Assembly (NCBI RefSeq): GCF_023195695.1 | Contig: NZ_JALPQG010000005.1 | Coordinates: 186,001 to 250,000 of the forward strand | Length of the DNA stretch: 64,000 nucleotides | Direction of reading: 5' to 3' | Origin: Aliiroseovarius sp. S1339 | GTDB taxonomy: Bacteria > Pseudomonadota > Alphaproteobacteria > Rhodobacterales > Rhodobacteraceae | Shown: piece after piece, positions 1-64,000 of the stretch | How positions within the stretch are numbered: the stretch's first letter is position 1 | Layout: each line of letters starts with the position of its first letter | The notes under the pieces: model-generated | The model's database searches: none | Seen by the model: the letters and a program-made list of their open reading frames with translations, nothing else | What the model was told of the DNA's origin: nothing | Position numbers and translations under genes: made by a program

Positions 1-40
1 CGTTTCAGGCGGCATCGTCCGTCAACGAAGGAGATGTGTC

Positions 41-919
41 ATGGCCACCCAGCACTCAAGATCCGCAGCCAGATTGATGATGGCACCTGCAGTGATCCTA
101 CTACTCGGATGGATGCTGGTTCCGTTGACCATGACGCTGTTCTTTTCATTCAAGAAATACCTGCCACTGCGTGGCGACTCGATGGCTAACGGGCTGGAAT
201 GGGTCGGCTTTGACAACTACGTTCGGTTTGTAAGCTCCAGTTCTTTCTGGCCCAGCATTCAAGCCACCTTGATCATCGTCGGTGGTGTTCTAGCAATCAC
301 CATCGTCCTGGGCGTCCTGCTCGCGATCCTTCTGGACCAACCCATGTGGGGTCAGGGCATTGTCCGCATCCTTGTCATTGCCCCGTTCTTCGTCATGCCG
401 ACCGTATCGGCGCTGGTGTGGAAGAACATGTTCATGGACCCGGTGAACGGCCTCCTTGCCCATCTTTGGCGGGCGTTTGGCGCCGAACCTGTCCAATGGC
501 TCAGCCAGGCGTCACTGCCGTCGCTGATCATGATTGTCTCGTGGCAATGGCTGCCATTCGCGACCCTTATCCTGCTGACGGCCATCCAATCGCTGGACAG
601 TGAACAACTGGAGGCGGCTGAAATGGACGGCGCGCCGGTGCTTAAACGGTTCTGGTTTATTGTATTGCCGCACCTGTCGCGTGCGATCACCATCGTGATC
701 CTTATCCAGACCATTTTCCTGCTGGCTCTGTTTGCCGAGATTTTCGTGACAACAGGCGGTGCGTTCGGCACCAAGACACTGTCTTACCTGATCTTCCAGC
801 GTGTGCTGGAAAGCCAAAACGTCGGATTGGGATCGGCGGGTGGTGTCTATGCAATCATTCTGGCCAATATCGTTGCCATCTTCCTGATGCGCATCGTTGG
901 CAAAAACCTAGACGCATAG
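41..919 (+). CDS. smoF: Polyol ABC transporter permease (SmoF-like)
   Basis: Inner-membrane permease of a MalF-type carbohydrate ABC importer, 292 aa, with about six hydrophobic segments starting at residue 14. The conserved EAA loop that docks on the ATPase is visible as EAAEMDGAPVLKRFW near residues 192-206. An AAGGAG ribosome site lies at 29-34. The next genes encode a second permease, an ATPase, a sorbitol dehydrogenase and a mannitol dehydrogenase, so the substrate is most likely sorbitol and/or mannitol, as in the smo operon of Rhodobacter sphaeroides. The binding-protein gene expected just upstream is outside the window. Family assignment is firm; substrate is inferred from context. 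Confidence 0.9.
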   Translation: MATQHSRSAARLMMAPAVILLLGWMLVPLTMTLFFSFKKYLPLRGDSMANGLEWVGFDNYVRFVSSSSFWPSIQATLIIVGGVLAITIVLGVLLAILLDQPMWGQGIVRILVIAPFFVMPTVSALVWKNMFMDPVNGLLAHLWRAFGAEPVQWLSQASLPSLIMIVSWQWLPFATLILLTAIQSLDSEQLEAAEMDGAPVLKRFWFIVLPHLSRAITIVILIQTIFLLALFAEIFVTTGGAFGTKTLSYLIFQRVLESQNVGLGSAGGVYAIILANIVAIFLMRIVGKNLDA

Positions 920-931
920 GGAGGGCACGAC

Positions 932-1762
932 ATGGCACGCGCAGCGACATCACAACGCAAAGTTCTGAACACGGCATTGGCATGGGCGGTCGGATTTCTG
1001 ATCTTCTTCCCGATCCTGTGGACGATCCTGACCAGCTTCAAGACCGAGGCACAGGCCATCGCAAGCCCGCCGATCTTTCTGAACTTTGACTGGACCTTAG
1101 AGAACTATGCAGTCGTTCAAGAACGGTCGAACTACATGCGGTTCTTGTGGAATTCGATCATCATTGCCGGTGGGTCGACCATCCTTGGCACCATCATTGC
1201 GATCCCGGCCGCCTGGTCCATGGCTTTTGTGCCTTCCAAGCGGACCAAAGACATTCTGTTGTGGATGCTGTCCACCAAGATGTTACCGGCGGTTGGTGTG
1301 CTTTACCCGATCTATTTGCTGTTCATCAAAATGGGGCTGCTGGACAGCCGCGCGGGGCTGGTCATCGTTCTGATGCTGATCAATCTGCCGATCATTGTCT
1401 GGATGCTGTACACTTATTTCCGCGAAATTCCGGGCGAGATTCTGGAAGCCGCACGGATGGACGGCGCGACCCTGAAAGATGAAATCCTGTATGTTCTGAC
1501 GCCCATGGCGATCCCGGGCATCGCATCCACCCTATTGTTGAACTTCATCTTGGCCTGGAACGAGGCGTTTTGGACGCTGAACCTGACGGCGGCAAATGCC
1601 GCCCCTCTGACCGCGTTCATCGCCAGTTATTCCAGCCCCGAGGGCTTGTTCTACGCGAAACTCAGCGCGGCCTCGACCATGGCCATTGCGCCGATCCTCA
1701 TCCTTGGCTGGTTCAGTCAGAAACAACTTGTCCGGGGTCTGACCTTCGGCGCAGTGAAATAA
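932..1762 (+). CDS. smoG: Polyol ABC transporter permease (SmoG-like)
   Basis: Second inner-membrane permease of the same importer, MalG type, 276 aa. The EAA loop reads EAARMDGATLKDEI near residues 171-184 and hydrophobic segments are spread through the protein. It follows the first permease after 12 bases and precedes the ATPase by 9 bases, so the three are surely co-transcribed and form one heterodimeric pore with its ATPase dimer. The C-terminal KQLVRGLTFGAVK end is typical of MalG-family sugar permeases. Substrate is inferred from the two polyol dehydrogenase genes that follow. Confidence 0.9.
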   Translation: MARAATSQRKVLNTALAWAVGFLIFFPILWTILTSFKTEAQAIASPPIFLNFDWTLENYAVVQERSNYMRFLWNSIIIAGGSTILGTIIAIPAAWSMAFVPSKRTKDILLWMLSTKMLPAVGVLYPIYLLFIKMGLLDSRAGLVIVLMLINLPIIVWMLYTYFREIPGEILEAARMDGATLKDEILYVLTPMAIPGIASTLLLNFILAWNEAFWTLNLTAANAAPLTAFIASYSSPEGLFYAKLSAASTMAIAPILILGWFSQKQLVRGLTFGAVK

Positions 1763-1771
1763 GGAAAGATC

Positions 1772-2776
1772 ATGGGACGTATTGTACTCGATCAAGTGTC
1801 CAAAAGCTTCGGTGAGGTAGAGGTCATTCCACCACTGGACCTGACCATTGAAGATGGCGAGTTTACCGTTTTTGTCGGCCCCTCTGGCTGCGGGAAATCC
1901 ACACTTTTGCGTCTGATCGCAGGGCTCGAAGATAGCTCGGGTGGGCATATCCGTATCGATGGGGCGGACGCCACCAACGTGCCACCGGCCAAGCGCGGGT
2001 TGGCGATGGTGTTTCAGTCATATGCTTTGTATCCGCACATGTCGGTGCGCAAGAATATCGCGTTTCCGTTGCGCATGGCCAAGTTGGATCAGGTCGAGAT
2101 TGACAGGCGGGTCGATGGGGCTGCCGCGGTGCTGAACCTGGGCGACTATCTTGATCGACGCCCAGGTCAACTGTCGGGCGGGCAACGTCAACGTGTTGCC
2201 ATTGGCCGGGCCATCGTGCGCGAGCCAGCAGCCTTCTTGTTTGACGAACCGCTGTCGAATCTCGATGCCGCTTTGCGTGTCGGTATGCGTCTGGAAATCT
2301 CGGAACTGCATAAGCGACTGCAAACCACGATGGTCTATGTCACCCATGACCAGGTCGAGGCGATGACCATGGCGGACAAGATCGTCGTCCTTCATGCTGG
2401 TAGGGTCGAACAGGTCGGCTCGCCGCTAGAGCTTTACCGCGCACCGCGCAACACCTTTGTCGCGGGCTTCATCGGCTCGCCCAAGATGAACCTGCTGGAA
2501 GGGCCCGAAGCTGCAAAGCATAATGCGCGCACCATCGGGACGCGACCAGAACACATCGCGATTTCCGAGACCGACGGCGAATGGGCAGGCACGGTCGGTG
2601 TGTCAGAACATCTGGGCTCGGACACGTTCTTTCACGTCAAATGCGATGCCTTTCCAGAGCCGTTGACCGTGCGCGCAAGCGGCGAGATGACCGTAGGTTA
2701 CGGTGCCAAGGTGTTCCTGACCCCGGACCCTGCCCATCTGCATCGCTTTGACGAACAAGGGCTGCGTCTGGAATGA
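1772..2776 (+). CDS. smoK: Polyol ABC transporter ATP-binding protein (SmoK/MalK type)
   Basis: Cytoplasmic ATPase of the polyol importer, 334 aa. Walker A is GPSGCGKST (about residues 36-44), the signature is LSGGQRQRV, Walker B is [12 protein letters not shown] and the switch His lies in VYVTHDQ. The segment after about residue 235 is the regulatory OB-fold (TOBE) domain with the GTRPEHI motif typical of MalK/UgpC proteins. Its stop overlaps the start of the sorbitol dehydrogenase gene (ATGA), so translation is coupled. It may serve other sugar importers too, as MalK-type ATPases sometimes do. Confidence 0.93.
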
Positions 2777-3546
2777 AACGGCTTCAGGGAAAAACGGCCC
2801 TGATCACGGGCGCTGCACGCGGAATTGGGTTTGAGTTCGCCAAGGCCTACATAGCCGAAGGCGCGCAGGTGGCGATTGCCGATATCGACATCGCCCGCGC
2901 TCAGACGGCGGCGCAAGAGCTTGCCAGTTCGGCCATTGCTATTGAGATGGACGTGACCCGTCAGGACAGCATCGACGCTGCAATAACCAAGGCAGTTAAG
3001 CAGCTTGGCGATATCGACATCCTGATCAACAACGCAGCCATCTTTACCGCCGCCCCGATTGACGAAATTACCCGCAAGGATTTCGACGCGGTCTTTGCGA
3101 TCAATGTATCAGGCGTGCTGTTCACCATGCAGGCCGTCGCCAAGCACATGATTGCCCGTGGACAAGGCGGCAAGATTATCAATATGGCCAGTCAGGCAGG
3201 CCGTCGGGGTGAAGCGCTGGTCGCTGTTTATTGCGCCTCGAAAGCGGCCGTAATCAGCATGACGCAGTCGGCCGGGCTTAATCTGATACAGCACGGTATC
3301 AACGTGAACGCCATTGCTCCGGGCGTGGTGGATGGTGAGCACTGGGATGGCGTCGATGCCTTCTTCGCAAAGTACGAAGCCAAGCCGCTTGGCCAGAAAA
3401 AGAAGGAAGTCGGAGACGCCGTTCCCATTGGCCGTATGGCAAAGGCGTCTGACCTGACGGGAATGGCCGTGTTTCTGGCAAGTGCAGAAGCTGACTACAT
3501 CGTGGCCCAGACCTTCGGCGTCGATGGTGGGAATTGGATGAGCTGA
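2773..3546 (+). CDS. smoS: Sorbitol dehydrogenase, SDR family (SmoS)
   Basis: NAD-dependent polyol dehydrogenase of the classical short-chain family, 257 aa, expected to oxidise D-sorbitol to D-fructose and related polyols. The cofactor site is TGAARGIG (residues 12-19), the NNAA motif follows, and the catalytic set includes Ser of NMASQAGRR and YCASK. The segment [19 protein letters not shown] and the C-terminus [12 protein letters not shown] are, from memory, very close to SmoS of R. sphaeroides. It overlaps the ATPase gene by 4 bases and shares a TGATG junction with the mannitol dehydrogenase gene. Confidence 0.93.
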
Positions 3547-5042
3547 TGAGCGATCAGACCCGGAAACCGGCCGCCGCGCCCCTGAAAAACGACAATCTGT
3601 CGGACTTGCCAGCGTCTGTGTCCCGCCCCAGCTATGACCGCGCCGAACTGACGCCGGGGATCGTGCATATCGGGCTTGGCAACTTCCACCGCGCGCATCA
3701 AGCTTGGTATTTGCACCGGTTGATGCAGACAGGCGCGGCGCTTGACTGGGCAATTATTGGGGCCGGCGTGCGGCCTTATGACGAAAATCAGCGCCTGAAA
3801 CTAGCGAAGCAGGACTATCTGACAACTCTGGTCGAGTTGGATCCTGCTGGAACTTCGGCCGAAGTCATCGGCCCAATGATCGACTATGTGCCAGTGCAGC
3901 CGGGCAACCGGTTGCTGATCGAACGTATGGCTCAGCCCGACATCCGGATCGTGGCCCTGACCGTGACCGAGGGTGGGTATTACGTTGACCAAACCACAAA
4001 GGCGTTCGACGCGACGCATCCTGACATCCAGCATGACGCAGCACACCCCGACACCCCGAAGACCGCGTTTGGGGCGATGGTTGCAGCACTGAAATTGCGC
4101 CGTGATCAGGGCGTCGGGCCCTTCACCGGGCTTAGCTGCGACAATCTTCAAGGCAATGGCGCCATCCTGCGTCAGACCGTGGTTTCGCTGGCCCGCCTGT
4201 CCGATCCTGATCTGGCCAACTGGATTGATCAAACCTGTAGTTTCCCCAACTCAATGGTCGATTGCATCGTCCCGGCAACGGGGCCGCAAGAGATTGAATT
4301 GGTCAGGTCGCTTGGCATCGACGATGCAGCGCCCGTCACCCACGAAAACTATCGCCAATGGGTGATAGAAGACGATTTCTGCGCCGGCAGACCCGACTGG
4401 AGCAAAGTGGGCGCGACGTTCACCGACAACGTCCATGACTACGAAGCGATGAAAATCCGCGTCCTGAATGGCGGCCACCAAATCGTTGCCGGTCCAGGTG
4501 AAATTCTGTCGATCGCGACAATCGCCGACTGCATGGCGCACAAAAAAATCCACGCGCTTTTTACGCGGATTGCCCTTGATGAAATCACCCCACATGTGAA
4601 ACCGGTTCCGGGAATAACGCCCGCGGCATATGTCGAACTGATTGACCGCAGGTTCTCAAATCCGCGAATTGTGGACACGACGCGCCGGGTTGCCTTCGAT
4701 GGGTCATCGCGACACTTGGGATTTGTGATTCCGACCATTCGCGAAGGGCTCGCCGCAGGAACTCCCATTGATGGGCTCGCACTGGTCGAAGCAGCATGGG
4801 CGCGCATGTGCGAAGGCACGCGAGAAGACGGAAGTCAGATTGAACCAAACGACCCGTTCTGGGATGAGCTTCAGACCGTGGCCAGTGCCGCGAAATCGAA
4901 TCCGATGATCTGGCTTGAGCAGCGTCGGTATTATGGCGACCTGGCCTCAGTTTCCCGCTTTGCCGCGGCGTTCTCTAAGTGGTTACGAATAATATGGGCT
5001 GACGGTATTGAAGCTGCCATTGAGGTCTATCTGGAAGGCTGA
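3546..5042 (+). CDS. mtlK: Mannitol 2-dehydrogenase
   Basis: Long-chain mannitol 2-dehydrogenase, 498 aa, converting D-mannitol to D-fructose with NAD. The N-terminal IVHIGLGNFHRAHQAWY stretch is the NAD-binding signature of the polyol-specific long-chain dehydrogenases, and the catalytic-domain motif KIRVLNGGHQ contains the conserved Lys, Asn and His. The ATG at 3546 shares its A with the stop of the sorbitol dehydrogenase gene (TGATG); an upstream TTG at 3534 is in frame but less likely. No fructokinase or xylulokinase gene follows, unlike the published smo operon, so fructose must be phosphorylated by an enzyme encoded elsewhere. Confidence 0.93.
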   Translation: MSDQTRKPAAAPLKNDNLSDLPASVSRPSYDRAELTPGIVHIGLGNFHRAHQAWYLHRLMQTGAALDWAIIGAGVRPYDENQRLKLAKQDYLTTLVELDPAGTSAEVIGPMIDYVPVQPGNRLLIERMAQPDIRIVALTVTEGGYYVDQTTKAFDATHPDIQHDAAHPDTPKTAFGAMVAALKLRRDQGVGPFTGLSCDNLQGNGAILRQTVVSLARLSDPDLANWIDQTCSFPNSMVDCIVPATGPQEIELVRSLGIDDAAPVTHENYRQWVIEDDFCAGRPDWSKVGATFTDNVHDYEAMKIRVLNGGHQIVAGPGEILSIATIADCMAHKKIHALFTRIALDEITPHVKPVPGITPAAYVELIDRRFSNPRIVDTTRRVAFDGSSRHLGFVIPTIREGLAAGTPIDGLALVEAAWARMCEGTREDGSQIEPNDPFWDELQTVASAAKSNPMIWLEQRRYYGDLASVSRFAAAFSKWLRIIWADGIEAAIEVYLEG

Positions 5043-5186
5043 TCAAACGGCTTGCTTGTCGGTGCGGATGCGACGCCCATTGGTTCGGTTCCGCGTGACC
5101 AATCTACATGCCCGCCCCACGCTGGGTCCGTCGTCAAATCCGCTCGAATGGTGCAAAGGTTCGAACCAGAAAGACCCGGTCAATAC

Positions 5187-6167
5187 TCAGACAGCCAGTG
5201 TTGGCGTGAAAATCTGTTTTTCGCCTTCTTGGAATTTTCGGAGATCCAGCGGCCAACGTGCTTTTGGCCAGTATATCTCCATTTCCTGTTTTCTCGGCCG
5301 GTAGACCGCTGTGTAAAGCGTCCCGAAACCATGGTCGAACGCCGCAGAATAAAGCGGTGGTTTCAGAAATGCACCGATGAACTTTTCTTCGGGTTCAGTG
5401 TGTAACGTGAGGCGCTGAAGTAGGAAACGTTCACGCTCCACCGTCGCTGTAAGGCGCGCATGGCTTGCCCATTCCACCTTTTCCTGATGATTGGTCGCGA
5501 CGGCAGCGCGGGTAATCAGCGTCGGTCGATCCGGCGCCATCAACGCCGTCAGATATCGGCGTTTGGCGTCCACCACCGTTACATTATAGCTCATATGCGT
5601 TGGCACGCGCGCCAGCACTTTACCGGCTTCTTCCGCAGTCTCACAGGTTTGCAAAACATAGCGCAAGATCAAGGGCACGCCAAAGCCGTCACCGACCACC
5701 CGACGCCCACCAAACGTAAGCGAGATCGCAAGGCCCGCGTCGTTCATACCATCAACCAGCCCCCACAGGCCGTCACTGGTGCCCATCACGGTTCTGTCCT
5801 GCCATTTGGTGTGCAGGATCAGGCTGTCAAAGGCGTGCGGGCTGTAATCGTAATTGCGCACCAGAACCGGCTCTGCCCCCGGCCAGATTGCCTGAGAACA
5901 GCCGGACAAGTAGGCAGGCGGACAATAAAAGCTCAGAAACCGCGCTGCGTGGTCCGAACCACCAGCCAGTTCACAAAGCTCTTCATAAAGTGGTAGCATC
6001 TCGGGCATGTGCTTTTTCAGGGCTTGCAAGCTGTCCCAATATCCAGGTCGAGCTTCAGCACCTTCGCTCATCCACCAACGATGATAGGCGGGCCAATATT
6101 CCTGAAACAACCCGGCCCATTTGGGACCGGGTTTCGCTTCGGATATCGCGCGCCAATTCAGTCGCAT
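5187..6167 (-). CDS. C45-type Ntn hydrolase / acyltransferase
   Basis: 326-aa protein resembling the peptidase C45 / acyl-CoA:6-aminopenicillanate acyltransferase group of Ntn hydrolases. Members cut themselves before a Cys that becomes the N-terminal nucleophile and then hydrolyse or transfer linear amides. The likely nucleophile is Cys90 in LSGCSQAIW, followed by VLVRNYDYSP (residues 101-110), the typical R-N-x-D strand. The roughly 89 residues before it match the alpha chain of the family, and VATNHQ near residues 223-228 resembles the conserved Asn-His segment. The start has an AAGGGA site and lies 14 bases after the ATP-grasp stop, so it is the last gene of a four-gene operon. The true substrate is unknown. 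Confidence 0.8.
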   Translation of the reverse strand: MRLNWRAISEAKPGPKWAGLFQEYWPAYHRWWMSEGAEARPGYWDSLQALKKHMPEMLPLYEELCELAGGSDHAARFLSFYCPPAYLSGCSQAIWPGAEPVLVRNYDYSPHAFDSLILHTKWQDRTVMGTSDGLWGLVDGMNDAGLAISLTFGGRRVVGDGFGVPLILRYVLQTCETAEEAGKVLARVPTHMSYNVTVVDAKRRYLTALMAPDRPTLITRAAVATNHQEKVEWASHARLTATVERERFLLQRLTLHTEPEEKFIGAFLKPPLYSAAFDHGFGTLYTAVYRPRKQEMEIYWPKARWPLDLRKFQEGEKQIFTPTLAV

Positions 6168-6181
6168 TGATCCCTTTCCGC

Positions 6182-7642
6182 CTACAGGATCTTAAAGGCT
6201 GGATCGGCAAGTGCCGGCCCCGCCTCTGCCACCGGAAGGGGGCGACCAGACACGCCCTGCTTGATGCCGTGAATCCAACGCTTGCCGCGCTCGTTCAACT
6301 TGAACCCGGGCGTCATCGAGCGGCCACGCGTCACCAGAATACCGATGTCAGCCCCCTCATAGCGGTAATCACCCGGCTGCAGAATGCGCAGGAAAAATGC
6401 CTCGTTCTCGCTTTCAACTGCGCGGCGGTGATAGTCGAAGCGGTCAAAATTGATACTGCCGTCTTCACGCATTTTATATATGCCAGTTTCGGGCACTTCG
6501 GTCGCGATATCAACACTATCCTCGGTGTGCTTGATGACCATCTGCGACCAGCTGTCGATCATTGCGGGATCGGCCCAGCGGTTGTTCAGCTCGTTCACAT
6601 CCAACTCGAATTTCTTTTTCGAAAACTCGAGAAGATGGAACAGAAACAGCGGCGCGTCGGCATGCGCAAAGGCGGCATGGTTAGTCATTGAAGACGCGCC
6701 AGTAATCCGCGGGTTCAGCTCTCCCAGCCAGATGTCACCGGTCTTTTTGTCGATCAGAAAGTCCAGCTCGAAATAGCCGCGATAGCCTTCTTTGCGCAGC
6801 TGCTCGCCGAATTTAAAGGTCAACTCGCGGGCTTTCTGGCGCACTTTGGGGGGAAATGCCGTTGAAAGGATTTCGTTGCCACACCAGCCGCCTCGATACG
6901 GTGTCAATTCGTTGAAGCCGACAAGCTCGGTCATAAGCGGGCCAACGATTGTGCCTTGCTTGGTGGCGCAGGCCTCGATCGCGGATCCGCGGCAGTCGAT
7001 CCGCTTCATGATCTTGATCTCGCCTTCGCCCACGATTTCATGTTCGTGACGGCGGAAGTCAGACTCTGACTTGATGAAAAACGTCGTGTGACCGCTGTCC
7101 CCAAAGGCTGACTGCAACACCAGATCATGGCCGATGCCTGCTTTCTCGCAGGTCTTGCGCAGATCGTCGTAGTCTTTGACTTCGGCCAGCACGTTGGGCA
7201 CCGACGGCACCCCGGCCTTGTTGCCGATGCGCACGGTTTCGATCTTGTTGTCCATCTTCGTGCGCAGTTTAGCCTTGGGAAACCACACGTCGGCGCCAAG
7301 TTCTTTGGCCAGACGCTCGGTTTCCTCGTCGAACATCAGGAAAACAAATTTCGGCTTGCCGCCACGCCGCTTCACAAGGTCGATCACTTCCTTGTGCTGA
7401 AGAAGGTAGTTGTTGATATCCTCGATCGACTGGAATTCTGCATGCGGCTGCTCGGACGGACAGAACACGTTGGGATGCTTGCCATCGTAGCAGTCGATAT
7501 AGCATATGTATTTGAAATTCTTACACCATTCATCCAAACCCAACAGGTTGAAATTGGTCGCCGAAATAAAATAAATCGGGTCCTCGTTGCGGTGAAAATG
7601 ACGCCTGATTTCAGATATATTCTTGAGCACAGCTGTTGGCAT
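6182..7642 (-). CDS. ATP-grasp ligase, substrate unknown
   Basis: 486-aa ATP-grasp enzyme, often annotated as biotin carboxylase-like, although no other biotin-enzyme subunit is nearby. The ATP-grasp region begins around DNKIETVRIGNKAGVPSVP (131-149), a flexible loop QSAFGDSGHTTFF (177-189) follows, and the metal-binding end is YFELDF (290-295) plus GELNPRITG (307-315). The first 120 residues form an unrelated alpha/beta domain and the last 130 a family-specific tail. Such enzymes join a carboxylate to an amine or thiol through an acyl-phosphate. Its neighbours, a decarboxylase that makes amines and two amide-cleaving enzymes, suggest an amide or peptide-like product. The start has an AGGGAG site. 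Confidence 0.8.
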   Translation of the reverse strand: MPTAVLKNISEIRRHFHRNEDPIYFISATNFNLLGLDEWCKNFKYICYIDCYDGKHPNVFCPSEQPHAEFQSIEDINNYLLQHKEVIDLVKRRGGKPKFVFLMFDEETERLAKELGADVWFPKAKLRTKMDNKIETVRIGNKAGVPSVPNVLAEVKDYDDLRKTCEKAGIGHDLVLQSAFGDSGHTTFFIKSESDFRRHEHEIVGEGEIKIMKRIDCRGSAIEACATKQGTIVGPLMTELVGFNELTPYRGGWCGNEILSTAFPPKVRQKARELTFKFGEQLRKEGYRGYFELDFLIDKKTGDIWLGELNPRITGASSMTNHAAFAHADAPLFLFHLLEFSKKKFELDVNELNNRWADPAMIDSWSQMVIKHTEDSVDIATEVPETGIYKMREDGSINFDRFDYHRRAVESENEAFFLRILQPGDYRYEGADIGILVTRGRSMTPGFKLNERGKRWIHGIKQGVSGRPLPVAEAGPALADPAFKIL

Positions 7643-7665
7643 TGTCGTTCTCCCTGTTTTTGGTC

Positions 7666-10422
7666 TTATTTGTGTCGCGCGACATTCAGTTTCAGTCGCG
7701 CGGCATTCGTTTTCATCTGTTGCTTCAGGGCGTCTTGGGTAAATACCCGCAGCCCCAAATCTTCGCGATATCCGTGGATTTCGCTGACATCCAGCGCCCG
7801 CATGAAAGCCAAGATTTCCTGGCTGACGACCTGTCCGGGAACCAAGATCGGAAAGCCAGGCGGATAGGGGATAATGAACGAGGCCGACACAACATCATCG
7901 CCGCCTTCCAACGCGGATTTTAGTGACCCATCAAGCTCCAGATAATCACAGTTCTTTTCATCGTAGCTCAGGAAAAATGCCGAGCGGATATCGCCTTCGG
8001 ATGTTGCTTGATCCGTGCGGAAGCTGTCGTGGAACCGGCTGAAATCGGGCAGTGGCGGCAGATCATGCATCAGAGTGTTGACGCGTTTTTCAAATCCGCG
8101 CCGCTCCATGATCGAGGCATCATCAAGCAGGTCATCAAGGTCTGAGGCGATTTCGACCAGAACTTCGATCAGATAGGCGACGGATGATCGGGTTGTGCCA
8201 ATATTGGTCATGAACAAAACCGTATTGCGCGAGGTTTTGTTGATCTGAATCCCGTATTTATCCATAAGAATTTTGGTCTTGAACGTGTCCCCATCCCAAC
8301 CGGTGCCCCCAACGGCAAGGGTTACGCGGGTTGCGTCAAGCACGAATTCGTCCTGTTCCCAGCAATCCCAGATGTCGGTCCAGCCCTGCTCGGAATCATA
8401 GTAGCTTTGAACCCCACTTTCGCGGTGCTGTTCGGGGATCATGTCGCCGGCCGTCAAAACCTTGAAGTATTTCTGCAGCTTAGGATGGGTTGAGATCGCC
8501 CGGCGCATCGACATCGCGGCCTCTACCTGTCTTTGAACAAACTCGAAGCCCTCAAGCTCAACCTGACGTCTGCCCACATCCAACGAGGCGATGATCTGAT
8601 AATTCGGCGACGTTGAGGTATGGGTCATATAGGCTTCGCGAAAGCTGGCCTCGACCTCGCCCTTGAAGTCCTGATCGTTGACATGGATCATCGACCCCTG
8701 CCGCAGTGAGGTAAGGGTTTTGTGGGTCGAATGTGTCGCATAAACACGAATTCGAGCGTCCGGTGGCGGGATGAGGCGCGTGTTCAGGATGGTTTCTTCA
8801 TCGGCTTTCTCAAGCTGCTTTTGTTGTTCAAGATAGGCCTGTGCGTGGTCTTCGGTGCGCAATCGGTCACGCAGGTTGTTTGCCGCATTCATACCGGTGC
8901 GCTGGCGATAGGTCGGACCAAACCGGGCAAAAGCGAACCAGGCCTCATCCCACAGAAAAACAAGGTCGGGTTTAATCGCCAGACATTCTTCCATCACCCG
9001 TTCGACGTTGTAGACGATGCCGTCAAACGTGCAGTTCGTCAGCAGCAGCATCCGCACGCGGTCCAGCTTGCCCTCGGCCTTTAGTTTGAGCAGTTGATGC
9101 TTGATCTCACGCAGGGGTACCGCGCCATACATCGAATACTCATTCAACGGATAGCTATCGAGATAAACAACCTGCGCACCGGCCAGCACCATGCCGTAAT
9201 GGTGCGATTTATGGCAATCGCGATCCACCAGAACAATGTCGCCCGGCCGAATCAGACCCTGCACCACGATCTTGTTGCAGGTCGAGGTGCCGTTGGTGGC
9301 AAAAAATGTCTGCTTCGAGCCAAACGCGCGGCTTGCCAGTTCCTGCGCCTCTTTGATGGGGCCGTGCGGCTCCAGCAGGCTATCCAGACCACCTGATGTG
9401 GCCGAGGTCTCTGCCATGAAGATGTTGGGGCCGTAAAACGCGCCCATATCCTGAATCCAATGGCTGCGAGAAATGGATTTTCCGCGGCTGATTGGCAGGG
9501 CATGAAATACACCGGTGGGCTGCTTTGAATACTCGACCAGAGCGGTGAAAAACGGCGTTTTATAACGCGCTTGAACGCCGCGCAGGATGTTCAGATGAAG
9601 TTCAAGAAAGTCTTCTTGATTGTAAAACACGCGGCGGCAGATCCCCAGATCCAGCCCGGCAATATCCTCGACCGAGCGATCCGTGACCAGATAGGCATCA
9701 AGTTCGGGGCGGACTTTTGCGATCAACCTGCACAGTTCAGGTCCATAGTTTTCGGGCTCTAACGCCTCGATATCCTCAATCCCGCCTGCGCGATTCAGAT
9801 AGCGCGTCAGGATGGCCAGTTCGACCTGAGAATCCATTTTTAAACCGGGGCGCACAACGATGGCCTGAATGTTGTGGTTAAACAGCACCCCGATCAAGGC
9901 ATCTTGCAGGCTTGGGACCACCACGATTTCATAATGAAACGGGTCTTCCATGCGGCGCATGCGTGAGAAATTGTTCTTTAGCCAGCGTTCCTGATGCTCG
10001 TTCAGATCATCGACTACCATCACTTCGAAATAGGGCTTGGCTAGAGCGCGCGCTTCCAAAGACTGCACGACCTCGTCTTCATGTTCGTCGGTATCAACAC
10101 TGTCGCGTTCCAAAGGCACATGCCTGCGCCGATAGGCGCCCGTTGTCAGCGCCCGCGTGATGCGCTGAACCGAAAAGGCAACGTCGTCATATTTCCGATG
10201 CTCGAACTGGCGGCGAATGTTGTCAAACGCTTGCACACCCGGAAACGCCCAATAGGATTCAATCAGGGCCAGAGACTCGAATAGATGCGTGACTTGTTGC
10301 ACCAGCGCCTGTGCCTTTGCGCCCTCGGCGTCACGCGAAAGGGCCGCTGTGGCGTCGCGCAAAGCGCTCCAGCGGTCGGAACGCAGTTGTATCGCAGAGT
10401 AGTAGTCGCTCACGGATTGCAT
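7666..10422 (-). CDS. Orn/Lys/Arg decarboxylase family protein with extended N-terminus
   Basis: 918-aa PLP enzyme of the fold-III-like Orn/Lys/Arg decarboxylase group, which turns basic amino acids into diamines or agmatine. The PLP lysine is Lys568 in ATHSTHKTLTSLRQGS. A response-regulator-like wing domain begins near residue 132 (YFEVMVVDDLNEHQ), and about 130 extra helical residues precede it, making the protein longer than the usual 710-750 aa. The ATG at 10422 is preceded by GAGGGG at 9 bases, better than the in-frame GTG at 10449. It sits between the nitrilase-type gene and the ATP-grasp gene. Whether it uses arginine, lysine, ornithine or another amino acid cannot be read from the sequence. 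Confidence 0.9.
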   Translation of the reverse strand: MQSVSDYYSAIQLRSDRWSALRDATAALSRDAEGAKAQALVQQVTHLFESLALIESYWAFPGVQAFDNIRRQFEHRKYDDVAFSVQRITRALTTGAYRRRHVPLERDSVDTDEHEDEVVQSLEARALAKPYFEVMVVDDLNEHQERWLKNNFSRMRRMEDPFHYEIVVVPSLQDALIGVLFNHNIQAIVVRPGLKMDSQVELAILTRYLNRAGGIEDIEALEPENYGPELCRLIAKVRPELDAYLVTDRSVEDIAGLDLGICRRVFYNQEDFLELHLNILRGVQARYKTPFFTALVEYSKQPTGVFHALPISRGKSISRSHWIQDMGAFYGPNIFMAETSATSGGLDSLLEPHGPIKEAQELASRAFGSKQTFFATNGTSTCNKIVVQGLIRPGDIVLVDRDCHKSHHYGMVLAGAQVVYLDSYPLNEYSMYGAVPLREIKHQLLKLKAEGKLDRVRMLLLTNCTFDGIVYNVERVMEECLAIKPDLVFLWDEAWFAFARFGPTYRQRTGMNAANNLRDRLRTEDHAQAYLEQQKQLEKADEETILNTRLIPPPDARIRVYATHSTHKTLTSLRQGSMIHVNDQDFKGEVEASFREAYMTHTSTSPNYQIIASLDVGRRQVELEGFEFVQRQVEAAMSMRRAISTHPKLQKYFKVLTAGDMIPEQHRESGVQSYYDSEQGWTDIWDCWEQDEFVLDATRVTLAVGGTGWDGDTFKTKILMDKYGIQINKTSRNTVLFMTNIGTTRSSVAYLIEVLVEIASDLDDLLDDASIMERRGFEKRVNTLMHDLPPLPDFSRFHDSFRTDQATSEGDIRSAFFLSYDEKNCDYLELDGSLKSALEGGDDVVSASFIIPYPPGFPILVPGQVVSQEILAFMRALDVSEIHGYREDLGLRVFTQDALKQQMKTNAARLKLNVARHK

Positions 10423-10492
10423 CAAATGTTTCCCCTCAAAATCGGTCACAGGTCAGACTGAAGCGCAACCCCTCGTGAGAAGGACGTCAGGT

Positions 10493-11464
10493 TCAGCCGC
10501 TGCGTATCTTAGCAGAATGGTGCGGTGGTGTTGCCTGCACTGGTGCGGTGTCATCGCCCAACGCAGGTGTCGTATGACCTGGAACATCAACATGTAGTCC
10601 GGCACGCGAACCCTGCGACGGTGTTTCCAAAGGCCCGAGAGTCTTCAAATAAGAGTCGGTGCCGCTATCGCGGTCATAAACTGAAAAGTCGACAGATCGG
10701 TCGCGGAAGCTTTTCAAAACCTGACCCAACCCCTTCATTCCGGTTTCTCGCTGACGGCGCACTTGGTCCAAATCCAATTCAATCGGGAACATGTCCTCTT
10801 GTCCAGCAGACTGATGCAGAACCATTGACGTGGGATCAATCACACAGGATTTGCCGACGCCGCCAGCGCCCAGACCGTTGACGTCGATCACATAGCACTG
10901 AAATTGGGCTGCGGTGGCGCGTGCGATGGCCAGTTCGGCATCGCGGTCGGTGGTGCCGGTAAGAACCGGGTGCAGCAATACCTCAACACCTTGGCTGGTA
11001 AGCTGCCGGGTCGTTTCGGGAAACCAGATATCATAGCAGATCGACAAACCAAACCGGCCAACCTCGGGCACGTCGAACACGCAAAATCCGGCTCCTGCCT
11101 CAACGCCTGCTTCATACGGGCGGAAAGGAAACATCTTTCGGTAGGTCGCGACTGTTTCGCCCTGTGGGTTGATGACAGTCGACGTGTTGAAAATCTTGCC
11201 ATCTTCGGTTTTTTCAAACATTGACCCGGGTATCAGCCAAATCTTGTGCTTTATCGCAGCTTCGCGAAACCGGTCGATCGCTTCATTATGAAGCGGCAAG
11301 GCGAATTTGCTTAGCGGTCCGTAAGCGGCCAGCTCGCTGAACAAAACCATCTGGGTCCAGGGAAAGCGCGCCATTAAAATATCCAGACGGTGGATCATTC
11401 CGTCCACGTTTGGTTGCAATGCGTTTACATACATTTGCACACCGGCAATTGCGAATGGCGTCAT
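10493..11464 (-). CDS. Carbon-nitrogen hydrolase, nitrilase superfamily
   Basis: 323-aa amidase of the nitrilase fold. The catalytic triad is Glu44 (LFSELAAY), Lys110 (YRKMFPF) and Cys143 (SICYDIWFPE), so it should be active. The superfamily includes N-carbamoylputrescine amidase, omega-amidases and aliphatic amidases; the Cys context SICYD fits general carbon-nitrogen hydrolases. The last 35 residues are low-complexity and rich in Pro, Thr and Gly. A GGAG site lies 9 bases before the ATG. It is the first gene of the operon, 70 bases ahead of the decarboxylase, so it may act on an amide or carbamoyl amine derived from the decarboxylase product. No agmatine deiminase is nearby. Confidence 0.85.
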   Translation of the reverse strand: MTPFAIAGVQMYVNALQPNVDGMIHRLDILMARFPWTQMVLFSELAAYGPLSKFALPLHNEAIDRFREAAIKHKIWLIPGSMFEKTEDGKIFNTSTVINPQGETVATYRKMFPFRPYEAGVEAGAGFCVFDVPEVGRFGLSICYDIWFPETTRQLTSQGVEVLLHPVLTGTTDRDAELAIARATAAQFQCYVIDVNGLGAGGVGKSCVIDPTSMVLHQSAGQEDMFPIELDLDQVRRQRETGMKGLGQVLKSFRDRSVDFSVYDRDSGTDSYLKTLGPLETPSQGSRAGLHVDVPGHTTPALGDDTAPVQATPPHHSAKIRSG

Positions 11465-11481
11465 TCAGGTTGATCTCCAAT

Positions 11482-11760
11482 ATGAACAGCAGCTTCAGTC
11501 CAGACTACTCTGCTTTTGAAGGGAAGAACAACAGCCCGTCTTGGTCAGAAATTCCGGCCGAAGAACGGATCCAAGTGAATGGGCAGCGAAAGCTCGGATG
11601 CGCCTATAGCGAACACGCCCAGATATTGCTGCACGCGCACGCAGAACCTTTGGCACCGCATTCGCCTGTTGATTGCGAAGCGACAATCCCAACTATCTGG
11701 GTAATTGAGCGCAATTGTGATACAATAAATGTTCACATCGAAGATTGGGGGCTTCTATGA
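11482..11760 (+). CDS. Possible small ORF upstream of the M23-like gene
   Basis: A 92-codon reading frame starting MNSSFSPDYSAF and ending just where the next gene starts: its TGA (11758-11760) overlaps the ATG at 11757 in an ATGA junction. That junction is what coupled genes look like, but the ribosome site before 11482 is weak and the protein has no family I recognise. It fills most of the 292-base gap between the divergent nitrilase-type gene and the large secreted protein, a gap that must also hold their promoters. The frame could equally be open by chance. Confidence 0.25.
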   Translation: MNSSFSPDYSAFEGKNNSPSWSEIPAEERIQVNGQRKLGCAYSEHAQILLHAHAEPLAPHSPVDCEATIPTIWVIERNCDTINVHIEDWGLL

Positions 11761-14700
11761 AACAACGTCCCAAGATGACCACCGGGATGGCGTCGCTGCG
11801 GCATCTTGCGCTGCCCTTGGTCTGCCTGCTGCTCGCCCTGCCTGCCCATTCGCAGACCGTGACCGCCCCGGCCGGGTCGGGCATTGCCACGTCGACGATG
11901 CGAGTTCAGCCCCTTGATAACGCCCCCACGCCGTCCTTTATCGGCGGCTGGGAACCATTTGACGATGGCGTGTGGCTCAGCCTCGACCTCGACTTCACCA
12001 CGGGGAACGAGGACGTTGCGTTGGAAGAGGCCCGTGTCACTTACCGCGACGCAGGCGGCGCGGACGTCGCCTCGGCGACCGTGGGGTCACGCGATTTGTC
12101 CTTCGCAACACTCAGCCGCACAAACGCCACCTTGGGAACAGCCGTACCTGCAGCGTTTAACGATACCGGAGGGCGGCTTGACGACATGGGATCGTTCGGC
12201 TCGCAATGTATCCGCGATATCGAGATCGACTCGAACCAACTGCTCTATGCGGGCGGCACCGGAACCTCGTCACCGATATTTCCAGCCGTGGGCATATTCC
12301 CCAACGGATCGCTACTTGGCCGGTACGACGCTGCTGGCGGCAGAGACAACGGGTTCTCCGGCAACGGGTTGCTCTCCGTGCAAATCGACCATCCATTCAA
12401 CGAAGACGATGCAATCCGTCACGGAATCGCTGCCATCGCGACATCGCCTGTTGGCGACATTTGGACCGGCGGCGCCTCGTGGCTTGAAAACGTCCCGCAG
12501 GACGGTGAGGTCGACTCCTTCTGGACGCTGACCCGGATCGACGTGAACGGCGCGATAGATTTTCCTTTCGGGGTCAGGATCGTTGAACCTCAGACGGATG
12601 GCGGTGCCATTCGCGCCCTGGCCATAGACGACAGCTCGCGACCTGTCGCGGCTGGCTATATCCGCGTCGATGACCGGAACCGCGCGGCGCTCGCGACTTT
12701 CGGCCTTGGCGGCGATCTTGCCGCGGACTTCGGCCTGCGCGTCGCAAATTTTCTGCCGGCGGACACGGTTTCAACTTACACCGCGCTTGCCTATGACAGC
12801 ACTGACCGCCTTTACGCCACGGGTTGGTACGGCCCTCCGCAGGAGTTGGAGCCGGAACCCGGCCCACTGGAGGATCGCACATGGTTCGTCGCACGCTTTG
12901 CCGACGACGGCTCACTTGATGAGACGTTCGGAACCGACGGTCTGGTCGAGGTCGATTTCCTCGGGTTCGACAGGGCCTATCCGGGCGCGATGGTAATTGA
13001 CGACGAGGACCGGATCGTCACTGTCGGCAGCGTGTCGACGGGTGACGGCATCAACGCTCAGGCGGCATTCTCGCGATTGCTGCCATCGGGCGCGCCAGAC
13101 GATACGTTTCAGCCCCTATTCAGCGGCACTGGCCAGTTCGTCACCGATGCTGGCATTGGCGGCCTGGTCGGTGCGACGGATGTGGTCATTGACTCGCAGG
13201 ATCGCATCGTCGCGTCGCTGGCTACCGTGGACGCATTCGCAGCCATCCGGCTTGAAGGGGCGGACGGGGCTGCCGATGCAGCCTTTGGAGATGGCGGCGT
13301 TGTGGTCCATGCCCACCCCGACACACCTAACCAGGACGGAAGCTTCGCATCCTCCATAGCGGTCGCCTCGGGCAACCGTATCGTTCTCGGCGGTTGCGCT
13401 ACAGCGGATGATGACGAGCGCAATTTTGCCCTGATGCGCCTATTGGAGGACGGCAGTCTCGATTCCAATGCCAATCAGCTGCCCGCCAACACCCGCGTCA
13501 TCCTCGCCTTCCCGGATGAAGCATTGCCGGATGACGAACGGCAGATGCCTTTCACCGGCACCCCTCCCGCGACGGTTGATGTCGAATTGGATCTGCGAGA
13601 GATCGCGTCGGGCGATGTTTGGACCATCTCCTGGACCGACATTCCCGCGCCGAACTTGGTTGCGGTTCCTCTACCGGATCCACTGCAATCCTATATCTTT
13701 CCACTTGCTCCGACGCAGGTGGTTGTCCCCTTACCGGACGACGAAGCCTGCGCCCTCATCGACGATGACGACGTGGGCGACGACGAAACCGCACCGCCCG
13801 CCCCGGACCTATTCTATTACGTTTCCAACGGGCATGAGCTGCGCTATGGCGACATTGAAACCTCGCACCGTGCGCTGGTGCAGTCCCTCAACACGGCGTC
13901 CGCATCCAACGATCAGCGCCACGCCTACGATATTGTCGTGCGCGACCAAGACGGTGGCAGCAACGTCGGCCTCGACGCGGCGTGCAACCCGATCGCCACC
14001 AACACCAACGCGACCGCCTATATCTGGGGCCAGTCGGTCATTGCGGCGGCAGATGGGAACATCGTGACGCTGGATAGCAGCCAGCCCGAAAATCCATCCC
14101 CGGGCGTCCGCTTGGCCGGTGTGCCGCGCGGCGGCAACTCCGTCACCATTGACCATGGTAACGGCCAGTTCACCCGCTATTCGCACATGCAAGCCGGGTC
14201 GATCCCCAACAACCTCGCGGCTCTCAACAACCTGGGTATGTGCCCGGCCGGACAGGTCTGCACCGTCACGCAGGGCGATCTGCTGGGTGTTGTCGGCAAC
14301 TCGGGCAACAGCTCAGGGCCGCACCTGCACTTTGTTCTGATGGACGGCTCGAACGCCAATACCGACGAAGGTCGGCCGATCACTTTCTCGAACATCATGT
14401 TCGGGGACATGAACCAGACCAATGTGGCGATTCACACGCGCCAACTGATCAATAACGTCATGCCGATCCCTTCCATGATCGTACTTAACCCGCCCTCGCC
14501 CGCCGGTCTCATCGCCGAGATCGAGGACAACGACGCGGTTGAGGATCATCAAGCCCTGACCCCGCCGACGATCGTGCAGGGTGAAATCTCGGACAGCGAA
14601 AGCCCAACGCTGGCGGTGCGCGGCGACCCTGTGGAAGATATCTACCGGTTCGAAACGGACACCCGCGCGCAGGCCGTGATCCGCCTCACGCCGACATCGC

Positions 14701-15776
14701 GGAACGGCGATCTGAACGTCTACCTGCTAAATGACGGCCTTCTGATGCTGAACCCTGATGGCGCGGGCTGGGGGACAGGCAGCACCGAGGAAATCGTCAC
14801 AACCCTGGCGCCGGGCCGTTACTATGTCGCCGTCTCGGATGCCGATGACGGCAGCGGGGCGACCTACGACCTCGACATCGAACTCAAACCATTCGCTTGG
14901 CAATACTCGGCCAAGGTCGTCTGCGGCACCCAGACTGATGCAGACGATGGCCGTCTGACACCGGGTCGTTACGCCACCACGGTCAACATCCACAATCCGG
15001 GCGCGACGCCAGCGCTGATCCACAAGAAACTGGCGCTGGCCTATCCGCCAGCCGAACAGACACCGGGGCAGATCTTGGAAATCGGCGAAGACGACCTCGG
15101 CTACGATCAGGCGGTCAAGACCGACTGCGCCGATATCGATCGCAACGCCCTGTCGGAAACGACATTGGGCGGCGCAACCTACTACGAAGGCTTCGTTGTG
15201 GTCGAAAGCACCGAGCGTCTGGACGTCACCGTCGTCTATTCAACTGCCGCGCTGGACAACAGTGGCAACGTCGCTTCGCAAAGCTCCATCGATGTGGAAC
15301 AGATCACCGAGCGCGGTCTGGGTGTGGATCTGTCGGTCGACAAGACCGCACAAGACTTCGTGTTACGGATGGGCGCCAGAGAGCTTCACTTCATCCTTTA
15401 TACTGTCGAAATCGGCAATCTCGGCCCGGCGACGGCTACCGACGTTTATCTGGTGGACGAGATGTCTCTGGGCCTTCTAAACGCGGATGGCATTATTGGG
15501 CTGCTGCCCGCTCCGCTGGACTTGCCCGCGACCGGCGCTCTGCTGTCGATCAACTATCCGTCCTTGACCGAATCCGTGGCGGAGTTTGACGTTGGCAGCA
15601 TCGCCGCAGGAACCACCCGCACGATCAGGTTCTGGGGCGCGGCCGTCGCGGCCGGGGGCGAAGACGGCAGCCCGGCATTGGCGGTCGTCGAAAACCGCGC
15701 CACCATCCGCGCCGGCCCGGTCGAACTGCTGGAGGACGACAATACCGCAACCGTTAACACCCAGATCCTGCCATGA
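11757..15776 (+). CDS. Large secreted M23-peptidase-like multidomain protein
   Basis: 1339-aa exported protein. Residues 1-33 are a signal peptide (hydrophobic LALPLVCLLLALPAHSQ). About 250-580 hold repeats of the delta-60 type, with units like DRIVTVGS and RLLPSGAPDDTF. An M23 (lysostaphin-like) domain covers roughly 720-880: the zinc motifs are HAYD (His722, Asp725) and the pair His856/His858 in GPHLHF, with YSHM between them. A pre-peptidase C-terminal-type domain (EIEDNDAVEDHQAL onward, about 920-1040) and a DUF11-like repeat (about 1190-1339) follow. A GGGGG site sits 7 bases before the ATG; an in-frame TTG at 11745 is less likely. It may cleave peptidoglycan or only bind it or another surface polymer. 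Confidence 0.8.
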   Translation: MKQRPKMTTGMASLRHLALPLVCLLLALPAHSQTVTAPAGSGIATSTMRVQPLDNAPTPSFIGGWEPFDDGVWLSLDLDFTTGNEDVALEEARVTYRDAGGADVASATVGSRDLSFATLSRTNATLGTAVPAAFNDTGGRLDDMGSFGSQCIRDIEIDSNQLLYAGGTGTSSPIFPAVGIFPNGSLLGRYDAAGGRDNGFSGNGLLSVQIDHPFNEDDAIRHGIAAIATSPVGDIWTGGASWLENVPQDGEVDSFWTLTRIDVNGAIDFPFGVRIVEPQTDGGAIRALAIDDSSRPVAAGYIRVDDRNRAALATFGLGGDLAADFGLRVANFLPADTVSTYTALAYDSTDRLYATGWYGPPQELEPEPGPLEDRTWFVARFADDGSLDETFGTDGLVEVDFLGFDRAYPGAMVIDDEDRIVTVGSVSTGDGINAQAAFSRLLPSGAPDDTFQPLFSGTGQFVTDAGIGGLVGATDVVIDSQDRIVASLATVDAFAAIRLEGADGAADAAFGDGGVVVHAHPDTPNQDGSFASSIAVASGNRIVLGGCATADDDERNFALMRLLEDGSLDSNANQLPANTRVILAFPDEALPDDERQMPFTGTPPATVDVELDLREIASGDVWTISWTDIPAPNLVAVPLPDPLQSYIFPLAPTQVVVPLPDDEACALIDDDDVGDDETAPPAPDLFYYVSNGHELRYGDIETSHRALVQSLNTASASNDQRHAYDIVVRDQDGGSNVGLDAACNPIATNTNATAYIWGQSVIAAADGNIVTLDSSQPENPSPGVRLAGVPRGGNSVTIDHGNGQFTRYSHMQAGSIPNNLAALNNLGMCPAGQVCTVTQGDLLGVVGNSGNSSGPHLHFVLMDGSNANTDEGRPITFSNIMFGDMNQTNVAIHTRQLINNVMPIPSMIVLNPPSPAGLIAEIEDNDAVEDHQALTPPTIVQGEISDSESPTLAVRGDPVEDIYRFETDTRAQAVIRLTPTSRNGDLNVYLLNDGLLMLNPDGAGWGTGSTEEIVTTLAPGRYYVAVSDADDGSGATYDLDIELKPFAWQYSAKVVCGTQTDADDGRLTPGRYATTVNIHNPGATPALIHKKLALAYPPAEQTPGQILEIGEDDLGYDQAVKTDCADIDRNALSETTLGGATYYEGFVVVESTERLDVTVVYSTAALDNSGNVASQSSIDVEQITERGLGVDLSVDKTAQDFVLRMGARELHFILYTVEIGNLGPATATDVYLVDEMSLGLLNADGIIGLLPAPLDLPATGALLSINYPSLTESVAEFDVGSIAAGTTRTIRFWGAAVAAGGEDGSPALAVVENRATIRAGPVELLEDDNTATVNTQILP

Positions 15777-16054
15777 GGTGCCCTATGATCCGCGTCACCA
15801 TCCTTTGCCTAAGTCTGGCCATGCCCGCAACGGCCCAAGATCGGCCTTCCGAACCCGTCGATCCCTGCACGGCCATCGCGCAGGACGACCTGCGCCGCAC
15901 CGCGCGCGTGTTGAACGCGCCCGAGAATCAACGCAGCGAGCGGGAGTTGAAAAGGGAACAGACGAGGCTGGCGCGCAGCAGCGACCTCGCCGCCATGCTT
16001 CGCTGCCTGATGAACACTCGATCCGAGCGGAATTCGCTCGGGCGAACGGATTAG
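15773..16054 (+). CDS. Small secreted hypothetical protein
   Basis: 93-aa protein, or 89 aa from the ATG at 15785, with a short signal peptide (MIRVTILCLSLAMPATAQ). The mature part is charged and helical, with two Cys residues (in DPCTAI and LRCLMN) that could form a disulfide. Its ATG overlaps the stop of the large M23-like gene (ATGA), so the two are translated together, which suggests a periplasmic partner or chaperone-like role. I recognise no family. Confidence 0.6.
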   Translation: MRCPMIRVTILCLSLAMPATAQDRPSEPVDPCTAIAQDDLRRTARVLNAPENQRSERELKREQTRLARSSDLAAMLRCLMNTRSERNSLGRTD

Positions 16055-16142
16055 ACGGCTTTCTACGACGGTCCGAGAACCGCTTAACGACAACGTCACC
16101 GACACGTCGGGGCGCAACGGTCCTTTCCCATCGGGGACGCGA

Positions 16143-16808
16143 CTACCACGGCACTTCCTTTCCGGCCCAGTCGAAGAAATGGCCGCTGTCTTCCGGCGAA
16201 AGCTGCTCGATAACGTCAATTAGATTGTATGCCGCCTGCGCGGGCGGCACGGCGTCGTGGTTCGGGTAGTTTCGGGTGAACTCGGTCGCGACGGTGCCCG
16301 GATGCAACGCGGTACAGATCAATTGTTTGTGCGTGCGTTTCAGTTCTATGGACGCCGTTCTGAGAAGCTGGTTCAACGCGGCTTTGGAGGCGCGATAGGA
16401 ATACCAACCGCCCAAAGCATTGTCCCCAATCGATCCAACGCGCGCAGAAAGGGCTGCAAACACCACGCGCTTATCACGCCTAAATAGCTGTTTGGCATGC
16501 TTAAGCACCAGCGCCGGACCAATTGCATTCACCGCAAACAGCATCGCCATTTCATCGGCAGACAAAGCCTTGATCGACTTTTCCGGCCCGCTAGATCTGG
16601 ACAGGATGCCCGTGGCCACAATCACCAGATCAAACTTGGTGTCCAACCGTCCCAGTTTTTCGCACACATCTTCTTCGTTGGTAATGTCCAAGCCGTCATC
16701 TTGCCGCGAGAGCCGTCTGACGTGATAGCTTCTGTTTTCCAACTCGGCCGCCAAGGCACGACCGACGCCCCCAGATGCACCCACAACAAGTGCTTGTTTT
16801 TCTTCCAT
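16143..16808 (-). CDS. Short-chain dehydrogenase (C-factor-like)
   Basis: 221-aa SDR protein. The N-terminal cofactor motif is VVGASGGVGRAL and the active-site pair is in WYSYRASKAALNQLLR (YxxxK). The Ser is in AALSARVGSIGD. Length and the HPGTVATEF segment resemble the CsgA/C-factor branch of small SDRs, whose substrates are mostly unknown. The ATG at 16808 is preceded by GGGA; an upstream in-frame ATG at 16862 would add 18 residues without SDR character. It stands alone, convergent with the small secreted protein gene and divergent from the small membrane protein gene. Confidence 0.85.
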   Translation of the reverse strand: MEEKQALVVGASGGVGRALAAELENRSYHVRRLSRQDDGLDITNEEDVCEKLGRLDTKFDLVIVATGILSRSSGPEKSIKALSADEMAMLFAVNAIGPALVLKHAKQLFRRDKRVVFAALSARVGSIGDNALGGWYSYRASKAALNQLLRTASIELKRTHKQLICTALHPGTVATEFTRNYPNHDAVPPAQAAYNLIDVIEQLSPEDSGHFFDWAGKEVPW

Positions 16809-16892
16809 CTGAAACGTCCCGCCATTGTTACTTTGCGCTGAAGTTTGATCCAAAACTTTCAACTCTTCGTAGCAGTTACAGGAGGAAAGAAA

Positions 16893-17141
16893 ATGGAAAG
16901 CAACATTTTAAGAACGAGCTGGGACGCGGTTATGGACGTCGAGCACAACCCATTGAGGACGACAAACTTGGTGGCCGCACACATGGTCATGCAAATTCTC
17001 GCTTGGATGTGGAGCGTGATTTTCGCGGTAGCACTTGGTAGTTATTTGGCATTTGGCGTCTCCGCCATCGCACATTCTTTGGTGCTGGGCGGTGTTTTTG
17101 TCACGCTCACGGTGTTCCGTTTGAAAGAGCGCTCCAACTGA
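16893..17141 (+). CDS. Small membrane protein, unknown
   Basis: 82-aa protein with a very strong ribosome site (AGGAGG, 6 bases before the ATG). The first 30 residues are soluble; then come two hydrophobic stretches (about MVMQILAWMWSVIFAVALGS and FGVSAIAHSLVLGGVFVTL) ending in FRLKERSN, so two membrane helices with both ends probably in the cytoplasm. No family recognised. An in-frame ATG at 16845 lies upstream but has no ribosome site. Confidence 0.65.
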   Translation: MESNILRTSWDAVMDVEHNPLRTTNLVAAHMVMQILAWMWSVIFAVALGSYLAFGVSAIAHSLVLGGVFVTLTVFRLKERSN

Positions 17142-17259
17142 CGCGCCACCTGGCAGGCATAATCGATCGGCCTTTTCACGGCGTTGGGCTCAGGTTTTTG
17201 CCAATCAACATCAAGACATGAGCCGCGCGTGTCGTCAGCATAAGTTTGACACAACTATT

Positions 17260-17308
17260 CCGGTTCGAACCTTCCGCTCGCTGTGGTCGATGGGAAGGTT
17301 CGAGCCGG
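17260..17308. repeat. 16-bp inverted repeat with one wobble pair
   Basis: The left arm CCGGTTCGAACCTTCC (17260-17275) and right arm GGAAGGTTCGAGCCGG (17293-17308) match over 16 positions with one mismatch that is a G-U pair in RNA, across a 17-base loop. It lies about 115 bases before the ArsR gene and 118 bases after the small membrane protein gene. There is no T-run, so it is not a typical terminator. It could be an operator, an RNA stem or a remnant repeat. Confidence 0.7.
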
Positions 17309-17421
17309 AACACGATCTGCTTGATGATTTCTGCAACTATCAACCTGAAACAGGAGTCATCAAACCGGGCTCGTTGATGGTCTCCGCCTGTCGCTTGACT
17401 TTCAAGTTAGTCATTGCTTAC

Positions 17422-17742
17422 ATGTTAGCTATGACTTACGCAAATACACTCTCGGCCCTTGCTGATCCTACGCGGAGATTGATCTTCGAGTCGCTTTGGA
17501 AAGAGCCATGTACAGTTTCCGAATTGGCAAAGGGTCAAGCCGTTAGCCGTCCGGCTGTTTCTCAACATCTTAAAGTTCTTGAACGTGCAAAGCTCGTGCA
17601 GGCGGTTCCGAAAGGACGACATCGCTTTTACTCAGTCAGGAAAGACGGATTGGACGAACTGCGCAGCTACTTGAACCAGTTTTGGACCGATGCGTTGGGG
17701 GCCTATGCAGCTGAGGTCCACCGCCGCAACAAAGCCAATTGA
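17422..17742 (+). CDS. ArsR-family transcriptional regulator
   Basis: 106-aa winged-helix regulator (103 aa if the ATG at 17431 is used). It begins TYANTLSALADPTRRLIFE, the usual ArsR start, followed by the recognition helix region AVSRPAVSQHLKVLERAKLV and wing PKGRHRFYSV. No cysteine metal site is visible, which fits the branch that pairs with SRPBCC/AHSA1 proteins and not the metal sensors. The reading frame is open far upstream to 17218 but that part lacks family character. Its stop is 11 bases before the SRPBCC gene. Confidence 0.88.
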   Translation: MLAMTYANTLSALADPTRRLIFESLWKEPCTVSELAKGQAVSRPAVSQHLKVLERAKLVQAVPKGRHRFYSVRKDGLDELRSYLNQFWTDALGAYAAEVHRRNKAN

Positions 17743-17753
17743 AGGACACCCAC

Positions 17754-18209
17754 ATGCTAGAACCAGTGACCAAAACCATCGAAGTTTCGTGTTCGCAACA
17801 GCAAGCGTTCAACATATTCTGCGACATGCCGGCTTGGTGGCCGCTTGATAAGCGCTCCATGTCGCTGATGCAGGCCGGCGGACCGGCCAAAATGCTAACG
17901 GTCGACGCGCAATTGGGCGGTGAGATTGTTGAAACAGCCATTGACGATGTGACCCATCACTGGGGCACTTTCACCAAGTTTTCTCCGCACCATCACCTGC
18001 AACTTGATTTCCATATGGGGCTGCCTGCCGCCAAGTCGGGGCAGGTCGATGTCCACTTTACACCCCTAAGCGCGACGACGACGCGGGTGGAGCTGATACA
18101 CAGCAATTGGGAAGGCTACGAAGACATGGCCGAAATGATGCGCAATGGGTATGGCAGCAGTTGGGGGATGCTGTTTGAAGAGGCTTATGCGGCTGCATGT
18201 GCGTCGTAA
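17754..18209 (+). CDS. SRPBCC (AHSA1/START-like) domain protein
   Basis: 151-aa protein of the SRPBCC helix-grip fold. It begins with a beta strand (VTKTIEVSCSQQQAFNIFCDMPAWWP), contains the central HWGTFTKFSPHHHLQLDFHM strands and ends with the long helix NWEGYEDMAEMMRNGYGSSWGMLFEEAY typical of AHSA1 relatives. A GAAGGA site lies 7 bases before the ATG. The ArsR-SRPBCC gene pair is widespread, and the regulator usually controls the pair, but ligands are unknown. Confidence 0.85.
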   Translation: MLEPVTKTIEVSCSQQQAFNIFCDMPAWWPLDKRSMSLMQAGGPAKMLTVDAQLGGEIVETAIDDVTHHWGTFTKFSPHHHLQLDFHMGLPAAKSGQVDVHFTPLSATTTRVELIHSNWEGYEDMAEMMRNGYGSSWGMLFEEAYAAACAS

Positions 18210-18263
18210 ACCAGCCTGGCAAATGACAGCCCCAATAGGTGCAGAGTTGTTAAGGAGCGAACT

Positions 18264-18356
18264 ATGGGAAAAATGCGTCTGACCATTTCGGATCAGCGTA
18301 AGCGGGGCGACAGGCAGGTCGCCAACCTACTGGGCCGGGATGGCCTTTTACCCTAA
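18264..18356 (+). CDS. Possible 30-aa ORF
   Basis: ATG with a good AAGGAG site (18252-18257), reading MGKMRLTISDQRKRGDRQVA and ten further residues. It overlaps by four bases the end of the 196-aa gene on the other strand. The protein is basic and has no family I know. The DNA also carries a hairpin (GGCGAC 18306-18311 and GTCGCC 18318-18323). It could be a tiny gene or a chance frame. Confidence 0.3.
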   Translation: MGKMRLTISDQRKRGDRQVANLLGRDGLLP

Positions 18357-18943
18357 CCCACCTCAGCGACCTGTTCGTCGTCGACCTGTGATTTCATCTC
18401 GAGCGGCAGGTCGATAGTGGGCAGCGTTTCTTTGAGTATCGTGACGCCTTCGACCTTGACGGTGACCGTGGGCTTGGCACGCCCTGCTGCGATGGCGACT
18501 ATTCGACGGTCGACAACCGTGATGATCAGCCCCTCAATCTTCAGATTGAACGCCACCGGAACCGGCAGTTTGCGGATTTTGACCAACTTGCCCAGTTCGA
18601 TCACGATGTTTGGGGTGAAACTGGCCTTAAGCGTGTGGCTGGCGATGGTAACATGGCGCGGCTTTCTATCCTCAGGCCCTTTGGCACCAATCAGGTCCGC
18701 GACCTGACGCAGGCCCTTCCACGCCTTCATCAACTCTTCCAGCGGTGAAATTGCCAGCGCATCATTGACCGCTTTCTCAAGCGCCACTTTCAAAGTTGAG
18801 CCGTCCGGGTCGATGGCTTTAAGGCTTACTCCGCCATCGCCTTTTGTCATCGCCAGACCCACCGCTTCGATGACCTCTTTCAGGCGCGCTTCGGGCAATT
18901 CGCTGGATAGTCCCTTTTGCTCTTCGGATGCTTCATTGTTCAT
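18353..18943 (-). CDS. Conserved-looking cytosolic protein, unknown
   Basis: 196-aa protein without signal peptide or membrane helix. The first 25 residues are acidic (NNEASEEQKGLSSELPE), followed by helices and then alternating beta-rich segments (KASFTPNIVIELGKLVKI, VAFNLKIEGLIITVVD). The ATG at 18943 has an AGGAG site and overlaps the end of the 887-aa gene by 11 bases, so the two are translationally coupled and probably form one system. The frame stays open upstream to 19306 but that part is antisense-type noise within the larger gene's coding region. No family recognised. Confidence 0.65.
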   Translation of the reverse strand: MNNEASEEQKGLSSELPEARLKEVIEAVGLAMTKGDGGVSLKAIDPDGSTLKVALEKAVNDALAISPLEELMKAWKGLRQVADLIGAKGPEDRKPRHVTIASHTLKASFTPNIVIELGKLVKIRKLPVPVAFNLKIEGLIITVVDRRIVAIAAGRAKPTVTVKVEGVTILKETLPTIDLPLEMKSQVDDEQVAEVG

Positions 18944-21596
18944 CGCGATGCTCCTTTTTTTCCGGTTCCATCTCAATCTCGATTTCTGGCGCCTCGTCCA
19001 GTTGGATGCGCAGCATAAGCGTGGGCGGCGAGGTCGGTTCGATCTCAAGTTTCGGATCGTGATCGGGTTCGGCAAATATCCTTGGGCGGGGTGGTGGCAC
19101 AGTCGGGTCAGAAGGGTTTTTTTGCGCGCGACCGCCGATCCGGGCGGCAAGATAGCCGACGGCGATCGCAGCAAGGATAAGCCCACCGATCCAAGCCCAA
19201 CTCGGGAGTTCGGGGCGCGGCGCAGCTGGTCGCAGCAGCGTGATTTGTGAGCGGGCGAGCGTTTCGCCCGCGACGTTCTGCGCCTCGACCACAACCAACC
19301 TGTCAAAGCCCGGCTCAGGCATTTTCACCTGTCCAAGCCAGTCGTCACCACCATAGCGGACACGTTCCAAAACTTGGCCGTTTGTGGCGTCTGAGACAAC
19401 GATCACAGCCGTTGCGGCGGGGTTGACAACTTCTACCGACAATCGCGTGCTCTGCGCGTCAATGGCGAAGCCGTCAGGCGACGTAACAAGCAGCGTGACG
19501 GGCGCGATAGGGGCCGGGCGGACCAAGGTGATTTGCGCAGGGGCGAAAGGCTGTCCGTCACGGCCAATCGCCACAATCTCGACCGTTCGCGTGCCACCCG
19601 GCTCTGGCATGTCAAGCTGTAGGCTGGCCCGCCCTTGCGCCAGAGCACCCTCACCAAGAATGGGGGCGTTCGGGTCATTATCGGCAGATCGGGCGACGAT
19701 GGCGTCGATCCAATCCGCACCCGCCGTGATCTCTGCCTGGACCGTCATGTCATCCTCGTTGGCCTCAAACAATCCCGTTGGTTGGACCTGCATGCGGACA
19801 GGCGGGCGTTCAATTCGCACCTCGTCCTCGGCAAGAGCTTTGCCGGTGCGATCGACGGCTTGCACCTGAAACCCAATGCTTTCACCCGGCGGCGGCAATT
19901 CATGCGTTGTTTCCCAAACCCTGTCACCAACGCGCGCGCGGGCCAGTTCTGCCATGTCTGGCCCGCCCCGAAGGATCAATTCGTCAGCCGCGCCGCGCTC
20001 CTCCATGACAACCTGCAAGCGCACGGTCGCAGCATCGACGATGTTTCCGGCGGGGCTTTCAAGGGTCAGGCGCGGCGGCGCAATGGGGGCCGGGCGGGTG
20101 ACTGTGACGGTCTGTTCGGCAAGCACATTCCCGCTTTGATCCAACGCGACAAAGGTCACGCGATGCGATGCGCCGGGGTCAGGCGAGCGCAGCGAAAGAA
20201 GCGTAGAGCCGCCGGAATATTGTTGGCCAATTGGATCTGCATTGGCGGGACGGGCTTCGATACGAACAACCTCTGATGCGCCGCGTGTGACCGAGACGGC
20301 GAAATCTGTCCGCACATCATTGGTTGTGACGATCCCCGAGGGGCGCACCAAAATCGCGGCAGGCGGGCGGATCAGCCGCAGTGTCGCAGTGTCCAACGCA
20401 TTGCCGTTTGGCCCAAGCGCCTGCACCTGATAGACCGCATCGCGACCGGGCAGTGGCATTGGTAGATCAAAGATCAGCGGCTGCCTGAGCCATGGTCGCG
20501 TTAGCGTGCCGACCCCCGGACCCGTGATGCGGATCGTTTCTGTAAGCCCCGGCTGACGCAGACTGATGCGGACATTTGCTTGCGGGCTGTCGACCTCAAT
20601 CGGGCCGGGGACGTCCAATACCACGGGTTGCGCGGCCAGGCAGGCGCGGCTTAGCTCTTCCCGCAGCGTTTCCCAGCGGATGCGGCCTTCATTGAAACTG
20701 GGCATCCTGTCGCGCAGATAACCCTCAATCGCCCTACAGGTGTTGGGGCCAAGCGCGCCATCGCTTCCGCCCGGCGAATTACCTACACAGGCAAGATTTT
20801 CCTGTACGTTCTTGACCAGCGCCTGACTTACAGCCTCGCGCGGGCCACACCACGGCAAAAGCCGCAGCTCAAACCGCGCCCGCGCCGAGAGGTTGGCATT
20901 GTTGGTCGCCACGATTGTTGCGATTTGGCTGTCGAAATCGCGCGGCAGATTGACGGTCGCGGAATAGGTCGACGCGCCTTGGGATGCCGACATTTGCACC
21001 CGTCCGCCATTCGCCATGACGACAAAGGCGGTGCGAATGCCGCTTTCGCCGTCGGTGATCTTTGCGCTCACTTTTATGGTGCGGCCGGGACCCTCAAAAA
21101 CCTGACGAAGCGGGGCGATTTCCGGGGGCGTTCGGTCGACAATGACATCGCCGTCGGGTTCTTCCTCATCTGGTTGGTTGGGCGTGGTGGTACCTGGCGA
21201 ACCGGGACCTTGACCGATCCTTCGGTCAAGTTGGGCGAGATCGAAGTCGGTTCCGATAAAGATATCACACGCGCCCGCTCTTAGCGCCGGAAAGACCTCC
21301 TGAAACGGGATCACTGCCGTGCGCAGGCGTTCTTCCCTGAGCTGCGCGACCAGCGGGCGGTTGGATGCACAAGTTTTAACCTTGGTGAGAAAGGCCCGCA
21401 CATCCCTTGGCTGGGTCAGCATGATCACCAGAAAAGCGCCTGCCATAAACCTGTTGGCATCGGCCACGTAAAGGCCAGTGTAGCCCGGAATCCGTTCGAC
21501 GCCGCGCGGAGCACTGGTTGACGTTTGCGGCTGAGCAAACCCAACCGGCAAAACCACCAGGCAAAATGCCAAAAACAGAGCCGAAAATGCACGCAT
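18933..21596 (-). CDS. Membrane-anchored repeat protein, unknown
   Basis: 887-aa protein: signal peptide (MRAFSALFLAFCLVVLPVGFAQ), a segment around 60-125 resembling a small binding-protein lobe (FPALRAGACDIFIGTDFD), an acidic linker, a beta-rich domain, a peptidoglycan-binding-like stretch (VKNVQENLACVGNSPGG to GPNTCRAIEGYL, about 261-294), then Ig-like repeats. Their boundaries carry an RP motif at 410, 501, 597, 693 and 789, a 91-96-residue period. One membrane helix (WAWIGGLILAAIAVGYLAARI, about 801-821) leads to an acidic, Pro-rich cytosolic tail. The ATG at 21596 has a GAGG site; an ATG at 21623 lacks one. It overlaps the 196-aa gene. Function unknown. Confidence 0.7.
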   Translation of the reverse strand: MRAFSALFLAFCLVVLPVGFAQPQTSTSAPRGVERIPGYTGLYVADANRFMAGAFLVIMLTQPRDVRAFLTKVKTCASNRPLVAQLREERLRTAVIPFQEVFPALRAGACDIFIGTDFDLAQLDRRIGQGPGSPGTTTPNQPDEEEPDGDVIVDRTPPEIAPLRQVFEGPGRTIKVSAKITDGESGIRTAFVVMANGGRVQMSASQGASTYSATVNLPRDFDSQIATIVATNNANLSARARFELRLLPWCGPREAVSQALVKNVQENLACVGNSPGGSDGALGPNTCRAIEGYLRDRMPSFNEGRIRWETLREELSRACLAAQPVVLDVPGPIEVDSPQANVRISLRQPGLTETIRITGPGVGTLTRPWLRQPLIFDLPMPLPGRDAVYQVQALGPNGNALDTATLRLIRPPAAILVRPSGIVTTNDVRTDFAVSVTRGASEVVRIEARPANADPIGQQYSGGSTLLSLRSPDPGASHRVTFVALDQSGNVLAEQTVTVTRPAPIAPPRLTLESPAGNIVDAATVRLQVVMEERGAADELILRGGPDMAELARARVGDRVWETTHELPPPGESIGFQVQAVDRTGKALAEDEVRIERPPVRMQVQPTGLFEANEDDMTVQAEITAGADWIDAIVARSADNDPNAPILGEGALAQGRASLQLDMPEPGGTRTVEIVAIGRDGQPFAPAQITLVRPAPIAPVTLLVTSPDGFAIDAQSTRLSVEVVNPAATAVIVVSDATNGQVLERVRYGGDDWLGQVKMPEPGFDRLVVVEAQNVAGETLARSQITLLRPAAPRPELPSWAWIGGLILAAIAVGYLAARIGGRAQKNPSDPTVPPPRPRIFAEPDHDPKLEIEPTSPPTLMLRIQLDEAPEIEIEMEPEKKEHRDEQ

Positions 21597-21806
21597 ATCA
21601 AATCGCCTCAGCGCGTCGCGCATAAAAAATAAAATCTATGGTAGTAAACATAACATAAAAAACCACACTTGTCCCACCGCGTCCGGAGTTGCATCACCCC
21701 GCTTCATGCCCGTAGCGACATCCGTCACATCAGGCTTACCTTCGAAATGGCCGTGTTAGTCATCAGTGGCCGGTTCGGGTTAGCTGTCACTCGCTGTGCT
21801 GCAGAC

Positions 21807-21832
21807 GAAGTCACACGGTGAAGTCATATGGT
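21807..21832. repeat. Tandem 13-bp direct repeat
   Basis: GAAGTCACACGGT (21807-21819) is directly followed by GAAGTCATATGGT (21820-21832), two mismatches. It lies in the 255-base gap between the divergent repeat-protein and GNAT genes, about 20 bases before the GNAT start. It could be a regulator site; nothing else supports this. Confidence 0.4.
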
Positions 21833-21851
21833 GCGAACTTAGCGGTCCTTG

Positions 21852-22313
21852 ATGGACTGCAATTCCGAAACTATCTTCCCCGCTATGAGCGACGAGATAT
21901 CCGTCCACTTACTTGGACCCCATAACGCGCATTTGCTTGCGGGAAGCGACGTTTTCGACAGCAGTGTCGATCCGAAGCAGCTTGCTGCATTTTTGGCTGC
22001 CCCCGGACACCAGATGGTGTTCGCGACGATTGGTGCCAGAACCGTTGGGTTCGCGTCGGGCACTGTTTTGCTTCACCCCGACAAACAGCCTGCGTTTTTC
22101 ATCAATGAAGTGGGCGTCAGCGAGAATATGCGGCGGCGTGGTATTGCAACGTCGCTTTGTGAACTCTTGCTGAAAACAGCCCGTGATAGCGGGTGCCAGA
22201 GTATTTGGCTTGCGACCGAGGCCGATAACATCGAAGCACGAGCACTATATAAACGGCTCAATGCGCGCGAGACCAGTGGGGTCGTCGTCTATGATTGGGA
22301 TGGCGTCAAATAA
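21852..22313 (+). CDS. GNAT acetyltransferase (AAC(3)-I-like)
   Basis: 153-aa acetyltransferase of the GNAT fold. The acetyl-CoA loop is visible as VSENMRRRGIATSLCELLL (motif A, RxxGxA) and the following NIEARALYKRLNARETSGVVVYDWD segment is motif B. The N-terminal half (HLLAGSDVFDSSVDPKQLAAFLAAPGHQMVFA) resembles the AAC(3)-I aminoglycoside acetyltransferase group, but environmental members of this group usually have unknown substrates. Start choice is uncertain: ATG at 21852 or at 21885 (MSDEISVHL). No ribosome site is clear at either. Confidence 0.82.
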   Translation: MDCNSETIFPAMSDEISVHLLGPHNAHLLAGSDVFDSSVDPKQLAAFLAAPGHQMVFATIGARTVGFASGTVLLHPDKQPAFFINEVGVSENMRRRGIATSLCELLLKTARDSGCQSIWLATEADNIEARALYKRLNARETSGVVVYDWDGVK

Positions 22314-22465
22314 ATTACTTAGCCGGGCCAAAATGGCAAACATCTGTCGATCCAAACCATCCGAAAGCCCTCTTTCTCGCATACAATTGCTTCATGCCAA
22401 TTCAGCAAGGATCGGTGGTTTAAACCCCCTAAGCAGTCTGGGCACCTTTTCCTATCGCGGTGGAG

Positions 22466-22699
22466 TTAGCTCGCGTCCCGCCAATACCCATTGGCCGCAG
22501 CAATGGTTGCAAAATGGGTGGCAACAACTTGGCTGACAGCGATCAGCGCATCCGAACTTTCGGCGTATTCCGGGCGCATCCGTTCGCGGGCTTCAGCGTC
22601 TGGTTGGGTCATCTTGACTGCAACGCGCGACAGTTTGACCGCCAGTTCATAGCCTTGTTCCGGGGTTTCGGTGATCAGGGATGGAAGCCAAGAAGACAT
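22466..22699 (-). CDS. Hypothetical 77-aa protein
   Basis: Small helical protein starting MSSWLPSLITETPEQGYEL, with an AAAGGA site 6 bases before the ATG. It has no signal peptide, membrane helix or Cys. The run of helices with many Ala and Glu residues suggests a small all-alpha fold. It is divergent from the 2-hydroxyacid dehydrogenase gene. I recognise no family. Confidence 0.5.
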   Translation of the reverse strand: MSSWLPSLITETPEQGYELAVKLSRVAVKMTQPDAEARERMRPEYAESSDALIAVSQVVATHFATIAAANGYWRDAS

Positions 22700-22860
22700 G
22701 ATAGATCCTTTCAGGTTGGCATCGTTCGTTGGCAGTCTGTGGCCACCGCGCCGACAAAGCAACACCTCTCCTTATCCGTTGAAACAGGCTTGTTTTCATT
22801 GGCGCCTCGACAAGGCAGCCAGTAGCCTTTTCAACAAGAACAACACAGCAGGGATGCCCC

Positions 22861-23874
22861 ATGAAAATCGCGCGCACGGACAGCGAGCTTCAGACACCAA
22901 AACTGGATGCCGCGCTTGTGGCCGCTGGGTATGATCTGGTGCTCTTGCCGGATGGCGTCACGGAAGACGCGCTTTTAGAAGCGACCCGCGACACCGACCT
23001 GATCTTGATGTGTTACACGCCGATCACCCGGCGGGTGATCGAGAATGCAAAATCACTGAAGGGCATCGTCAAATATGGCGTGGGGATCGACGCGATCGAC
23101 ATACCTGCAGCAATTGAACACCGCGTGCCTGTCGTCAATATTCCTGAATACGCAGAAGACACTGTGGCGGAAGGCGCCTTTGCCCTATTGATCGCGCTGG
23201 CCAAGAAACTGTGCGCGCTGAACACGCATATGACCGCCAAGGGATGGGCGTGGCCGGAACCCATTTGGTTAGGCTCTGACATCGCGGGCAAGACGGTCGG
23301 CGTTGTCGGGTTGGGCAAGATCGGGCGCAGCATGGCGCGCATGGCCGGGCTTGGGTTCCGCGCGAATGTTATTGCCTACAGCCCACATACCTCGGCTGAG
23401 GACATGGCCGAACTGGGTGTGACAAAGATCGACAACCTGCATGACCTGTTGGCGCAGAGCGATTTCGTGACCATCCATGCGGTTTTGAACGACGATACCC
23501 GCGGTATGATCGGTGAGGCAGAGCTTTGCATGATGAAGCCCTCGGCCTTCCTGATCAACGTGTCGCGTGGCGCGATTGTGGACGAGGCTGCTCTTGTCCA
23601 AGCGATCCGCGAGCGCTGGATCGCAGGGGCGGGGCTGGACGTGTTCAGCCAAGAACCCCTGGCCAGATCAGGCCATCCCATGAGTGAGTTGTTTGACCAC
23701 CCGAACGTGATCCTGTCACCGCATCTGACCTTCTATACCGAGGACGCGATGCAGCGGTTGGAGGAAGAAACACTCGCCCGCTGTCTTGAGGTATTGGAAG
23801 GGCGCGATGTGCTGATCAAATCCCACGACCCCCGTCTGCGCGCTCAAACCAAGGGCGTGGTTTTTGCCGATTAG
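22861..23874 (+). CDS. D-isomer-specific 2-hydroxyacid dehydrogenase
   Basis: 337-aa NAD(P)-dependent dehydrogenase. The nucleotide-binding motif is GKTVGVVGLGKIGRSMA (about residues 142-158), then the catalytic Arg in INVSRGAIVDEAAL, Glu in DVFSQEPL and His in LSPHLTFYT. This family interconverts 2-hydroxy acids and 2-oxo acids (phosphoglycerate, lactate, glyoxylate types). It ends 8 bases before the convergent transporter gene that closes the aminophosphonate operon. It could act on a phosphonate-derived hydroxy acid, but nothing in the sequence shows that. Confidence 0.88.
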   Translation: MKIARTDSELQTPKLDAALVAAGYDLVLLPDGVTEDALLEATRDTDLILMCYTPITRRVIENAKSLKGIVKYGVGIDAIDIPAAIEHRVPVVNIPEYAEDTVAEGAFALLIALAKKLCALNTHMTAKGWAWPEPIWLGSDIAGKTVGVVGLGKIGRSMARMAGLGFRANVIAYSPHTSAEDMAELGVTKIDNLHDLLAQSDFVTIHAVLNDDTRGMIGEAELCMMKPSAFLINVSRGAIVDEAALVQAIRERWIAGAGLDVFSQEPLARSGHPMSELFDHPNVILSPHLTFYTEDAMQRLEEETLARCLEVLEGRDVLIKSHDPRLRAQTKGVVFAD

Positions 23875-23882
23875 GGCGCGGG

Positions 23883-24722
23883 CTACCGCACCAGCCCGAT
23901 GCAGATGATCCCAGCCCCGACAGCCGCAGCCGACAAAAGCCGCCGTGCCCTCGGCCCTTCGCCGAACCAGAGCACCCCGATCAGGGCGGCAAAGATCACC
24001 GACGTTTCGCGCAGCGCGGACACGATGCCCAGCGGCGCGATGGTCTTGGCATAAAGCACCAGCGCATAGGCTGTGCCAGACACGACGCCCCCCATGAACC
24101 CGATCAGCAAAGTTCTGGGCGGTTGTGTGCGCAGCCGGTCCATCCGGCTTGGAAACAGGAACAGGACGATCAGGATTTTCGACAGGAACAGCCAGCCGAT
24201 ATAGCCCAGCGCGTGGCCGGAGGTTCGCACTCCGAACCCGTCGACCAGTGTGTAGGCCACAACCGTGCCGCCAATCGCCAAGGCGGCCAGAAGCGCATTT
24301 CTGGACATGGCACTACCAAACGCGCCTTGGGCCAGAAATATGATCCCCGCCGAGACGCTGAAGATGCCAATCCATGCTTGAAGCGGAAGCGTTTCGCCCA
24401 CCCAGAACTGCGCGCCCAAGGCGACAAGAACCGGGGCAAAGCCGCGCGCCACGGGATAGATGAAACTCAGATCACCCAGACGATAGGCGACGTTCAGGAA
24501 GTAGAAATACAGCCAGTGGATCACGATGGACGCGACCATAAACGGCCATGCCGACGGGTCCGGGAAGGGCACGAACCCGATGAAGGTCAAGGCAAATGCC
24601 ACATGCCCCAAGGCAATCATGCCCAACATGATCACCCTGTCCCCTGCCCCTTTCACCAGCGCATTCCACAGCGCATGCAGGAAGGCCGCCGAGAGGACAA
24701 TCAAGGCGACCTGAGCGGTCAT
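23883..24722 (-). CDS. EamA/DMT-family transporter
   Basis: 279-aa inner-membrane protein with about ten hydrophobic helices in two EamA repeats, typical of the drug/metabolite transporter superfamily, which mostly exports amino acids and metabolites. Its ATG overlaps the stop of the pbfA-like gene by four bases (ATGA), so it is translated with that enzyme and probably serves the aminophosphonate pathway, for example by moving a substrate or removing a side product. Direction and substrate are unknown. Confidence 0.88.
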   Translation of the reverse strand: MTAQVALIVLSAAFLHALWNALVKGAGDRVIMLGMIALGHVAFALTFIGFVPFPDPSAWPFMVASIVIHWLYFYFLNVAYRLGDLSFIYPVARGFAPVLVALGAQFWVGETLPLQAWIGIFSVSAGIIFLAQGAFGSAMSRNALLAALAIGGTVVAYTLVDGFGVRTSGHALGYIGWLFLSKILIVLFLFPSRMDRLRTQPPRTLLIGFMGGVVSGTAYALVLYAKTIAPLGIVSALRETSVIFAALIGVLWFGEGPRARRLLSAAAVGAGIICIGLVR

Positions 24723-26074
24723 GCCGCGTCTTTGATGGCCGTCACCACGATATCCAGCGCGCGGTCCAAATCGTCACGCGCGATGGTCAGGGGCGGCGAC
24801 AGGGTCAACACGCAGCCTTGACTGATCTTAAAGCTCAGACCCGCTTCGAGACAGGTGTAATAGATCCGTTCAGCCCGCGCGTTGCCGGGGGTTTTCAAGG
24901 TCCGATCCTCGACGATTTCAACGCCGAACATCAGGCCGCGACCGCGAATGTCCCCGACAATCGGGACATCTTGCAAACGATCCCGGAGCACTTGCATCGC
25001 GTGGGTGCCAAGCTCGGCGGATCGGGCGACCAATCCTTCTTCCTCAATGATCTCGATGGTGGTCAGGGCGGCGCGGGATGTAACCGGGTTCTTCTCGTGC
25101 GTGTAATGCCCGATGGCAAAGTCTCCGCATACATCCAATTCTTTGCGAGCCACGCAAGCGGCAATCGGAAGAATGCCACCACCCAGCGCTTTGCCCATGG
25201 TGACGATGTCGGGGATGATCTCGTCATGTTCAAACGCGAACATTTTGCCCGTCTTGCCCAGCCCGGTCGGGATTTCATCCATGATCAGCAGCGCGCCGTG
25301 GCGGTTGCACGCCTCGCGCACAGATTTCCAGAAACCGGGGGGCGGAACATACGGCACCGCACGCATGGGTTCAGCGATCACCGCCGCCACATCGCCTTCG
25401 CGTTCCAACACATACTCGACCATCTTGGCGCAGGCCAATCCGCAGGTGTCAGGGCTTTCGTGATTGTATGGGCAGCGGTAGCAGGCGAAGGGTGCGACGT
25501 GCTCGGTGCCCGACAGAAGCGGCCCCGCGATGTGGCTGCGGAACGTCGCCTCGCCCCCCACGCTGGCAGCCCCCATACCTGCCCCATGAAACGCATCCCA
25601 GAACGAGATGGTCTTGAACCGCCCCGTCGCTGCGCGGGCGATTTTCAACGCCACCTCATTGGCGTCTGAACCGCCGGTGGTGAACAGAACCTTGCCCAGA
25701 TCGCCGGGCGCAATCGCGGCCAGCTTTTCAGCCAATTCGACCGCCGGATCGTTGGTGAAGCGGCGCGGGGCAAAGGGCAGATCATCCAGTTGCGCCTTGA
25801 TCGCAGCAATCAGCTTGGGGTGACCGTAACCGATGTGATGCACAGAATTTCCATGAAAATCCATGAACTTGCGACCATCTGCATCCTCGATCCAGATACC
25901 GTCCGCCTTGGCAATGGTGCTGACACACGGGCTGGAGAGGCTTTGGTGCATGAACGCCTTGGCGTCGCGTTTTAGAAGCGGAGCAGAGTTCGGGCCGATG
26001 GATTTCTTCAACCAAGACTGCCGGGCGTCTGACGTGTTGGATTCGCCTTCGGTGTGAACGATTTTCTTGGTCAT
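24719..26074 (-). CDS. pbfA: PLP enzyme of class III aminotransferase fold, likely PbfA-type hydroxyaminoethylphosphonate ammonia-lyase
   Basis: 451-aa PLP enzyme of the class III aminotransferase fold. The PLP lysine is in VTMGKALGGGILPIA, the cofactor-binding Asp in LLIMDEIPTGLG and the phosphate-group loop in TTGGSDANEVAL. By sequence alone it would be a generic aminotransferase. Known PbfA enzymes of this fold convert (R)-1-hydroxy-2-aminoethylphosphonate to phosphonoacetaldehyde and ammonia, and their genes sit with phnW, phnY and phnA, as here. The assignment rests on this context. It follows phnY after 74 bases that hold a strong hairpin, and overlaps the EamA gene. Confidence 0.7.
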   Translation of the reverse strand: MTKKIVHTEGESNTSDARQSWLKKSIGPNSAPLLKRDAKAFMHQSLSSPCVSTIAKADGIWIEDADGRKFMDFHGNSVHHIGYGHPKLIAAIKAQLDDLPFAPRRFTNDPAVELAEKLAAIAPGDLGKVLFTTGGSDANEVALKIARAATGRFKTISFWDAFHGAGMGAASVGGEATFRSHIAGPLLSGTEHVAPFACYRCPYNHESPDTCGLACAKMVEYVLEREGDVAAVIAEPMRAVPYVPPPGFWKSVREACNRHGALLIMDEIPTGLGKTGKMFAFEHDEIIPDIVTMGKALGGGILPIAACVARKELDVCGDFAIGHYTHEKNPVTSRAALTTIEIIEEEGLVARSAELGTHAMQVLRDRLQDVPIVGDIRGRGLMFGVEIVEDRTLKTPGNARAERIYYTCLEAGLSFKISQGCVLTLSPPLTIARDDLDRALDIVVTAIKDAA

Positions 26075-26087
26075 GGTGCCTCAATTG

Positions 26088-26120
26088 AAAAAGGTGAGGC
26101 TCAGATATCTGAGCCTCACA
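26088..26120 (-). terminator. Perfect palindrome plus T-run between phnY and the pbfA-like gene
   Basis: The 26 bases at 26095-26120 are a perfect palindrome (arm GTGAGGCTCAGAT). On the minus strand it is followed by CCTTTTTC and, a few bases later, the ribosome site of the pbfA-like gene. A hairpin plus T-run is the form of an intrinsic terminator, here placed inside an apparent operon, so it may let only part of the transcripts continue. It could also be a protein operator, since such long perfect palindromes are often regulator sites. Confidence 0.7.
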
Positions 26121-26148
26121 GTCAGGGAGGAAATATGAGCCGCGACCC

Positions 26149-27597
26149 CTAGTTTGGCCAGGGCAGCGAATAGGTTTTCACGTTGGTAAAGAACTTCATC
26201 GCCTCGATCACGCCTTCCTTGACGGCGTTGCCACTGTCCTTGATCCCGCCAAAAGGCGACATTTCGATACGGTAGCCGGGCTGTTCCCAGATGTTGCAAG
26301 TGCCGACATCCAAACCGTTGATATAGGCAATCGCGCGGTGCAGATCGTTGGTGCAAACACCCGATGACAGCCCGAATTGGGTCGAGTTCGAGATCGCCAT
26401 AACCTCGTCATCATTGTCAGGCACACGCACGATCGGGATGATTGGGCCGAAGGTTTCCTCCATCACCAATTCGCTGTCATGGGGCACGTGGTCCACCACG
26501 ATGGGTGGCAGAAGCGCGCCGTCGCGTCCGGGGTGATACAGAATTTTCGCGCCGTCTTTCTCGGCCATGAACACACGTTTTTCGAAAAGCTCTGCGGCCT
26601 GCGCATGGATCACGCAGCCCAGTTCCGTTTTGGGGTCTTGTGGATCGCCGAACTTGATTGCCTTGGCCTTAGCCAGCACCAGCGGAACAAACCTGTCGGC
26701 GACGCTTTCCTGCACAAGAATACGTTTGATGGCTGTGCAGCGTTGCCCGGAATTTCCTGTGGCCCCCGCCACCGCGATGGTCGCAGCCTTGTCCAGATCG
26801 GCGTCGTTCAGATCGTTGCAGACGATCAACGGATCGTTGCCGCCAAGCTCCAGCGCCTGCCGTTTGTAGGCCGCCTTTTCGGCGATCATCTTGCCCACCG
26901 GCACACCACCCGTGAAGGTAATGATGTCGATATTTTCATTGACGATCATCTCTTCCCCGATGTCCTGCGGCCAGCCAGTGACAACCTGAAACATCTCGGG
27001 CGGCAGTCCCGCCTCATAGAGGATATCGGCCAGCGCAATCGCGGTCAGGGGCGTCAGTTCGGTCGGCTTGCACACCATGCAGTTGTTGGTCGCAATCGAC
27101 GGGGCAATCTTGTGGCTGACCATGTTCAGCGGATGGTTGAACGGTGTGATCGCGCTGATCGCTTTCACCGGTTCGCGCTTGGTGAAAATCTTGCGTTCTT
27201 TGCCGTTATGGGTCAGGTCGCACGAGAAAATCTCGCCGTCATCATTCATCGCCTGCTGGGCGGCAAATTGATACACATCCTGCGCGCGCTTGGTCTCGTA
27301 AATGGCGTGCTGGTGGCAGATGCCAAGCTCCAACGTCAGCCATTTGGCCAGAAATTCACGCCGCTCGCCGATCAATTCGCCTGCCCGCTGCAGGATTTGC
27401 GACCGTTCATAGCGTGACAATTTCGATTTGTAGTTCGCGGCAATCTCGAATGCTTTGCGCGCGTGTTCGGCTTGGCCTGCTGCAACCGTACCAATCACTT
27501 CATCGGTGTATGGATACTTCACCGGGACGACATCGTCGGTGAACACGATCTCGCCCCCGATGCGCATCCCTTCGTGTCGAATATCGTCTTCGCTCAT
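26149..27597 (-). CDS. phnY: Phosphonoacetaldehyde dehydrogenase
   Basis: 482-aa NAD-dependent aldehyde dehydrogenase that oxidises phosphonoacetaldehyde to phosphonoacetate. The catalytic Cys is in [15 protein letters not shown], the general-base Glu in [10 protein letters not shown] and the oxyanion Asn in [13 protein letters not shown]. The family is assigned from its position between phnA and the pbfA-like gene and from overall likeness to PhnY. The ATG at 27597 has AAGGA 7 bases upstream; an in-frame ATG at 27612 lies next to that site and is less likely. The start overlaps no gene but lies 16 bases after phnA. Confidence 0.9.
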
Positions 27598-27613
27598 CAC
27601 GTTATCCTTCATA

Positions 27614-28858
27614 TCAAAGCGCCGCGGCTTCGGTGGCATAGAAAAACGCGTCGAAATTCCGCAGCACCGGGCGTTCCGGCAGGGGCAGAACGCGGTTGCA
27701 GATAAAGGGCACTTCTTGCTCGGTCAGCCCGCCATGGCTGCGCAAGGGTTCGTTCAACGCCGCCAGATCGTGGCGGTGCTCAGACGTGCCAATGCAGATG
27801 TTTTCACCTGACACCAATACCACGTCGCCAATCCGGTCGCCGGGCAGTTCAAAGCGCGCAACCGCTTCGGCCTTGGTCAGCACATCGGTGATCCCGTTGG
27901 TTGCGCGCAGCTTGGCCATGATGTCATCATGGTCCGCGCCATCAGGCAGATAGGCGGTGGCAAAAGAGCCAAGCGCGCCGTGGTGCACAACATAGGGGTC
28001 GGTGATCGGCAGGATCAGACGCGCGGCGGCTTCACCCAGCCAACCATCCAGCAGGTCCTGCACATACACGACCGAGGGCGAACCATCGGCGTGGTGCTTG
28101 GGTTTCATGCCATGATCAGCGGTCACGACGATGGCCGCACCCATCGCGTCAAGTTCGGTTAGGTATTTGTCGAACATCTCGTAAAACGCCTTGGCCTCGG
28201 CCTGATCGGGGGCATATTTGTGTTGCACATAATCCGTGGTGGTCAGATACATCACGTCCGGCTTCCATTCGCGCAGAAGCTTCACGCCGGCGGCAAACAC
28301 AAACTCGGAAAGCTCGGCTGAATAGACCTCTGGCTGCGCCATACCCAGCCATGTGCTGGCCGCGTCCTGACCATGTTCGGCTTGGGTGGAGGTGTCAGAC
28401 TTCTCGGCCGAGAAGCATTTCGCGCGATCCTCGTCGAACTTCAGACCAGCTCCCAGCAAAGCGCGTAGTTTGTCCTTCGCCGTCACAATCGCAACCCGTG
28501 CGCCCGCCTCGTAGAACTGCGAAAAGATCGTCGGCGCGCGCAAGAAGCGCACGTCGTTCATCATCACCTCTTCGCCGGTTTCCGGCTCGTAAAGATAGTT
28601 GCCGCAAATCCCGTGCACGACCGGCGGACGCCCGGTGGCAATAGACAAGTTGTTGGGATTGGTGAAGGACGGAATGACCGAATGCGCCAGCCGGTCGGTG
28701 CCGGTTTCGCGCATACGTTTCAGGGTCGGCATCAAGCCATCGGCAATCGCCTTGTCCAGATATTCCGGTTCGCAGCCATCAAGGCAAATCGCAATCGCAC
28801 AGGTTTTCGGAGCAGGATAGGCACGCCCGTTTGCAACGACGGGGGATTGAATGGTCAT
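27614..28858 (-). CDS. phnA: Phosphonoacetate hydrolase
   Basis: 414-aa zinc enzyme of the alkaline phosphatase superfamily that splits phosphonoacetate into acetate and phosphate. The metal and nucleophile residues are present: Asp27 (CLDGCEP), Thr66 (SFTNPNN), Asp and His in TTDYVQHKY, Asp-His in [11 protein letters not shown] and a late His in [11 protein letters not shown]. This matches the set known for Sinorhizobium PhnA. It follows phnW after 18 bases. With PhnW and PhnY it completes the hydrolytic aminoethylphosphonate route that releases phosphate. Confidence 0.95.
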
Positions 28859-28876
28859 TAAGTCTTTCCTTCGTAT

Positions 28877-30064
28877 TCAGGCAGCCAGCTTGGCGCGTTC
28901 TTCAAGTGCAATTGCAGGAGGTGCCGCGCTTTCTACGCCCATCTCGTCCAACGATTCCTTCGCGGCAGTTACAACCTGCCGCATGACGTTTCCATCCATC
29001 TGACCGATGCAGCCGACGCGGAAACTGTCGACAACCGTTAGTTTGCCCGGATAGATGATGAACCCCTTGTCTTTCATAAGCTCATAGAAGTGGTCAAAGA
29101 CGAAGTTTTCATCCGCCGGGCAGAAGAAGGTCACGATGATGGGCGACAGCCAGCGATCTTTCAGCAGGGTTTCGAACCCAAGTTCGCGCATGCCGTCGAC
29201 CATCACGTCGCGGTTGCGCGTGTAACGCCCGCCACGACCGGCAACGCCGCCCTCGGCCTCGTGGCCGCGCAGAGCTTCAAGAAATGCTGCAACGACATGG
29301 GTGGGCGGAGTGAACCGCCATTGTCCGGTCTTGTTCATATGCGCCCATTGCGCGTGGACATCCAGGCTCAGCGAATGGCTATTACCTTTGGCGGACTCCA
29401 GCTCGGATTTACGGGCAATGATGAAGCCAAAGCCCGGCACACCTTCGATGCATTTGTTGGCAGAGGACACCATCGCCTCGTATCGGATATCCGCGACCTT
29501 CAATTCGATCGCCCCAAAGGCGGACATCGAGTCGACCAGCAGCTTCCGTCCGGCAGCGTATGTTGCTTCCGAGATTTCCTCGACTGGGTTCAGAATACCA
29601 GAACTGGTTTCGCAGTGAATGGCGACGACATGGGTGATCGCGGGGTCATCGGCCAGGATCTGCGCGACCTCATCACCGCGCGGCGGAAGATAGTCACCCT
29701 TGTTCAGCACGATATGCTCGCGCCCAAGATACTCCAGCGTCTGCGCAGATCGCATCCCATAGGCGCCGTTTGCCAGCACCAGCGCCTTACCGTCACGCGG
29801 AATGAAGGACGCCAACATGGCCTCGACCGAGAACGATCCGCTGCCCTGCATCGGCACGCAATCGAACTCATCAGAGCCTTCGCCCAGCAACGCCAGCAGG
29901 CGCGCGCGCATATCGCTGGTCATGGCGCGGAAGTCATCGTCCCAGCTTCCCCAGTCGCGCAACATCGCCTCCTTGACGGCATAAGACGTGGTCAGCGGGC
30001 CGGGTGTCAGAAGATAGGGTTCGCCCAGACGCGGCGGTTCGATTTCGATGTCAGAGGCCGTCAT
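28877..30064 (-). CDS. phnW: 2-aminoethylphosphonate-pyruvate transaminase
   Basis: 395-aa PLP aminotransferase that transfers the amino group of 2-aminoethylphosphonate to pyruvate, giving phosphonoacetaldehyde and alanine. It opens with LLTPGPLTTSYAVKEAML, the PhnW signature, and the PLP lysine is in SSANKCIEGVPGFGFI (about residue 199). The Asp that holds the cofactor ring is in LVDSMSAFGA. A GGAG site lies before the ATG. It is the first gene of the catabolic operon and is divergent from the LysR regulator gene across 118 bases. Confidence 0.95.
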   Translation of the reverse strand: MTASDIEIEPPRLGEPYLLTPGPLTTSYAVKEAMLRDWGSWDDDFRAMTSDMRARLLALLGEGSDEFDCVPMQGSGSFSVEAMLASFIPRDGKALVLANGAYGMRSAQTLEYLGREHIVLNKGDYLPPRGDEVAQILADDPAITHVVAIHCETSSGILNPVEEISEATYAAGRKLLVDSMSAFGAIELKVADIRYEAMVSSANKCIEGVPGFGFIIARKSELESAKGNSHSLSLDVHAQWAHMNKTGQWRFTPPTHVVAAFLEALRGHEAEGGVAGRGGRYTRNRDVMVDGMRELGFETLLKDRWLSPIIVTFFCPADENFVFDHFYELMKDKGFIIYPGKLTVVDSFRVGCIGQMDGNVMRQVVTAAKESLDEMGVESAAPPAIALEERAKLAA

Positions 30065-30182
30065 GATCTATCTCCGAAAGGGGGAACTCAAGAACAGCAT
30101 TGCAGTAACTTTATCCATATGTGAAATTGCAATTAACAATCAAAGCATAGGTTTTTCTTATGTCTAAAAATGCAGGAATTTC
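30065..30182. promoter_or_regulatory. Divergent regulatory region, phnW and LysR gene
   Basis: 118 AT-rich bases between the divergent phnW and LysR genes. It holds a 10-bp perfect palindrome AATTGCAATT at 30125-30134 and the ribosome sites of both genes. By the usual LysR arrangement the regulator should bind here and control both directions. The exact site is not proven by the sequence. Confidence 0.55.
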
Positions 30183-31073
30183 ATGCGCCACAGCCAGCTA
30201 AAAGCCTTCCATTATGTTGCCCTTCTGGGTGGCTTTTCACGCGCTGCCGAAGCGCTGTTGCTGACGCAACCTGCGATCTCGGAACAAGTCAAAAAGCTTG
30301 AACAGGATCACGACACGCTGCTGTTCCACCGCGAACGAAAACGCGTCCGGCTGACCGAGGAGGGCGCGCAGTTGTTTCTGTTCACCAAGCAGTATTTTGA
30401 GATTGAGCAGCAGATCGAAGAATACATGTCCTCGACCAGTGCCGCTGTGGATGGCGAACTGCGCATCGTTGCCGACAGCGCCCATCACATCACCTTCTTC
30501 CTAGGCAGTTTTCGCAAGCGCTATCCCAATATCTCGGTCACGCTGCGCACCGGCAACACCGAAGAAATTCTAGAAGAACTGCGGGCCTATAACGCAGAAA
30601 TCGGTATCGTCGGTAGCCTTTCACCCGGTAGCGATATGGAAGCTCTGAACCTTGGCAGCACCAAGATCACAGCATTCGCGGCGCGCGGATCGTCCCTGGC
30701 ATCGAAGCCCAAACTAAGCTTGCAAGATCTGTCGAAGCTGCCCCTGATCTTTCGCGAACAGGGGTCGAAAACCCGCCAGAAGCTTGAAGAGACGGCAAAG
30801 AAGCAGGGCTTGACGCTGGATCCAGCCATCGTCGCCGAGGGGCGTGAAGCTGTGCGCGAAGTTGTCGCGTCAGGCGCAGGAATCGGCTTTGTTTCGCAGG
30901 CTGAATACGGCCATGATGACCGGCTGACCCAGATTCAACTGACCGACGCGGACATCGAGATGAGCGAGACTCTGGTCCATCTAAGGCAGAGGCGCGACAT
31001 CAAAGTAATCCGCGCCTTCATGGACTTCGCGCGCACCGCACAGCGGGAGAAGAACAACAGCGCCGCCAACTAA
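30183..31073 (+). CDS. LysR-family regulator of aminophosphonate catabolism
   Basis: 296-aa LysR-type transcriptional regulator. The HTH spans about residues 6-50 (LKAFHYVALLGGFSRAAEALLLTQPAISEQVKKLEQ), followed by the effector-binding domain with two lobes (GELRIVADSAHHI onward). An AGGA site is 5 bases before the ATG. Its divergent position next to phnW and convergent position to the transporter operon point to control of aminoethylphosphonate use, probably with a pathway compound as inducer. Confidence 0.9.
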   Translation: MRHSQLKAFHYVALLGGFSRAAEALLLTQPAISEQVKKLEQDHDTLLFHRERKRVRLTEEGAQLFLFTKQYFEIEQQIEEYMSSTSAAVDGELRIVADSAHHITFFLGSFRKRYPNISVTLRTGNTEEILEELRAYNAEIGIVGSLSPGSDMEALNLGSTKITAFAARGSSLASKPKLSLQDLSKLPLIFREQGSKTRQKLEETAKKQGLTLDPAIVAEGREAVREVVASGAGIGFVSQAEYGHDDRLTQIQLTDADIEMSETLVHLRQRRDIKVIRAFMDFARTAQREKNNSAAN

Positions 31074-31106
31074 GCTGGCGCTGCCACTCATTTTACCAAT
31101 CGCCGA

Positions 31107-33125
31107 TCAACGCGTTCGCCACGCCTGCGTTCTGACAAGCACACCTTTTGAAACCAGCAGGTGAATGATCCGCGCAACCGCGTTGGTATAGAAGATCATC
31201 ATACCCATCGCAGCAGCCGGGGCAATGTCGCCCGCATCATCCATGTTCAGCACCGCGATGGAGGCCAACGAGGTCTTGGGCGAATACAAAAACACCACCG
31301 CAGACACCGTCGTCATCGCATTGACGAACAGATAGATCGAGATGTCCAAAACCGACGGCAAGCAGACTGGCACAGTGACCCGGCTGAACAGCTTCATCGT
31401 GGGCTGCTTCAGCGACGCGGAGACCGATTCAAACTCGCGGTCCATCTGCTTCAATGCCGTGACGGCCGTCAGGTGCGACACCGTATAAAAGTGCGTCACC
31501 GAACAGATCACAAGGATCGCCATCGTGCCGTAGATCGCATTCAGCGGGTTGGACGGACTGTTGAAGAAGAAGATGTAAGCCAAGCCCAGCACCATCCCCG
31601 GAATGGCCATCGGCAACATGGCGAACATCTGAAAGAGCGCGCGGCCAGTTCTGAACCCGTTGGTTTTCTCGACCAGATAGGCTCCGAAAAACACGATCGC
31701 AGTGCCGAATACGGCCGTGAACAGGCCCAGTTTGATCGAATTGTAGTAAGACGCCCAGCCGCCGCCATCCATCTTGTCGAACTGATAGTTGTTGAGGCTC
31801 AGGCTAAGATCATAGGGCCAGAATTTGATCAGGGCGGCGTATTGGCAGATCGCCAGAATACCCACGATGAACAGGCCAACGAACGCGCAATAGATGAACG
31901 ATATCAAGTCCGTGCGCTGGTTGGGTTGCGGCTGATAAGGGACAGACCGCGCCGACAGCAATGCCACCTGCTTCGACTGCACCAATCGGTCGATGGCGAA
32001 CGCAAAGATGGCCGGGATGACGAGCACCACGGACACCACTGCGCCCATCTCGAAATTCTGTTGGCCGATCACCTGTTTGTAGATGTCCACCGCCAGTACA
32101 TTGAACTGACCGCCGATCACCTTTGGCAGTCCGAAGTCGGTGATCACAAGGTTGAACACCACAAACGCCGCCGAGATCAGGCCATAGCGCGCGCCCGGAA
32201 TGGTCACCGTCCAAAACGTGCGCCAGCGCGTGGCCCGCAAACTGGCGGCAGCTTCATAAAGGCGCGCGTCCGAGATCGCCAGCGCGGTCGAGATGATCAT
32301 GAACGCATGTGGGAACGTAAAGAATATGGATCCGATCACGATCCCAATCGGGCCATAAATGCTGGCCCCAAACAAAAGCTCTTTCGCGATACCTTGATTG
32401 CCAAACAGATAGACCAGCGCGATGCCGGGCAACAGCGACGGCACAAGGATCGGGGCCATGGCGATCAGCCGAAACACACCCTTGTAGCGCATACAACTGC
32501 GGTTCAGTGCATAGGCGAACCAAAACGCCAAGGTCACGGTCACGATCGTGCTGACCACCGCAATCCACAGAGAGTTCTTGATCGAGTTGAACAGCGCGGG
32601 CGTCGAGAAGTAGTTGATAAAGTTGTCAAACCCGGTCGCTTTCACAGGTCGCAACTGCACGCGGCGGAAGGTGTTGCTGTCAAGCGTTACCCAATCGGTT
32701 CCATCCTGCAGGGTCGATCCGACAAGAAAACGACCCTCGTCGCTTGTATTGCGGACCTGATACATGACCGGGCTGCGAAAGCTGAAATCGGGAAACAATC
32801 CGGTGACGGGCAAGCGACCATCGGACCCGGTGTTCAGTTCGGCCGGGTCAATCGCGCCGGTTTGCTGGTTCAACACCTCTGCGTTCAGAATGGTCCCATC
32901 AAAGACACCCGCATCGTCGCTGATCTGAAACTCGTATTGCGAAAGCTCGACGCGATAGGTCGAAAAGGACTTGGACAGCATCGCGTAGAGCGGCAAAGCA
33001 AGCGTGATAATAAGGTAAAGCGCGATCACCATCATGCCGCCACGCATTAGGATGTCGTCGCGGCTCAACTTGCCTTTGACGACCGGCCCAGCGGGCATCT
33101 GTGTTGCGTCTGAAATTCCGGCCAT
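31107..33125 (-). CDS. Fused two-domain permease of an aminoethylphosphonate ABC importer
   Basis: 672-aa inner-membrane permease holding both FbpB-type permease halves in one chain. The first EAA-like loop is EAAASLRATRWRTFWTVTIPGAR (about 289-311) and the second lies near ESVSASLKQPTMKLFSRVTVP. A roughly 110-residue periplasmic insertion follows the first helix (FSTYRVELSQYEFQISDD to RRVQLRPVK). Fused permeases of this kind are known in aminoethylphosphonate importers (PhnU2/AepW type). It shares a TGATG junction with the ATPase gene and is the last gene of the transporter unit. Confidence 0.85.
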   Translation of the reverse strand: MAGISDATQMPAGPVVKGKLSRDDILMRGGMMVIALYLIITLALPLYAMLSKSFSTYRVELSQYEFQISDDAGVFDGTILNAEVLNQQTGAIDPAELNTGSDGRLPVTGLFPDFSFRSPVMYQVRNTSDEGRFLVGSTLQDGTDWVTLDSNTFRRVQLRPVKATGFDNFINYFSTPALFNSIKNSLWIAVVSTIVTVTLAFWFAYALNRSCMRYKGVFRLIAMAPILVPSLLPGIALVYLFGNQGIAKELLFGASIYGPIGIVIGSIFFTFPHAFMIISTALAISDARLYEAAASLRATRWRTFWTVTIPGARYGLISAAFVVFNLVITDFGLPKVIGGQFNVLAVDIYKQVIGQQNFEMGAVVSVVLVIPAIFAFAIDRLVQSKQVALLSARSVPYQPQPNQRTDLISFIYCAFVGLFIVGILAICQYAALIKFWPYDLSLSLNNYQFDKMDGGGWASYYNSIKLGLFTAVFGTAIVFFGAYLVEKTNGFRTGRALFQMFAMLPMAIPGMVLGLAYIFFFNSPSNPLNAIYGTMAILVICSVTHFYTVSHLTAVTALKQMDREFESVSASLKQPTMKLFSRVTVPVCLPSVLDISIYLFVNAMTTVSAVVFLYSPKTSLASIAVLNMDDAGDIAPAAAMGMMIFYTNAVARIIHLLVSKGVLVRTQAWRTR

Positions 33126-34237
33126 CAGCTTGCCTCCGGGCGGTCAAACGCCATCAGGCGATCTGTCGGAAGTTCAATAACCATCTGCCGGCCTTCACCA
33201 AGCCGGAGGCGTCGCACGGCATTGATCGAAAAATCGGCAATCAGTTCTGAGGCGCCGAACCGTTCGTTGCGCAAACGGCACCGCCAGAACGACCCAAGGA
33301 ATTCCATTTCATGCAACAGCACGTCGATGCAATTGCGGTTGGGATCATCAGCGTCATAGCCTTCTTCATGCGGTATGATGTCTTCGGGGCGGATCGCGGC
33401 AACGACGGGGGTGCCGTCGCTGAAGCTGTGCTCGTGGCAGGCAAAGGTCTTTTCCCCGACGCTGAGCCGCCCGCCCTTGGTCACCATCGAGGTGATTTGG
33501 TTCATTTCGCCGATGAAGTCGGCAACGAACAAGTTGGCGGGTTCGCGGTAGATCTCGGTAGGGGATCCGACTTGTTCGATCACGCCATGGTTCATGACCA
33601 CGATCCGGTCGGCCATCGCCAACGCCTCTTCCTGATCGTGCGTCACCATGACGGTGGTCACGCCCAGCTTGCGTTGAAGCTCCTTGATCTCGTGGCGCAG
33701 GTGAACGCGCACCTTGGCATCCAGTGCGGACAGCGGCTCATCCAGCAGCAATAGGCCAGGGTTGGTTGCAATCGCGCGCGCCAAAGCAATGCGCTGTTGT
33801 TGACCACCAGAAAGCTGTGCCGGGTATTTCTTTCCTTGTTCCGGCAGACCGACCAGATCAAGTAACTCGGCGACGCGGGCGGTAATCTCGGCTTTGCCGC
33901 GACCGGTGTTTTCCAGACCAAAGGCGATGTTTTTTTCGATCGTCAGGTTGGGAAACAACGCATACGACTGGAAGACAATACCGAAATCGCGCTCGGACGG
34001 CGGCAGGTTCGACACATCCTTTCCGCCCTGCATCACAGTGCCTTTGGTTTGCAAATCCAACCCGGCAATCGCGCGCAGCAATGTGGTCTTGCCGCAGCCG
34101 GAAGGCCCGAGGAAGCAAACAAATTCGCCATTCTTGACCGCCAGTGTGATGTCTTTCAGTGCCAGAAAGGAACCAAAGGCTTTCCACAGGTTGTCAATGC
34201 TCAGATACGTTTCATCAGAAGCGTGGTGTTGTGTCAC
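33125..34237 (-). CDS. Aminoethylphosphonate ABC importer ATPase
   Basis: 370-aa ATPase of the iron/spermidine/phosphonate ABC class. Walker A is GPSGCGKTT, the signature LSGGQQQRIALARA, Walker B LLLDEPLSALD and the switch His is in MVTHDQEEAL. A TOBE domain lies after about residue 240. The GTG at 34237 has AAGGA 8-9 bases upstream, better than the GTG at 34267. The gene is between the binding-protein and permease genes, matching PhnT2/AepV types. Confidence 0.88.
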   Translation of the reverse strand: MTQHHASDETYLSIDNLWKAFGSFLALKDITLAVKNGEFVCFLGPSGCGKTTLLRAIAGLDLQTKGTVMQGGKDVSNLPPSERDFGIVFQSYALFPNLTIEKNIAFGLENTGRGKAEITARVAELLDLVGLPEQGKKYPAQLSGGQQQRIALARAIATNPGLLLLDEPLSALDAKVRVHLRHEIKELQRKLGVTTVMVTHDQEEALAMADRIVVMNHGVIEQVGSPTEIYREPANLFVADFIGEMNQITSMVTKGGRLSVGEKTFACHEHSFSDGTPVVAAIRPEDIIPHEEGYDADDPNRNCIDVLLHEMEFLGSFWRCRLRNERFGASELIADFSINAVRRLRLGEGRQMVIELPTDRLMAFDRPEAS

Positions 34238-34336
34238 GGAGTGGATCCTTACCTCAACGGTTTTCACGTACAGGTGTGCCGACCGGCGTATGCCGGGTCT
34301 GTTCTGTTTGTTTCAAAGAAGGGAACGCATCGGAGT

Positions 34337-34365
34337 GAGCGGGGGGCAAATCCTGTCCCCCGCTC
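34337..34365 (-). promoter_or_regulatory. Intercistronic hairpin after the binding-protein gene
   Basis: A 9-bp perfect stem (GAGCGGGGG and CCCCCGCTC, 34337-34345 and 34357-34365) with an 11-base loop begins 7 bases after the binding-protein stop codon and lies 100 bases before the ATPase start. No T-run follows. Hairpins at this spot usually protect the upstream message so that the binding protein is made in excess of the membrane parts; that role is inferred. Confidence 0.65.
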
Positions 34366-34372
34366 AAAACGA

Positions 34373-35395
34373 TCAGGACTTGGGTTCAGACTTGCCGTCA
34401 TAGCGGCCCTGCCATTCCTTAAGGATCGCAGCCCGGTTGTTTGCAGCAAATTCGAAGTCATTGTCGATCATTGCATCCAGAAGACCTTCGGGGAAGTGTT
34501 CGACCGGTTGCGCAACGCCCGGATAGGCGACGACAGCATAGCCGGTGTTATACATCACGTTGGCTTCTTTGGTGACTGTGAAGTCGACCAGAGTTTGCGC
34601 CGCTTCCAGATTGGCCGTGCCCGCGACGATAGCCGTGGCTTCCATATCCCAACCGACGCCTTCAGACGGCACGATGATTTCCAACGGAGCGCCCGCAGCT
34701 TTTGACTTGGCCCCACGGAATGCAAACGAGATACCGATCGGAATTTCGCCTGAAGCAGCCAGCTTGCAGGGTTTCGAGCCGGAATGCGTATAGCGCGCTA
34801 TGTTTTCGTGCAGCGCGTCCATATATTCCCATCCGCCTTCTTCACCGAACAGTTGCAGCCAGCTGGAAACGTCAAGGAACCCAGTGCCGGACGAATTTGG
34901 GTTCGGCATGATAAGGTGACCCGCATACATCGGATCAGTCAGGTCCTTCCACGACGTGGGCGGCGTCAGCCCGGCTTTCTCAGCCTCGACAGTGTTGTAG
35001 CAGACCGCCGCGACCCAAGCGTCCATCCCAACCCATGCCGGTGGGGTGTCGCCATCCACAAATTTCGGATCAAGGTTTTCGACCCCTGCTGGCGCGTATG
35101 GTTCCAACATGCCTTCGGATTTCAGAAGCAAAAGCGACGTTGCCGCCAGCCCCCAGACAACATCTGCCTGTGGGTTGTCGCGTTCGGCAAGCAGCTTTGC
35201 GGTGATGATCCCGGTAGAATCGCGCACCCAGTTGATCTTGATGTCCGGGTGGCTTTGGTTAAACGTTTCGGCGTAACGGGCCAAATCCTCGGCTTCGACC
35301 GCTGTGTAGACGGTCAGTTCAGTTTCGGCGAAGGCAGCGGTGGCAAATGCGACGCCCGCCAAAAAGGTCGTTAACCTTTTCGCTGTGTGTTTCAT
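34373..35395 (-). CDS. Aminoethylphosphonate-binding periplasmic protein
   Basis: 340-aa binding protein of the iron/phosphonate class (type 2 periplasmic fold) with a signal peptide cleaved after about residue 23 (MKHTAKRLTTFLAGVAFATAAFA). The mature part begins ETELTVYTAVEAEDLARYAETF and contains VRDSTGIITAKLLAERDNPQADVVWG, as in PhnS2/AepX-type proteins. A GAGGAG site precedes the ATG by 6 bases; upstream in-frame codons to 35485 lack signal character. It is the first gene of the transporter unit. The ligand is inferred from the catabolic genes nearby. Confidence 0.85.
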   Translation of the reverse strand: MKHTAKRLTTFLAGVAFATAAFAETELTVYTAVEAEDLARYAETFNQSHPDIKINWVRDSTGIITAKLLAERDNPQADVVWGLAATSLLLLKSEGMLEPYAPAGVENLDPKFVDGDTPPAWVGMDAWVAAVCYNTVEAEKAGLTPPTSWKDLTDPMYAGHLIMPNPNSSGTGFLDVSSWLQLFGEEGGWEYMDALHENIARYTHSGSKPCKLAASGEIPIGISFAFRGAKSKAAGAPLEIIVPSEGVGWDMEATAIVAGTANLEAAQTLVDFTVTKEANVMYNTGYAVVAYPGVAQPVEHFPEGLLDAMIDNDFEFAANNRAAILKEWQGRYDGKSEPKS

Positions 35396-35658
35396 AGTCA
35401 TCTCCTCTGTTGATCTTTTGTTGTTGCTGGCGGGATCGATCATCTTCCACACCATCTGTTTCGAGCCAGTTTGGCAGGTTCTCACGACAAGAAAAATCGA
35501 TTATACCTACTATTTGATCGGCTCACCTTATACTGACATCACCATTCAAGACCTGCGCGTGATACGCCCGCGCGTGTTCGTTTTTTTTTGCAACGCAGAT
35601 CTTGGCCGAACTTGATCAACGTTTTGCGACACCTTGATGCCTTCCCATAGTTCGCGCG
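35396..35658 (-). promoter_or_regulatory. Upstream region of the phosphonate transporter unit
   Basis: 263 bases without a gene. A TATAAT-like -10 box for leftward transcription lies at 35500-35505, about 105 bases before the binding-protein start, without a clear -35 box, so an activator may be needed. A run of nine T residues (35581-35589) also lies here. No gene or repeat was seen in the remainder. Confidence 0.35.
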
Positions 35659-37338
35659 TCAGTTGGACACCTCTTCAGGGTCCAGGTCTTCGATCAGGCG
35701 CGTCTCTAACAGTTGCCCGTTGCGATACAAGATCGGATAGGCAATCGCGGCGATATGATTGTTAATGTCCCGCAGGGCGCGCAATGTCTCAAGGTGGATG
35801 TCGCTGGTTTCAAAGCTTTCGGCGCGACCGTCTTGCAGGCGGGCAAGATGGTATTTGCGACTTTTGCGTTCCGCCCGTTTAAAGTCAGCTTTCTCGACCA
35901 CCAGCAAACGCGCGCTTTCCAGATCGTCAGACACCAACACATTGCTGGCCAGATGAAAATTTGCGCAGACGGCTTCGTACATCCGCACAAGTTCGGCCCA
36001 GCCTTCTTCCGAGAACCGCAGGCGACCATCCAGTTTTTCCTTCGCAACCGACGTGAGTTTGATTGCGATGACATCCCCTGCAGCTTCCAGGCGAATGGCA
36101 TATTCCATCAAACCCCGAACGACTTTGGTGTCCGCTTTGGGATAGGCATCCTGCGGCATGCTGGCGACATAGGACCGGATACCCGACAGTGCATCATTCA
36201 CATTATCATCCTGCGCACGCGTCGCCCGCAAAACAGAATTATCTGTCGCCTCGTAAATTCGTGGCAGGGTCCGAAACATATGTTCTACCAGCCCAATCAT
36301 GCGCAAGAGCTCGCGTTTCAGGCTGGCAATCGCCTGCTGCGGCGTATCAAGCGCTGCGGGGTCCAGCGCACTGCCTGGCACGTCACCACCAACCAGTTGT
36401 CCGCTCGTATCACTCGGGAACATGACCGAAATCGGCCGCTCCAGCAGACTGCAAAATGGCAATGCCAATAACAGAAGGGACAGGTTGAACCCAATATGCG
36501 CGTAGATCAGCGATTGACCGGGGCTGACCAAAAGCAAGTGTTCTGGGTCGGCCAAAAGATTGATGACCAACAATGCAATCAATGACCAGCTGCCGCGTAA
36601 CATCAGGTTTGCAAAGGGTATGCGCCGCGCCACCGTTGACATCCCCCGGGTTAGCCAGATCGGAATGAAGGCGCTTCCGAGGTTTGCGCCAAGCAACAAA
36701 GACAGCGCGGCTGCGAACGGTATCGCGCCGATCTGAACCAACGTCACGCACATCAAAATGGCCGCAACACTGGAATGCATCACGAATGCCAAGGCGGCAC
36801 CAACAATGAAGGCCGTCAGGAAGTCGCGGGCCAGATAGTCCGCTACCGCAGGCAGAAACGAGCTGTCGCGGATTGGGGCAACGGCCTCTCGCAAAAACTG
36901 AAGCGAGATGAGGATGAAGGCCACGCCCATCAGGATGCGTCCTAATTGGCGACCTCGTTTGTCTTCAACTTTCACAAACAGCCAGCCGCCAACCGCCAGC
37001 AGCAACGGCACCAGCCAATCCAATTTGAATGACAGAACCTGAATGATCAGCGCTGATCCCAGATCGCCCCCCAAAACGATTGCCAAACCTGTCGGAAACG
37101 CCAGATAGCCGCTGGCTGCAAATCCGGCCGTCAAGATCGCCACCGCCGCCGAGCTTTGCAAAACAATCGCAAGCGAGACGCCGGTCGCACTTGCACCAAT
37201 TAGGCTGTGGCTGCCGGTTAACACCCGCTGGAACGATGCGCCAAAGCTGCGCTCGATCCCGGTGCGGACCATCCGCACGGCAAACAATAACAGCATGGTC
37301 GCACCAGCAAGGCTGATAAAGAAACTGATAATTGCCAT
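35659..37338 (-). CDS. Na+/Pi cotransporter with PhoU-like C-terminal domain
   Basis: 559-aa protein of the NptA / Na-Pi II family. The two inverted repeats with their QSSA-like motifs are visible (IVLQSSAAVAILTAG near residue 60 and AFVMHSSVAAILMCV near 185), and about eight hydrophobic helices fill residues 1-310. Residues 330-550 form a soluble helical part like PhoU. It starts two bases after the phosphatase stop, in one operon with it and DeoR. Bacterial members can import or export phosphate; near a phosphonate pathway that releases phosphate, disposal of excess is plausible but inferred. Confidence 0.88.
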   Translation of the reverse strand: MAIISFFISLAGATMLLLFAVRMVRTGIERSFGASFQRVLTGSHSLIGASATGVSLAIVLQSSAAVAILTAGFAASGYLAFPTGLAIVLGGDLGSALIIQVLSFKLDWLVPLLLAVGGWLFVKVEDKRGRQLGRILMGVAFILISLQFLREAVAPIRDSSFLPAVADYLARDFLTAFIVGAALAFVMHSSVAAILMCVTLVQIGAIPFAAALSLLLGANLGSAFIPIWLTRGMSTVARRIPFANLMLRGSWSLIALLVINLLADPEHLLLVSPGQSLIYAHIGFNLSLLLLALPFCSLLERPISVMFPSDTSGQLVGGDVPGSALDPAALDTPQQAIASLKRELLRMIGLVEHMFRTLPRIYEATDNSVLRATRAQDDNVNDALSGIRSYVASMPQDAYPKADTKVVRGLMEYAIRLEAAGDVIAIKLTSVAKEKLDGRLRFSEEGWAELVRMYEAVCANFHLASNVLVSDDLESARLLVVEKADFKRAERKSRKYHLARLQDGRAESFETSDIHLETLRALRDINNHIAAIAYPILYRNGQLLETRLIEDLDPEEVSN

Positions 37339-37339
37339 G

Positions 37340-38119
37340 CTAGGAACCTACCACGTTCAAAAGGTCGGCGTGCAATTCTGCCGTCGCCGCAGTCACGACA
37401 CCCGACGTGCCCGAAGCCAGTGTCAATGCGCAACCGTTCCAGTCGGTGATGATGCCCCCTGCGGCCTCGATTATCGGCACCAATGGCAGATAGTCGTAGG
37501 GTTGCAGATCGTCATCCACAACCGCATCGACATGTCCCATGGCGACCAGCGCGTGCGGGTAACAATCATATCCAAACCGCCGCGTCTGCCCTGCCGACAT
37601 AAGGCGACTGAAGACCTCGGGGTATCGCATGAAAATCTTTTCGCCTTCATTCACAAAAAGAATGGCGTGATCCAGCGCGGTTTGTGACGAGACGCTGATC
37701 TTCTCTCCGTTCAGCGTCGCATCACCGCCCCGCTCGCCAATCACCGTCTCGTTCAATGCTGGCATGCCAATAACACCGATATTGGGCGTGCCCTTGTGAA
37801 GTCGCGCCAATAGAAATCCGAACAGTGGGTGACCTGATAGGAAGGACCGGGTGCCATCAATTGGATCGATGCTCCACACATGGTCGCGGGAAAGATCTGA
37901 TTGACCAAATTCCTCGCCCAGTATGCCGTCTTGCGGAAAATGGCTTTTCAGATAGGCACGCACCTGCAACTCGACACCACGATCCGCCTGAGTGACGGGG
38001 CTTTCATCGTCCTTCAGCTCAACCTCCAGCAGGTTACGGAAATAGCCCAGCGCAGCCTGACCGGCCAGATTGGCGATCTGTTCAGCATGGGCCATCATTG
38101 TATCGTTGCCCATCAGCAT
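37340..38119 (-). CDS. Inositol-monophosphatase-family phosphatase (HisN-like)
   Basis: 259-aa Mg-dependent phosphomonoesterase of the inositol monophosphatase fold. The metal motifs are GEEFG (the Glu), WSIDPIDGTRSFLSG (DPxDGT) and the late PYDYLPLVPIIEAAGG with the third Asp. Length and DPIDGTRSF wording resemble HisN-type histidinol phosphatases and other broad enzymes of this group. The ATG at 38119 has GAGG 7 bases before it; an in-frame ATG at 38113 shares a TGATG junction with the regulator stop. The substrate is not known; regulation by DeoR points to a sugar or polyol phosphate. Confidence 0.85.
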   Translation of the reverse strand: MLMGNDTMMAHAEQIANLAGQAALGYFRNLLEVELKDDESPVTQADRGVELQVRAYLKSHFPQDGILGEEFGQSDLSRDHVWSIDPIDGTRSFLSGHPLFGFLLARLHKGTPNIGVIGMPALNETVIGERGGDATLNGEKISVSSQTALDHAILFVNEGEKIFMRYPEVFSRLMSAGQTRRFGYDCYPHALVAMGHVDAVVDDDLQPYDYLPLVPIIEAAGGIITDWNGCALTLASGTSGVVTAATAELHADLLNVVGS

Positions 38120-38925
38120 TCCAAGACCTCTTCTTGTACAGCCGTTATGGCAACGCCCCATAGCTCCATTTGGCGCGCGAGTGTGTTGTCCGGCATCTGG
38201 TCCACAACCATTCGATCTATCTTTTCGGGCAAGAAGCTTTGATGAGGCGCCTTCGTGCCAAACTTGTGATGGGTCATTGCCACAACGGCCGTCTCCGAAC
38301 AGTCAATCACCACCGACGCCAAATCTGCTTCGGCTCTGTTCAGGTAAAGGAAGCCATATTTGGGGTGCAGCGCATCGGCGCTTAGTACAGCCAGATCATA
38401 ACAAAAGTTCCGCGCCTGTTGTTCGGCGACATGGCCAAACGCGCCAAGTTCGTCGGCGTGCATTTCGCCGCCCAGCAGATAGACGCGATTTCCATTATGC
38501 CCCACCAATGTCTGCGCGACCTGCACCGAATTGGTTGTGACCGATAGCTTGCCGCGGGCACGCAGTTCTTCGGCCACAAATGCGGTGGTGCTGCCCACGT
38601 CCAGAAACAGGGTCATTCCGTCATCGACATTGTGCAACAAGGTCTTGGCCACTGCACGCTTTTCGCGGGCATGTTGTTCAATCCGCTTGAAAAAACTGGG
38701 ATCGCTTTGCGTGCCAACAAGGTAAGCACCACCGTGAACCCGCGCGACAGCACCGGATTTGGAAAGCGCTTTGATGGTTCGGCGCACCGTTTCTTCCGAG
38801 ACGCTTAGCGCGCCAGCAAGATCAGAATTTTTGGCAAACCCCCCAACCCTGCGGATTGCATCCAGCAATTCCAGCTCGCGGTAAGAATGTTTGGTGTCTT
38901 CTGCCACAGCACGCTCCAAAACCAC
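38113..38925 (-). CDS. DeoR/GlpR-family regulator
   Basis: 270-aa transcriptional regulator: an N-terminal HTH (ELELLDAIRRVGGFAKNSDLAGALSVSEETVRRTIKALSKSGAVARVHGGAYL) and a C-terminal sugar-phosphate sensor domain of the DeoR type (LDVGSTTAFVAEELRAR with the GST loop). It heads a three-gene operon with the phosphatase and Na/Pi transporter genes. The region upstream of it carries inverted repeats that may be its operator. The effector is probably a phosphorylated sugar or polyol. Confidence 0.9.
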   Translation of the reverse strand: MVLERAVAEDTKHSYRELELLDAIRRVGGFAKNSDLAGALSVSEETVRRTIKALSKSGAVARVHGGAYLVGTQSDPSFFKRIEQHAREKRAVAKTLLHNVDDGMTLFLDVGSTTAFVAEELRARGKLSVTTNSVQVAQTLVGHNGNRVYLLGGEMHADELGAFGHVAEQQARNFCYDLAVLSADALHPKYGFLYLNRAEADLASVVIDCSETAVVAMTHHKFGTKAPHQSFLPEKIDRMVVDQMPDNTLARQMELWGVAITAVQEEVLEC

Positions 38926-38945
38926 ACAGTTATGGCCTGTTTAAG

Positions 38946-38961
38946 TGTGGCTAATACCACA
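38946..38961. promoter_or_regulatory. Candidate DeoR operator (inverted repeat)
   Basis: TGTGG (38946-38950) and CCACA (38957-38961) with a 6-base spacer form a palindrome 20 bases before the DeoR start. Further CCACAC and TTGTGG copies flank it at about 38922-38927 and 38975-38980, so several half-sites are clustered as expected for an autoregulated DeoR protein. Position and repetition are observed; binding is inferred. Confidence 0.45.
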
Positions 38962-39111
38962 TTTACACACAGATTTGTGGATTTTTGACCGAATTTAGGC
39001 AGATTACAAGTTCAAACTGACAATCTGCACCATAACGCCCACGAAGGCGCAGTGCGTTTACGATACCCGCGAACACCGTTGGATTACTGTTCCGTCACAC
39101 GACTTGGCGAC

Positions 39112-40215
39112 TTAACGCACCACGAAATCTGCATGAAGTGCGCCCGCCGCTTTGATGCTTTTCAAAATGTCGATCATGTCTCGCGGCGCGACGCCCAGCG
39201 CGTTCAGGCCAGCAATAACATCGGATAGCGAGGTGCCGCCGTCGACTTCTGCCAAACCGATACCCGGCTCTTCTTCAATCGACGCGGTAGTCCGCGGGAT
39301 CAGAATCGGCTCGCCGTTAGAAAAGGGGTTCGGCTGCACGACAATCGGGTCTTCTTGTATCCTGAGCGTCAGATTACCCTGCGAAACTGCCACACGGCTG
39401 ATCCGTACATCCGACCCCATCACGATGGTCCCTGATCGCTGGTCAACGACAACTTTGGCTTTGCGCTCCGGCTCCACTCCCAGATTTTCTATTGCGCCGA
39501 TGGCATGTGCTGGTGAAATCGCCTGCGTCGCGCTGATATCGACGACGACCGTGCCGCTATCCAGCATTCGTGAAACCAAACGGCCATATTTGCCGTTGAT
39601 TGCACGCTCAATGCGTTCGGCGGTCGTAAAATCTGGCGTTCGCAACGCCAATCGGATTGATTTCAGTTTGGTGAAGTCAAAATCGATCTCACGCTCGACC
39701 CGCGCGCCATTTGGTATGACGCCGCTTGTCGGCACGCCCTTCGTAACATTGCCCCCATCGCCCTCTGCCGAGGCACCGCCCGCGATGACCGTGCCTTGGC
39801 CGACAGCATAAATTTCACCGTCCGCCGCGTTGAGCGGTGTCATGATCAGCGTTCCCCCAAGCAGGCTTTTGGCATCGCCGATGGCCGAAACCGTCACGTC
39901 AATCCGGGATCCGGCGCGAGCAAACGGTGGTAACGCAGACGTCACGAAAACAGCCGCGACATTTTTCGGGCGAAACTGTTCGCCCGTGATGTTCACGCCA
40001 AGCCGCTCTAGAATATTCGACATAATATCTTCGGTGAACGGCGCATTTCGGATCCCATCCCCAGTGCCGTTCAGGCCAACCACCAGACCATAGCCCACCA
40101 GATCATTTCCCCGCACGCCATCAAATTCGACAAGGTCCTTGATACGCACCGAATTGGCATGCGCTGCAGGTGGCGAAAGCAATAGTGCGAGCATGAAAAC
40201 TAGAAGTCGGGTCAT
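39112..40215 (-). CDS. flgI: Flagellar P-ring protein
   Basis: 367-aa periplasmic protein of the basal-body P-ring in the peptidoglycan layer. Signal peptide 1-20 (MTRLLVFMLALLLSPPAAHA), then the family start VRIKDLVEFDGVRGNDLVGYGLVVGLNGTGDG and the C-terminal GTSLSDVIAGLNALGVAPRDMIDILKSIKAAGALHADFVVR, complete. Its ATG overlaps the FlgL stop by four bases. It ends the motB-flgE-flgK-flgL-flgI block. Confidence 0.96.
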   Translation of the reverse strand: MTRLLVFMLALLLSPPAAHANSVRIKDLVEFDGVRGNDLVGYGLVVGLNGTGDGIRNAPFTEDIMSNILERLGVNITGEQFRPKNVAAVFVTSALPPFARAGSRIDVTVSAIGDAKSLLGGTLIMTPLNAADGEIYAVGQGTVIAGGASAEGDGGNVTKGVPTSGVIPNGARVEREIDFDFTKLKSIRLALRTPDFTTAERIERAINGKYGRLVSRMLDSGTVVVDISATQAISPAHAIGAIENLGVEPERKAKVVVDQRSGTIVMGSDVRISRVAVSQGNLTLRIQEDPIVVQPNPFSNGEPILIPRTTASIEEEPGIGLAEVDGGTSLSDVIAGLNALGVAPRDMIDILKSIKAAGALHADFVVR

Positions 40216-41222
40216 CGCATATAATCCGTGAAATTCAAGTTTGATAGCCTCGCGGTCACCGTGTAAAGGCTTTCCATCTGACCATAGAGCGATTGCAACG
40301 CGGTCGCTGTTTCATATGGGTCCGCCGCCGTTAGTTGGTTGTATGACAGTTCCAGCGCCGATTTTTCCGCCGCGTTTCTGACCGAGGCCGTCTCGATCCG
40401 CGCCTCAATGCCACCCACCCGGGCACGCAGCAAAGTCAGTTGATCGTCAGCCGCGCGCAATTCATTCGACGATTGCGTCACTAACTGTTTTTGGGCGGGC
40501 GCGTTCCCCGCCAGGGCCCCTTCGGCGATGACGGCGGACTTGGCCAGCGCGCTTAACAGGTCACGGATTTCTGAGTCACTTGCTTTGATCGGTTGCAATG
40601 CCGTTTCGCCGTCGCGCAACCGGAATGGACCCAGTTCTTCGCTCGCGCCCAAATATCCCGTTGTTTCAAACCCACCGCCCGAAGCCTTGAACCAATCGTC
40701 GATCTGAGAGGACACGCCTGCGGCCGTGGTCTCTGCGGAAATCGCGGCCATCAGGTCGGACATGATTGAATTTGCATCGGCCAAGGCCGGGCCATCCGTC
40801 GCCGCCCCGGCAAAAAGCGTTCGATCACCAAGGTTGGTGTTTAGACTGGAAATAACAGAAGAGAATTTTTCCCGCGCGTCAACGGCTGTTGATTGGATCA
40901 ACCCTACATTTTGCGAGCTGATCGCGCTTAACAAACCGCCGGATAGCGCTTGCGCTTGCTCTTGGATATTGCCCAGAACGGTTTGGCTGCCGCTGACCAA
41001 AATTGCTGCTTCAGCCGTGCTTTCGGCGTGTGCGACCAACAGTTTGAGGCTATGTTCGATCCCGGCGACTGGGCCAAAGTCACCCGCCACATGGGTCGCT
41101 ACATCCGCTTTGCGCCCGGTCGAAAGCTCCAGCCCCAAGCGCGTCATGTCGTGTTTGAGCCGTGCGGACAGGTGGCGCGTTTGAAACGTGCTGGCGAGGT
41201 CACCGTAGGTCGCAAATGACAT
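40212..41222 (-). CDS. flgL: Flagellar hook-associated protein FlgL
   Basis: 336-aa flagellin-like protein that joins hook and filament. The N-terminus (TRHLSARLKHDMTRLGLELSTGRKADVA) and the C-terminus (ALQSLYGQMESLYTVTARLSNLNFTDYMR) have the paired coiled-coil pattern of the FlgL/flagellin fold. AGGAG lies 7 bases before the ATG. It follows FlgK after ten bases and overlaps FlgI. Confidence 0.9.
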   Translation of the reverse strand: MSFATYGDLASTFQTRHLSARLKHDMTRLGLELSTGRKADVATHVAGDFGPVAGIEHSLKLLVAHAESTAEAAILVSGSQTVLGNIQEQAQALSGGLLSAISSQNVGLIQSTAVDAREKFSSVISSLNTNLGDRTLFAGAATDGPALADANSIMSDLMAAISAETTAAGVSSQIDDWFKASGGGFETTGYLGASEELGPFRLRDGETALQPIKASDSEIRDLLSALAKSAVIAEGALAGNAPAQKQLVTQSSNELRAADDQLTLLRARVGGIEARIETASVRNAAEKSALELSYNQLTAADPYETATALQSLYGQMESLYTVTARLSNLNFTDYMR

Positions 41223-41232
41223 GTTTCATCTC

Positions 41233-42690
41233 CTAGATGGCGAGGATTGTCTGGATCATTTCGTCTGCAGTCGAAATGACGCGCGCGTTGGCGGCATAGG
41301 CCTGTTCGATTTGCATAAGTTTTTGCATCTCGGCATCTGTATCGACACCCTTCGACAGCTCCATCTGGCGCAGGGTTTGATGCTGGGCCGTGGCAAATCC
41401 CAGCCGTGTTTCGGATTGCAACTTGTCAGAACTGACAAGCGACAGTAGGTCCGAGGCCAGTCCCGCAGATGCGCGCGCCACTCCGGAAAAACCGCCCGAT
41501 ACGGGAACGCGTGCGGCGCCCAGCGCGTCTGCCAATTTATTCAGCAACGAGGCGTTCCCGACGTTCCCTTGCGAAGCGGCTCCAAGCCCGTCGCGCAACC
41601 GCCAAAGCGCGCCGCCCTGAACGGGGTCCACAGCGGCGTTGATCGCCAGTCGGCTCGACAAGGCGATTTCGTCAGTTGCAACGAAAGCCGCGCCGCCATC
41701 AGTAAACATGCCTGGACCACCCGGCGCGCGGGTCGGGTCCAGGGCTGGGTCTTGGAATCTTTCAACGAGATCGCGCGCAAAGCCGTCAATGCGTTGCTGC
41801 GCGGTCACAGCTACGCTGTCTCGCACTTCAAATTGGCCAGCCAGCGATCCGCCGGCGATAAGGCTACGACCACCGCCGACATCAACTGGCAGGCCGTTGA
41901 TGGTCAGTCCCGACAGAGCGCCGCCAGCAAGCGTCATTTCCGGCACGACGGTGTTGACGGAAGTGAAGCCAAGTTGGGCCGGCTTGCCGTCAAGCAGAAG
42001 CGTCCCTCCGGTTGTGATCAGGGCGATCATGCCATTTTCGCGCGGCAGCTGTTTCAGCGGCACAATCGGGGAAAGCTCGTCAATTTTCATTTGACGTAAA
42101 TCCATCAAACCTGATGGATCAACGCCCCGCGACCGTGCCTCTTGTATTTTGACGTTGATCGATCGAACATCTTCGAGCCCCGCATTTAAAGCTGCGACCT
42201 GCCGTGCAATCGCGTGATCCGCATCAAGCCGTACTTTCTGAATATGATCTGACGTGCCCTTTAGGTGCCCAGTGAGGTTTTCGGCTGCGTTCAACACAGC
42301 CGACAGGCGGGCGTCACTTTCCGGCCGCGCAGCAGCTTCGATCAACGCAGCCTCGAACTGGGCCATGTGGCCAGACAACGACCCCGGCTGGTCAGGTGTG
42401 CCAATCACCTGCATGAGACCCTCAAGGAATTGCTCTTGTGCACCGTGATAGCCGATGGCGGCATCCGCCAAACGCCGATCACCAATCAGAACCTCATCTA
42501 CCTGCCGCCGAACGCCGTCTATGCGCACACCTGACCCGGATCCGCCCAGTGTTCGGGACGACAGCTCTAACGATCGGGCACCGTAGCCTTCGGTCATCGC
42601 ATTGGCGACATTGGACGAGACCAGCTCGGCCGCGCGTGACGATGCGGTGAGCCCCGAAAGGGCGTTAGAGAAAGCTCCTGCAATGCTCAT
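41233..42690 (-). CDS. flgK: Flagellar hook-associated protein FlgK
   Basis: 485-aa first hook-filament junction protein. It begins MSIAGAFSNALSGLTASSRAAELVSSNVANAMTEGYGARSLELSS, the rod/hook N-terminal motif with the ANAMTEGY variant of ANxxTxGY, and ends QIEQAYAANARVISTADEMIQTILAI, the common C-terminal helix. It is followed by FlgL. The length is typical for alphaproteobacterial FlgK. Confidence 0.92.
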   Translation of the reverse strand: MSIAGAFSNALSGLTASSRAAELVSSNVANAMTEGYGARSLELSSRTLGGSGSGVRIDGVRRQVDEVLIGDRRLADAAIGYHGAQEQFLEGLMQVIGTPDQPGSLSGHMAQFEAALIEAAARPESDARLSAVLNAAENLTGHLKGTSDHIQKVRLDADHAIARQVAALNAGLEDVRSINVKIQEARSRGVDPSGLMDLRQMKIDELSPIVPLKQLPRENGMIALITTGGTLLLDGKPAQLGFTSVNTVVPEMTLAGGALSGLTINGLPVDVGGGRSLIAGGSLAGQFEVRDSVAVTAQQRIDGFARDLVERFQDPALDPTRAPGGPGMFTDGGAAFVATDEIALSSRLAINAAVDPVQGGALWRLRDGLGAASQGNVGNASLLNKLADALGAARVPVSGGFSGVARASAGLASDLLSLVSSDKLQSETRLGFATAQHQTLRQMELSKGVDTDAEMQKLMQIEQAYAANARVISTADEMIQTILAI

Positions 42691-42718
42691 GGATCAGACC
42701 TTGGCTTCCTGTCCGTTG

Positions 42719-44038
42719 TTAACGCTTGATGTTGGTGGTTTCTTGCAACATTTCATCCACTGTCTGGATAACCTTGGCATTGGAGCTATAGGCGCGCTGC
42801 GTCTGTATCAGGCTGGTCAGTTCACCCGCCACATCGGTGGTCGACCCTTCCCGCGCAAAGCCAACCACTTCGCCAGTCGGGCCGTCGCCTGCATTCCACA
42901 TGAAGAACGAACCGCTATCAGGGGATACCTGATAGGCTTGGTTCGACATTGAGATCAGACCGTTCGGATTTGGTACATCGACCAGTGGCACCTGATAAAT
43001 TGTGCGCACGAAACCGGTGTCATAGGTGGCTTGAATATAGCCGTGTTCATCAATCTGAACGGCCGTCAGATTGCCGACTGGCGAGCCGTCTTTGGTGATC
43101 GCAACCGGGGCAAAGCTGTCGGACAGCTGGGTCAACCCGTTTGGGTCGCCAATCTTGCCGATCGTCAAATCAATCGGTCCGCCCGCAACGGTCAAACCAA
43201 GTGTCCCATTCGTTGCATTATATGCGCCGCCGGACACCACCGCGACCGACGCGAGCGATCCGCCATCCGCGCGCGAATCGTCGAAGGTCAGCGTGTATTC
43301 ACCGATGACACTGCCGCCCGGAAGGCCGGCTGAAGCACTGTCATTGATGACCATCGTCCATTGGTTGGACGACCCGGTGGCAGGTACAATTGGAGTGAAC
43401 GAGAAATCAAGTGTTTCAGAGGTGCCCAGATTGCCGAAATACTCAACCGACAGGGGGATTGCCGCCGCGGCCGAGCCGGCTTCGGTTTCAACGGCGGGCA
43501 GGTTCACACCCAGCTTCATCGCTGTGGTTGGATCGCCCGCCGTCTGGTTCGCGTTGATAACGATCGGCTCAAGCCCGACCCCGGTGTCCCGAGGAAAAGT
43601 GGCGACATTGCCGTTCGCATCTGCTGGCCAGCCAAGCAGGACCAGCCCGGTTTCAGTCTTCAAGACACCTTCCGAATCGGTGCGAAACGACCCGGTGGTG
43701 GTCATCATCATGGGACGTTCACCGGGATTGGAATCGGCGTAAACCTCTTGTGTCACAGGCAGCATACCGCGTCCACCAATGGCGATGTCCATCGGATTTG
43801 AGGTCGAGATCAACGGCCCGTGTTCATCAATGAGACGGTGGGTGGTCGCACGGACCCCGCCTGCAGAATAGGTGCCCGCACCGGCCAAGCCGCCAATCAC
43901 CAGATTCTGAAATTCGGCCGTCGCCCTTTTATACCCAAAGGTCGAAGAGTTCGCGATGTTGTCCGAAATCGTGGCCAGTTTGGTTGCATGCGCGTTCAAA
44001 CCGGCGACGCCGGCACTTAGTGAGGAGGAAATCGTCAT
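42719..44038 (-). CDS. flgE: Flagellar hook protein FlgE
   Basis: 439-aa hook subunit. It begins MTISSSLSAGVAGLNAHATKLATISDNIANSSTFGYKRA, the hook/rod motif, and ends LTSLIQTQRAYSSNAKVIQTVDEMLQETTNIKR. The central part is a large beta domain of the hook surface. The ATG at 44038 is chosen because it starts the family motif and has AAGG upstream; the frame reads on to 44080. Confidence 0.93.
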   Translation of the reverse strand: MTISSSLSAGVAGLNAHATKLATISDNIANSSTFGYKRATAEFQNLVIGGLAGAGTYSAGGVRATTHRLIDEHGPLISTSNPMDIAIGGRGMLPVTQEVYADSNPGERPMMMTTTGSFRTDSEGVLKTETGLVLLGWPADANGNVATFPRDTGVGLEPIVINANQTAGDPTTAMKLGVNLPAVETEAGSAAAAIPLSVEYFGNLGTSETLDFSFTPIVPATGSSNQWTMVINDSASAGLPGGSVIGEYTLTFDDSRADGGSLASVAVVSGGAYNATNGTLGLTVAGGPIDLTIGKIGDPNGLTQLSDSFAPVAITKDGSPVGNLTAVQIDEHGYIQATYDTGFVRTIYQVPLVDVPNPNGLISMSNQAYQVSPDSGSFFMWNAGDGPTGEVVGFAREGSTTDVAGELTSLIQTQRAYSSNAKVIQTVDEMLQETTNIKR

Positions 44039-44160
44039 GGTGCGCCTTTCTGCTGCATCTACCTCTATGTCGACGACCATCCTTAAAGACCTGACCTTAA
44101 CAGGCAGCTAACGGCTAAAATTGGCGGCAGTTCGCGCCGTACCCGGCCCGCGCGATCAGC

Positions 44161-44976
44161 CTAGCGCCCGTCGCGCAGCAGGATCAATTCCACGCGATTG
44201 TTACGCACAGCCATAACATTTTGCACCACAGGGTCGCGGTCTGCGTGACCCGTGACACGGTTGATGCGTGCAGGCGGAAAAGAGCTGCCCTCCAACATCT
44301 TGCGCACTTGGGTGGCGCGTTCCGCGGACAAGGACCAGGATGTATTTTCGACCACCACGACCGGTTGTGCGGCGACATGCCCTTCGATCGCGACTTTATT
44401 TTCGACCAGTGCGAAAACGCGGGCGACGATGGCTATCAGTTCTGTCAGCAACTCGGTCGGCGTGCTGGTGCCCGGCGTGAACAGCGGAGCATTTTCGATG
44501 TCGAACAGTTCGACAAGCAAGCCTTCATCTGTGACACGTGTCACAATATGGCGCGCGACGCCGTCGCTGGCCATACTTTCACCACTGCGGGCAAAGAGCA
44601 TTTCTTCCAACTCTTCCAGCGCTGCATTTTGCGCAGCGTCGTCGCCGGTGCCGCCGTCGACCATGGTGGGATCACGAGGCACGCCTCCGTTTCCGGTCTG
44701 CGACAAGGTTTCTTCGACGAAGACACTATCGCCGCCAAACGACCCGTCACCGCCGCCGGAAACGCGGGTGATCGGAATGGTCGGACTGAAATAATCCGCA
44801 ATCCCTTTGCGCTGCTTTTCAGTCGTTGCATTCAAAAGCCACATCAGAAGGAAGAACGCCATCATCGCGGTCACGAAATCGGCATAGGCCACTTTCCATG
44901 CGCCGCCGTGGTGTCCGCCACCACTGACTTTCTTCACCTTCTTGATGATAACTGGCGCATTCGTATTCGCGCGCAT
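44161..44976 (-). CDS. motB: Flagellar motor stator protein MotB
   Basis: 271-aa stator protein. The single membrane helix is WKVAYADFVTAMMAFFLLMWLLNATT (about 27-52) and includes the proton-binding Asp of YADFVTAMMAFF. The OmpA-like peptidoglycan-binding part is VAIEGHVAAQPVVVVENTSWSLSAERATQVRKML. It has the usual N-terminal Lys-rich start IIKKVKKVSGGGHHGG. MotA is not in the window. The gene leads the hook gene cluster and is divergent from hmgA. Confidence 0.94.
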   Translation of the reverse strand: MRANTNAPVIIKKVKKVSGGGHHGGAWKVAYADFVTAMMAFFLLMWLLNATTEKQRKGIADYFSPTIPITRVSGGGDGSFGGDSVFVEETLSQTGNGGVPRDPTMVDGGTGDDAAQNAALEELEEMLFARSGESMASDGVARHIVTRVTDEGLLVELFDIENAPLFTPGTSTPTELLTELIAIVARVFALVENKVAIEGHVAAQPVVVVENTSWSLSAERATQVRKMLEGSSFPPARINRVTGHADRDPVVQNVMAVRNNRVELILLRDGR

Positions 44977-45089
44977 CTCACCACCTCTTTTTTCACCCGG
45001 GACCAGTGATAGCGGCGCGAAGTTGATACGGGCTTAACCTTTCAAATTGTCAGCATTTCAATACTTCACCTGTGAAATGCCCCTTTCCC

Positions 45090-45124
45090 TTGACTTCATT
45101 TCGATCGCAACGATACGATTGCGA
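45090..45124 (+). promoter_or_regulatory. Candidate hmgA promoter and operator
   Basis: A TTGACT box (45090-45095) and a TACGAT box (45114-45119) are 18 bases apart, a good sigma-70-like pair, 50 bases before the hmgA ATG. The 20-bp inverted repeat TCGCAA-N8-TTGCGA (45105-45124) covers the -10 box, a place where a repressor would block transcription. HmgR-type repressors are known for this pathway; no such gene is in the window. Confidence 0.5.
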
Positions 45125-45168
45125 CGCAAACAGGATCGCCCTTCGCGGGCATTGAAACGAGGCTTCAG

Positions 45169-46521
45169 ATGAACCAGGAAAGCTCTGGGCGCGACATGAC
45201 GCGCGCGGTGTCGTCGGTCGGCACCGAAACCCATTACATGCCCGGTTGGGCAAATGATTTCGAAACCGAGGCGCTGCCCGGTGCTCTGCCGCAAGGGATG
45301 AACAGCCCGCAGAAATGCGAATACGGCTTGTATGGCGAGCAATTGTCGGGCACCGCTTTCACGGCCAACCCGCCTGAACGGACGTGGTGTTACCGCATTC
45401 GCCCATCGGTGAAACATTCCGCACGCTACACGAAGATCGACGTGCCTTATTGGAAATCCGCGCCGCATGTGGACCCGGACGTGATTTCGCTGGGTCAATA
45501 TCGCTGGGACCCCGTGCCCACCACCGAGGGTCTGAACTGGATCACCGGTATGCGCACGATGACCACGGCGGGTGATGTGAACACGCAAGTAGGTATGGCG
45601 AGCCACGTCTATCTGGTGACGGAATCCATGGTGGACGACTATTTCTTCTCGGCAGACAGCGAGCTTCTGGTTGTGCCGCAGGAAGGCAAGCTGCGCTTCT
45701 ATACCGAGCTTGGGATCATCGACCTTGCCCCGCAGGAAATCGGCATCATCCCGCGTGGCCTTGTTTACCGCGTCGAACTGCTGGAAGGCCCCGCGCGCGG
45801 CTTCGTTTGCGAAAACTACGGCCAGAAGTTCGAGATGCCGGGGCGTGGCCCCATCGGCGCGAACTGCATGGCCAATCCGCGTGACTTCAAAGCTCCCGTC
45901 GCAGCATTTGAAGACCGCGAAGTGCCCTCTACCATCACCATCAAATGGTGCGGCCAGTTCCATAAGACCGAGATCGGCCAGTCGCCCTTGGATGTGGTCG
46001 CATGGCACGGCAACTATGCGCCTTACAAATATGACCTGACCACCTATTGCCCGGTCGGCGCGATCTTGTTCGATCACCCGGACCCCTCGATCTTCACCGT
46101 CCTCACCGCGCCTTCGGGTCAACCCGGCACGGCGAATATCGACTTCGTTCTGTTCCGCGACCGCTGGATGGTGGCGGAAAACACCTTCCGCCCCCCATGG
46201 TATCACAAGAACATCATGTCCGAGCTGATGGGCAACATCTATGGTCAGTATGACGCAAAGCCGCAGGGCTTTGTCCCCGGCGGCGTGAGCTTGCACAACA
46301 TGATGCTTCCGCACGGGCCAGACCGTGATGCGTTCGAGGGTGCCTCGAATTCGAACCTTGGACCTGATAAGTTGGAAAACACCATGTCCTTCATGTTCGA
46401 AACCCGCTTCCCCCAACACCTGACTGCCTTCGCCGCGAACGAGGCACCTTTGCAGGACGACTACATCGACTGCTGGGAGAGCCTTGAGAAGAAGTTCGAC
46501 GGCACGCCCGGTAAGAAATAA
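45169..46521 (+). CDS. hmgA: Homogentisate 1,2-dioxygenase
   Basis: 450-aa ring-cleaving iron(II) dioxygenase that turns homogentisate into maleylacetoacetate. The central cupin carries the metal site: the His residues of [19 protein letters not shown] and [15 protein letters not shown] near residues 340-390. The N-terminal [42 protein letters not shown] is the family signature. A GAGG site precedes the ATG. Its stop overlaps the start of maiA by one base, so the pathway genes form one operon. Confidence 0.97.
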
Positions 46522-47159
46522 TGAAGCTTTATACCTATTGGCGGTCCACCGCGGCTTACCGCGTGCGCATTGCGTTGAACCTGAAAGGGATCAACGCGGA
46601 TCTTGAGTCCGTTCATCTGGTGAAGGATGGCGGGCAGCAACATTCGCCAGCGTATGTTGAAATGAACCCCGCCCATCTGGTGCCGACACTGGTGCTGTAT
46701 GACGGAACGGTTCTAACGCAGTCCTTGGCGATCATCGATTATCTGGAGGCACTACAGCCCGACCCCGCATTGCTTCCGCCTGACCCGGTTGAGCGCGCGC
46801 ATGTGCTTGCTGCCGCTCATGTTGTCGCGATGGATATTCACCCGGTGAACAACTTGCGTGTCGTGGCCCATCTGGGCGACACTTTCGGCGCTGGACCTAA
46901 AGACAAGAAAGCGTGGATGTGCCATTGGATGGACAGGGGCTTTGCGGCGCTGGAACAGATGGTGCGCAAAGATACGCGCTTTTCCTTTGGCGACAAGCCG
47001 ACACTGGCGGACATCTGCCTTGTCGCGCAATACTACAATGCGCGGCGCTGGGGGGTGGACCTGACCCCCTATCCGCGTCTGACCGAGATTGAAGAAACCT
47101 GTCTGGCCCTACCCGCCTTCGCCGATGCACGACCCGAGGCACAGCCGGACGCCGAGTGA
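46521..47159 (+). CDS. maiA: Maleylacetoacetate isomerase
   Basis: 212-aa zeta-class glutathione transferase that isomerises maleylacetoacetate to fumarylacetoacetate. The N-terminal active-site motif is YWRSTAAYRVRIALNLKGI, with the catalytic Ser, and the VKDGGQQHSPAYVEMNPAHLVPTLV segment is typical of the zeta class. It overlaps hmgA by one base and is followed by fahA after seven bases. Confidence 0.94.
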   Translation: MKLYTYWRSTAAYRVRIALNLKGINADLESVHLVKDGGQQHSPAYVEMNPAHLVPTLVLYDGTVLTQSLAIIDYLEALQPDPALLPPDPVERAHVLAAAHVVAMDIHPVNNLRVVAHLGDTFGAGPKDKKAWMCHWMDRGFAALEQMVRKDTRFSFGDKPTLADICLVAQYYNARRWGVDLTPYPRLTEIEETCLALPAFADARPEAQPDAE

Positions 47160-47166
47160 GGATCAC

Positions 47167-48426
47167 ATGAGCAAACTGAAAAAATCCTGGGTGGAAAGCG
47201 CGAACTCCGCCGACACACCCTTTCCGCTGAACAACCTGCCCTATGGTGTCTTCTCGGTCGGGGATGATGAGCCGCGCTGTGGCGTCGCTATCGGGGATAT
47301 GATCTTTGATGTGGCCGCAGCAGAAGAGGCTGGCCTGATCGAAATTAGCGACAACCCCGTCTTCGACGTCCCGTTCTGGAACGAGTTGATGGAGCAGGGA
47401 TCGGATGCATGGGCTGCCCTACGCACCCGTATGGGACAACTGCTGCGCGAAGGCTCGACCGAGCGCGCGGCGGTCGAACCGCTGTTGGTCAAGCAGGCCG
47501 ACGTGGACCTGCATATGCCGTTCCTCGTCTCTGAATACACCGACTTCTATGCCGGTCGTCAGCACGCGGCCAATATGGGCGCGATCCTGCGCGGGTCACC
47601 CGATCTGCCCGCCAACTGGCTGCACATCCCGATTGGGTATAATGGGCGCGCATCTTCGGTTGTGATCTCCGGCACGCCGATCAACCGCCCGAACGGCCAA
47701 CGCAAAGCGCCAGATGCCGAGATGCCGAGCTTCGGCCCCTCGATGCGTCTGGACATTGAACTTGAGATGGGGGCCATTGTCGGCAAGCCGTCTGCGTTCG
47801 GCCAGCCGATCACAGTGGACGAGGCTGACGATATGATCTTCGGCTACGTGCTTCTGAACGACTGGTCGGCCCGCGACATTCAGGGTTGGGAATACCAGCC
47901 GCTTGGTCCGTTCCAGGGCAAGGCGTTCGGCACCTCGATCAGCCCGTGGATTGTGACCGCAGCCGCGCTGGAAGAGTTCCGCGCGCCAACACCCAAGCGG
48001 GAGAAGGAGTTGCTGCCATACCTCGATGGTTCCAAAGACGGGCTCTATGACATCTCGCTGCAAGTGCTGATGCAGCCCGACGGCGCGAACAAAGCCAGCG
48101 TTGTGGGAGAAACCAACTACACCCGCATGTATTATTCGGCCGCCGAGCAACTGTGTCACCACGCCATCGGGGGTTGCGGCATGAATGTGGGTGACCTTTT
48201 GGGGTCTGGCACGATCTCTGGCCCGACCAAGACGGAATATGGTTCACTGATGGAGATGAGCTGGGCAGGTCGCGAGCCCTTCACGCTGGACACCGGCGAG
48301 ACGCGCACCTTCATCGAAGATGGCGACACGCTGACCCTGCGCGGGGCTGCCAAGGGTGACGGGTTTCAGATCGGGTTCGGCGATTGTGTTGGGAAAATCC
48401 TGCCCGCCGTGAAGTGGCCCAAGTAA
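47167..48426 (+). CDS. fahA: Fumarylacetoacetase
   Basis: 419-aa metal-dependent carbon-carbon hydrolase that splits fumarylacetoacetate into fumarate and acetoacetate, the last step of the tyrosine/homogentisate route. The metal and substrate motifs are visible: YTDFYAGRQHAANMGA, PIGYNGRASSVVISG, RLDIELEMGAIVGKP and LLNDWSARDIQGWEYQPLGPFQGKAFGTSISPWIV. The ATG at 47167 starts MSKLKKSWVESAN; the frame is open to 47089 inside maiA but that start is not plausible. Confidence 0.96.
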   Translation: MSKLKKSWVESANSADTPFPLNNLPYGVFSVGDDEPRCGVAIGDMIFDVAAAEEAGLIEISDNPVFDVPFWNELMEQGSDAWAALRTRMGQLLREGSTERAAVEPLLVKQADVDLHMPFLVSEYTDFYAGRQHAANMGAILRGSPDLPANWLHIPIGYNGRASSVVISGTPINRPNGQRKAPDAEMPSFGPSMRLDIELEMGAIVGKPSAFGQPITVDEADDMIFGYVLLNDWSARDIQGWEYQPLGPFQGKAFGTSISPWIVTAAALEEFRAPTPKREKELLPYLDGSKDGLYDISLQVLMQPDGANKASVVGETNYTRMYYSAAEQLCHHAIGGCGMNVGDLLGSGTISGPTKTEYGSLMEMSWAGREPFTLDTGETRTFIEDGDTLTLRGAAKGDGFQIGFGDCVGKILPAVKWPK

Positions 48427-48441
48427 ATGCGTGTTTGGGCA

Positions 48442-49008
48442 TCATCCCCCTGCAGACTGCCATTCGAGGATCGCCTCGGATGGCACCAGCAGCATGATGA
48501 TGTTCAACGCCAACCCGTCGCGGATCAGAAAGGTTGTCAGCACCTCGAAGCCCACGACGATCAAGATGCTCGCCCAGATTGGCAGGCGCAACGCCAGCCA
48601 GAAGCCCAAGAACATGGCACCAAGATCGACGGCGGAATTTACCACGCTATCGCCCCAGTATTCACCGGATACGGTAAATTCGCGGTAGCGATTGATGACG
48701 GCCTCGGTGTTCTCGGCCACCTCCCACGCGCCTTCAACGATGGTGGCGACCAGAAGCCGCCAACCAAGGGCAAAACGGCGCATCAGCAGGAAGGTTGCGC
48801 CGTAGAACAGGAAACCGTGGATCAGATGGCTTGGTGTATACCAGTCCATCAAATGCTGCGACCCTTGCCCGCTATCATCACCTGCATACCAAAGCAATGT
48901 GTAACCGCAGGGGCATGAGATATTCCGACCCATCGCCAGCAGCGTAACAAGCGTAGCGATGGTGACAAAAGCAACGGCCCAATAGGGCAGATATCGACGA
49001 TCAAACAT
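48442..49008 (-). CDS. DUF2585 (UPF0314) membrane protein
   Basis: 188-aa membrane protein with about five hydrophobic helices (first YLPYWAVAFVTIATLVTLLAMG) and the family signature GRNISCPCGYTLLWYAGDDSGQGSQHLMDWYTPSHLIHG. DUF2585/UPF0314 is typical of alphaproteobacteria; the role is unknown. The gene lies on the opposite strand inside the homogentisate region, convergent with fahA and divergent from the metallo-beta-lactamase gene. Confidence 0.85.
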   Translation of the reverse strand: MFDRRYLPYWAVAFVTIATLVTLLAMGRNISCPCGYTLLWYAGDDSGQGSQHLMDWYTPSHLIHGFLFYGATFLLMRRFALGWRLLVATIVEGAWEVAENTEAVINRYREFTVSGEYWGDSVVNSAVDLGAMFLGFWLALRLPIWASILIVVGFEVLTTFLIRDGLALNIIMLLVPSEAILEWQSAGG

Positions 49009-49060
49009 GAGGTGAGGGAATCACGATCCCCCACCCCTGTCCAGAAAGGAAAACCGGACC

Positions 49061-50011
49061 ATGGCAAAGGCATTCGCGTCGCAAGGCGACATGACGGAAA
49101 AGAAAATCACCTTTGATGAGATCGGCGAAGGGCTTTACGCTTTCACCGCCGAGGGTGACCCGAATTCCGGCGTCATCATTGGCGATGAAAGCGTGATGAT
49201 TGTGGAAGCTCAGGCGACGCCCCGGCTGGCCAACAAGGTCATCGAATGCGTGCGCACGGTCACCGACAAACCAATCAGCCATGTTGTCCTGACCCATTAT
49301 CACGCGGTGCGCGTGTTGGGCGCGTCCGCTTATGGCGCGGATCAGATCATTATGGGCGACGCCGCCCGCGCGATGGTCGTTGAGCGCGGGCAGGAAGACT
49401 GGGACAGCGAATTCCAACGCTTCCCGCGCTTGTTTGAGGGGCACGAAAGCATCCCCGGCCTGACCTATCCAACCACCACCTTTTCCGATGACATGACCGT
49501 CTATCTTGGAAATCGCCGCGTTGATCTGATGCATCTGGGGCGTGCGCACACGGCGGGTGATATCGTGATCCATGTGCCGGACCAGAACGTGATGTTCACA
49601 GGGGACATCGTCGAATACCACTCGGCCTGTTATTGCGGTGACGGGCATTTCAGCGACTGGGGCGATACACTGGACAGTATCGCTGCTTTCGACGTGGACG
49701 CGATTGCGCCGGGACGTGGCGACGCGTTGGTCGGCAAAGAGATGGTAAATGCCGCCATCGAGAACACCCGCGATTTCGTGGAGAGCACCTATCGCCCGGT
49801 GGCCAAGGTCGCGGCACGCGGAGGCTCGCTCAAGGAAGCATGGGATGCCTGCCGCGCCGAATGTGACCCCAAGTTCGCCGATTATGCGATCTATGAACAT
49901 TGCCTGCCATTCAACGTGGCCCGTGCCTATGACGAAGCGCGCGGCGTTGACACCCCCCGCATCTGGACCGCCCAGCGCGATCTGGAAATGTGGGACGCGC
50001 TGCAGGGCTAA
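49061..50011 (+). CDS. Metallo-beta-lactamase-fold protein with altered metal motifs
   Basis: 316-aa protein of the MBL fold. The second-strand His motif reads THYHAVR (His79, His81), so the usual HxHxDH lacks its Asp and second His. The third motif HTAGD (His163, Asp167) and the Asp182 in FTGD are present, while the last motif is PGRGD (217-221) in place of PGHG. It may hold one metal or none, or use another ligand set. The C-terminal 90 residues (ENTRDFVESTYRPVAKVAARGG onward) are a helical extension. It leads an apparent unit with a flavin monooxygenase and DUF2783 just after the homogentisate genes. Confidence 0.8.
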   Translation: MAKAFASQGDMTEKKITFDEIGEGLYAFTAEGDPNSGVIIGDESVMIVEAQATPRLANKVIECVRTVTDKPISHVVLTHYHAVRVLGASAYGADQIIMGDAARAMVVERGQEDWDSEFQRFPRLFEGHESIPGLTYPTTTFSDDMTVYLGNRRVDLMHLGRAHTAGDIVIHVPDQNVMFTGDIVEYHSACYCGDGHFSDWGDTLDSIAAFDVDAIAPGRGDALVGKEMVNAAIENTRDFVESTYRPVAKVAARGGSLKEAWDACRAECDPKFADYAIYEHCLPFNVARAYDEARGVDTPRIWTAQRDLEMWDALQG

Positions 50012-50122
50012 GCGCAAGGGGTGCGTTGACGCGCATATCAGCGCATCCCGTCCAGCTTCGTTGTTTTGGCAACGAAATGCGCTACAATTGGCACAAGCAC
50101 GCCGCCCGCCGGAGGAAAACCT

Positions 50123-51733
50123 ATGAACAAGATTTTTGAAGTCCCGCTGTATCCCTATCAACACAGCTCCGATCAGGATGCATCGGTGCCCGTGCGCCAC
50201 CCGGTCGTGATCATCGGGGCCGGTCCTATCGGGCTGGCCATGGGGATTGATCTGGCGCAGCAGGGGGTCAAGGTCGTCATCGTTGACGACAACGACAAGG
50301 TCAGCAGCGGATCTCGGGCGATCTGCTTTGCCAAACGGCCGCTTGAGATTCTTGATCGTCTGGGGTGCGGTCAACCGATGGTCGACAAAGGCGTCAAATG
50401 GGACGTTGGTAAAGTCTTCTTTGATGAACGCGAGGTCTATACTTTCAACCTGCTGCCCGAAGAAGGCCACCAGCGCCCGGCCTTCATCAATCTTCAGCAA
50501 TATTACTTCGAAGAATATCTGGTGAACCGCGTGCGCGAGTTGGAAGCCGAAGGCGCGCCGATCGAAATCCGCGGCGGCAACAAAGTGACAGCCATTGGCA
50601 CGCATCCAGATCACGCGACGCTGGAAATCGACACCCCTGACGGCCCCTATAACATCGAGGCCGATTGGCTGATCGCTTGTGACGGCGCTGGATCACCGAC
50701 GCGTCAAATGCTGGGGCTGGATTTCGTGGGGCGTGTGTTCGAAGACAACTTCCTGATTGCCGACGTGATCATGGACGCTGATTTCCCGACCGAACGCTGG
50801 TTCTGGTTCGATCCGCCCTTCAACCGCGGCCAATCTGCCCTGTTGCACAAGCAACCCGATGGCGTGTGGCGCATTGACCTGCAACTTGGCTGGGACATCG
50901 ACAAGGAAGAAGAGAAGAAGCCCGAGAATGTGATCCCGCGCCTTAAGGCGATGCTTGGCGACGATGTGGAGTTTGAGCTTGAATGGGTCTCAATCTACAC
51001 GTTCCAGTGTCGCCGGATGGAGAAATTCCGCCACGGTCGCGTTTTGTTTGCGGGCGACGCAGCCCACCAAGTGTCACCTTTTGGCGCACGCGGTGCGAAC
51101 TCGGGCCTGCAAGACACTGACAACTTGGGCTGGAAGCTGAAGTTGGTCATTGATGGCACGGCCGATGAAGCGCTGCTTGACAGCTATGACGTGGAACGTA
51201 TTCACGGCGCCGATGAAAACATCCTGAATTCGACGCGCTCGACTGATTTCATCACACCCAAATCCACGACCAGCCGCCTTTTGCGCGATGCGGTTCTGGA
51301 CCTATCCGAAAAGTATGAATTTGCCCGGCCGCTTGTGAATTCGGGCCGCTTGTCCGTGCCCTGCACCTACGACGGATCGCCGCTGAACTCAGCCGACGCT
51401 CTGGATGGGCCGATAAAGACCCGCCCAGGATCGTCTTGCCCTGATGCGCCGTTAGGCGACGAATTCCTGCTGCCCAAGCTGGGCAACAAGTTCACTCTTC
51501 TGACCATTGACGCAGAGGCGCCAGACGTGATCGAAGAAGCAGGGGTCGAGGTCACGCGGTTGGCGTTGTCCGTAAAAGATGACAAGACGGGAGCGCTGCA
51601 AGAGCGGTATCTGGGCGATGCGCCAAGTGCCGTCTATCTGATCAGGCCAGATCAGCATGTGGCCGCACGCCGCCCCAGCTTTGACGAAAACTTGTTCCGC
51701 GCGGCCATCCGCCGTGCAACTGGCAAGGAGTAA
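50123..51733 (+). CDS. FAD-dependent class A aromatic monooxygenase
   Basis: 536-aa flavoprotein of the PheA/TfdB/MhpA group. The FAD motif is VVIIGAGPIGLAMGIDLAQQGVKVVIVDD (about 28-56) and the second is VLFAGDAAHQVSPFGARGANSGLQDTDNLGWKLKL. The C-terminal thioredoxin-like domain of the class is present in weak form. A GGAGG site lies 6 bases before the ATG at 50123. Such enzymes hydroxylate phenols with NAD(P)H; next to the homogentisate genes it may supply homogentisate from a hydroxyphenylacetate-type compound, by inference only. Confidence 0.85.
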   Translation: MNKIFEVPLYPYQHSSDQDASVPVRHPVVIIGAGPIGLAMGIDLAQQGVKVVIVDDNDKVSSGSRAICFAKRPLEILDRLGCGQPMVDKGVKWDVGKVFFDEREVYTFNLLPEEGHQRPAFINLQQYYFEEYLVNRVRELEAEGAPIEIRGGNKVTAIGTHPDHATLEIDTPDGPYNIEADWLIACDGAGSPTRQMLGLDFVGRVFEDNFLIADVIMDADFPTERWFWFDPPFNRGQSALLHKQPDGVWRIDLQLGWDIDKEEEKKPENVIPRLKAMLGDDVEFELEWVSIYTFQCRRMEKFRHGRVLFAGDAAHQVSPFGARGANSGLQDTDNLGWKLKLVIDGTADEALLDSYDVERIHGADENILNSTRSTDFITPKSTTSRLLRDAVLDLSEKYEFARPLVNSGRLSVPCTYDGSPLNSADALDGPIKTRPGSSCPDAPLGDEFLLPKLGNKFTLLTIDAEAPDVIEEAGVEVTRLALSVKDDKTGALQERYLGDAPSAVYLIRPDQHVAARRPSFDENLFRAAIRRATGKE

Positions 51734-51738
51734 CGCCG

Positions 51739-51933
51739 ATGACCGACCTTATCCTGACGCCGAACATCAATCGTGCCGACGATTTCTATGCCGAGCTTCT
51801 GGCGGCGCATGAAAACTTGTCGAAAGAAGAAAGCGATGCTCTGAATGCGCGCCTAGTCTTGATTCTGGCCAACCATATCGGTGATCGAGCCGTGTTGTCT
51901 CAGGCGATAAAGGCTGCGCAAGACGCCGGATAG
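51739..51933 (+). CDS. DUF2783 small protein
   Basis: 64-aa helical protein, complete, with the DUF2783 pattern NRADDFYAELLAAHENLSKEESDALNARLVLILANHIGD. A GGAG site and a gap of five bases couple it to the flavin monooxygenase gene. DUF2783 genes are often found beside such monooxygenases, so it may be an accessory protein. Role unknown. Confidence 0.8.
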   Translation: MTDLILTPNINRADDFYAELLAAHENLSKEESDALNARLVLILANHIGDRAVLSQAIKAAQDAG

Positions 51934-51961
51934 CCGTGGTGGACAGTTCGCAGAAAAGACA

Positions 51962-51989
51962 AAGCCCGCAACCGAAGTTGCGGGCTTTT
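51962..51989 (+). terminator. Intrinsic terminator after the DUF2783 gene
   Basis: AAGCCCGCAAC (51962-51972), a CGAA loop and GTTGCGGGCTT followed by a short T-run (to 51989). It lies 28 bases after the DUF2783 stop and 22 bases before the end of the convergent peroxiredoxin gene, so it probably works in both directions. Confidence 0.9.
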
Positions 51990-52011
51990 CCATTGGTAAA
52001 CCAGCTTGGAT

Positions 52012-52665
52012 TTAGCTTGGGTCTGCAGTGGTCCGCAGGTAGGGCAGCTTGATATCCACGTCGCCAAATTTTGCTTTCGCTTCGTCGTCCGAAAGCGTCA
52101 GGGCGACAATCACGTCTTCGCCTTTGATCCAGTTCGCAGGGGTGGCAATCGGTGTGCCATAAGTGGCTTGCAGGCCATCAAGGGCGCGCAGAACCTCGGC
52201 GAAGTTCCGGCCGACGGACATTGGGTATGTCATGATCAACTGAACCTTCTTATCCGGCGAGATGATGAACACCGACCGCACCGAGGCGGAATCAGCGGCC
52301 GTGCGACCGTCGGGCAGGTAAGCTTCGGCGGGCAGCATGTCGAAGGCTTTCGACACGGCAAGGTCTTCGTCGGCAATAATCGGGAAGCCCGCTTTGGCGC
52401 CCGAATAGCCCTCGATGTCTTTTTTCCAGCTGACATGTTCCTCCGCGCTATCGACGGACAGCCCGATCACCTTGGTGCCGCGCTTGGCCCATTCGTCGGC
52501 AAGCTGCGCAACCGCGCCGAACTCTGTCGTGCAGACAGGCGTGTAATCTTTGGGGTGCGAGAAAAGAATCGCCCAGCTATCCCCGATCCAGTCGTGGAAG
52601 GTGATTTTACCCTGATCTGTTTCGGCTGTGAAATTTGGCACGATGTCGTTAATGCGAAGTCCCAT
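52012..52665 (-). CDS. 1-Cys peroxiredoxin (Prx6 type)
   Basis: 217-aa cytosolic peroxidase. The peroxidatic Cys is in SHPKDYTPVCTTEFGAV; there is no resolving Cys, as in the Prx6 group, and the C-terminal arm FGDVDIKLPYLRTTADPS is present. It reduces hydrogen and organic peroxides with an external thiol. AGGAG lies before the ATG at 52665. It is divergent from the aldehyde dehydrogenase gene. Confidence 0.93.
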   Translation of the reverse strand: MGLRINDIVPNFTAETDQGKITFHDWIGDSWAILFSHPKDYTPVCTTEFGAVAQLADEWAKRGTKVIGLSVDSAEEHVSWKKDIEGYSGAKAGFPIIADEDLAVSKAFDMLPAEAYLPDGRTAADSASVRSVFIISPDKKVQLIMTYPMSVGRNFAEVLRALDGLQATYGTPIATPANWIKGEDVIVALTLSDDEAKAKFGDVDIKLPYLRTTADPS

Positions 52666-52855
52666 TTGGTCTCTCCTGTCCAAGCATTTCGGTTGATCTT
52701 AAGTTACGATCTCTTATGCGCATTTAAAGACCCTGACTGGGTTCAAACGCAACCAAATCGTCGCACCTAAAAATTTGATCAAATTTTGTTTCCGTGGGTT
52801 GCGTCGGACAAATCGCAATGCCAGAGTGCACCCAAATCCGACCAAGGAGACTGGA

Positions 52856-54295
52856 ATGATCGAGAAGCGCGATTTCTATATTAATGGTCAATGGGTCGCC
52901 CCGGCGGCGGCCAAAGACTTGAACGTCATCGACCCGTCGACCGAAGAGGTTTGCGCGGTCATTTCGCTGGGTGATCAGGCGGACACTGACGCCGCCGTCG
53001 CTGCTGCGAAGGCCGCCTTTGCCGACTGGGGTTTCTCGAAAAAGGAAGACCGGCTGGCCCTGATCGAGAAGCTATTGGCGGTCTATCAGAAACGCTCGGA
53101 CGATCTGGCCGAAGCGATGAGCATCGAGATGGGCGCGCCTATTGATCTGGCCCGCACGTCGCAGGTGGGGTCGGGCACGTTCCACATCCAGAACTTCATC
53201 ACGGCGTTCAAGGATTTCGAATTCGACAAGATGTTGGGTGCTCATGCGCCGAATGACCGGCTGCTGTATGAACCCATCGGGGTCTGCGCGCTGATCACGC
53301 CCTGGAACTGGCCGATGAACCAGGTGTCGCTGAAGGTTGTGGCCGCGATGGCTGCGGGCTGCACAATGGTACTGAAACCATCCGAAATCGCCCCGTTATC
53401 ATCGATCGTCTGGAGCGAGATTGTTGACGAGGTCGGCTTCCCGGACGGTGTCTACAACATGGTGAACGGCGACGGTATGGGCGTCGGCACGCAACTGTCC
53501 ACCCACCCCGACGTCGATATGGTCAGCTTCACCGGGTCGACCCGTGCGGGCATCGCCATTTCGAAGGCCGCCGCCGACACCTTGAAACGCGTCAGCCTTG
53601 AGCTGGGCGGCAAGGGTGCCAATATCGTTTTTGATGATGCCGACGAAAAAGCTGTGAAGCGTGGCGTAATGCATATGATGCAGAACACCGGGCAAAGCTG
53701 CAACGCGCCGTCGCGGATGCTGGTGCAACGCGGCGTTTATGAGCAGGCGATCGAAGCAGCCAGTGAAGCCGCCGAAAAGGTACAAGTTGGCCCCGCCAGC
53801 CAGTCAGGCCGTCACATCGGCCCGGTGGTCAGTGAGCTTCAATGGAACAAGATTCAAGACTTGATTCAGGTCGGGATAGACGAAGGCGCGCGCCTGATTG
53901 CCGGCGGAACGGGACGGCCTGATGGCTTGAACAAAGGCTATTTCGTCAAACCGACAATCTTCGCGGACGTGAATAACCAGATGACCATCGCACGCGAGGA
54001 AATCTTTGGCCCTGTCATGGCCATGATCCCATTCGACACGGAAGAAGAAGCGGTCGAGATCGCCAATGATACCGTCTATGGCCTGACCAATTATGTGCAA
54101 ACCCAAGACGGCGCGCGCGCCAACCGTGTGGCCCGTCAGATGCGGGCGGGCATGGTCGAAATGAACGGGACGTCGCGCGCGGCAGGATCACCCTTCGGCG
54201 GCTACAAGCAGTCCGGCAATGGTCGCGAAGGTGGTGTCCTTGGGATCGAAGATTTCCTTGAGGTCAAGGCGGTCTCGGGCTGGTCGAACGACTGA
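52856..54295 (+). CDS. NAD(P)-dependent aldehyde dehydrogenase
   Basis: 479-aa aldehyde dehydrogenase. The catalytic Cys is in NTGQSCNAPSRML, the Glu in SLELGGKGANIV and the oxyanion Asn in TPWNWPMNQVSLKV; the NAD loop is FTGSTRAG. An AAGGAG site precedes the ATG at 52856; the frame is open upstream to 52775 without family character. It forms its own unit between two terminators and the substrate is not indicated. Confidence 0.92.
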   Translation: MIEKRDFYINGQWVAPAAAKDLNVIDPSTEEVCAVISLGDQADTDAAVAAAKAAFADWGFSKKEDRLALIEKLLAVYQKRSDDLAEAMSIEMGAPIDLARTSQVGSGTFHIQNFITAFKDFEFDKMLGAHAPNDRLLYEPIGVCALITPWNWPMNQVSLKVVAAMAAGCTMVLKPSEIAPLSSIVWSEIVDEVGFPDGVYNMVNGDGMGVGTQLSTHPDVDMVSFTGSTRAGIAISKAAADTLKRVSLELGGKGANIVFDDADEKAVKRGVMHMMQNTGQSCNAPSRMLVQRGVYEQAIEAASEAAEKVQVGPASQSGRHIGPVVSELQWNKIQDLIQVGIDEGARLIAGGTGRPDGLNKGYFVKPTIFADVNNQMTIAREEIFGPVMAMIPFDTEEEAVEIANDTVYGLTNYVQTQDGARANRVARQMRAGMVEMNGTSRAAGSPFGGYKQSGNGREGGVLGIEDFLEVKAVSGWSND

Positions 54296-54316
54296 TCCGC
54301 AAGACCCCAAACCGCG

Positions 54317-54345
54317 AAAAGGCCCGCAAATGCGGGCCTTTTTCC
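54317..54345 (+). terminator. Bidirectional intrinsic terminator
   Basis: AAAAGGCCCGC, an AAAT loop and GCGGGCC followed by TTTTT (54317-54343). It lies 21 bases after the aldehyde dehydrogenase stop and 15 bases before the end of the convergent DUF3833 gene, with A and T runs on both sides, so it can end both transcripts. Confidence 0.9.
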
Positions 54346-54359
54346 ATTCTACGGCGTCG

Positions 54360-54887
54360 TCACAGTTTTTCGAACACAATGATCGCCTCTCCGATCGTGA
54401 TGCCGTATTTTTTCACATAAGCACGGTTCAGAACGCGATCATCGGACAACAGCCACATCCAGTCGTCGAAGTCCACGCGCATAACCTTGCCGTCCCGTCC
54501 GGGCAGGTCAATGCGATAGGCCCAGTTGAAGGTATCGCCGCGCTCTTCGCCTTTGGCTTCGCCAATCACGCCGGGGGCCGATCCGATCCACGTGTCGTCC
54601 CCGGTCTTTTTCAGCGTCCAAATCCGCTGTTCGGTGCTGCCATCGGCATAGGTGAAATCTTCGACCAATTTCAGGGTCTGGCCATCCCATGTGCCTTGAA
54701 TATTGACGTCGAACCGTCGCTGTACATTGCCAAACAAGTCCTGAAATTGTCCACGCGCGACTGTTTTACCTTCGAAGAACTCTTCAAGGTTCAGGTTACG
54801 AGAACTCAGCTTGGGGTCGTCCAGATCAGGCGCACCACCGCAGCCGATCAGAAAAGCGCAGGCGAGAGCCGTTAGTTTCAATTTCAT
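54360..54887 (-). CDS. DUF3833 lipoprotein
   Basis: 175-aa lipoprotein: the lipobox is LIGCGG, with the lipidated Cys16 after a hydrophobic signal (MKLKLTALACAFLIGC). The mature part starts with NLNLEEFFEGKTVARGQFQDLFGNVQRRFDVNIQGTWDG, which is the DUF3833 signature. The family occurs near membrane and lipid metabolism genes in many proteobacteria, but its role is not settled. AAGGTGGG lies before the ATG. Confidence 0.85.
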   Translation of the reverse strand: MKLKLTALACAFLIGCGGAPDLDDPKLSSRNLNLEEFFEGKTVARGQFQDLFGNVQRRFDVNIQGTWDGQTLKLVEDFTYADGSTEQRIWTLKKTGDDTWIGSAPGVIGEAKGEERGDTFNWAYRIDLPGRDGKVMRVDFDDWMWLLSDDRVLNRAYVKKYGITIGEAIIVFEKL

Positions 54888-55006
54888 GGGTTCCCACCTT
54901 CGTTTTGTGTCACGTCACATTAGACCCGCTCAAAAACGAGTCTGTTGCTATAGATACGCGACAATAGTGGGTTCGGATCACATTGTGCCGTCTGGATGTT
55001 TATGGG

Positions 55007-56128
55007 TTAGGCGCGTCGCACCACCACAGAGCCAACTGAATATCCCGCCCCAAACGAGCAGATAACGCCGGTGTCGCCCGGCTTCAAATCGTCGGAATGC
55101 TTGGAAAACGCGATGATCGACCCTGCCGATGATGTATTTGCATAATCTTGCAGAATGTTTGGCTGCTCACCCTCTTCCGGGGTTCTGCCCAAGACCTTTT
55201 TACCCAAAAAATCATTCATCGACTTGTTGGCCTGATGCAGCCAAAGGCGCTTCAGGTCGCCTTGCATCACGCCAATATCCCCGATGTGCTCAAGGATGTG
55301 TTTAGAGACAATCGGCAGCACCTCTTTGAACACCTTGCGGCCGTTCTGCATGAATTGCATATCGCGCCGGTCTTCCATCGCACCTTCACGGGTGCGGCGC
55401 AGGAAACCGTTGTTGTTGCGGATGTTGTTGGAAAACTGCGTCAGGCAGCGTGTTGACAGAATGTCGAAATGGTCGCCTTTGGCATCTTCCTTGCGTTCCA
55501 GAAGCGTTGCCGTGGCAACGTCACCGAAGATAAAATGGCAGTCGCGGTCGCGCCATTCCAGATGGGCAGAGCAGATTTCGGGGTTCACCACCAGTGCACG
55601 CTTCACAGACCCCGACCGGATCATATCCGCCGCGGCCTGAATGCCGAACGTGGCCGAGGAACAGGCCACATTCATATCAAACGCAAAACCACCCGCACCC
55701 AAGGCCTGCTGAATTTCAATCGCAACCGCCGGATAAGCCCGTTCAAGGTTCGAGGCGGCACAAATAACCAAATCCACTTCGCTGGCGTCCCGCCCCGCTT
55801 TGGCAAGCGCTTTCTTGCACGCATCCACGCCCATTTCGGTCATGATGCTGGGCTCGTCATCCGAGCGCTCGCGCAAGGTAGGATGCATGATATCAGGGTC
55901 CAACACGCCGGTTTTGTCCATCACATAGCGCTGATGAATACCGGACGCAGACACGATGAACTCTTCACTGGAATACCCCACCGGCTTTACCTCGCCCGCC
56001 GCAATTGCATCCGCATTTCTGGCGTTTTCTTTGTCGGCAAAGGCGTTGAACGCTTTGACAAGTTCGGCGTTGGTGATGGTCTGTTCGGGTGTGAACACCC
56101 CGGTACCAGAGATTACGGGCTGGAACAT
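55007..56128 (-). CDS. Beta-ketoacyl-ACP synthase III (FabH-like)
   Basis: 373-aa thiolase-fold synthase. The catalytic triad is Cys156 (NVACSSATFG), His in LWLHQANKSMNDF and Asn in YANTSSAGSII, all present. It is about 55 residues longer than E. coli FabH, mainly through an N-terminal insertion (FADKENARNADAIAAGEVKP). It may start fatty acid synthesis or serve a special acyl pathway. An AAGGAG site precedes the ATG at 56128. Confidence 0.9.
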   Translation of the reverse strand: MFQPVISGTGVFTPEQTITNAELVKAFNAFADKENARNADAIAAGEVKPVGYSSEEFIVSASGIHQRYVMDKTGVLDPDIMHPTLRERSDDEPSIMTEMGVDACKKALAKAGRDASEVDLVICAASNLERAYPAVAIEIQQALGAGGFAFDMNVACSSATFGIQAAADMIRSGSVKRALVVNPEICSAHLEWRDRDCHFIFGDVATATLLERKEDAKGDHFDILSTRCLTQFSNNIRNNNGFLRRTREGAMEDRRDMQFMQNGRKVFKEVLPIVSKHILEHIGDIGVMQGDLKRLWLHQANKSMNDFLGKKVLGRTPEEGEQPNILQDYANTSSAGSIIAFSKHSDDLKPGDTGVICSFGAGYSVGSVVVRRA

Positions 56129-56209
56129 GTGCGTCTCCTTGATGGTCATTGCAGTCAAGCAGGAAGCGGGCGGAGCGGCAAGGGGAACTGAACCTTGGTC
56201 ATACCCCTT

Positions 56210-56857
56210 TTAGAATGAGCACTTGGCCTTGAAGGTCAGCCCTTTTCCGCCGTCCGGGTGACGCAGGCGAAGGCTTTCGGCGTGCAGCATAAGGCGCGGG
56301 GCGGCACGGGCAGGGCCGTCGGCATAGAACGGATCGCCCAAAATAGGATGGCCGATTTCCTTCATATGCACCCGCAATTGGTGGCTGCGCCCGGTTTGGG
56401 GAAACAGGCGAACGCGGGTCGCGGTGTCTTCGTATTTCAGGACTTTCCAGTCAGTGATGGCTTGCTTGCCATTCTCGAAATCCACGTGTTGCTTGGGGCG
56501 GTTGGGCCAATCAACGATCAACGGTAGGTCCACGGTGCCTTCGCGTTCGGCCACACGGCCCCAGACGCGGGCCACATAGGCTTTCTTGATCTGCCGCTTC
56601 TCGAACTGAAGGCCTAGATGGCGCTGGGCATGAGGGGTCATGGCAAACACCATGATGCCTGACGTGTCACGGTCCAGTCGGTGCACCAGCAATGCGTCAG
56701 CAAACACCGCCTGAATGCGGGCGATCAGGCAATCGGCCAGATGTTCACCCTTGCCCGGCACCGACAACAGCCCCGCAGGTTTGTTGACCAGCAACAGTTC
56801 GTGGTCTTGGTGGATGATCACCAAGGGGTCATTAGGCGGGGCGTATTCATCTGACAT
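56210..56857 (-). CDS. RluA-family pseudouridine synthase
   Basis: 215-aa RNA pseudouridine synthase without an S4 domain. The catalytic Asp is in LLVHRLDRDTSGIMVFA, followed by RTHQLRVH-type motif GRSHQLRVHMKEIGHPILGDPFY. The short length and the start DPLVIIHQDHELLLVNKPAGLLSVPG resemble RluA itself, which modifies 23S rRNA and tRNA. It lies between the FabH-like and RarD genes on the same strand. Confidence 0.92.
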   Translation of the reverse strand: MSDEYAPPNDPLVIIHQDHELLLVNKPAGLLSVPGKGEHLADCLIARIQAVFADALLVHRLDRDTSGIMVFAMTPHAQRHLGLQFEKRQIKKAYVARVWGRVAEREGTVDLPLIVDWPNRPKQHVDFENGKQAITDWKVLKYEDTATRVRLFPQTGRSHQLRVHMKEIGHPILGDPFYADGPARAAPRLMLHAESLRLRHPDGGKGLTFKAKCSF

Positions 56858-56895
56858 GCGCGCCAGATAGCCTGTGGGCCGCGTGCGGGCAAGGC

Positions 56896-57792
56896 TCAGC
56901 GGCGACGACGCATTCCGCGCAGCATCGACGTGGTATAGATCACCAGCGCCAGCCAGATCAGCGGAAAGGCGATCTGCTTTGCGCCCTCAAAGGGCTCGTC
57001 AAACACGAACACCGCGACCAGAAAGATCATTGTCGGCGCGATGTATTGCAGGATCGCGATGGTCGACAGCCGCAATAGCTTAGCGCCATTGGCATAGAGC
57101 ATCAGGGGAACTGCCGTCACCACGCCGCAGCCCAGCAACAGTGCCGTGTCCAGACCGGTCAGCAGAAAATGGCTTTGCCCCTGCGCGGTCAGCCACACCA
57201 TGCACCCAAGCGCGGGGATCAGCAGGATTAGCACCTCGAGCAAGAAGCCCTGATTGGGGCCGATGGGCAGGGATTTCTTGCACAGCGCATAAAACCCCCA
57301 TGTCAGCGTGAGGCCAATCGCCACCACCGGCAGCCTGCCCGCATCAAGGGTCAGGATCACGACAGCGATAAAGGCCAGTGCCACGGCAACCATCTGCGCG
57401 CGGTTCATCCGTTCGCCCAGCAAAACCGTGCCAAGTAAGATCGAGAACAACGGGTTGATATAATAGCCTAACGCGGCCTCTAGGGCCTGTTCATGCGCAA
57501 TCGCCCAGACATAGATACCCCAGTTTACCGAGATCAGACCCGCAGTCAAAACCGCTAACATGAGCATCCGCGGATTTGCGATCGCCTCGCGCAAGGCGCG
57601 GGTACGACCTGTGGCGATCAGGATGACCCCCGCGACCGGAACAGACCAGATAACCCGGTGCGCGACCACCTCGATTGCAGGCATATGTGCCACGGCTTTC
57701 ATATAGAGCGGCAAGAACCCCCACAGGAAATAGGCCGAAATGGCCAGCCCCAACCCCTGCGGGGTATCCACATTTTCTGGCTTCGTCGTCAT
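56896..57792 (-). CDS. rarD: RarD-type EamA transporter
   Basis: 298-aa inner-membrane protein with ten helices. The start GLGLAISAYFLWGFLPLYMKAVAHMPAIEVVAHRVIWSVPV is the RarD signature (chloramphenicol-sensitivity protein family), and the middle has SVNWGIYVWAIAHEQALEAALGYYINPLFSILLG. The real cargo is unknown. AGGAG lies before the ATG. Same strand as the RluA-type gene. Confidence 0.93.
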   Translation of the reverse strand: MTTKPENVDTPQGLGLAISAYFLWGFLPLYMKAVAHMPAIEVVAHRVIWSVPVAGVILIATGRTRALREAIANPRMLMLAVLTAGLISVNWGIYVWAIAHEQALEAALGYYINPLFSILLGTVLLGERMNRAQMVAVALAFIAVVILTLDAGRLPVVAIGLTLTWGFYALCKKSLPIGPNQGFLLEVLILLIPALGCMVWLTAQGQSHFLLTGLDTALLLGCGVVTAVPLMLYANGAKLLRLSTIAILQYIAPTMIFLVAVFVFDEPFEGAKQIAFPLIWLALVIYTTSMLRGMRRRR

Positions 57793-57882
57793 CGCGCGCT
57801 CCTTTCCCCTGTTTGTAGGGCAGTTGGGGCGGGAAGCGATAGCGGGATTTCCGTGCGCTGTTTCATAACGAAACGTGATGGT

Positions 57883-58434
57883 TCATCGCTTGGCAGCTTT
57901 CACGCGCGTCCAGGCGTCCCGGTCAAGAGCGTAACAAAGCCATGTCGCCTTTTTCCCGGCTCCGGTTAGTTCGAGCTCCCTTTTCGCCATCAAAACTGCC
58001 CCAAGCTTTGCGGTGGCTTTTTGCGAGCGAATATTTGTCGGGTCGATGTGAAACCAGACCCGGTCAAAGGTCGAAAAGGCGTGATCCAGCATCAGGGTTT
58101 TAAGCTCAAAATTCACCGCTCCGCCCCAGAAACTGTGGTTCAGGAACGTGAACCCGATCGCGATATCGTCGGGCGCATCTGGGCCAACATAGTAGCGCGA
58201 ACATCCGATCAGATCGTTGCTTGTCAAATCCATGACAACACACGTACCGCCTGCGTTCAGAAGGAAGTCGAAATAAGGGTCGAACACGTCAGAATTGAAC
58301 CGATCCCGCGCGGGGTGGCCAGCCCAGGTTTCCGGGTCACATGCTGCGCGAAACAGCCCGGTGCGGTCCGATGCATGCAAGCCGCGCAGCGCGATTGTCC
58401 TTCCTTCCAAACAAGGTTGGTCGCCAAAGCTCAT
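57883..58434 (-). CDS. GNAT acetyltransferase
   Basis: 183-aa GNAT of the RimJ/RimL type: GRTIALRGLHASDRTGLFRAACDPETW at the start, FLNHSFWGGAVNFELKTLMLDHAF as the acetyl-CoA part and VWFHIDPTNIRSQKATAKLGAVLMAK as motif B. Its ATG overlaps the stop of the large FAD/GcvT gene by four bases, so it is the last gene of that transcript. The target is unknown. Confidence 0.88.
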   Translation of the reverse strand: MSFGDQPCLEGRTIALRGLHASDRTGLFRAACDPETWAGHPARDRFNSDVFDPYFDFLLNAGGTCVVMDLTSNDLIGCSRYYVGPDAPDDIAIGFTFLNHSFWGGAVNFELKTLMLDHAFSTFDRVWFHIDPTNIRSQKATAKLGAVLMAKRELELTGAGKKATWLCYALDRDAWTRVKAAKR

Positions 58435-60878
58435 TCACGCACCCGTTCCGATTTCGGGTCATACATCGGCTTCAACGACGCTTCGGCTTTCACCCGCGTG
58501 CCGGCCACGTCGATCTCGTAGGTGGAGGCCAGAATATCAGACACTGTTTCACCCTGACACGGCACATATCCCATACCGATCGCGCCGCCCAAGTGGTGGC
58601 CATAAGCGCCAGAACTCAGGTATCCCACGATCTCGCCATCACGGATGACGGGTTCCTTGTGATAGAGAAGCGGCTCGGGATCGGTCAGCTTGAACTGCAC
58701 CATGCGCATCTCAAGCCCGCTTTTCTTCTTGGCCAACACGGCGTCGCGGCCGATGAAGTCGGGCTTTTCGACCTTCACGGCAAATCCCAACCCAGCCTCC
58801 AACACGTGGTCTTCGCAGGTGATGTCATGGCCAAAGTGGCGAAAGCCCTTTTCGATCCGGCAGTTGTCCATCATGTGCATCCCGCACAGCTTCAACCCCA
58901 TGTCTTGTCCGGCTTCAAACAGGGTCTCAAACGCATGGCTCGCCATCTCGGATGAGACATAAAGCTCCCACCCCAGTTCACCCACGTAAGACACGCGGTG
59001 GGCGCGGGCCAGACCCATGCCCAGTTCGACCTCTTGCGCGGTGCCGAAAGGATTAACAGCGTTGCTGAAATCGCCCGTGCTGACACGTTGCAGCAAAGTG
59101 CGGGCGTTTGGCCCCATAACGGCCAGCACACCTTCGCCTGCGGTCACATCGGTGATCACAACGCGGGCATCACCGACATGGCGGCGCATCCAGGTCTCGT
59201 CTGCCAGTCGCGTTCCCGAAGGCGTGACGACCAGATAGGCGGTTTCCGACAGGCGGGTGACGGTCACGTCAGCCTCGATCCCGGCGTGTGCATTCAGGAA
59301 CTGGGTGTAGACGATCTTGCCGACGGGCACCGACATGTCTGCCCCGCAAACCTTGTTCAGAAACACCTCAGCATCCGGGCCTTCGACGCGGATTTTGCCG
59401 AAGGACGACATGTCATACATACCGACATTCTCGCGCACAGCGCGGTGTTCTTCGGCGGCATTGTCAAACCAGTTTGCGCGACCCCATGTGTATTCGTATT
59501 CACGCGTCTGCCCTTCGCGGGCGAACCAGTTGGCGCGTTCCCACCCTGCGGTTTCACCCATGACGGCGCCCTGATCCAGCAGGTGCTGATGAAACGGGGT
59601 GCGCCGCACACCGCGCGCGGTGGCTTTCTGGCGGTATGGAAAGTGGTCGGCATATAGCAGGCCCAGCGTCTCTTTCGACCGCTCATAAAGATAGTGTCTA
59701 TTTACCTGAAACGGGTGCATTCGGCTGATATCCACATCGCCCAGATCGAAGGGTTTTTGCCCGTCTTCCATCCACTGCGCCAGCGCCATCCCGGCACCGC
59801 CCGCCGACTGAATGCCGATCGAGTTAAAGCCCGCAGCGACCCAAACATTGTCCATCTCGGGCGCAAGACCCAGGTGATAGGCATCATCCGGCGTGAAGCT
59901 TTCCGGGCCGTTGAAGAAGGTGTGAATACCAGCCTCGGCCAACATCGGCATCCGGTTGCAGGCGGCTTCCAAGATCGGCTCGAAATGGTCGAAGTCTTCG
60001 GGCAGCTGGTCAAATTCGAACGTGTCGGGAATGCCCTCCATCGCCCATGGCTTGGCGTTAGGTTCAAACGCGCCCAGTAGGATCTTCCCCGCATCTTCCT
60101 TGTAATAGGCACATTCGTCCGGCACCCGAAGCACCGGCATTTGGGTCAGCCCTTTGATGCCTTCGGTGACAATATAGAAATGCTCGCAGGCGTGCAGCGG
60201 CACGTTCACGCCCGCCATCTTGCCGACCTCACGGCCCCACATGCCCGCGCAATTGACGATCATATCGCACGCAATGTGACCCTGTTCCGCCCCATCATCC
60301 GATACCCAGTCAACGCCGGTGACCTTGCGGCCATCACGCGCGATGTGGGTGACGTTCGTGCGCTCCTTGATCACCGCACCATTTTGCCGCGCACCCTTGG
60401 CCATCGCCAAAGCGATGTTGGCCGGGTCCGCTTGCCCATCGGTGGGCAGCCAGATGCCACCTGTCACGCCCTCAAGATTGATGTGCTCGTAACGCTCTTT
60501 CACCTCGGCAGGCGATAGTTCCTCGCACGCGACACCAAAGGCACGCGCCATGGCGGCGCTGCGGTATAGTTCCTCGCGCCGCTCGTCGGTCAGGGCCACC
60601 GACACCGACCCGCACTGCCGCATCCCGGTTGCAACGCCTGTTTCTGCCTCCAACCCCAGATACAAATCCGCCGAGTATTTGGCGAGCTTGGTCATGTTCG
60701 ATGACGTCCGAAGTTGTCCGATCAATCCGGCCGCATGCCACGTGGTGCCAGAGGTCAGTTGCTTGCGTTCCAGCAAAATGACATCTTTCCAGCCGAGTTT
60801 GGCAAGGTGATAGGCAACGGAGCAACCGATCACGCCGCCTCCGATGATGACAACACGGGCATGGGTGGGAGGACTCAT
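58431..60878 (-). CDS. FAD/GcvT dehydrogenase of the dimethylglycine/sarcosine type
   Basis: 815-aa oxidoreductase: an N-terminal DAO domain with VVIIGGGVIGCSVAYHLAKLGW (9-30) and the covalent-flavin His48 in SGTTWHAAGLIG, then a C-terminal GcvT-like tetrahydrofolate-binding domain (from about 430, ending in ILASTYEIDVAGTRVKAEASLKPMYDPKSERV). This architecture is that of dimethylglycine and sarcosine dehydrogenases, which demethylate N-methylglycines with folate as acceptor. AGGAG lies before the ATG. It is 87 bases downstream of the regulator gene on the same strand. Confidence 0.9.
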   Translation of the reverse strand: MSPPTHARVVIIGGGVIGCSVAYHLAKLGWKDVILLERKQLTSGTTWHAAGLIGQLRTSSNMTKLAKYSADLYLGLEAETGVATGMRQCGSVSVALTDERREELYRSAAMARAFGVACEELSPAEVKERYEHINLEGVTGGIWLPTDGQADPANIALAMAKGARQNGAVIKERTNVTHIARDGRKVTGVDWVSDDGAEQGHIACDMIVNCAGMWGREVGKMAGVNVPLHACEHFYIVTEGIKGLTQMPVLRVPDECAYYKEDAGKILLGAFEPNAKPWAMEGIPDTFEFDQLPEDFDHFEPILEAACNRMPMLAEAGIHTFFNGPESFTPDDAYHLGLAPEMDNVWVAAGFNSIGIQSAGGAGMALAQWMEDGQKPFDLGDVDISRMHPFQVNRHYLYERSKETLGLLYADHFPYRQKATARGVRRTPFHQHLLDQGAVMGETAGWERANWFAREGQTREYEYTWGRANWFDNAAEEHRAVRENVGMYDMSSFGKIRVEGPDAEVFLNKVCGADMSVPVGKIVYTQFLNAHAGIEADVTVTRLSETAYLVVTPSGTRLADETWMRRHVGDARVVITDVTAGEGVLAVMGPNARTLLQRVSTGDFSNAVNPFGTAQEVELGMGLARAHRVSYVGELGWELYVSSEMASHAFETLFEAGQDMGLKLCGMHMMDNCRIEKGFRHFGHDITCEDHVLEAGLGFAVKVEKPDFIGRDAVLAKKKSGLEMRMVQFKLTDPEPLLYHKEPVIRDGEIVGYLSSGAYGHHLGGAIGMGYVPCQGETVSDILASTYEIDVAGTRVKAEASLKPMYDPKSERVRE

Positions 60879-60965
60879 AGCAACACTCCTGTTGGGTTTA
60901 GCTTGACGGTTGCACGATTGTGAGGATCGAAATCTTCTTTTTCCGCCATTTTTGTCGGAATTATC

Positions 60966-61925
60966 TCATCCACATCGGACCCGCGTTCGCCTAAGCGCCA
61001 TCGGTGTCACACCAAAATGCCGCCGGAATAGAGTCGAAAACCCATTGGGAAATCCACAAGCCAGCCCGACATCGCGAACACTCATCGAGGTTTTGAGAAG
61101 TAGGGTATTGGCGTGGTTCAACCGCAACTCGCGATAATAGGTATTCGGCGTCGTGCCAAAATGTGCGCGGAACTGGCGTTCCAGCGAACGCTCTGAGATG
61201 TTGAGGTATCCCACAAGCTCGGAAATCCGCAGCGGGTCTTCCAAATTTGCCTGCATCAGTTCGACGCATTGGTCGAGCGACCGATTGCCGGTGCGCGTGA
61301 GCTCTTTCCCACCGAATGGCTGAAGGGTCGAGGATGTGCGGATCGTTTCGTGCAGGAAAATATCCGCAACCGTTGCGACCGAGGCCGCGCTGATGTGACC
61401 GCTTAGCATTCCCAACACAAGGTCATAGGTCGCGCCCATTCCGGCGCTGGTGGTGATCTTTCCGTCATCAGCAGCCAGCGCATATGACCCGGTGCCCGGC
61501 GTGCCACGTTCGTTCAGAAGCGCGCGATTTTCCCAGTGGGTCGTATGGCTCATCAATTGCTCGCCCGTCTCGGCGATATAGCGGCTGGCGGCTTCTGACA
61601 GCAAAAACACCCGTGCGCCGGACCATTGATAGGCTCTGATCTCTTTGCCCAGGGACAGGTCGGGCGCGTCAGGGTTCGAATTGCCCAACACGAACACGTA
61701 GTTCGCAGATGGCTTGGCGTCTGTCGGTTCCGTGTCGATGGTGATCGCGGCGCGACAGGTGACTGGGCCGCCGCGACGCGACAGCCAGTGCCATCGAAAC
61801 GCTTCCCGTGCGGACACACGATTGGCGGTGCGCAGCAGCTCGACGACGGCGGTGAATTCGGTCAGTACGAAGCCGTCCGCGACCAGAATATCGACAAGGA
61901 TCGGTGGGGGCGGCATTGCGTTCAT
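60966..61925 (-). CDS. GlxA-family AraC-type regulator
   Basis: 319-aa regulator with an N-terminal DJ-1/PfpI-like sensor domain (PPPPILVDILVADGFVLTEFTAVVELLRTANRV, GLMLGHISAASV region) and a C-terminal AraC double HTH (DPLRISELVGYLNISERSLERQFRAHFGTTPNTYYRELRLNHA). GbdR/CdhR-type members control glycine betaine, dimethylglycine and carnitine use, which fits the two dehydrogenase genes on either side. The ATG at 61925 shares its A with the stop of the upstream dehydrogenase gene (TAATG); the longer frame to 61958 is not needed. Confidence 0.9.
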   Translation of the reverse strand: MNAMPPPPILVDILVADGFVLTEFTAVVELLRTANRVSAREAFRWHWLSRRGGPVTCRAAITIDTEPTDAKPSANYVFVLGNSNPDAPDLSLGKEIRAYQWSGARVFLLSEAASRYIAETGEQLMSHTTHWENRALLNERGTPGTGSYALAADDGKITTSAGMGATYDLVLGMLSGHISAASVATVADIFLHETIRTSSTLQPFGGKELTRTGNRSLDQCVELMQANLEDPLRISELVGYLNISERSLERQFRAHFGTTPNTYYRELRLNHANTLLLKTSMSVRDVGLACGFPNGFSTLFRRHFGVTPMALRRTRVRCG

Positions 61926-64000
61926 TACACACGCAGCCGTTCGTTGTTCGGATCCCACAGCGGTTGGTCGGGCTGCACGATTGCTGGACGTCGTTCGCCG
62001 TAGATCTCGACCTGAAGCTCGGTGCCGGGGGTTGCAAGATCAGCGCGCACCATACCCAGCGCGATTGAGGCACCCACGCGATAGCCCCAGCCGCCAGACG
62101 TGGTTTCGCCGACAATCTGACCGTCATGCCAAATGCACGACATATAGGGCGCGTCGGTATCCCCCGCGTCGACGATCATCGTGACAAAGCGCTTCTTTGG
62201 GCCGGTTTTGGCTTCGGCCCGCAGCGCCGCTTTGCCCGGGAAGTCTTGCGGCTTGTCCAGACGCACGAAACGATCCAGCCCCCCTTCGAACATGGTGTAG
62301 TCGGTGGACAGGTCGCCTTTCCACGCGCGATACCCTTTCTCAAGCCGCAGACTGTCCAGCGCATACATGCCGAAGGGCTTGGCACCCGCCCCGATCACTG
62401 CATCGTAAAGTGCGGGGATATTGGCGTTCTCGGCGTGGATTTCCCAACCCAGTTCCCCGGCAAAGCTGACCCGCGCGAGGGCGCAGTCGACCCCAGCCAC
62501 GCTCGCGGGCTGATGCGACAGCCAAGGCGCGGTCAGATCGGCCTGGGTTCCCAGACCTTCGAACAGATCACGGGCCTTGGGTCCAGTGACAATCAGGGTG
62601 GAATAGTCTCTTGTATGGTCCGTCAGGCTAAGTCCCGCTGGCAACGCGCGGGCCAGCACTTCGAAGTCATGCCATTGCGCCGTGGCGGCGGTGATCAGGG
62701 TAAAGAAGTCGTCGGCGTGGCGCATACACGACATCTCGGTCAGGATGCGCCCGCGGGTATCGGCGAAATAGAGAAGGTTCATCCGGCCAATTTTTGGCAA
62801 ACCCCCGGTGCACATGCCGCGCAGCCATTCCGCTGCGCCATCGCCCGACAGGTTGAAGCGGGAAAACCCCGGCAGGTCCAGCACGCCCACACCGTCACGT
62901 ACGGCCTCGCATTCTTCGCGGATACGTTGCTCCCACGGACCTGTGCGACCCCATGTATGCGTTGCCTCAAGCGAGGTATCGTCACCGGGCTTGGCGTACC
63001 AATTCGCGCGTTCCCAGCCGTTATAGACACCCATTACGCCACCAGCGGCGATCACTTTATCATGGATGGGTGACAGCTTTTTGTCACGTGCGGCGGGCCA
63101 TTCGTGGTGGGGGAAATGCATGGCATATTCGTTGCCATAAACCTCCATCCCTTTCTGCACGCAATAGTCGTGATCGGTGTAGTCAGTGTAACGGCGCGGA
63201 TCACACGCCCACATATCCCATTCGGTCGCCCCGTCGACGATCCATTCCGCCAGCACCTTGCCTGCCCCACCGCCTTGGGCAATGCCGAAAGTAAATACGC
63301 ACGCCTCAAACGCGTTTTTCACACCGGGCATCGGGCCGATCAGGGGCAACCCATCGGGCGCATAGGGGATCGGGCCGTTGATCACGCGCGACACGCCTGC
63401 TGTGCCCAGCGCAGGGACACGTTCCATCGCATCCGTGACAATATCCTCGATCCGGTCCAGATCATCGTTCCAAAGCTGGAAGCTGAAATCGTCGGGCATC
63501 GGGTCGTCGTCAGTTGCCCAATGAGCGCGGCAGTTAGGCTCATAGGGGCCAAGGTTGAAGCCGTGCTTTTCCTGCCTCAGATAGTACGACACATCCACAT
63601 CCCGCAGCAAAGGCAGCTTCTTCCCAGTTTCCTTTGTATACGTCTCTATTTCAGGGATTTCCTCAGACAACAGGTATTGGTGGCTCATCACCATCATCGG
63701 CACGGTGCGCCCGCCGAAGGGCTTGAACCACTCGCCCACACGTTGGGCATAATAGCCAGCGGCGTTCACCACATAATCGCAAGCAATGTCGCCCTTTTCG
63801 GTGTGGACGGTCCACGTGCCGTCAACGTGCTGGGTGACGCCATTTGCCGGACAGAACCGCACAATCTTGGCGCCCATATCGCGCGCGCCTTTTGCCAGAG
63901 CCTGCGTCAACTGCGCCGGGTCTATGTCACCGTCATGCGGATCATACAGCGCACCCACAAGATCATGCGTTTCGAGAAACGGATACCGCGCCTTGGTTTC
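61925..64000 (-). CDS. FAD/GcvT dehydrogenase, partial at the right window edge
   Basis: At least 691 residues are visible; the frame runs to the window edge, so the N-terminus with the FAD-binding loop is missing. The visible part starts in the DAO domain (HDLVGALYDPHDGDIDPAQLTQALAKGARD), has CDYVVNAAGYYAQRVG and ends in the GcvT domain (IYGERRPAIVQPDQPLWDPNNERLRV). It is a paralogue of the 815-aa protein by architecture but clearly diverged. Its end overlaps the regulator gene. Demethylation of dimethylglycine or sarcosine is the likely role. Confidence 0.88.
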   Translation of the reverse strand, partial: ETKARYPFLETHDLVGALYDPHDGDIDPAQLTQALAKGARDMGAKIVRFCPANGVTQHVDGTWTVHTEKGDIACDYVVNAAGYYAQRVGEWFKPFGGRTVPMMVMSHQYLLSEEIPEIETYTKETGKKLPLLRDVDVSYYLRQEKHGFNLGPYEPNCRAHWATDDDPMPDDFSFQLWNDDLDRIEDIVTDAMERVPALGTAGVSRVINGPIPYAPDGLPLIGPMPGVKNAFEACVFTFGIAQGGGAGKVLAEWIVDGATEWDMWACDPRRYTDYTDHDYCVQKGMEVYGNEYAMHFPHHEWPAARDKKLSPIHDKVIAAGGVMGVYNGWERANWYAKPGDDTSLEATHTWGRTGPWEQRIREECEAVRDGVGVLDLPGFSRFNLSGDGAAEWLRGMCTGGLPKIGRMNLLYFADTRGRILTEMSCMRHADDFFTLITAATAQWHDFEVLARALPAGLSLTDHTRDYSTLIVTGPKARDLFEGLGTQADLTAPWLSHQPASVAGVDCALARVSFAGELGWEIHAENANIPALYDAVIGAGAKPFGMYALDSLRLEKGYRAWKGDLSTDYTMFEGGLDRFVRLDKPQDFPGKAALRAEAKTGPKKRFVTMIVDAGDTDAPYMSCIWHDGQIVGETTSGGWGYRVGASIALGMVRADLATPGTELQVEIYGERRPAIVQPDQPLWDPNNERLRV

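What the first reader, a model, noticed from the sequence alone, without database searches (positions are those of the whole stretch)
5187..11464. Four-gene operon joining a nitrilase, a long PLP decarboxylase, an ATP-grasp ligase and a C45 Ntn hydrolase
The four genes are on one strand with gaps of 70, 23 and 14 bases and good ribosome sites, so they are one unit. The parts suggest amine formation by decarboxylation, amide or peptide-type bond formation by ATP-grasp, and two distinct amide-cleaving or acyl-transferring enzymes. Known arginine-to-putrescine routes use a nitrilase-type amidase but need an agmatine deiminase, which is absent. I know no named pathway with these four parts. It could make an acylated or peptidyl polyamine, or degrade one.
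Basis: partly seen in the sequence, partly recalled or inferred. Interest (0 to 1): 0.78.

Follow-up and report, generated by a model that had tools for sequence, protein, structure and literature searches.

The report
Conserved four-enzyme amine/amide operon
Four neighbouring bacterial genes (an amidase, an unusually long amino acid decarboxylase, an ATP-driven ligase and a self-cutting amide hydrolase) are inherited together in many bacteria, usually as one block, and look like an uncharacterised pathway that feeds basic amino acids or their amines into GABA-type breakdown, though its exact substrate is still unknown.

Summary
In detail: four genes on the minus strand (10493-11464, 7666-10422, 6182-7642, 5187-6167), gaps 70, 23 and 14, conserved catalytic residues intact. 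The proposed refutation (not co-inherited) fails. In 198 genomes of the family, ligase, decarboxylase, C45 and amidase occur in 36, 32, 38 and 37; no decarboxylase without the ligase (Fisher 7e-33 to 9e-39, uncorrected for phylogeny). In another class the genes stay together in other orders. Four ligase genomes lack the decarboxylase but keep ligase, C45 and amidase, so it is the exchangeable part. Recurrent neighbours (class III aminotransferase in 46 of 80 loci, 21 of them GABA type; importer; PuuR-like regulator; elsewhere ureohydrolase, keto-arginine or ectoine-utilisation genes) favour catabolism of arginine-type compounds to omega-amino acids; semialdehyde dehydrogenase is not enriched in the 80. 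The ligase is named 'biotin carboxylase' but lacks that enzyme's catalytic motif. C45 matches isopenicillin N acyltransferase (Z 29.6). The decarboxylase is kin to Rv2531c, of unresolved activity; the glutamate postulated to hold lysine is asparagine in 33 of 33 long forms. Best model: ligase acylates an arginine-family amine, C45 removes the group; substrates are inferred. Ten open-access searches found no paper on the set.

The parts
10493..11464 (-). NIT: nitrilase-superfamily amidase, 323 aa; triad E44, K110, C143
   Evidence: PF00795 105.3 bits; E44, K110, C143 invariant in 16 of 16 rows; below the cut-off of all ten NCBIfam models it matched, e.g. formamidase 74.7 vs 406, AguB 68.1 vs 410. 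That these three are the triad is family knowledge (recalled).
7666..10422 (-). DEC: long-form PLP decarboxylase of the Orn/Lys/Arg fold, 918 aa; PLP lysine K568 in STHK
   Evidence: PF01276 257.9 bits; 837 bits over residues 13-902 to the chains 9n0n/9n0o; 9N0O is listed as Rv2531c in PMC12910592; H567, K568 and D492 invariant in 14 of 14 rows; start by Shine-Dalgarno and homologues
10432..10437 (-). Shine-Dalgarno GAGGGG, 9 nt before ATG 10422
   Evidence: read
6182..7642 (-). LIG: ATP-grasp ligase of the biotin carboxylase/PurK fold, 486 aa
   Evidence: NF005096 755.3 bits, cut-off 684; model pLDDT 90.1; best fold matches Z 23.6 (propionyl-CoA carboxylase) and 23.5 (carboxyaminoimidazole ribonucleotide synthase); E308, N310, P311, R312 invariant in 28 of 28 rows
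5187..6167 (-). C45: N-terminal-nucleophile acyltransferase/hydrolase proenzyme, 326 aa; nucleophile C90
   Evidence: NF040521 185.9 bits, cut-off 85; C90, R104, N105, Y106, D107 invariant in 24 of 24 rows; model pLDDT 91.9; best fold match precursor isopenicillin N acyltransferase 2x1c, Z 29.6, 3.2 A over 302 residues

Best explanation
A co-inherited catabolic cassette that feeds arginine/lysine-family compounds into omega-amino acid degradation (GABA, perhaps 5-aminovalerate, then succinate or glutarate). SHOWN (computed): the four genes are one block, co-inherited, with conserved catalytic residues; ligase plus C45 (plus amidase in most lineages) is the core and the decarboxylase is exchangeable; class III aminotransferases, importers and a PuuR-like regulator recur beside it in the family, and ureohydrolase, keto-arginine or ectoine-utilisation genes in some other lineages. 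INFERRED: DEC decarboxylates an amino acid to an amine; LIG activates a carboxylate with ATP and joins it to the amino group of that amine or of the omega-amino acid, as PuuA glutamylates putrescine; aminotransferase and dehydrogenase oxidise the shielded chain; C45 cleaves the amide again, as isopenicillin N acyltransferase removes a side-chain-linked amino acid (recalled); NIT hydrolyses a primary amide or carbamoyl intermediate; the freed omega-amino acid goes to a GABA-type transaminase. In strains without DEC the keto-arginine route can supply the same level of the pathway. Which acyl group and which amine are used is not known.
For: Co-inheritance over 198 family genomes: LIG 36, DEC 32 (all in LIG genomes), C45 38 (36 shared), NIT 37 (36 shared) (Fisher 7.0e-33, 1.6e-37, 8.5e-39). 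Orders differ elsewhere: NIT-LIG-C45-DEC (L127, L128, L130), NIT-DEC-LIG-C45 (L089, L124, L157), NIT and C45 divergent from DEC-LIG (L131), DEC-LIG-C45 (Rhizobium, L132, L133, L164). Context in 80 named loci: class III aminotransferase 46 (best match GABA type 21, PRK07483 type 25), TAXI-TRAP permease 35, Usp 25, GltS-like 21, PuuR-like 17, CaiB 10; in 11 control stretches 1, 0, 0, 0, 0, 0 (controls not a random sample). L157: SSADH, GABA transaminase and agmatinase-family ureohydrolase divergent from NIT-DEC-LIG-C45. L169/L170: ureohydrolase upstream. L158 and the Shinella, XES5 and RAC02 plasmids: NIT, LIG and C45 with 5-guanidino-2-oxopentanoate decarboxylase, ureohydrolase, D-amino acid dehydrogenase and racemase genes. 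L128: set inside doeA, doeB ... doeD, eutB, with ehuR near; L127 alike by BLAST. L183/L184: PuuR-like, GABA transaminase and a CaiB gene nearest to succinate-glutarate CoA-transferase, under its cut-off.
Against: No substrate, product or activity is known for any of the four proteins. In the 80 named loci SSADH-like hits are only 5, against 2 of 11 controls, and a ureohydrolase was not found there (1 of 11 controls), so the GABA-to-succinate and arginine readings rest on the aminotransferase, the regulator and a few other lineages. Thirty-four of the 80 have no class III aminotransferase hit, some because the contig ends (24 of 61 full-length loci lack it). In keto-arginine versions no amine is formed, so shielding of a diamine cannot be the common role there. 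No oxidase or ALDH lies in the four-gene block, and here the operon has no GABA genes beside it. The genome also holds a C26 peptidase (203.9 bits) and six glutamine-synthetase-like places, so a classical Puu-type route may exist already. Asn in place of LdcI Glu526 argues against a strongly basic side chain. The PuuR-like proteins are below the equivalog cut-off (148.5 and 125.8 vs 211). DEC-LIG-C45 in L132, L133, L164 and the rhizobia lacks NIT and GABA genes. The odds were lowered from 0.33 to 0.30 after this recount.
Confidence: 0.3

Rival explanations
1. Biosynthesis of an acylated or aminoacylated amine (osmolyte, signal or natural product): DEC makes the amine, LIG joins it to an acid, C45 or NIT tailors or recycles it.
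For: Decarboxylase, ATP-grasp ligase and amide hydrolase are the parts of such a route. A rhizobial copy lies beside nifHDKE on a plasmid, and a 2026 paper lists SMa0680/SMa0682 among FixJ-activated genes (passage). L132, L133 and L164 have DEC-LIG-C45 without recognised catabolic neighbours.
Against: Importers and aminotransferases recur in the family loci. No exporter was recognised among the genes typed, but most neighbours were not typed.
Confidence: 0.22
2. DEC acts on a neutral or acidic amino acid: for example glutamine to 4-aminobutyramide, which NIT hydrolyses to GABA, or citrulline to N-carbamoylputrescine; LIG and C45 then handle GABA conjugates.
For: Asn at the position of LdcI Glu526 and PGQ for PGE in 33 of 33 long forms and in Rv2531c; Glu526 is a postulated lysine-binding residue (PMC5607190 passages). 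Of six ligase-free long forms looked at on plasmids, four sit beside AspT-type antiporters (not so), as does the second copy in L196. GABA-type aminotransferase near 21 of 80 loci.
Against: One substitution does not set specificity; Asn can still bond a guanidinium or ammonium group. The AspT antiporters may belong to aspartate 4-decarboxylase, which is close by in two of the four plasmid loci.
Confidence: 0.17
3. LIG carboxylates nitrogen (a biotin-independent, PurK-like carbamate-forming enzyme acting on urea, guanidine or an amine) and the hydrolases split the product.
For: Fold neighbours are biotin carboxylases and PurK; ureohydrolases are neighbours in L157, L158, L169, L170 and three Shinella-type plasmid loci; a gene with a urea-transporter domain lies upstream in L132.
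Against: The catalytic stretch of biotin carboxylase is replaced by T/S-G-A, although PurK lacks it too (recalled). No ureohydrolase hit near any of the 80 named loci.
Confidence: 0.08
4. A loose acid-stress or nitrogen-scavenging island whose genes act in separate pathways.
For: Long decarboxylases without the ligase occur with antiporters and, on one plasmid, an HdeA/HdeB chaperone gene.
Against: Tight co-inheritance and retained adjacency in shuffled order in at least two classes.
Confidence: 0.07

Closest known systems
Puu gamma-glutamylated putrescine pathway (PuuA-B-C-D-E, PuuR; recalled)
   Same: ATP-dependent ligase and amide hydrolase around amine oxidation; GABA-type transaminase and a PuuR-like regulator among the neighbours
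   Different: Ligase and hydrolase are of other folds; no PuuB/PuuC genes in the block; the PuuR-like proteins are below the cut-off; a decarboxylase and a nitrilase-family amidase are added
Arginine decarboxylase-AguA-AguB route to putrescine
   Same: Decarboxylase plus nitrilase-superfamily amidase
   Different: No agmatine deiminase in the genome; NIT is far below the AguB cut-off; ligase and C45 have no place in it
Arginine/lysine oxygenase and keto-arginine routes (guanidinobutyrate to GABA; 5-aminovaleramide to glutarate; recalled)
   Same: Nitrilase-type amidase (recalled for these routes), ureohydrolase, GABA-type transaminase; keto-arginine genes joined to NIT, LIG and C45 in four loci
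   Different: No monooxygenase seen among the genes typed; an ATP-grasp ligase and a C45 enzyme are not part of those routes as I recall them
M. tuberculosis Rv2531c, the closest solved decarboxylase
   Same: 837 bits over nearly the whole protein; same Asn and PGQ substitutions
   Different: Its genome was not searched here for a ligase partner; a January 2026 review says its activity was not clarified (passages of PMC12910592)
Acyl-CoA:isopenicillin N acyltransferase (C45)
   Same: Whole proenzyme fold, Z 29.6, 302 residues; conserved Cys nucleophile
   Different: 12% identity; an ATP-grasp ligase partner instead of a beta-lactam cluster
Butirosin BtrJ/BtrK (ATP-grasp plus PLP decarboxylase; BtrJ recalled)
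   Same: Ligase and decarboxylase cooperate on an amino acid chain (BtrK is mentioned in a passage of PMC8503589)
   Different: Needs a carrier protein (recalled); the decarboxylase is of another fold; no C45

Membership tests
Biotin carboxylase (name of NF005096) | NF005096 score above curated cut-off | tested here: met
   755.3 vs 684
Biotin carboxylase (name of NF005096) | Q294-V295-E296 after R292 (E. coli numbering, recalled; an E296A mutant is listed) | tested here: not met
   R312 is followed by I/V, T/S, G, then A in 23 of 28 rows
Biotin carboxylase (name of NF005096) | Biotinyl carrier domain in the protein or the operon | tested here: not met
   No biotinyl domain among Pfam hits of the four proteins at E 0.001
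Carboxylate-amine ligase of the ATP-grasp superfamily | ATP-grasp fold with ExNPR metal/phosphate motif | tested here: met
Carboxylate-amine ligase of the ATP-grasp superfamily | Forms an amide from acid, amine and ATP | not testable with these tools
   Needs an assay
Orn/Lys/Arg decarboxylase (OKR) family | Major domain, PLP lysine and Asp of DEAW | tested here: met
   PF01276 257.9 bits; K568 and D492 invariant in 14 rows
Orn/Lys/Arg decarboxylase (OKR) family | OKR C-terminal domain above cut-off | tested here: inconclusive
   PF03711 23.1 vs 24.2
Orn/Lys/Arg decarboxylase (OKR) family | Acidic residue at LdcI Glu526 for the basic side chain (postulated, PMC5607190) | tested here: not met
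   Asn728 in 33 of 33 and Asn in Rv2531c
Nitrilase superfamily | Glu-Lys-Cys triad | tested here: met
   E44, K110, C143 in 16 of 16 rows
N-carbamoylputrescine amidase (AguB) | TIGR03381 above cut-off | tested here: not met
   68.1 vs 410.25
C45 / isopenicillin N acyltransferase-like | NF040521 above cut-off, conserved Cys nucleophile, proenzyme fold | tested here: met
   185.9 vs 85; C90 in 24 of 24 rows; Z 29.6
C45 / isopenicillin N acyltransferase-like | Autoproteolysis | not testable with these tools
   Needs protein
Puu pathway | PuuA, PuuB, PuuC and PuuD in the operon | tested here: not met
   The four ORFs belong to other families
AguA-AguB pathway | Agmatine deiminase encoded in the genome | tested here: not met
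   PF04371: none in G000

The most novel reading that the evidence does not exclude
A route for arginine/lysine-family compounds, not found in the searches made, in which a biotin-free carboxylase-fold ligase puts an acyl group on an amine and a C45 Ntn hydrolase takes it off, fed by a third, long form of the Orn/Lys/Arg decarboxylase fold with a changed substrate pocket. It would give a pathway context for a decarboxylase family that includes the unresolved Rv2531c and, by inference, the FixJ-controlled SMa0680/SMa0682.
Probability: 0.3. Interest if true: 0.8.

Novelty: new variant of a known kind. Interest (0 to 1): 0.62.

Why it matters
The set is widespread (ligase in 36 of 198 genomes of this family and in 10 of 369 and 11 of 385 genomes of two class samples). 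Ligase copies lie on plasmids, 24 of 32 such records typed as conjugative, one beside nif genes. The ligase is misnamed 'biotin carboxylase' in public annotation. The set ties a decarboxylase form of unresolved activity to partners, and so turns 'what does it decarboxylate?' into a small, testable list. If confirmed it adds a route in nitrogen metabolism of marine and plant-associated bacteria.

Tried and rejected
Considered and set aside. (1) LIG as a true biotin carboxylase: catalytic motif missing, no carrier domain. (2) AguA-AguB route: no deiminase in the genome. (3) A natural-product cluster in this window: no tailoring or export gene among the directly flanking genes typed. (4) The window's other class III aminotransferase and aldehyde dehydrogenase (24719-27639) as part of the set: they belong to an aminoethylphosphonate cluster. 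(5) Promoter and terminator scan: fewer sites than in shuffles, uninformative. (6) The Rv2531c structure paper PMC12329521 is not held, so its text was not seen. (7) L-amino acid ligases were not among the 50 fold matches shown for LIG; that does not exclude them. (8) A glutaryl-CoA dehydrogenase beside the set in L184: the gene is an acyl-CoA dehydrogenase whose best hits are FadE 267, acryloyl-CoA reductase 236 and glutaryl-CoA dehydrogenase 226 bits, all under cut-off, so I do not use it.

Weak points: gene calls come from my own simple ORF picker, which mis-called shadow ORFs in GC-rich loci (one search missed the set in L127); counts were therefore taken from tblastn or from profile searches. 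The 80 named loci are the best 80 of 287 and close relatives of the query; five bear only the class name Alphaproteobacteria. The control set (11 stretches, 208 kb) is not random: eight of its nine loci were fetched for a C45 paralogue, and its two other stretches are from the window. It held SSADH hits in 2, a ureohydrolase in 1 and a class III aminotransferase in 1. Of the 34 unnamed-genome loci, DEC was missing in 10, NIT in 10 and C45 in 2; several end at contig edges, and L163 and L165 are too short to claim absence. Profile thresholds were E 1e-60, 1e-60, 1e-25 and 1e-60. The DEC-absent label on the ligase tree (5 changes, 4 forced) includes such short loci; L194 was dropped from that tree because my reading frame held stops.


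Full report
Observation. The four ORFs lie head to tail on the minus strand at 11464-10493 (NIT), 10422-7666 (DEC), 7642-6182 (LIG) and 6167-5187 (C45), with gaps of 70, 23 and 14 bases and a Shine-Dalgarno-like sequence before each start. The long decarboxylase starts at ATG 10422, as homologues also show. The flanking genes are a convergent mannitol-dehydrogenase-family gene and a divergent 1343-aa ORF, unrelated by family.

Families. NIT is a nitrilase-superfamily amidase with its Glu, Lys and Cys invariant in 16 rows and below the cut-off of all ten NCBIfam models it matched. DEC has the Orn/Lys/Arg decarboxylase major domain and is related over residues 13-902 to the solved 'probable amino acid decarboxylase' 9n0n/9n0o; a table in PMC12910592 gives 9N0O for Rv2531c, and passages of that review say the activity was not clarified. 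LIG belongs to NF005096, named biotin carboxylase, and its model (pLDDT 90.1) is closest to biotin carboxylases (Z 23.6, 3.9 A, 392 residues) and PurK-type enzymes (Z 23.5, 4.5 A, 353 residues), but the Gln-Val-Glu catalytic stretch is T/S, G and mostly A in its place. C45 has an invariant Cys90 in 24 of 24 rows, and its model (pLDDT 91.9) matches the precursor of isopenicillin N acyltransferase over 302 residues with Z 29.6, well above N-acylethanolamine amidase at 23.5.

Co-inheritance. A genome scan found 287 ligase relatives; the best 80 were kept, by title Rhodobacteraceae-type genera, five with only the class name. In these, DEC was found in 80, C45 in 79 and NIT in 74, in one order; every miss is a locus that ends at a contig edge. 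As a test not tied to the ligase I searched 198 genomes of the family with each profile: LIG in 36, DEC in 32, C45 in 38, NIT in 37. DEC never occurred without LIG; four LIG genomes (G1125, G1129, G1187, G1265) lack DEC but have NIT and C45 close by; C45 without LIG occurs in G1119 and G1152 and NIT without LIG in G1119. Fisher tests give 7.0e-33, 1.6e-37 and 8.5e-39, without correction for shared ancestry. In class samples the ligase is in 10 of 369 and 11 of 385 genomes at E <= 1e-60, and in a phylum sample 8 of 398 exceed the NF005096 cut-off.

Shuffled orders. Outside the family the same genes stay together in other orders: NIT-LIG-C45-DEC (L127, L128, L130), NIT-DEC-LIG-C45 (L089, L124, L157, L169), NIT and C45 divergent from DEC-LIG (L131), DEC-LIG-C45 without NIT (L132, L133, L164 and Rhizobium/Sinorhizobium plasmids). 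Retained adjacency in new orders argues for a shared function. A ligase tree needs five changes of the DEC-absent label, at least four forced by well supported branches, with the caveat that some loci are short.

Context. In the 80 named loci, within 10 kb of LIG: class III aminotransferase 46 (best match GABA type in 21, PRK07483 type in 25), TAXI-TRAP permease 35 and its binding protein 34, universal stress protein 25, glutamate-synthase-like 21, PuuR-like regulator 17, CaiB-like 10, SSADH-like 5. In 11 control stretches the counts are 1 for the aminotransferase, 2 for SSADH and 0 for the other six, so SSADH is not enriched in the family loci. Of six aminotransferases typed, four pass a GABA transaminase model (L044, L183, L184, L157) and two are other class III types (L025, L128). 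The PuuR-like proteins typed are below the PuuR cut-off. Among the 34 unnamed-genome loci an aminotransferase is near 11, SSADH-like hits near 8, PuuR-like 4, ureohydrolase 4. L157 has SSADH (TIGR01780 691 vs 646), GABA transaminase (819 vs 724) and an agmatinase-family ureohydrolase divergent from the set. L158 and the Shinella, Roseateles XES5 and Sinorhizobium RAC02 plasmids have NIT, LIG and C45 but no DEC at the locus, joined to genes annotated or matching as 5-guanidino-2-oxopentanoate decarboxylase, ureohydrolase, aldehyde dehydrogenase, D-amino acid dehydrogenase and racemase, that is, the keto-arginine route to GABA; XES5 has a lone DEC elsewhere on the plasmid. In L128 the whole set sits inside the ectoine utilisation genes doeA, doeB ... 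doeD, eutB, with ehuR nearby (typed), and L127 is alike by BLAST. L183 and L184 (no DEC in the genome) carry a PuuR-like gene, GABA transaminase and a CaiB gene nearest to succinate-glutarate CoA-transferase (533 bits, cut-off 750, in L184).

Decarboxylase pocket. LdcI Glu526, postulated to bind the lysine side chain (PMC5607190, passages read; the residue match is my count on the alignment), is Asn728 in 33 of 33 long forms and Asn in Rv2531c; the PGE motif is PGQ. PMC4832331 passages mention a negatively charged patch lining the active-site channel of LdcI. Of six ligase-free long forms looked at on plasmids, four sit beside AspT-type antiporters and two do not; the second copy in L196 has one too. 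So the long form may prefer a less basic substrate; this is inference. PMC8503589 (passages) describes forms of about 480-490 and 710-755 residues; the passages seen do not mention this longer one.

Function. The common denominator of the contexts is the level of omega-amino acids: arginine to guanidinobutyrate or GABA, GABA to succinate, and a weak hint of glutarate. An ATP-dependent ligase and an amide hydrolase that nearly always occur together suggest that an acyl group is put on and taken off, as glutamate is in the Puu pathway. I commit to that model at 0.30 (0.33 before the recount of SSADH and of the aminotransferase types), with the amide direction and partners unproven. Its main difficulty is the keto-arginine version, in which no amine is formed; there the ligase must act on the omega-amino acid, on arginine or on something imported.

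Literature. Ten searches of the open-access library were made; aimed at the set or its ligase-hydrolase pair, and no listed paper describes the four genes; subscription journals are not covered, and listings were cut. S. meliloti SMa0680/SMa0682, described in PMC2912261 as putative decarboxylases, are listed as FixJ-activated in PMC13327599. That they are the pSymA copy in L091 is inference from the plasmid and the annotation.

Noticed in passing
window 24719-31073: 2-aminoethylphosphonate catabolism cluster: PbfA-type ammonia-lyase, phosphonoacetaldehyde dehydrogenase, phosphonoacetate hydrolase, PhnW, and a LysR-type regulator under its cut-off. Known kind, unrelated to the operon.
   Followed up: yes
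window 11745-15776: 1343-aa ORF with M23 peptidase, DUF5122, PPC and DUF11 matches (the DUF11 match, 23.8 bits, is just under its cut-off), divergent from the operon.
   Followed up: no
L196 5090-11322: A second, ligase-free long decarboxylase (50% to the operon type) followed by an AspT-family antiporter that passes TIGR03802 and by an untyped gene of similar size.
   Followed up: partly
L174 9517-10170: Only a C-terminal remnant of the ligase remains, in a 217-aa frame with a different N-terminus, directly before C45; TRAP, NIT and DEC are not found there, as if a deletion had removed the middle of the cassette.
   Followed up: no
L187-L189, L191-L193: A C45 paralogue without ligase lies directly after a gene of about 340-370 aa, typed in L189 as a PHB-depolymerase-type esterase; small genes resembling the RHH_8 regulator typed in L157 lie before it in some loci.
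   Followed up: partly
L132 3483-5657: Urea-transporter plus M23 peptidase fusion upstream of DEC-LIG-C45; a gene with a similar start lies upstream in L133.
   Followed up: no
L085, and hits H25-H32: On rhizobial plasmids several copies look partial or split: the decarboxylase match in L085 starts at residue 128, and the ligase hits H25-H32 cover only 38-41% in two pieces.
   Followed up: no
L183 7219-7746: Glyoxalase-family gene beside NIT (PF00903); genes with a similar start near the sets in L161 and L162 were not typed by Pfam.
   Followed up: no

Follow-up and report, generated by a model that had tools for sequence, protein, structure and literature searches.

What is encoded where the gene for a large, membrane-anchored repeat protein runs into the gene for a small cytosolic one? 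The question arises in a 64,000-nucleotide stretch of DNA from Aliiroseovarius sp. S1339 (the window), for which an earlier note had described an unreported two-gene module and proposed that it senses or holds the cell envelope outside while acting through a partner inside. Both open reading frames (ORFs) are confirmed, with a large membrane-anchored product, a cytosolic product of 196 residues and an overlap of 11 bp. The span first given, 18353-21596, is too short for the large gene, whose first ATG lies at 21623. The idea of a receptor or holder is a plausible hypothesis in the light of the analysis presented here.

Architecture of the large protein

The large gene encodes a bitopic protein with an extended outer arm and a short inner tail:

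18933..21623, minus strand: large gene, 896-aa bitopic membrane protein (ORF; homologues in genomes G007, G009 and G015)
21531..21623, minus strand: signal peptide, residues 1-31 (hydrophobic core 12-30, mean hydropathy 2.42; AQ at about residue 31)
21213..21488, minus strand: solute-binding-lobe-like segment, residues ~46-137 (C85, R101-T102 and ALRxGxC conserved in four relatives)
20859..21122, minus strand: first Ig-like beta domain, residues 168-255 (predicted strands)
20631..20849, minus strand: peptidoglycan-binding-like three-helix domain, residues 259-331 (helices predicted at 267-279, 293-306 and 317-331)
19230..20621, minus strand: five Ig-like repeats, residues 335-798, each with RP as its last residues (RP positions; repeat z-scores; Foldseek)
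19128..19202, minus strand: membrane helix, residues 808-832 (second hydrophobic helix of the large protein)
18936..19127, minus strand: cytosolic tail, residues 833-896 (predicted unstructured; aligns with the tails of relatives)

The signal peptide and single membrane helix proposed earlier are both found. The repeats also bear out their description, with RP motifs at residues 419, 510, 606, 702 and 798 (spacing 91, 96, 96 and 96); this motif is peculiar to the window protein. The five repeats are mutually related above chance (z 2.6-18.7), the best pairs being R2/R4 and R3/R5. Each is predicted to form an Ig-like beta unit in a large-protein model that is weak overall (pLDDT 49), and a Foldseek search with the repeat string of this low-confidence model finds tandem Ig/Fn3 proteins at E ~1e-13. 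Repeats 2-3 and 4-5 of the arm (19230-20621) resemble a block duplication, and the protein of the genus relatives is shorter (~654 aa).

The two remaining segments of the arm are likely peptidoglycan-binding-like and lobe-like, a grading based on sub-threshold matches, a profile match and the predicted helices. PG_binding_1 (PF01471) scores 15.3 bits in the window protein and 15.3-21.3 bits across this protein and its relatives, all under the Pfam cut-off of 23. A four-sequence profile of the segment matches the peptidoglycan-binding domain of the lytic transglycosylase SltB3 (5anz) at E 0.0025. The lobe-like segment of the window protein has no Pfam match; at the analogous N-terminal place in G020, SBP_bac_5 reaches E 3.6e-5, with a sub-threshold 23.5 bits against 32.4. 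Among window-type pairs, the large gene has a dN/dS of ~0.2, indicating purifying selection.

The overlapping gene and its product

The small gene begins 11 bp ahead of the end of the large ORF, and its ribosome-binding-site-like sequence lies inside that ORF:

18353..18943, minus strand: small gene, 196-aa cytosolic protein of an unclassified family (ORF; homologues)
18933..18943, minus strand: 11-bp overlap of the two genes (ORF ends; a 4-bp ATGA overlap in most relatives)
18951..18955, minus strand: AGGAG, ribosome-binding-site-like, for the small gene, within the large ORF (sequence)
18689..18892, minus strand: helical half of the small protein, residues 18-85 (AlphaFold2, pLDDT ~50-85)
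18425..18658, minus strand: beta-meander half of the small protein, residues 96-173 (AlphaFold2, seven strands, pLDDT ~66-85)

Searches of Pfam, NCBIfam, PHROGs, PADLOC and the PDB gave no match to the small protein. It belongs to an unclassified family, possibly with a new fold. Its AlphaFold2 model has an overall pLDDT of 65.6, and a Foldseek search with this moderate model returned nothing significant in the PDB and no confident structural neighbour. H103 and P111, both in the beta-meander half, are invariant in a 10-row alignment. Two candidate identities were rejected. COMMD and bacterial COMMD-like proteins appear in the Foldseek list and share a helical N half and a beta C half, but the match is poor (E 0.15, probability 0.08, TM ~0.14) and Pfam COMM_domain gives none at E 1. 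Levivirus maturation proteins, listed in the viral Foldseek search, are shape matches to a moderate model (TM ~0.2, rmsd mostly >20 A).

The small gene is under purifying selection, with a dN/dS of ~0.1 among window-type pairs. In the same genomes the small protein retains 79-84% identity, against 67-72% for the large one, and is thus the slower-evolving partner.

Relatives of the pair and exchange of the arm

Eleven pairs were found in total, their carriers ranging from marine bacteria to actinobacteria. The large gene precedes the small one in all of them, and the ORFs overlap in ten; in the remaining pair (G704) they lie 17 bp apart. Window-type pairs occur in three of 20 other Aliiroseovarius genomes sampled (G007, G009 and G015), with the same order and topology and a 4-bp overlap. 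Further relatives of the small protein come from five other lineages of Alphaproteobacteria, reached with a small-protein profile (G020, G061, G704, G549 and G394), and from two linear megaplasmids of Embleya (Actinomycetota), reached by tblastn with the G549 protein and again showing a 4-bp overlap. The G704 and window small proteins align at E 1e-9 in BLASTP. Every small-gene relative found immediately follows a gene that encodes a single-pass membrane protein with an ectodomain, which supports the earlier proposal of an undescribed two-gene module and shows the pairing to be conserved. A large homologue lacking both the helix and the small gene was not seen among 61 relatives; the other matches were short and confined to the peptidoglycan-binding domain.

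From lineage to lineage one outer arm has been exchanged for another, and the inner partner has been retained. G020, also an Aliiroseovarius, and G704 carry CARDB arms (Pfam matches at E 1.5e-42 and 5.1e-21), G061, of the same family as the window genome, a Pro-rich arm, and G549 six PASTA repeats (E 7.5e-67) on a membrane protein without a kinase. The Embleya arm appears Ig/IPT-like by eye, and Pfam finds nothing specific in it. The arm of G394 combines lobe-like and peptidoglycan-binding-like segments; the frame of its gene is broken within a Pro-rich repeat (L033:8607-8700), perhaps by sequencing error, slippage or decay. The arm type is thus not fixed.

The tails offer a candidate docking site. 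That of the window protein (residues 828-896, 69 aa) is acidic, as the earlier note had stated, with a net charge of -6. Acidity is nevertheless not a family feature, since net charge among the relatives ranges from -6 to +6. A D-P-G-x-Q motif is common to the tails of G704, G549, G020 and Embleya above shuffled sequences (pair z 2.0-9.9), and such sharing among the CARDB/PASTA/Ig subgroups is as would be expected of a docking segment. The window tail scores z -0.4 to 1.3 against these tails and 2.1 against that of G394; within the window subgroup the tail is conserved in a form of its own that weakly resembles the G394 tail. The motif was rejected as universal, being significant outside the window subgroup only.

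The strictness of the pairing, the gene overlap, the exchange of arms and the slow evolution of the partner together lead us to read the module as an exchangeable envelope arm and a cytosolic adaptor of its own that the arm recruits, with a probability of about one in two. The large protein would be exported through its signal peptide and kept in the inner membrane by its one helix, with the outer arm (Ig string, peptidoglycan-binding-like domain and lobe-like segment) binding the cell wall or a ligand or protein of the periplasm. The small protein would be made by coupled translation from the message of the large gene and recruited by the short inner tail, to serve this module alone as an adaptor, reporting on or organising whatever the arm binds. 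Tail binding and downstream contacts may fall to its helical and beta-meander halves, and evolution would have swapped the arm and kept the adaptor. Counting against this reading are the window tail, which lacks a significant D-P-G-x-Q, the sub-threshold scores of the peptidoglycan-binding-like and lobe-like segments, and the moderate model of the small protein.

The G549 partner adds a further element. Here the small-protein domain is fused to FHA (E 5.7e-15; L032:5887-6810), beside the six-PASTA membrane protein. FHA is a phosphothreonine-binding module, and this fusion places the small-protein family in the company of signalling or scaffold proteins. It also suggests regulated contacts, which weighs against a purely mechanical tether, with an arm that joins the inner membrane to the wall and a small protein that serves in the cytosol as anchor or stabiliser and takes no part in signalling. 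Ig strings, PASTA repeats and peptidoglycan-binding-like domains are typical parts for reach and wall binding, but the CARDB and lobe-like segments point to ligand binding, and the patchy presence, in five of 21 genus members, speaks against a general envelope tether. We regard this explanation as unlikely.

The pair is rare and patchy, occurring in at least five of 21 Aliiroseovarius genomes and at least four of 385 genomes of the class; these counts are lower bounds, as the genome search scored some candidates per genome only. A single-protein scan of genome contigs found none, and an alignment scan found one locus, itself in Aliiroseovarius sp. Z3. Searches of plasmids by tblastn, with the proteins of G009 and with the small proteins of G704 and Embleya, gave no further pairs. 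Patchy distribution is typical of accessory systems and, together with a small protein devoid of any recognised catalytic or interaction domain, would suit a cytosolic enzyme or effector that works independently, for instance as part of a defence or toxin-like system, and is simply co-expressed with the large protein. This is the least probable of the explanations considered, and we think it very unlikely: adjacency is strict in two phyla across exchanged arms, no match to PADLOC models of known anti-phage defence systems or to PHROGs was found, and tblastn against phages gave no match, the only mobile-element matches being the two Embleya megaplasmids.

The module with an exchangeable arm and a dedicated adaptor shares features with several known systems. 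Like PASTA-repeat Ser/Thr kinases (PrkC/PknB) and their FHA substrates, it has a single-pass protein with wall-binding repeats outside and, in one relative, FHA in the cytosolic partner. However, no large protein of the window or its relatives has a kinase match, the tail measures only ~54-69 aa, and the order is reversed, with the arm N-terminal and the tail C-terminal. FecR-type anti-sigma regulators with an overlapping sigma-factor gene likewise pair a bitopic envelope protein with a co-transcribed cytosolic partner, but their topology is opposite; the small protein and its relatives have no sigma factor match, and the small protein no DNA-binding match, in Pfam or NCBIfam. The arm is built of parts familiar from wall-binding Ig, CARDB and PASTA surface proteins, which to our knowledge usually lack a dedicated overlapping cytosolic gene.

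Association with a cytochrome-c cluster

Within the window the pair is isolated, flanked by ArsR/AHSA1 genes on one side and a GNAT gene on the other. Elsewhere in the window (11745-15776), a 1343-aa protein joins a DUF5122 beta-propeller match, an M23 peptidase, a PPC domain and a DUF11-like end, an unusual combination.

In G007, G009 and G015, the pair is divergent from, and ~345 bp away from, a conserved six-gene cluster encoding an 803-aa cytochrome c, a GMC oxidoreductase, a 147-aa protein with the motifs IPDG and RDEIR and no Pfam match, a 433-aa protein with no match, and a DyP-like and a catalase-like protein, the latter so named by eye only. The cluster loci are:

L014:10274-15013
L042:12139-15989
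L052:9417-18170 (window genome, contig C11)

In the distant G704, the CARDB-type pair ends a co-directional gene run that includes homologues of the cytochrome (29%, E 1e-54) and of the 147-aa protein (26%, E 1e-15), together with two RoxA-like cytochromes and a Tle1-like hydrolase. A related operon in other Alphaproteobacteria (L031:9073-15999; L041:635-3076; L063, L064 and L065) encodes an 813-aa cytochrome c, a 310-aa homologue of the 147-aa protein and two RoxA-like cytochromes. Its 559-aa protein is present in G704, G532 and G628, and the operon accompanies the pair in G704 only.

The pair is statistically tied to the cytochrome-c cluster, a link on which the earlier note is silent. Within Aliiroseovarius, where the cluster cytochrome occurs in eight of 21 genomes, the pair is found in five of these eight and in none of the 13 others (Fisher 0.0028, kinship ignored). 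Across the 385 genomes of the class, two of four pair carriers have the cytochrome, against five of 381 others (p 0.0017, kinship ignored). This link is the best lead to the function of the module. It also raises the possibility that the pair serves as an accessory to a periplasmic cluster for cytochrome-c oxidation: the arm would dock or position RoxA-like or di-haem cytochromes, with their partner enzymes, on the membrane or the wall, and the small protein would couple this to the cytosol. The adjacency in G007, G009 and G015, the G704 run and both tests point this way. We nonetheless find it rather doubtful: the tests ignore kinship, the class-level p rises to 0.046 once the window genome is left out, that genome carries its cluster on a contig other than the pair's, and the genes next to the pairs of G549, G394, G061 and Embleya are unrelated. 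The cytochrome also occurs without a detected pair in seven genomes (G006, G010, G012, G532, G628, G461 and G718), and no hidden pair was found near the clusters of G718, G532, G628 and G461.

A broader proposal, tentative but possible, is that the arm and its adaptor represent a kind of transmembrane device that has gone unrecognised and is present in two phyla or more. Its interchangeable, envelope-facing arms would feed a single conserved adaptor, possibly of a new fold, which in certain lineages would control or organise a pathway of cytochrome-c oxidation in the periplasm. No description of the domain combination or of the cytochrome cluster emerged from the literature searched, mostly non-subscription papers. 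The candidate pathway comprises RoxA-like cytochromes with GMC oxidoreductase, DyP-like and catalase-like genes. The module offers a defined, testable receptor-like device with a new cytosolic protein family and natural arm exchange across phyla, and would show how bacteria link envelope-facing domains and cytosol with neither kinase nor sigma factor.
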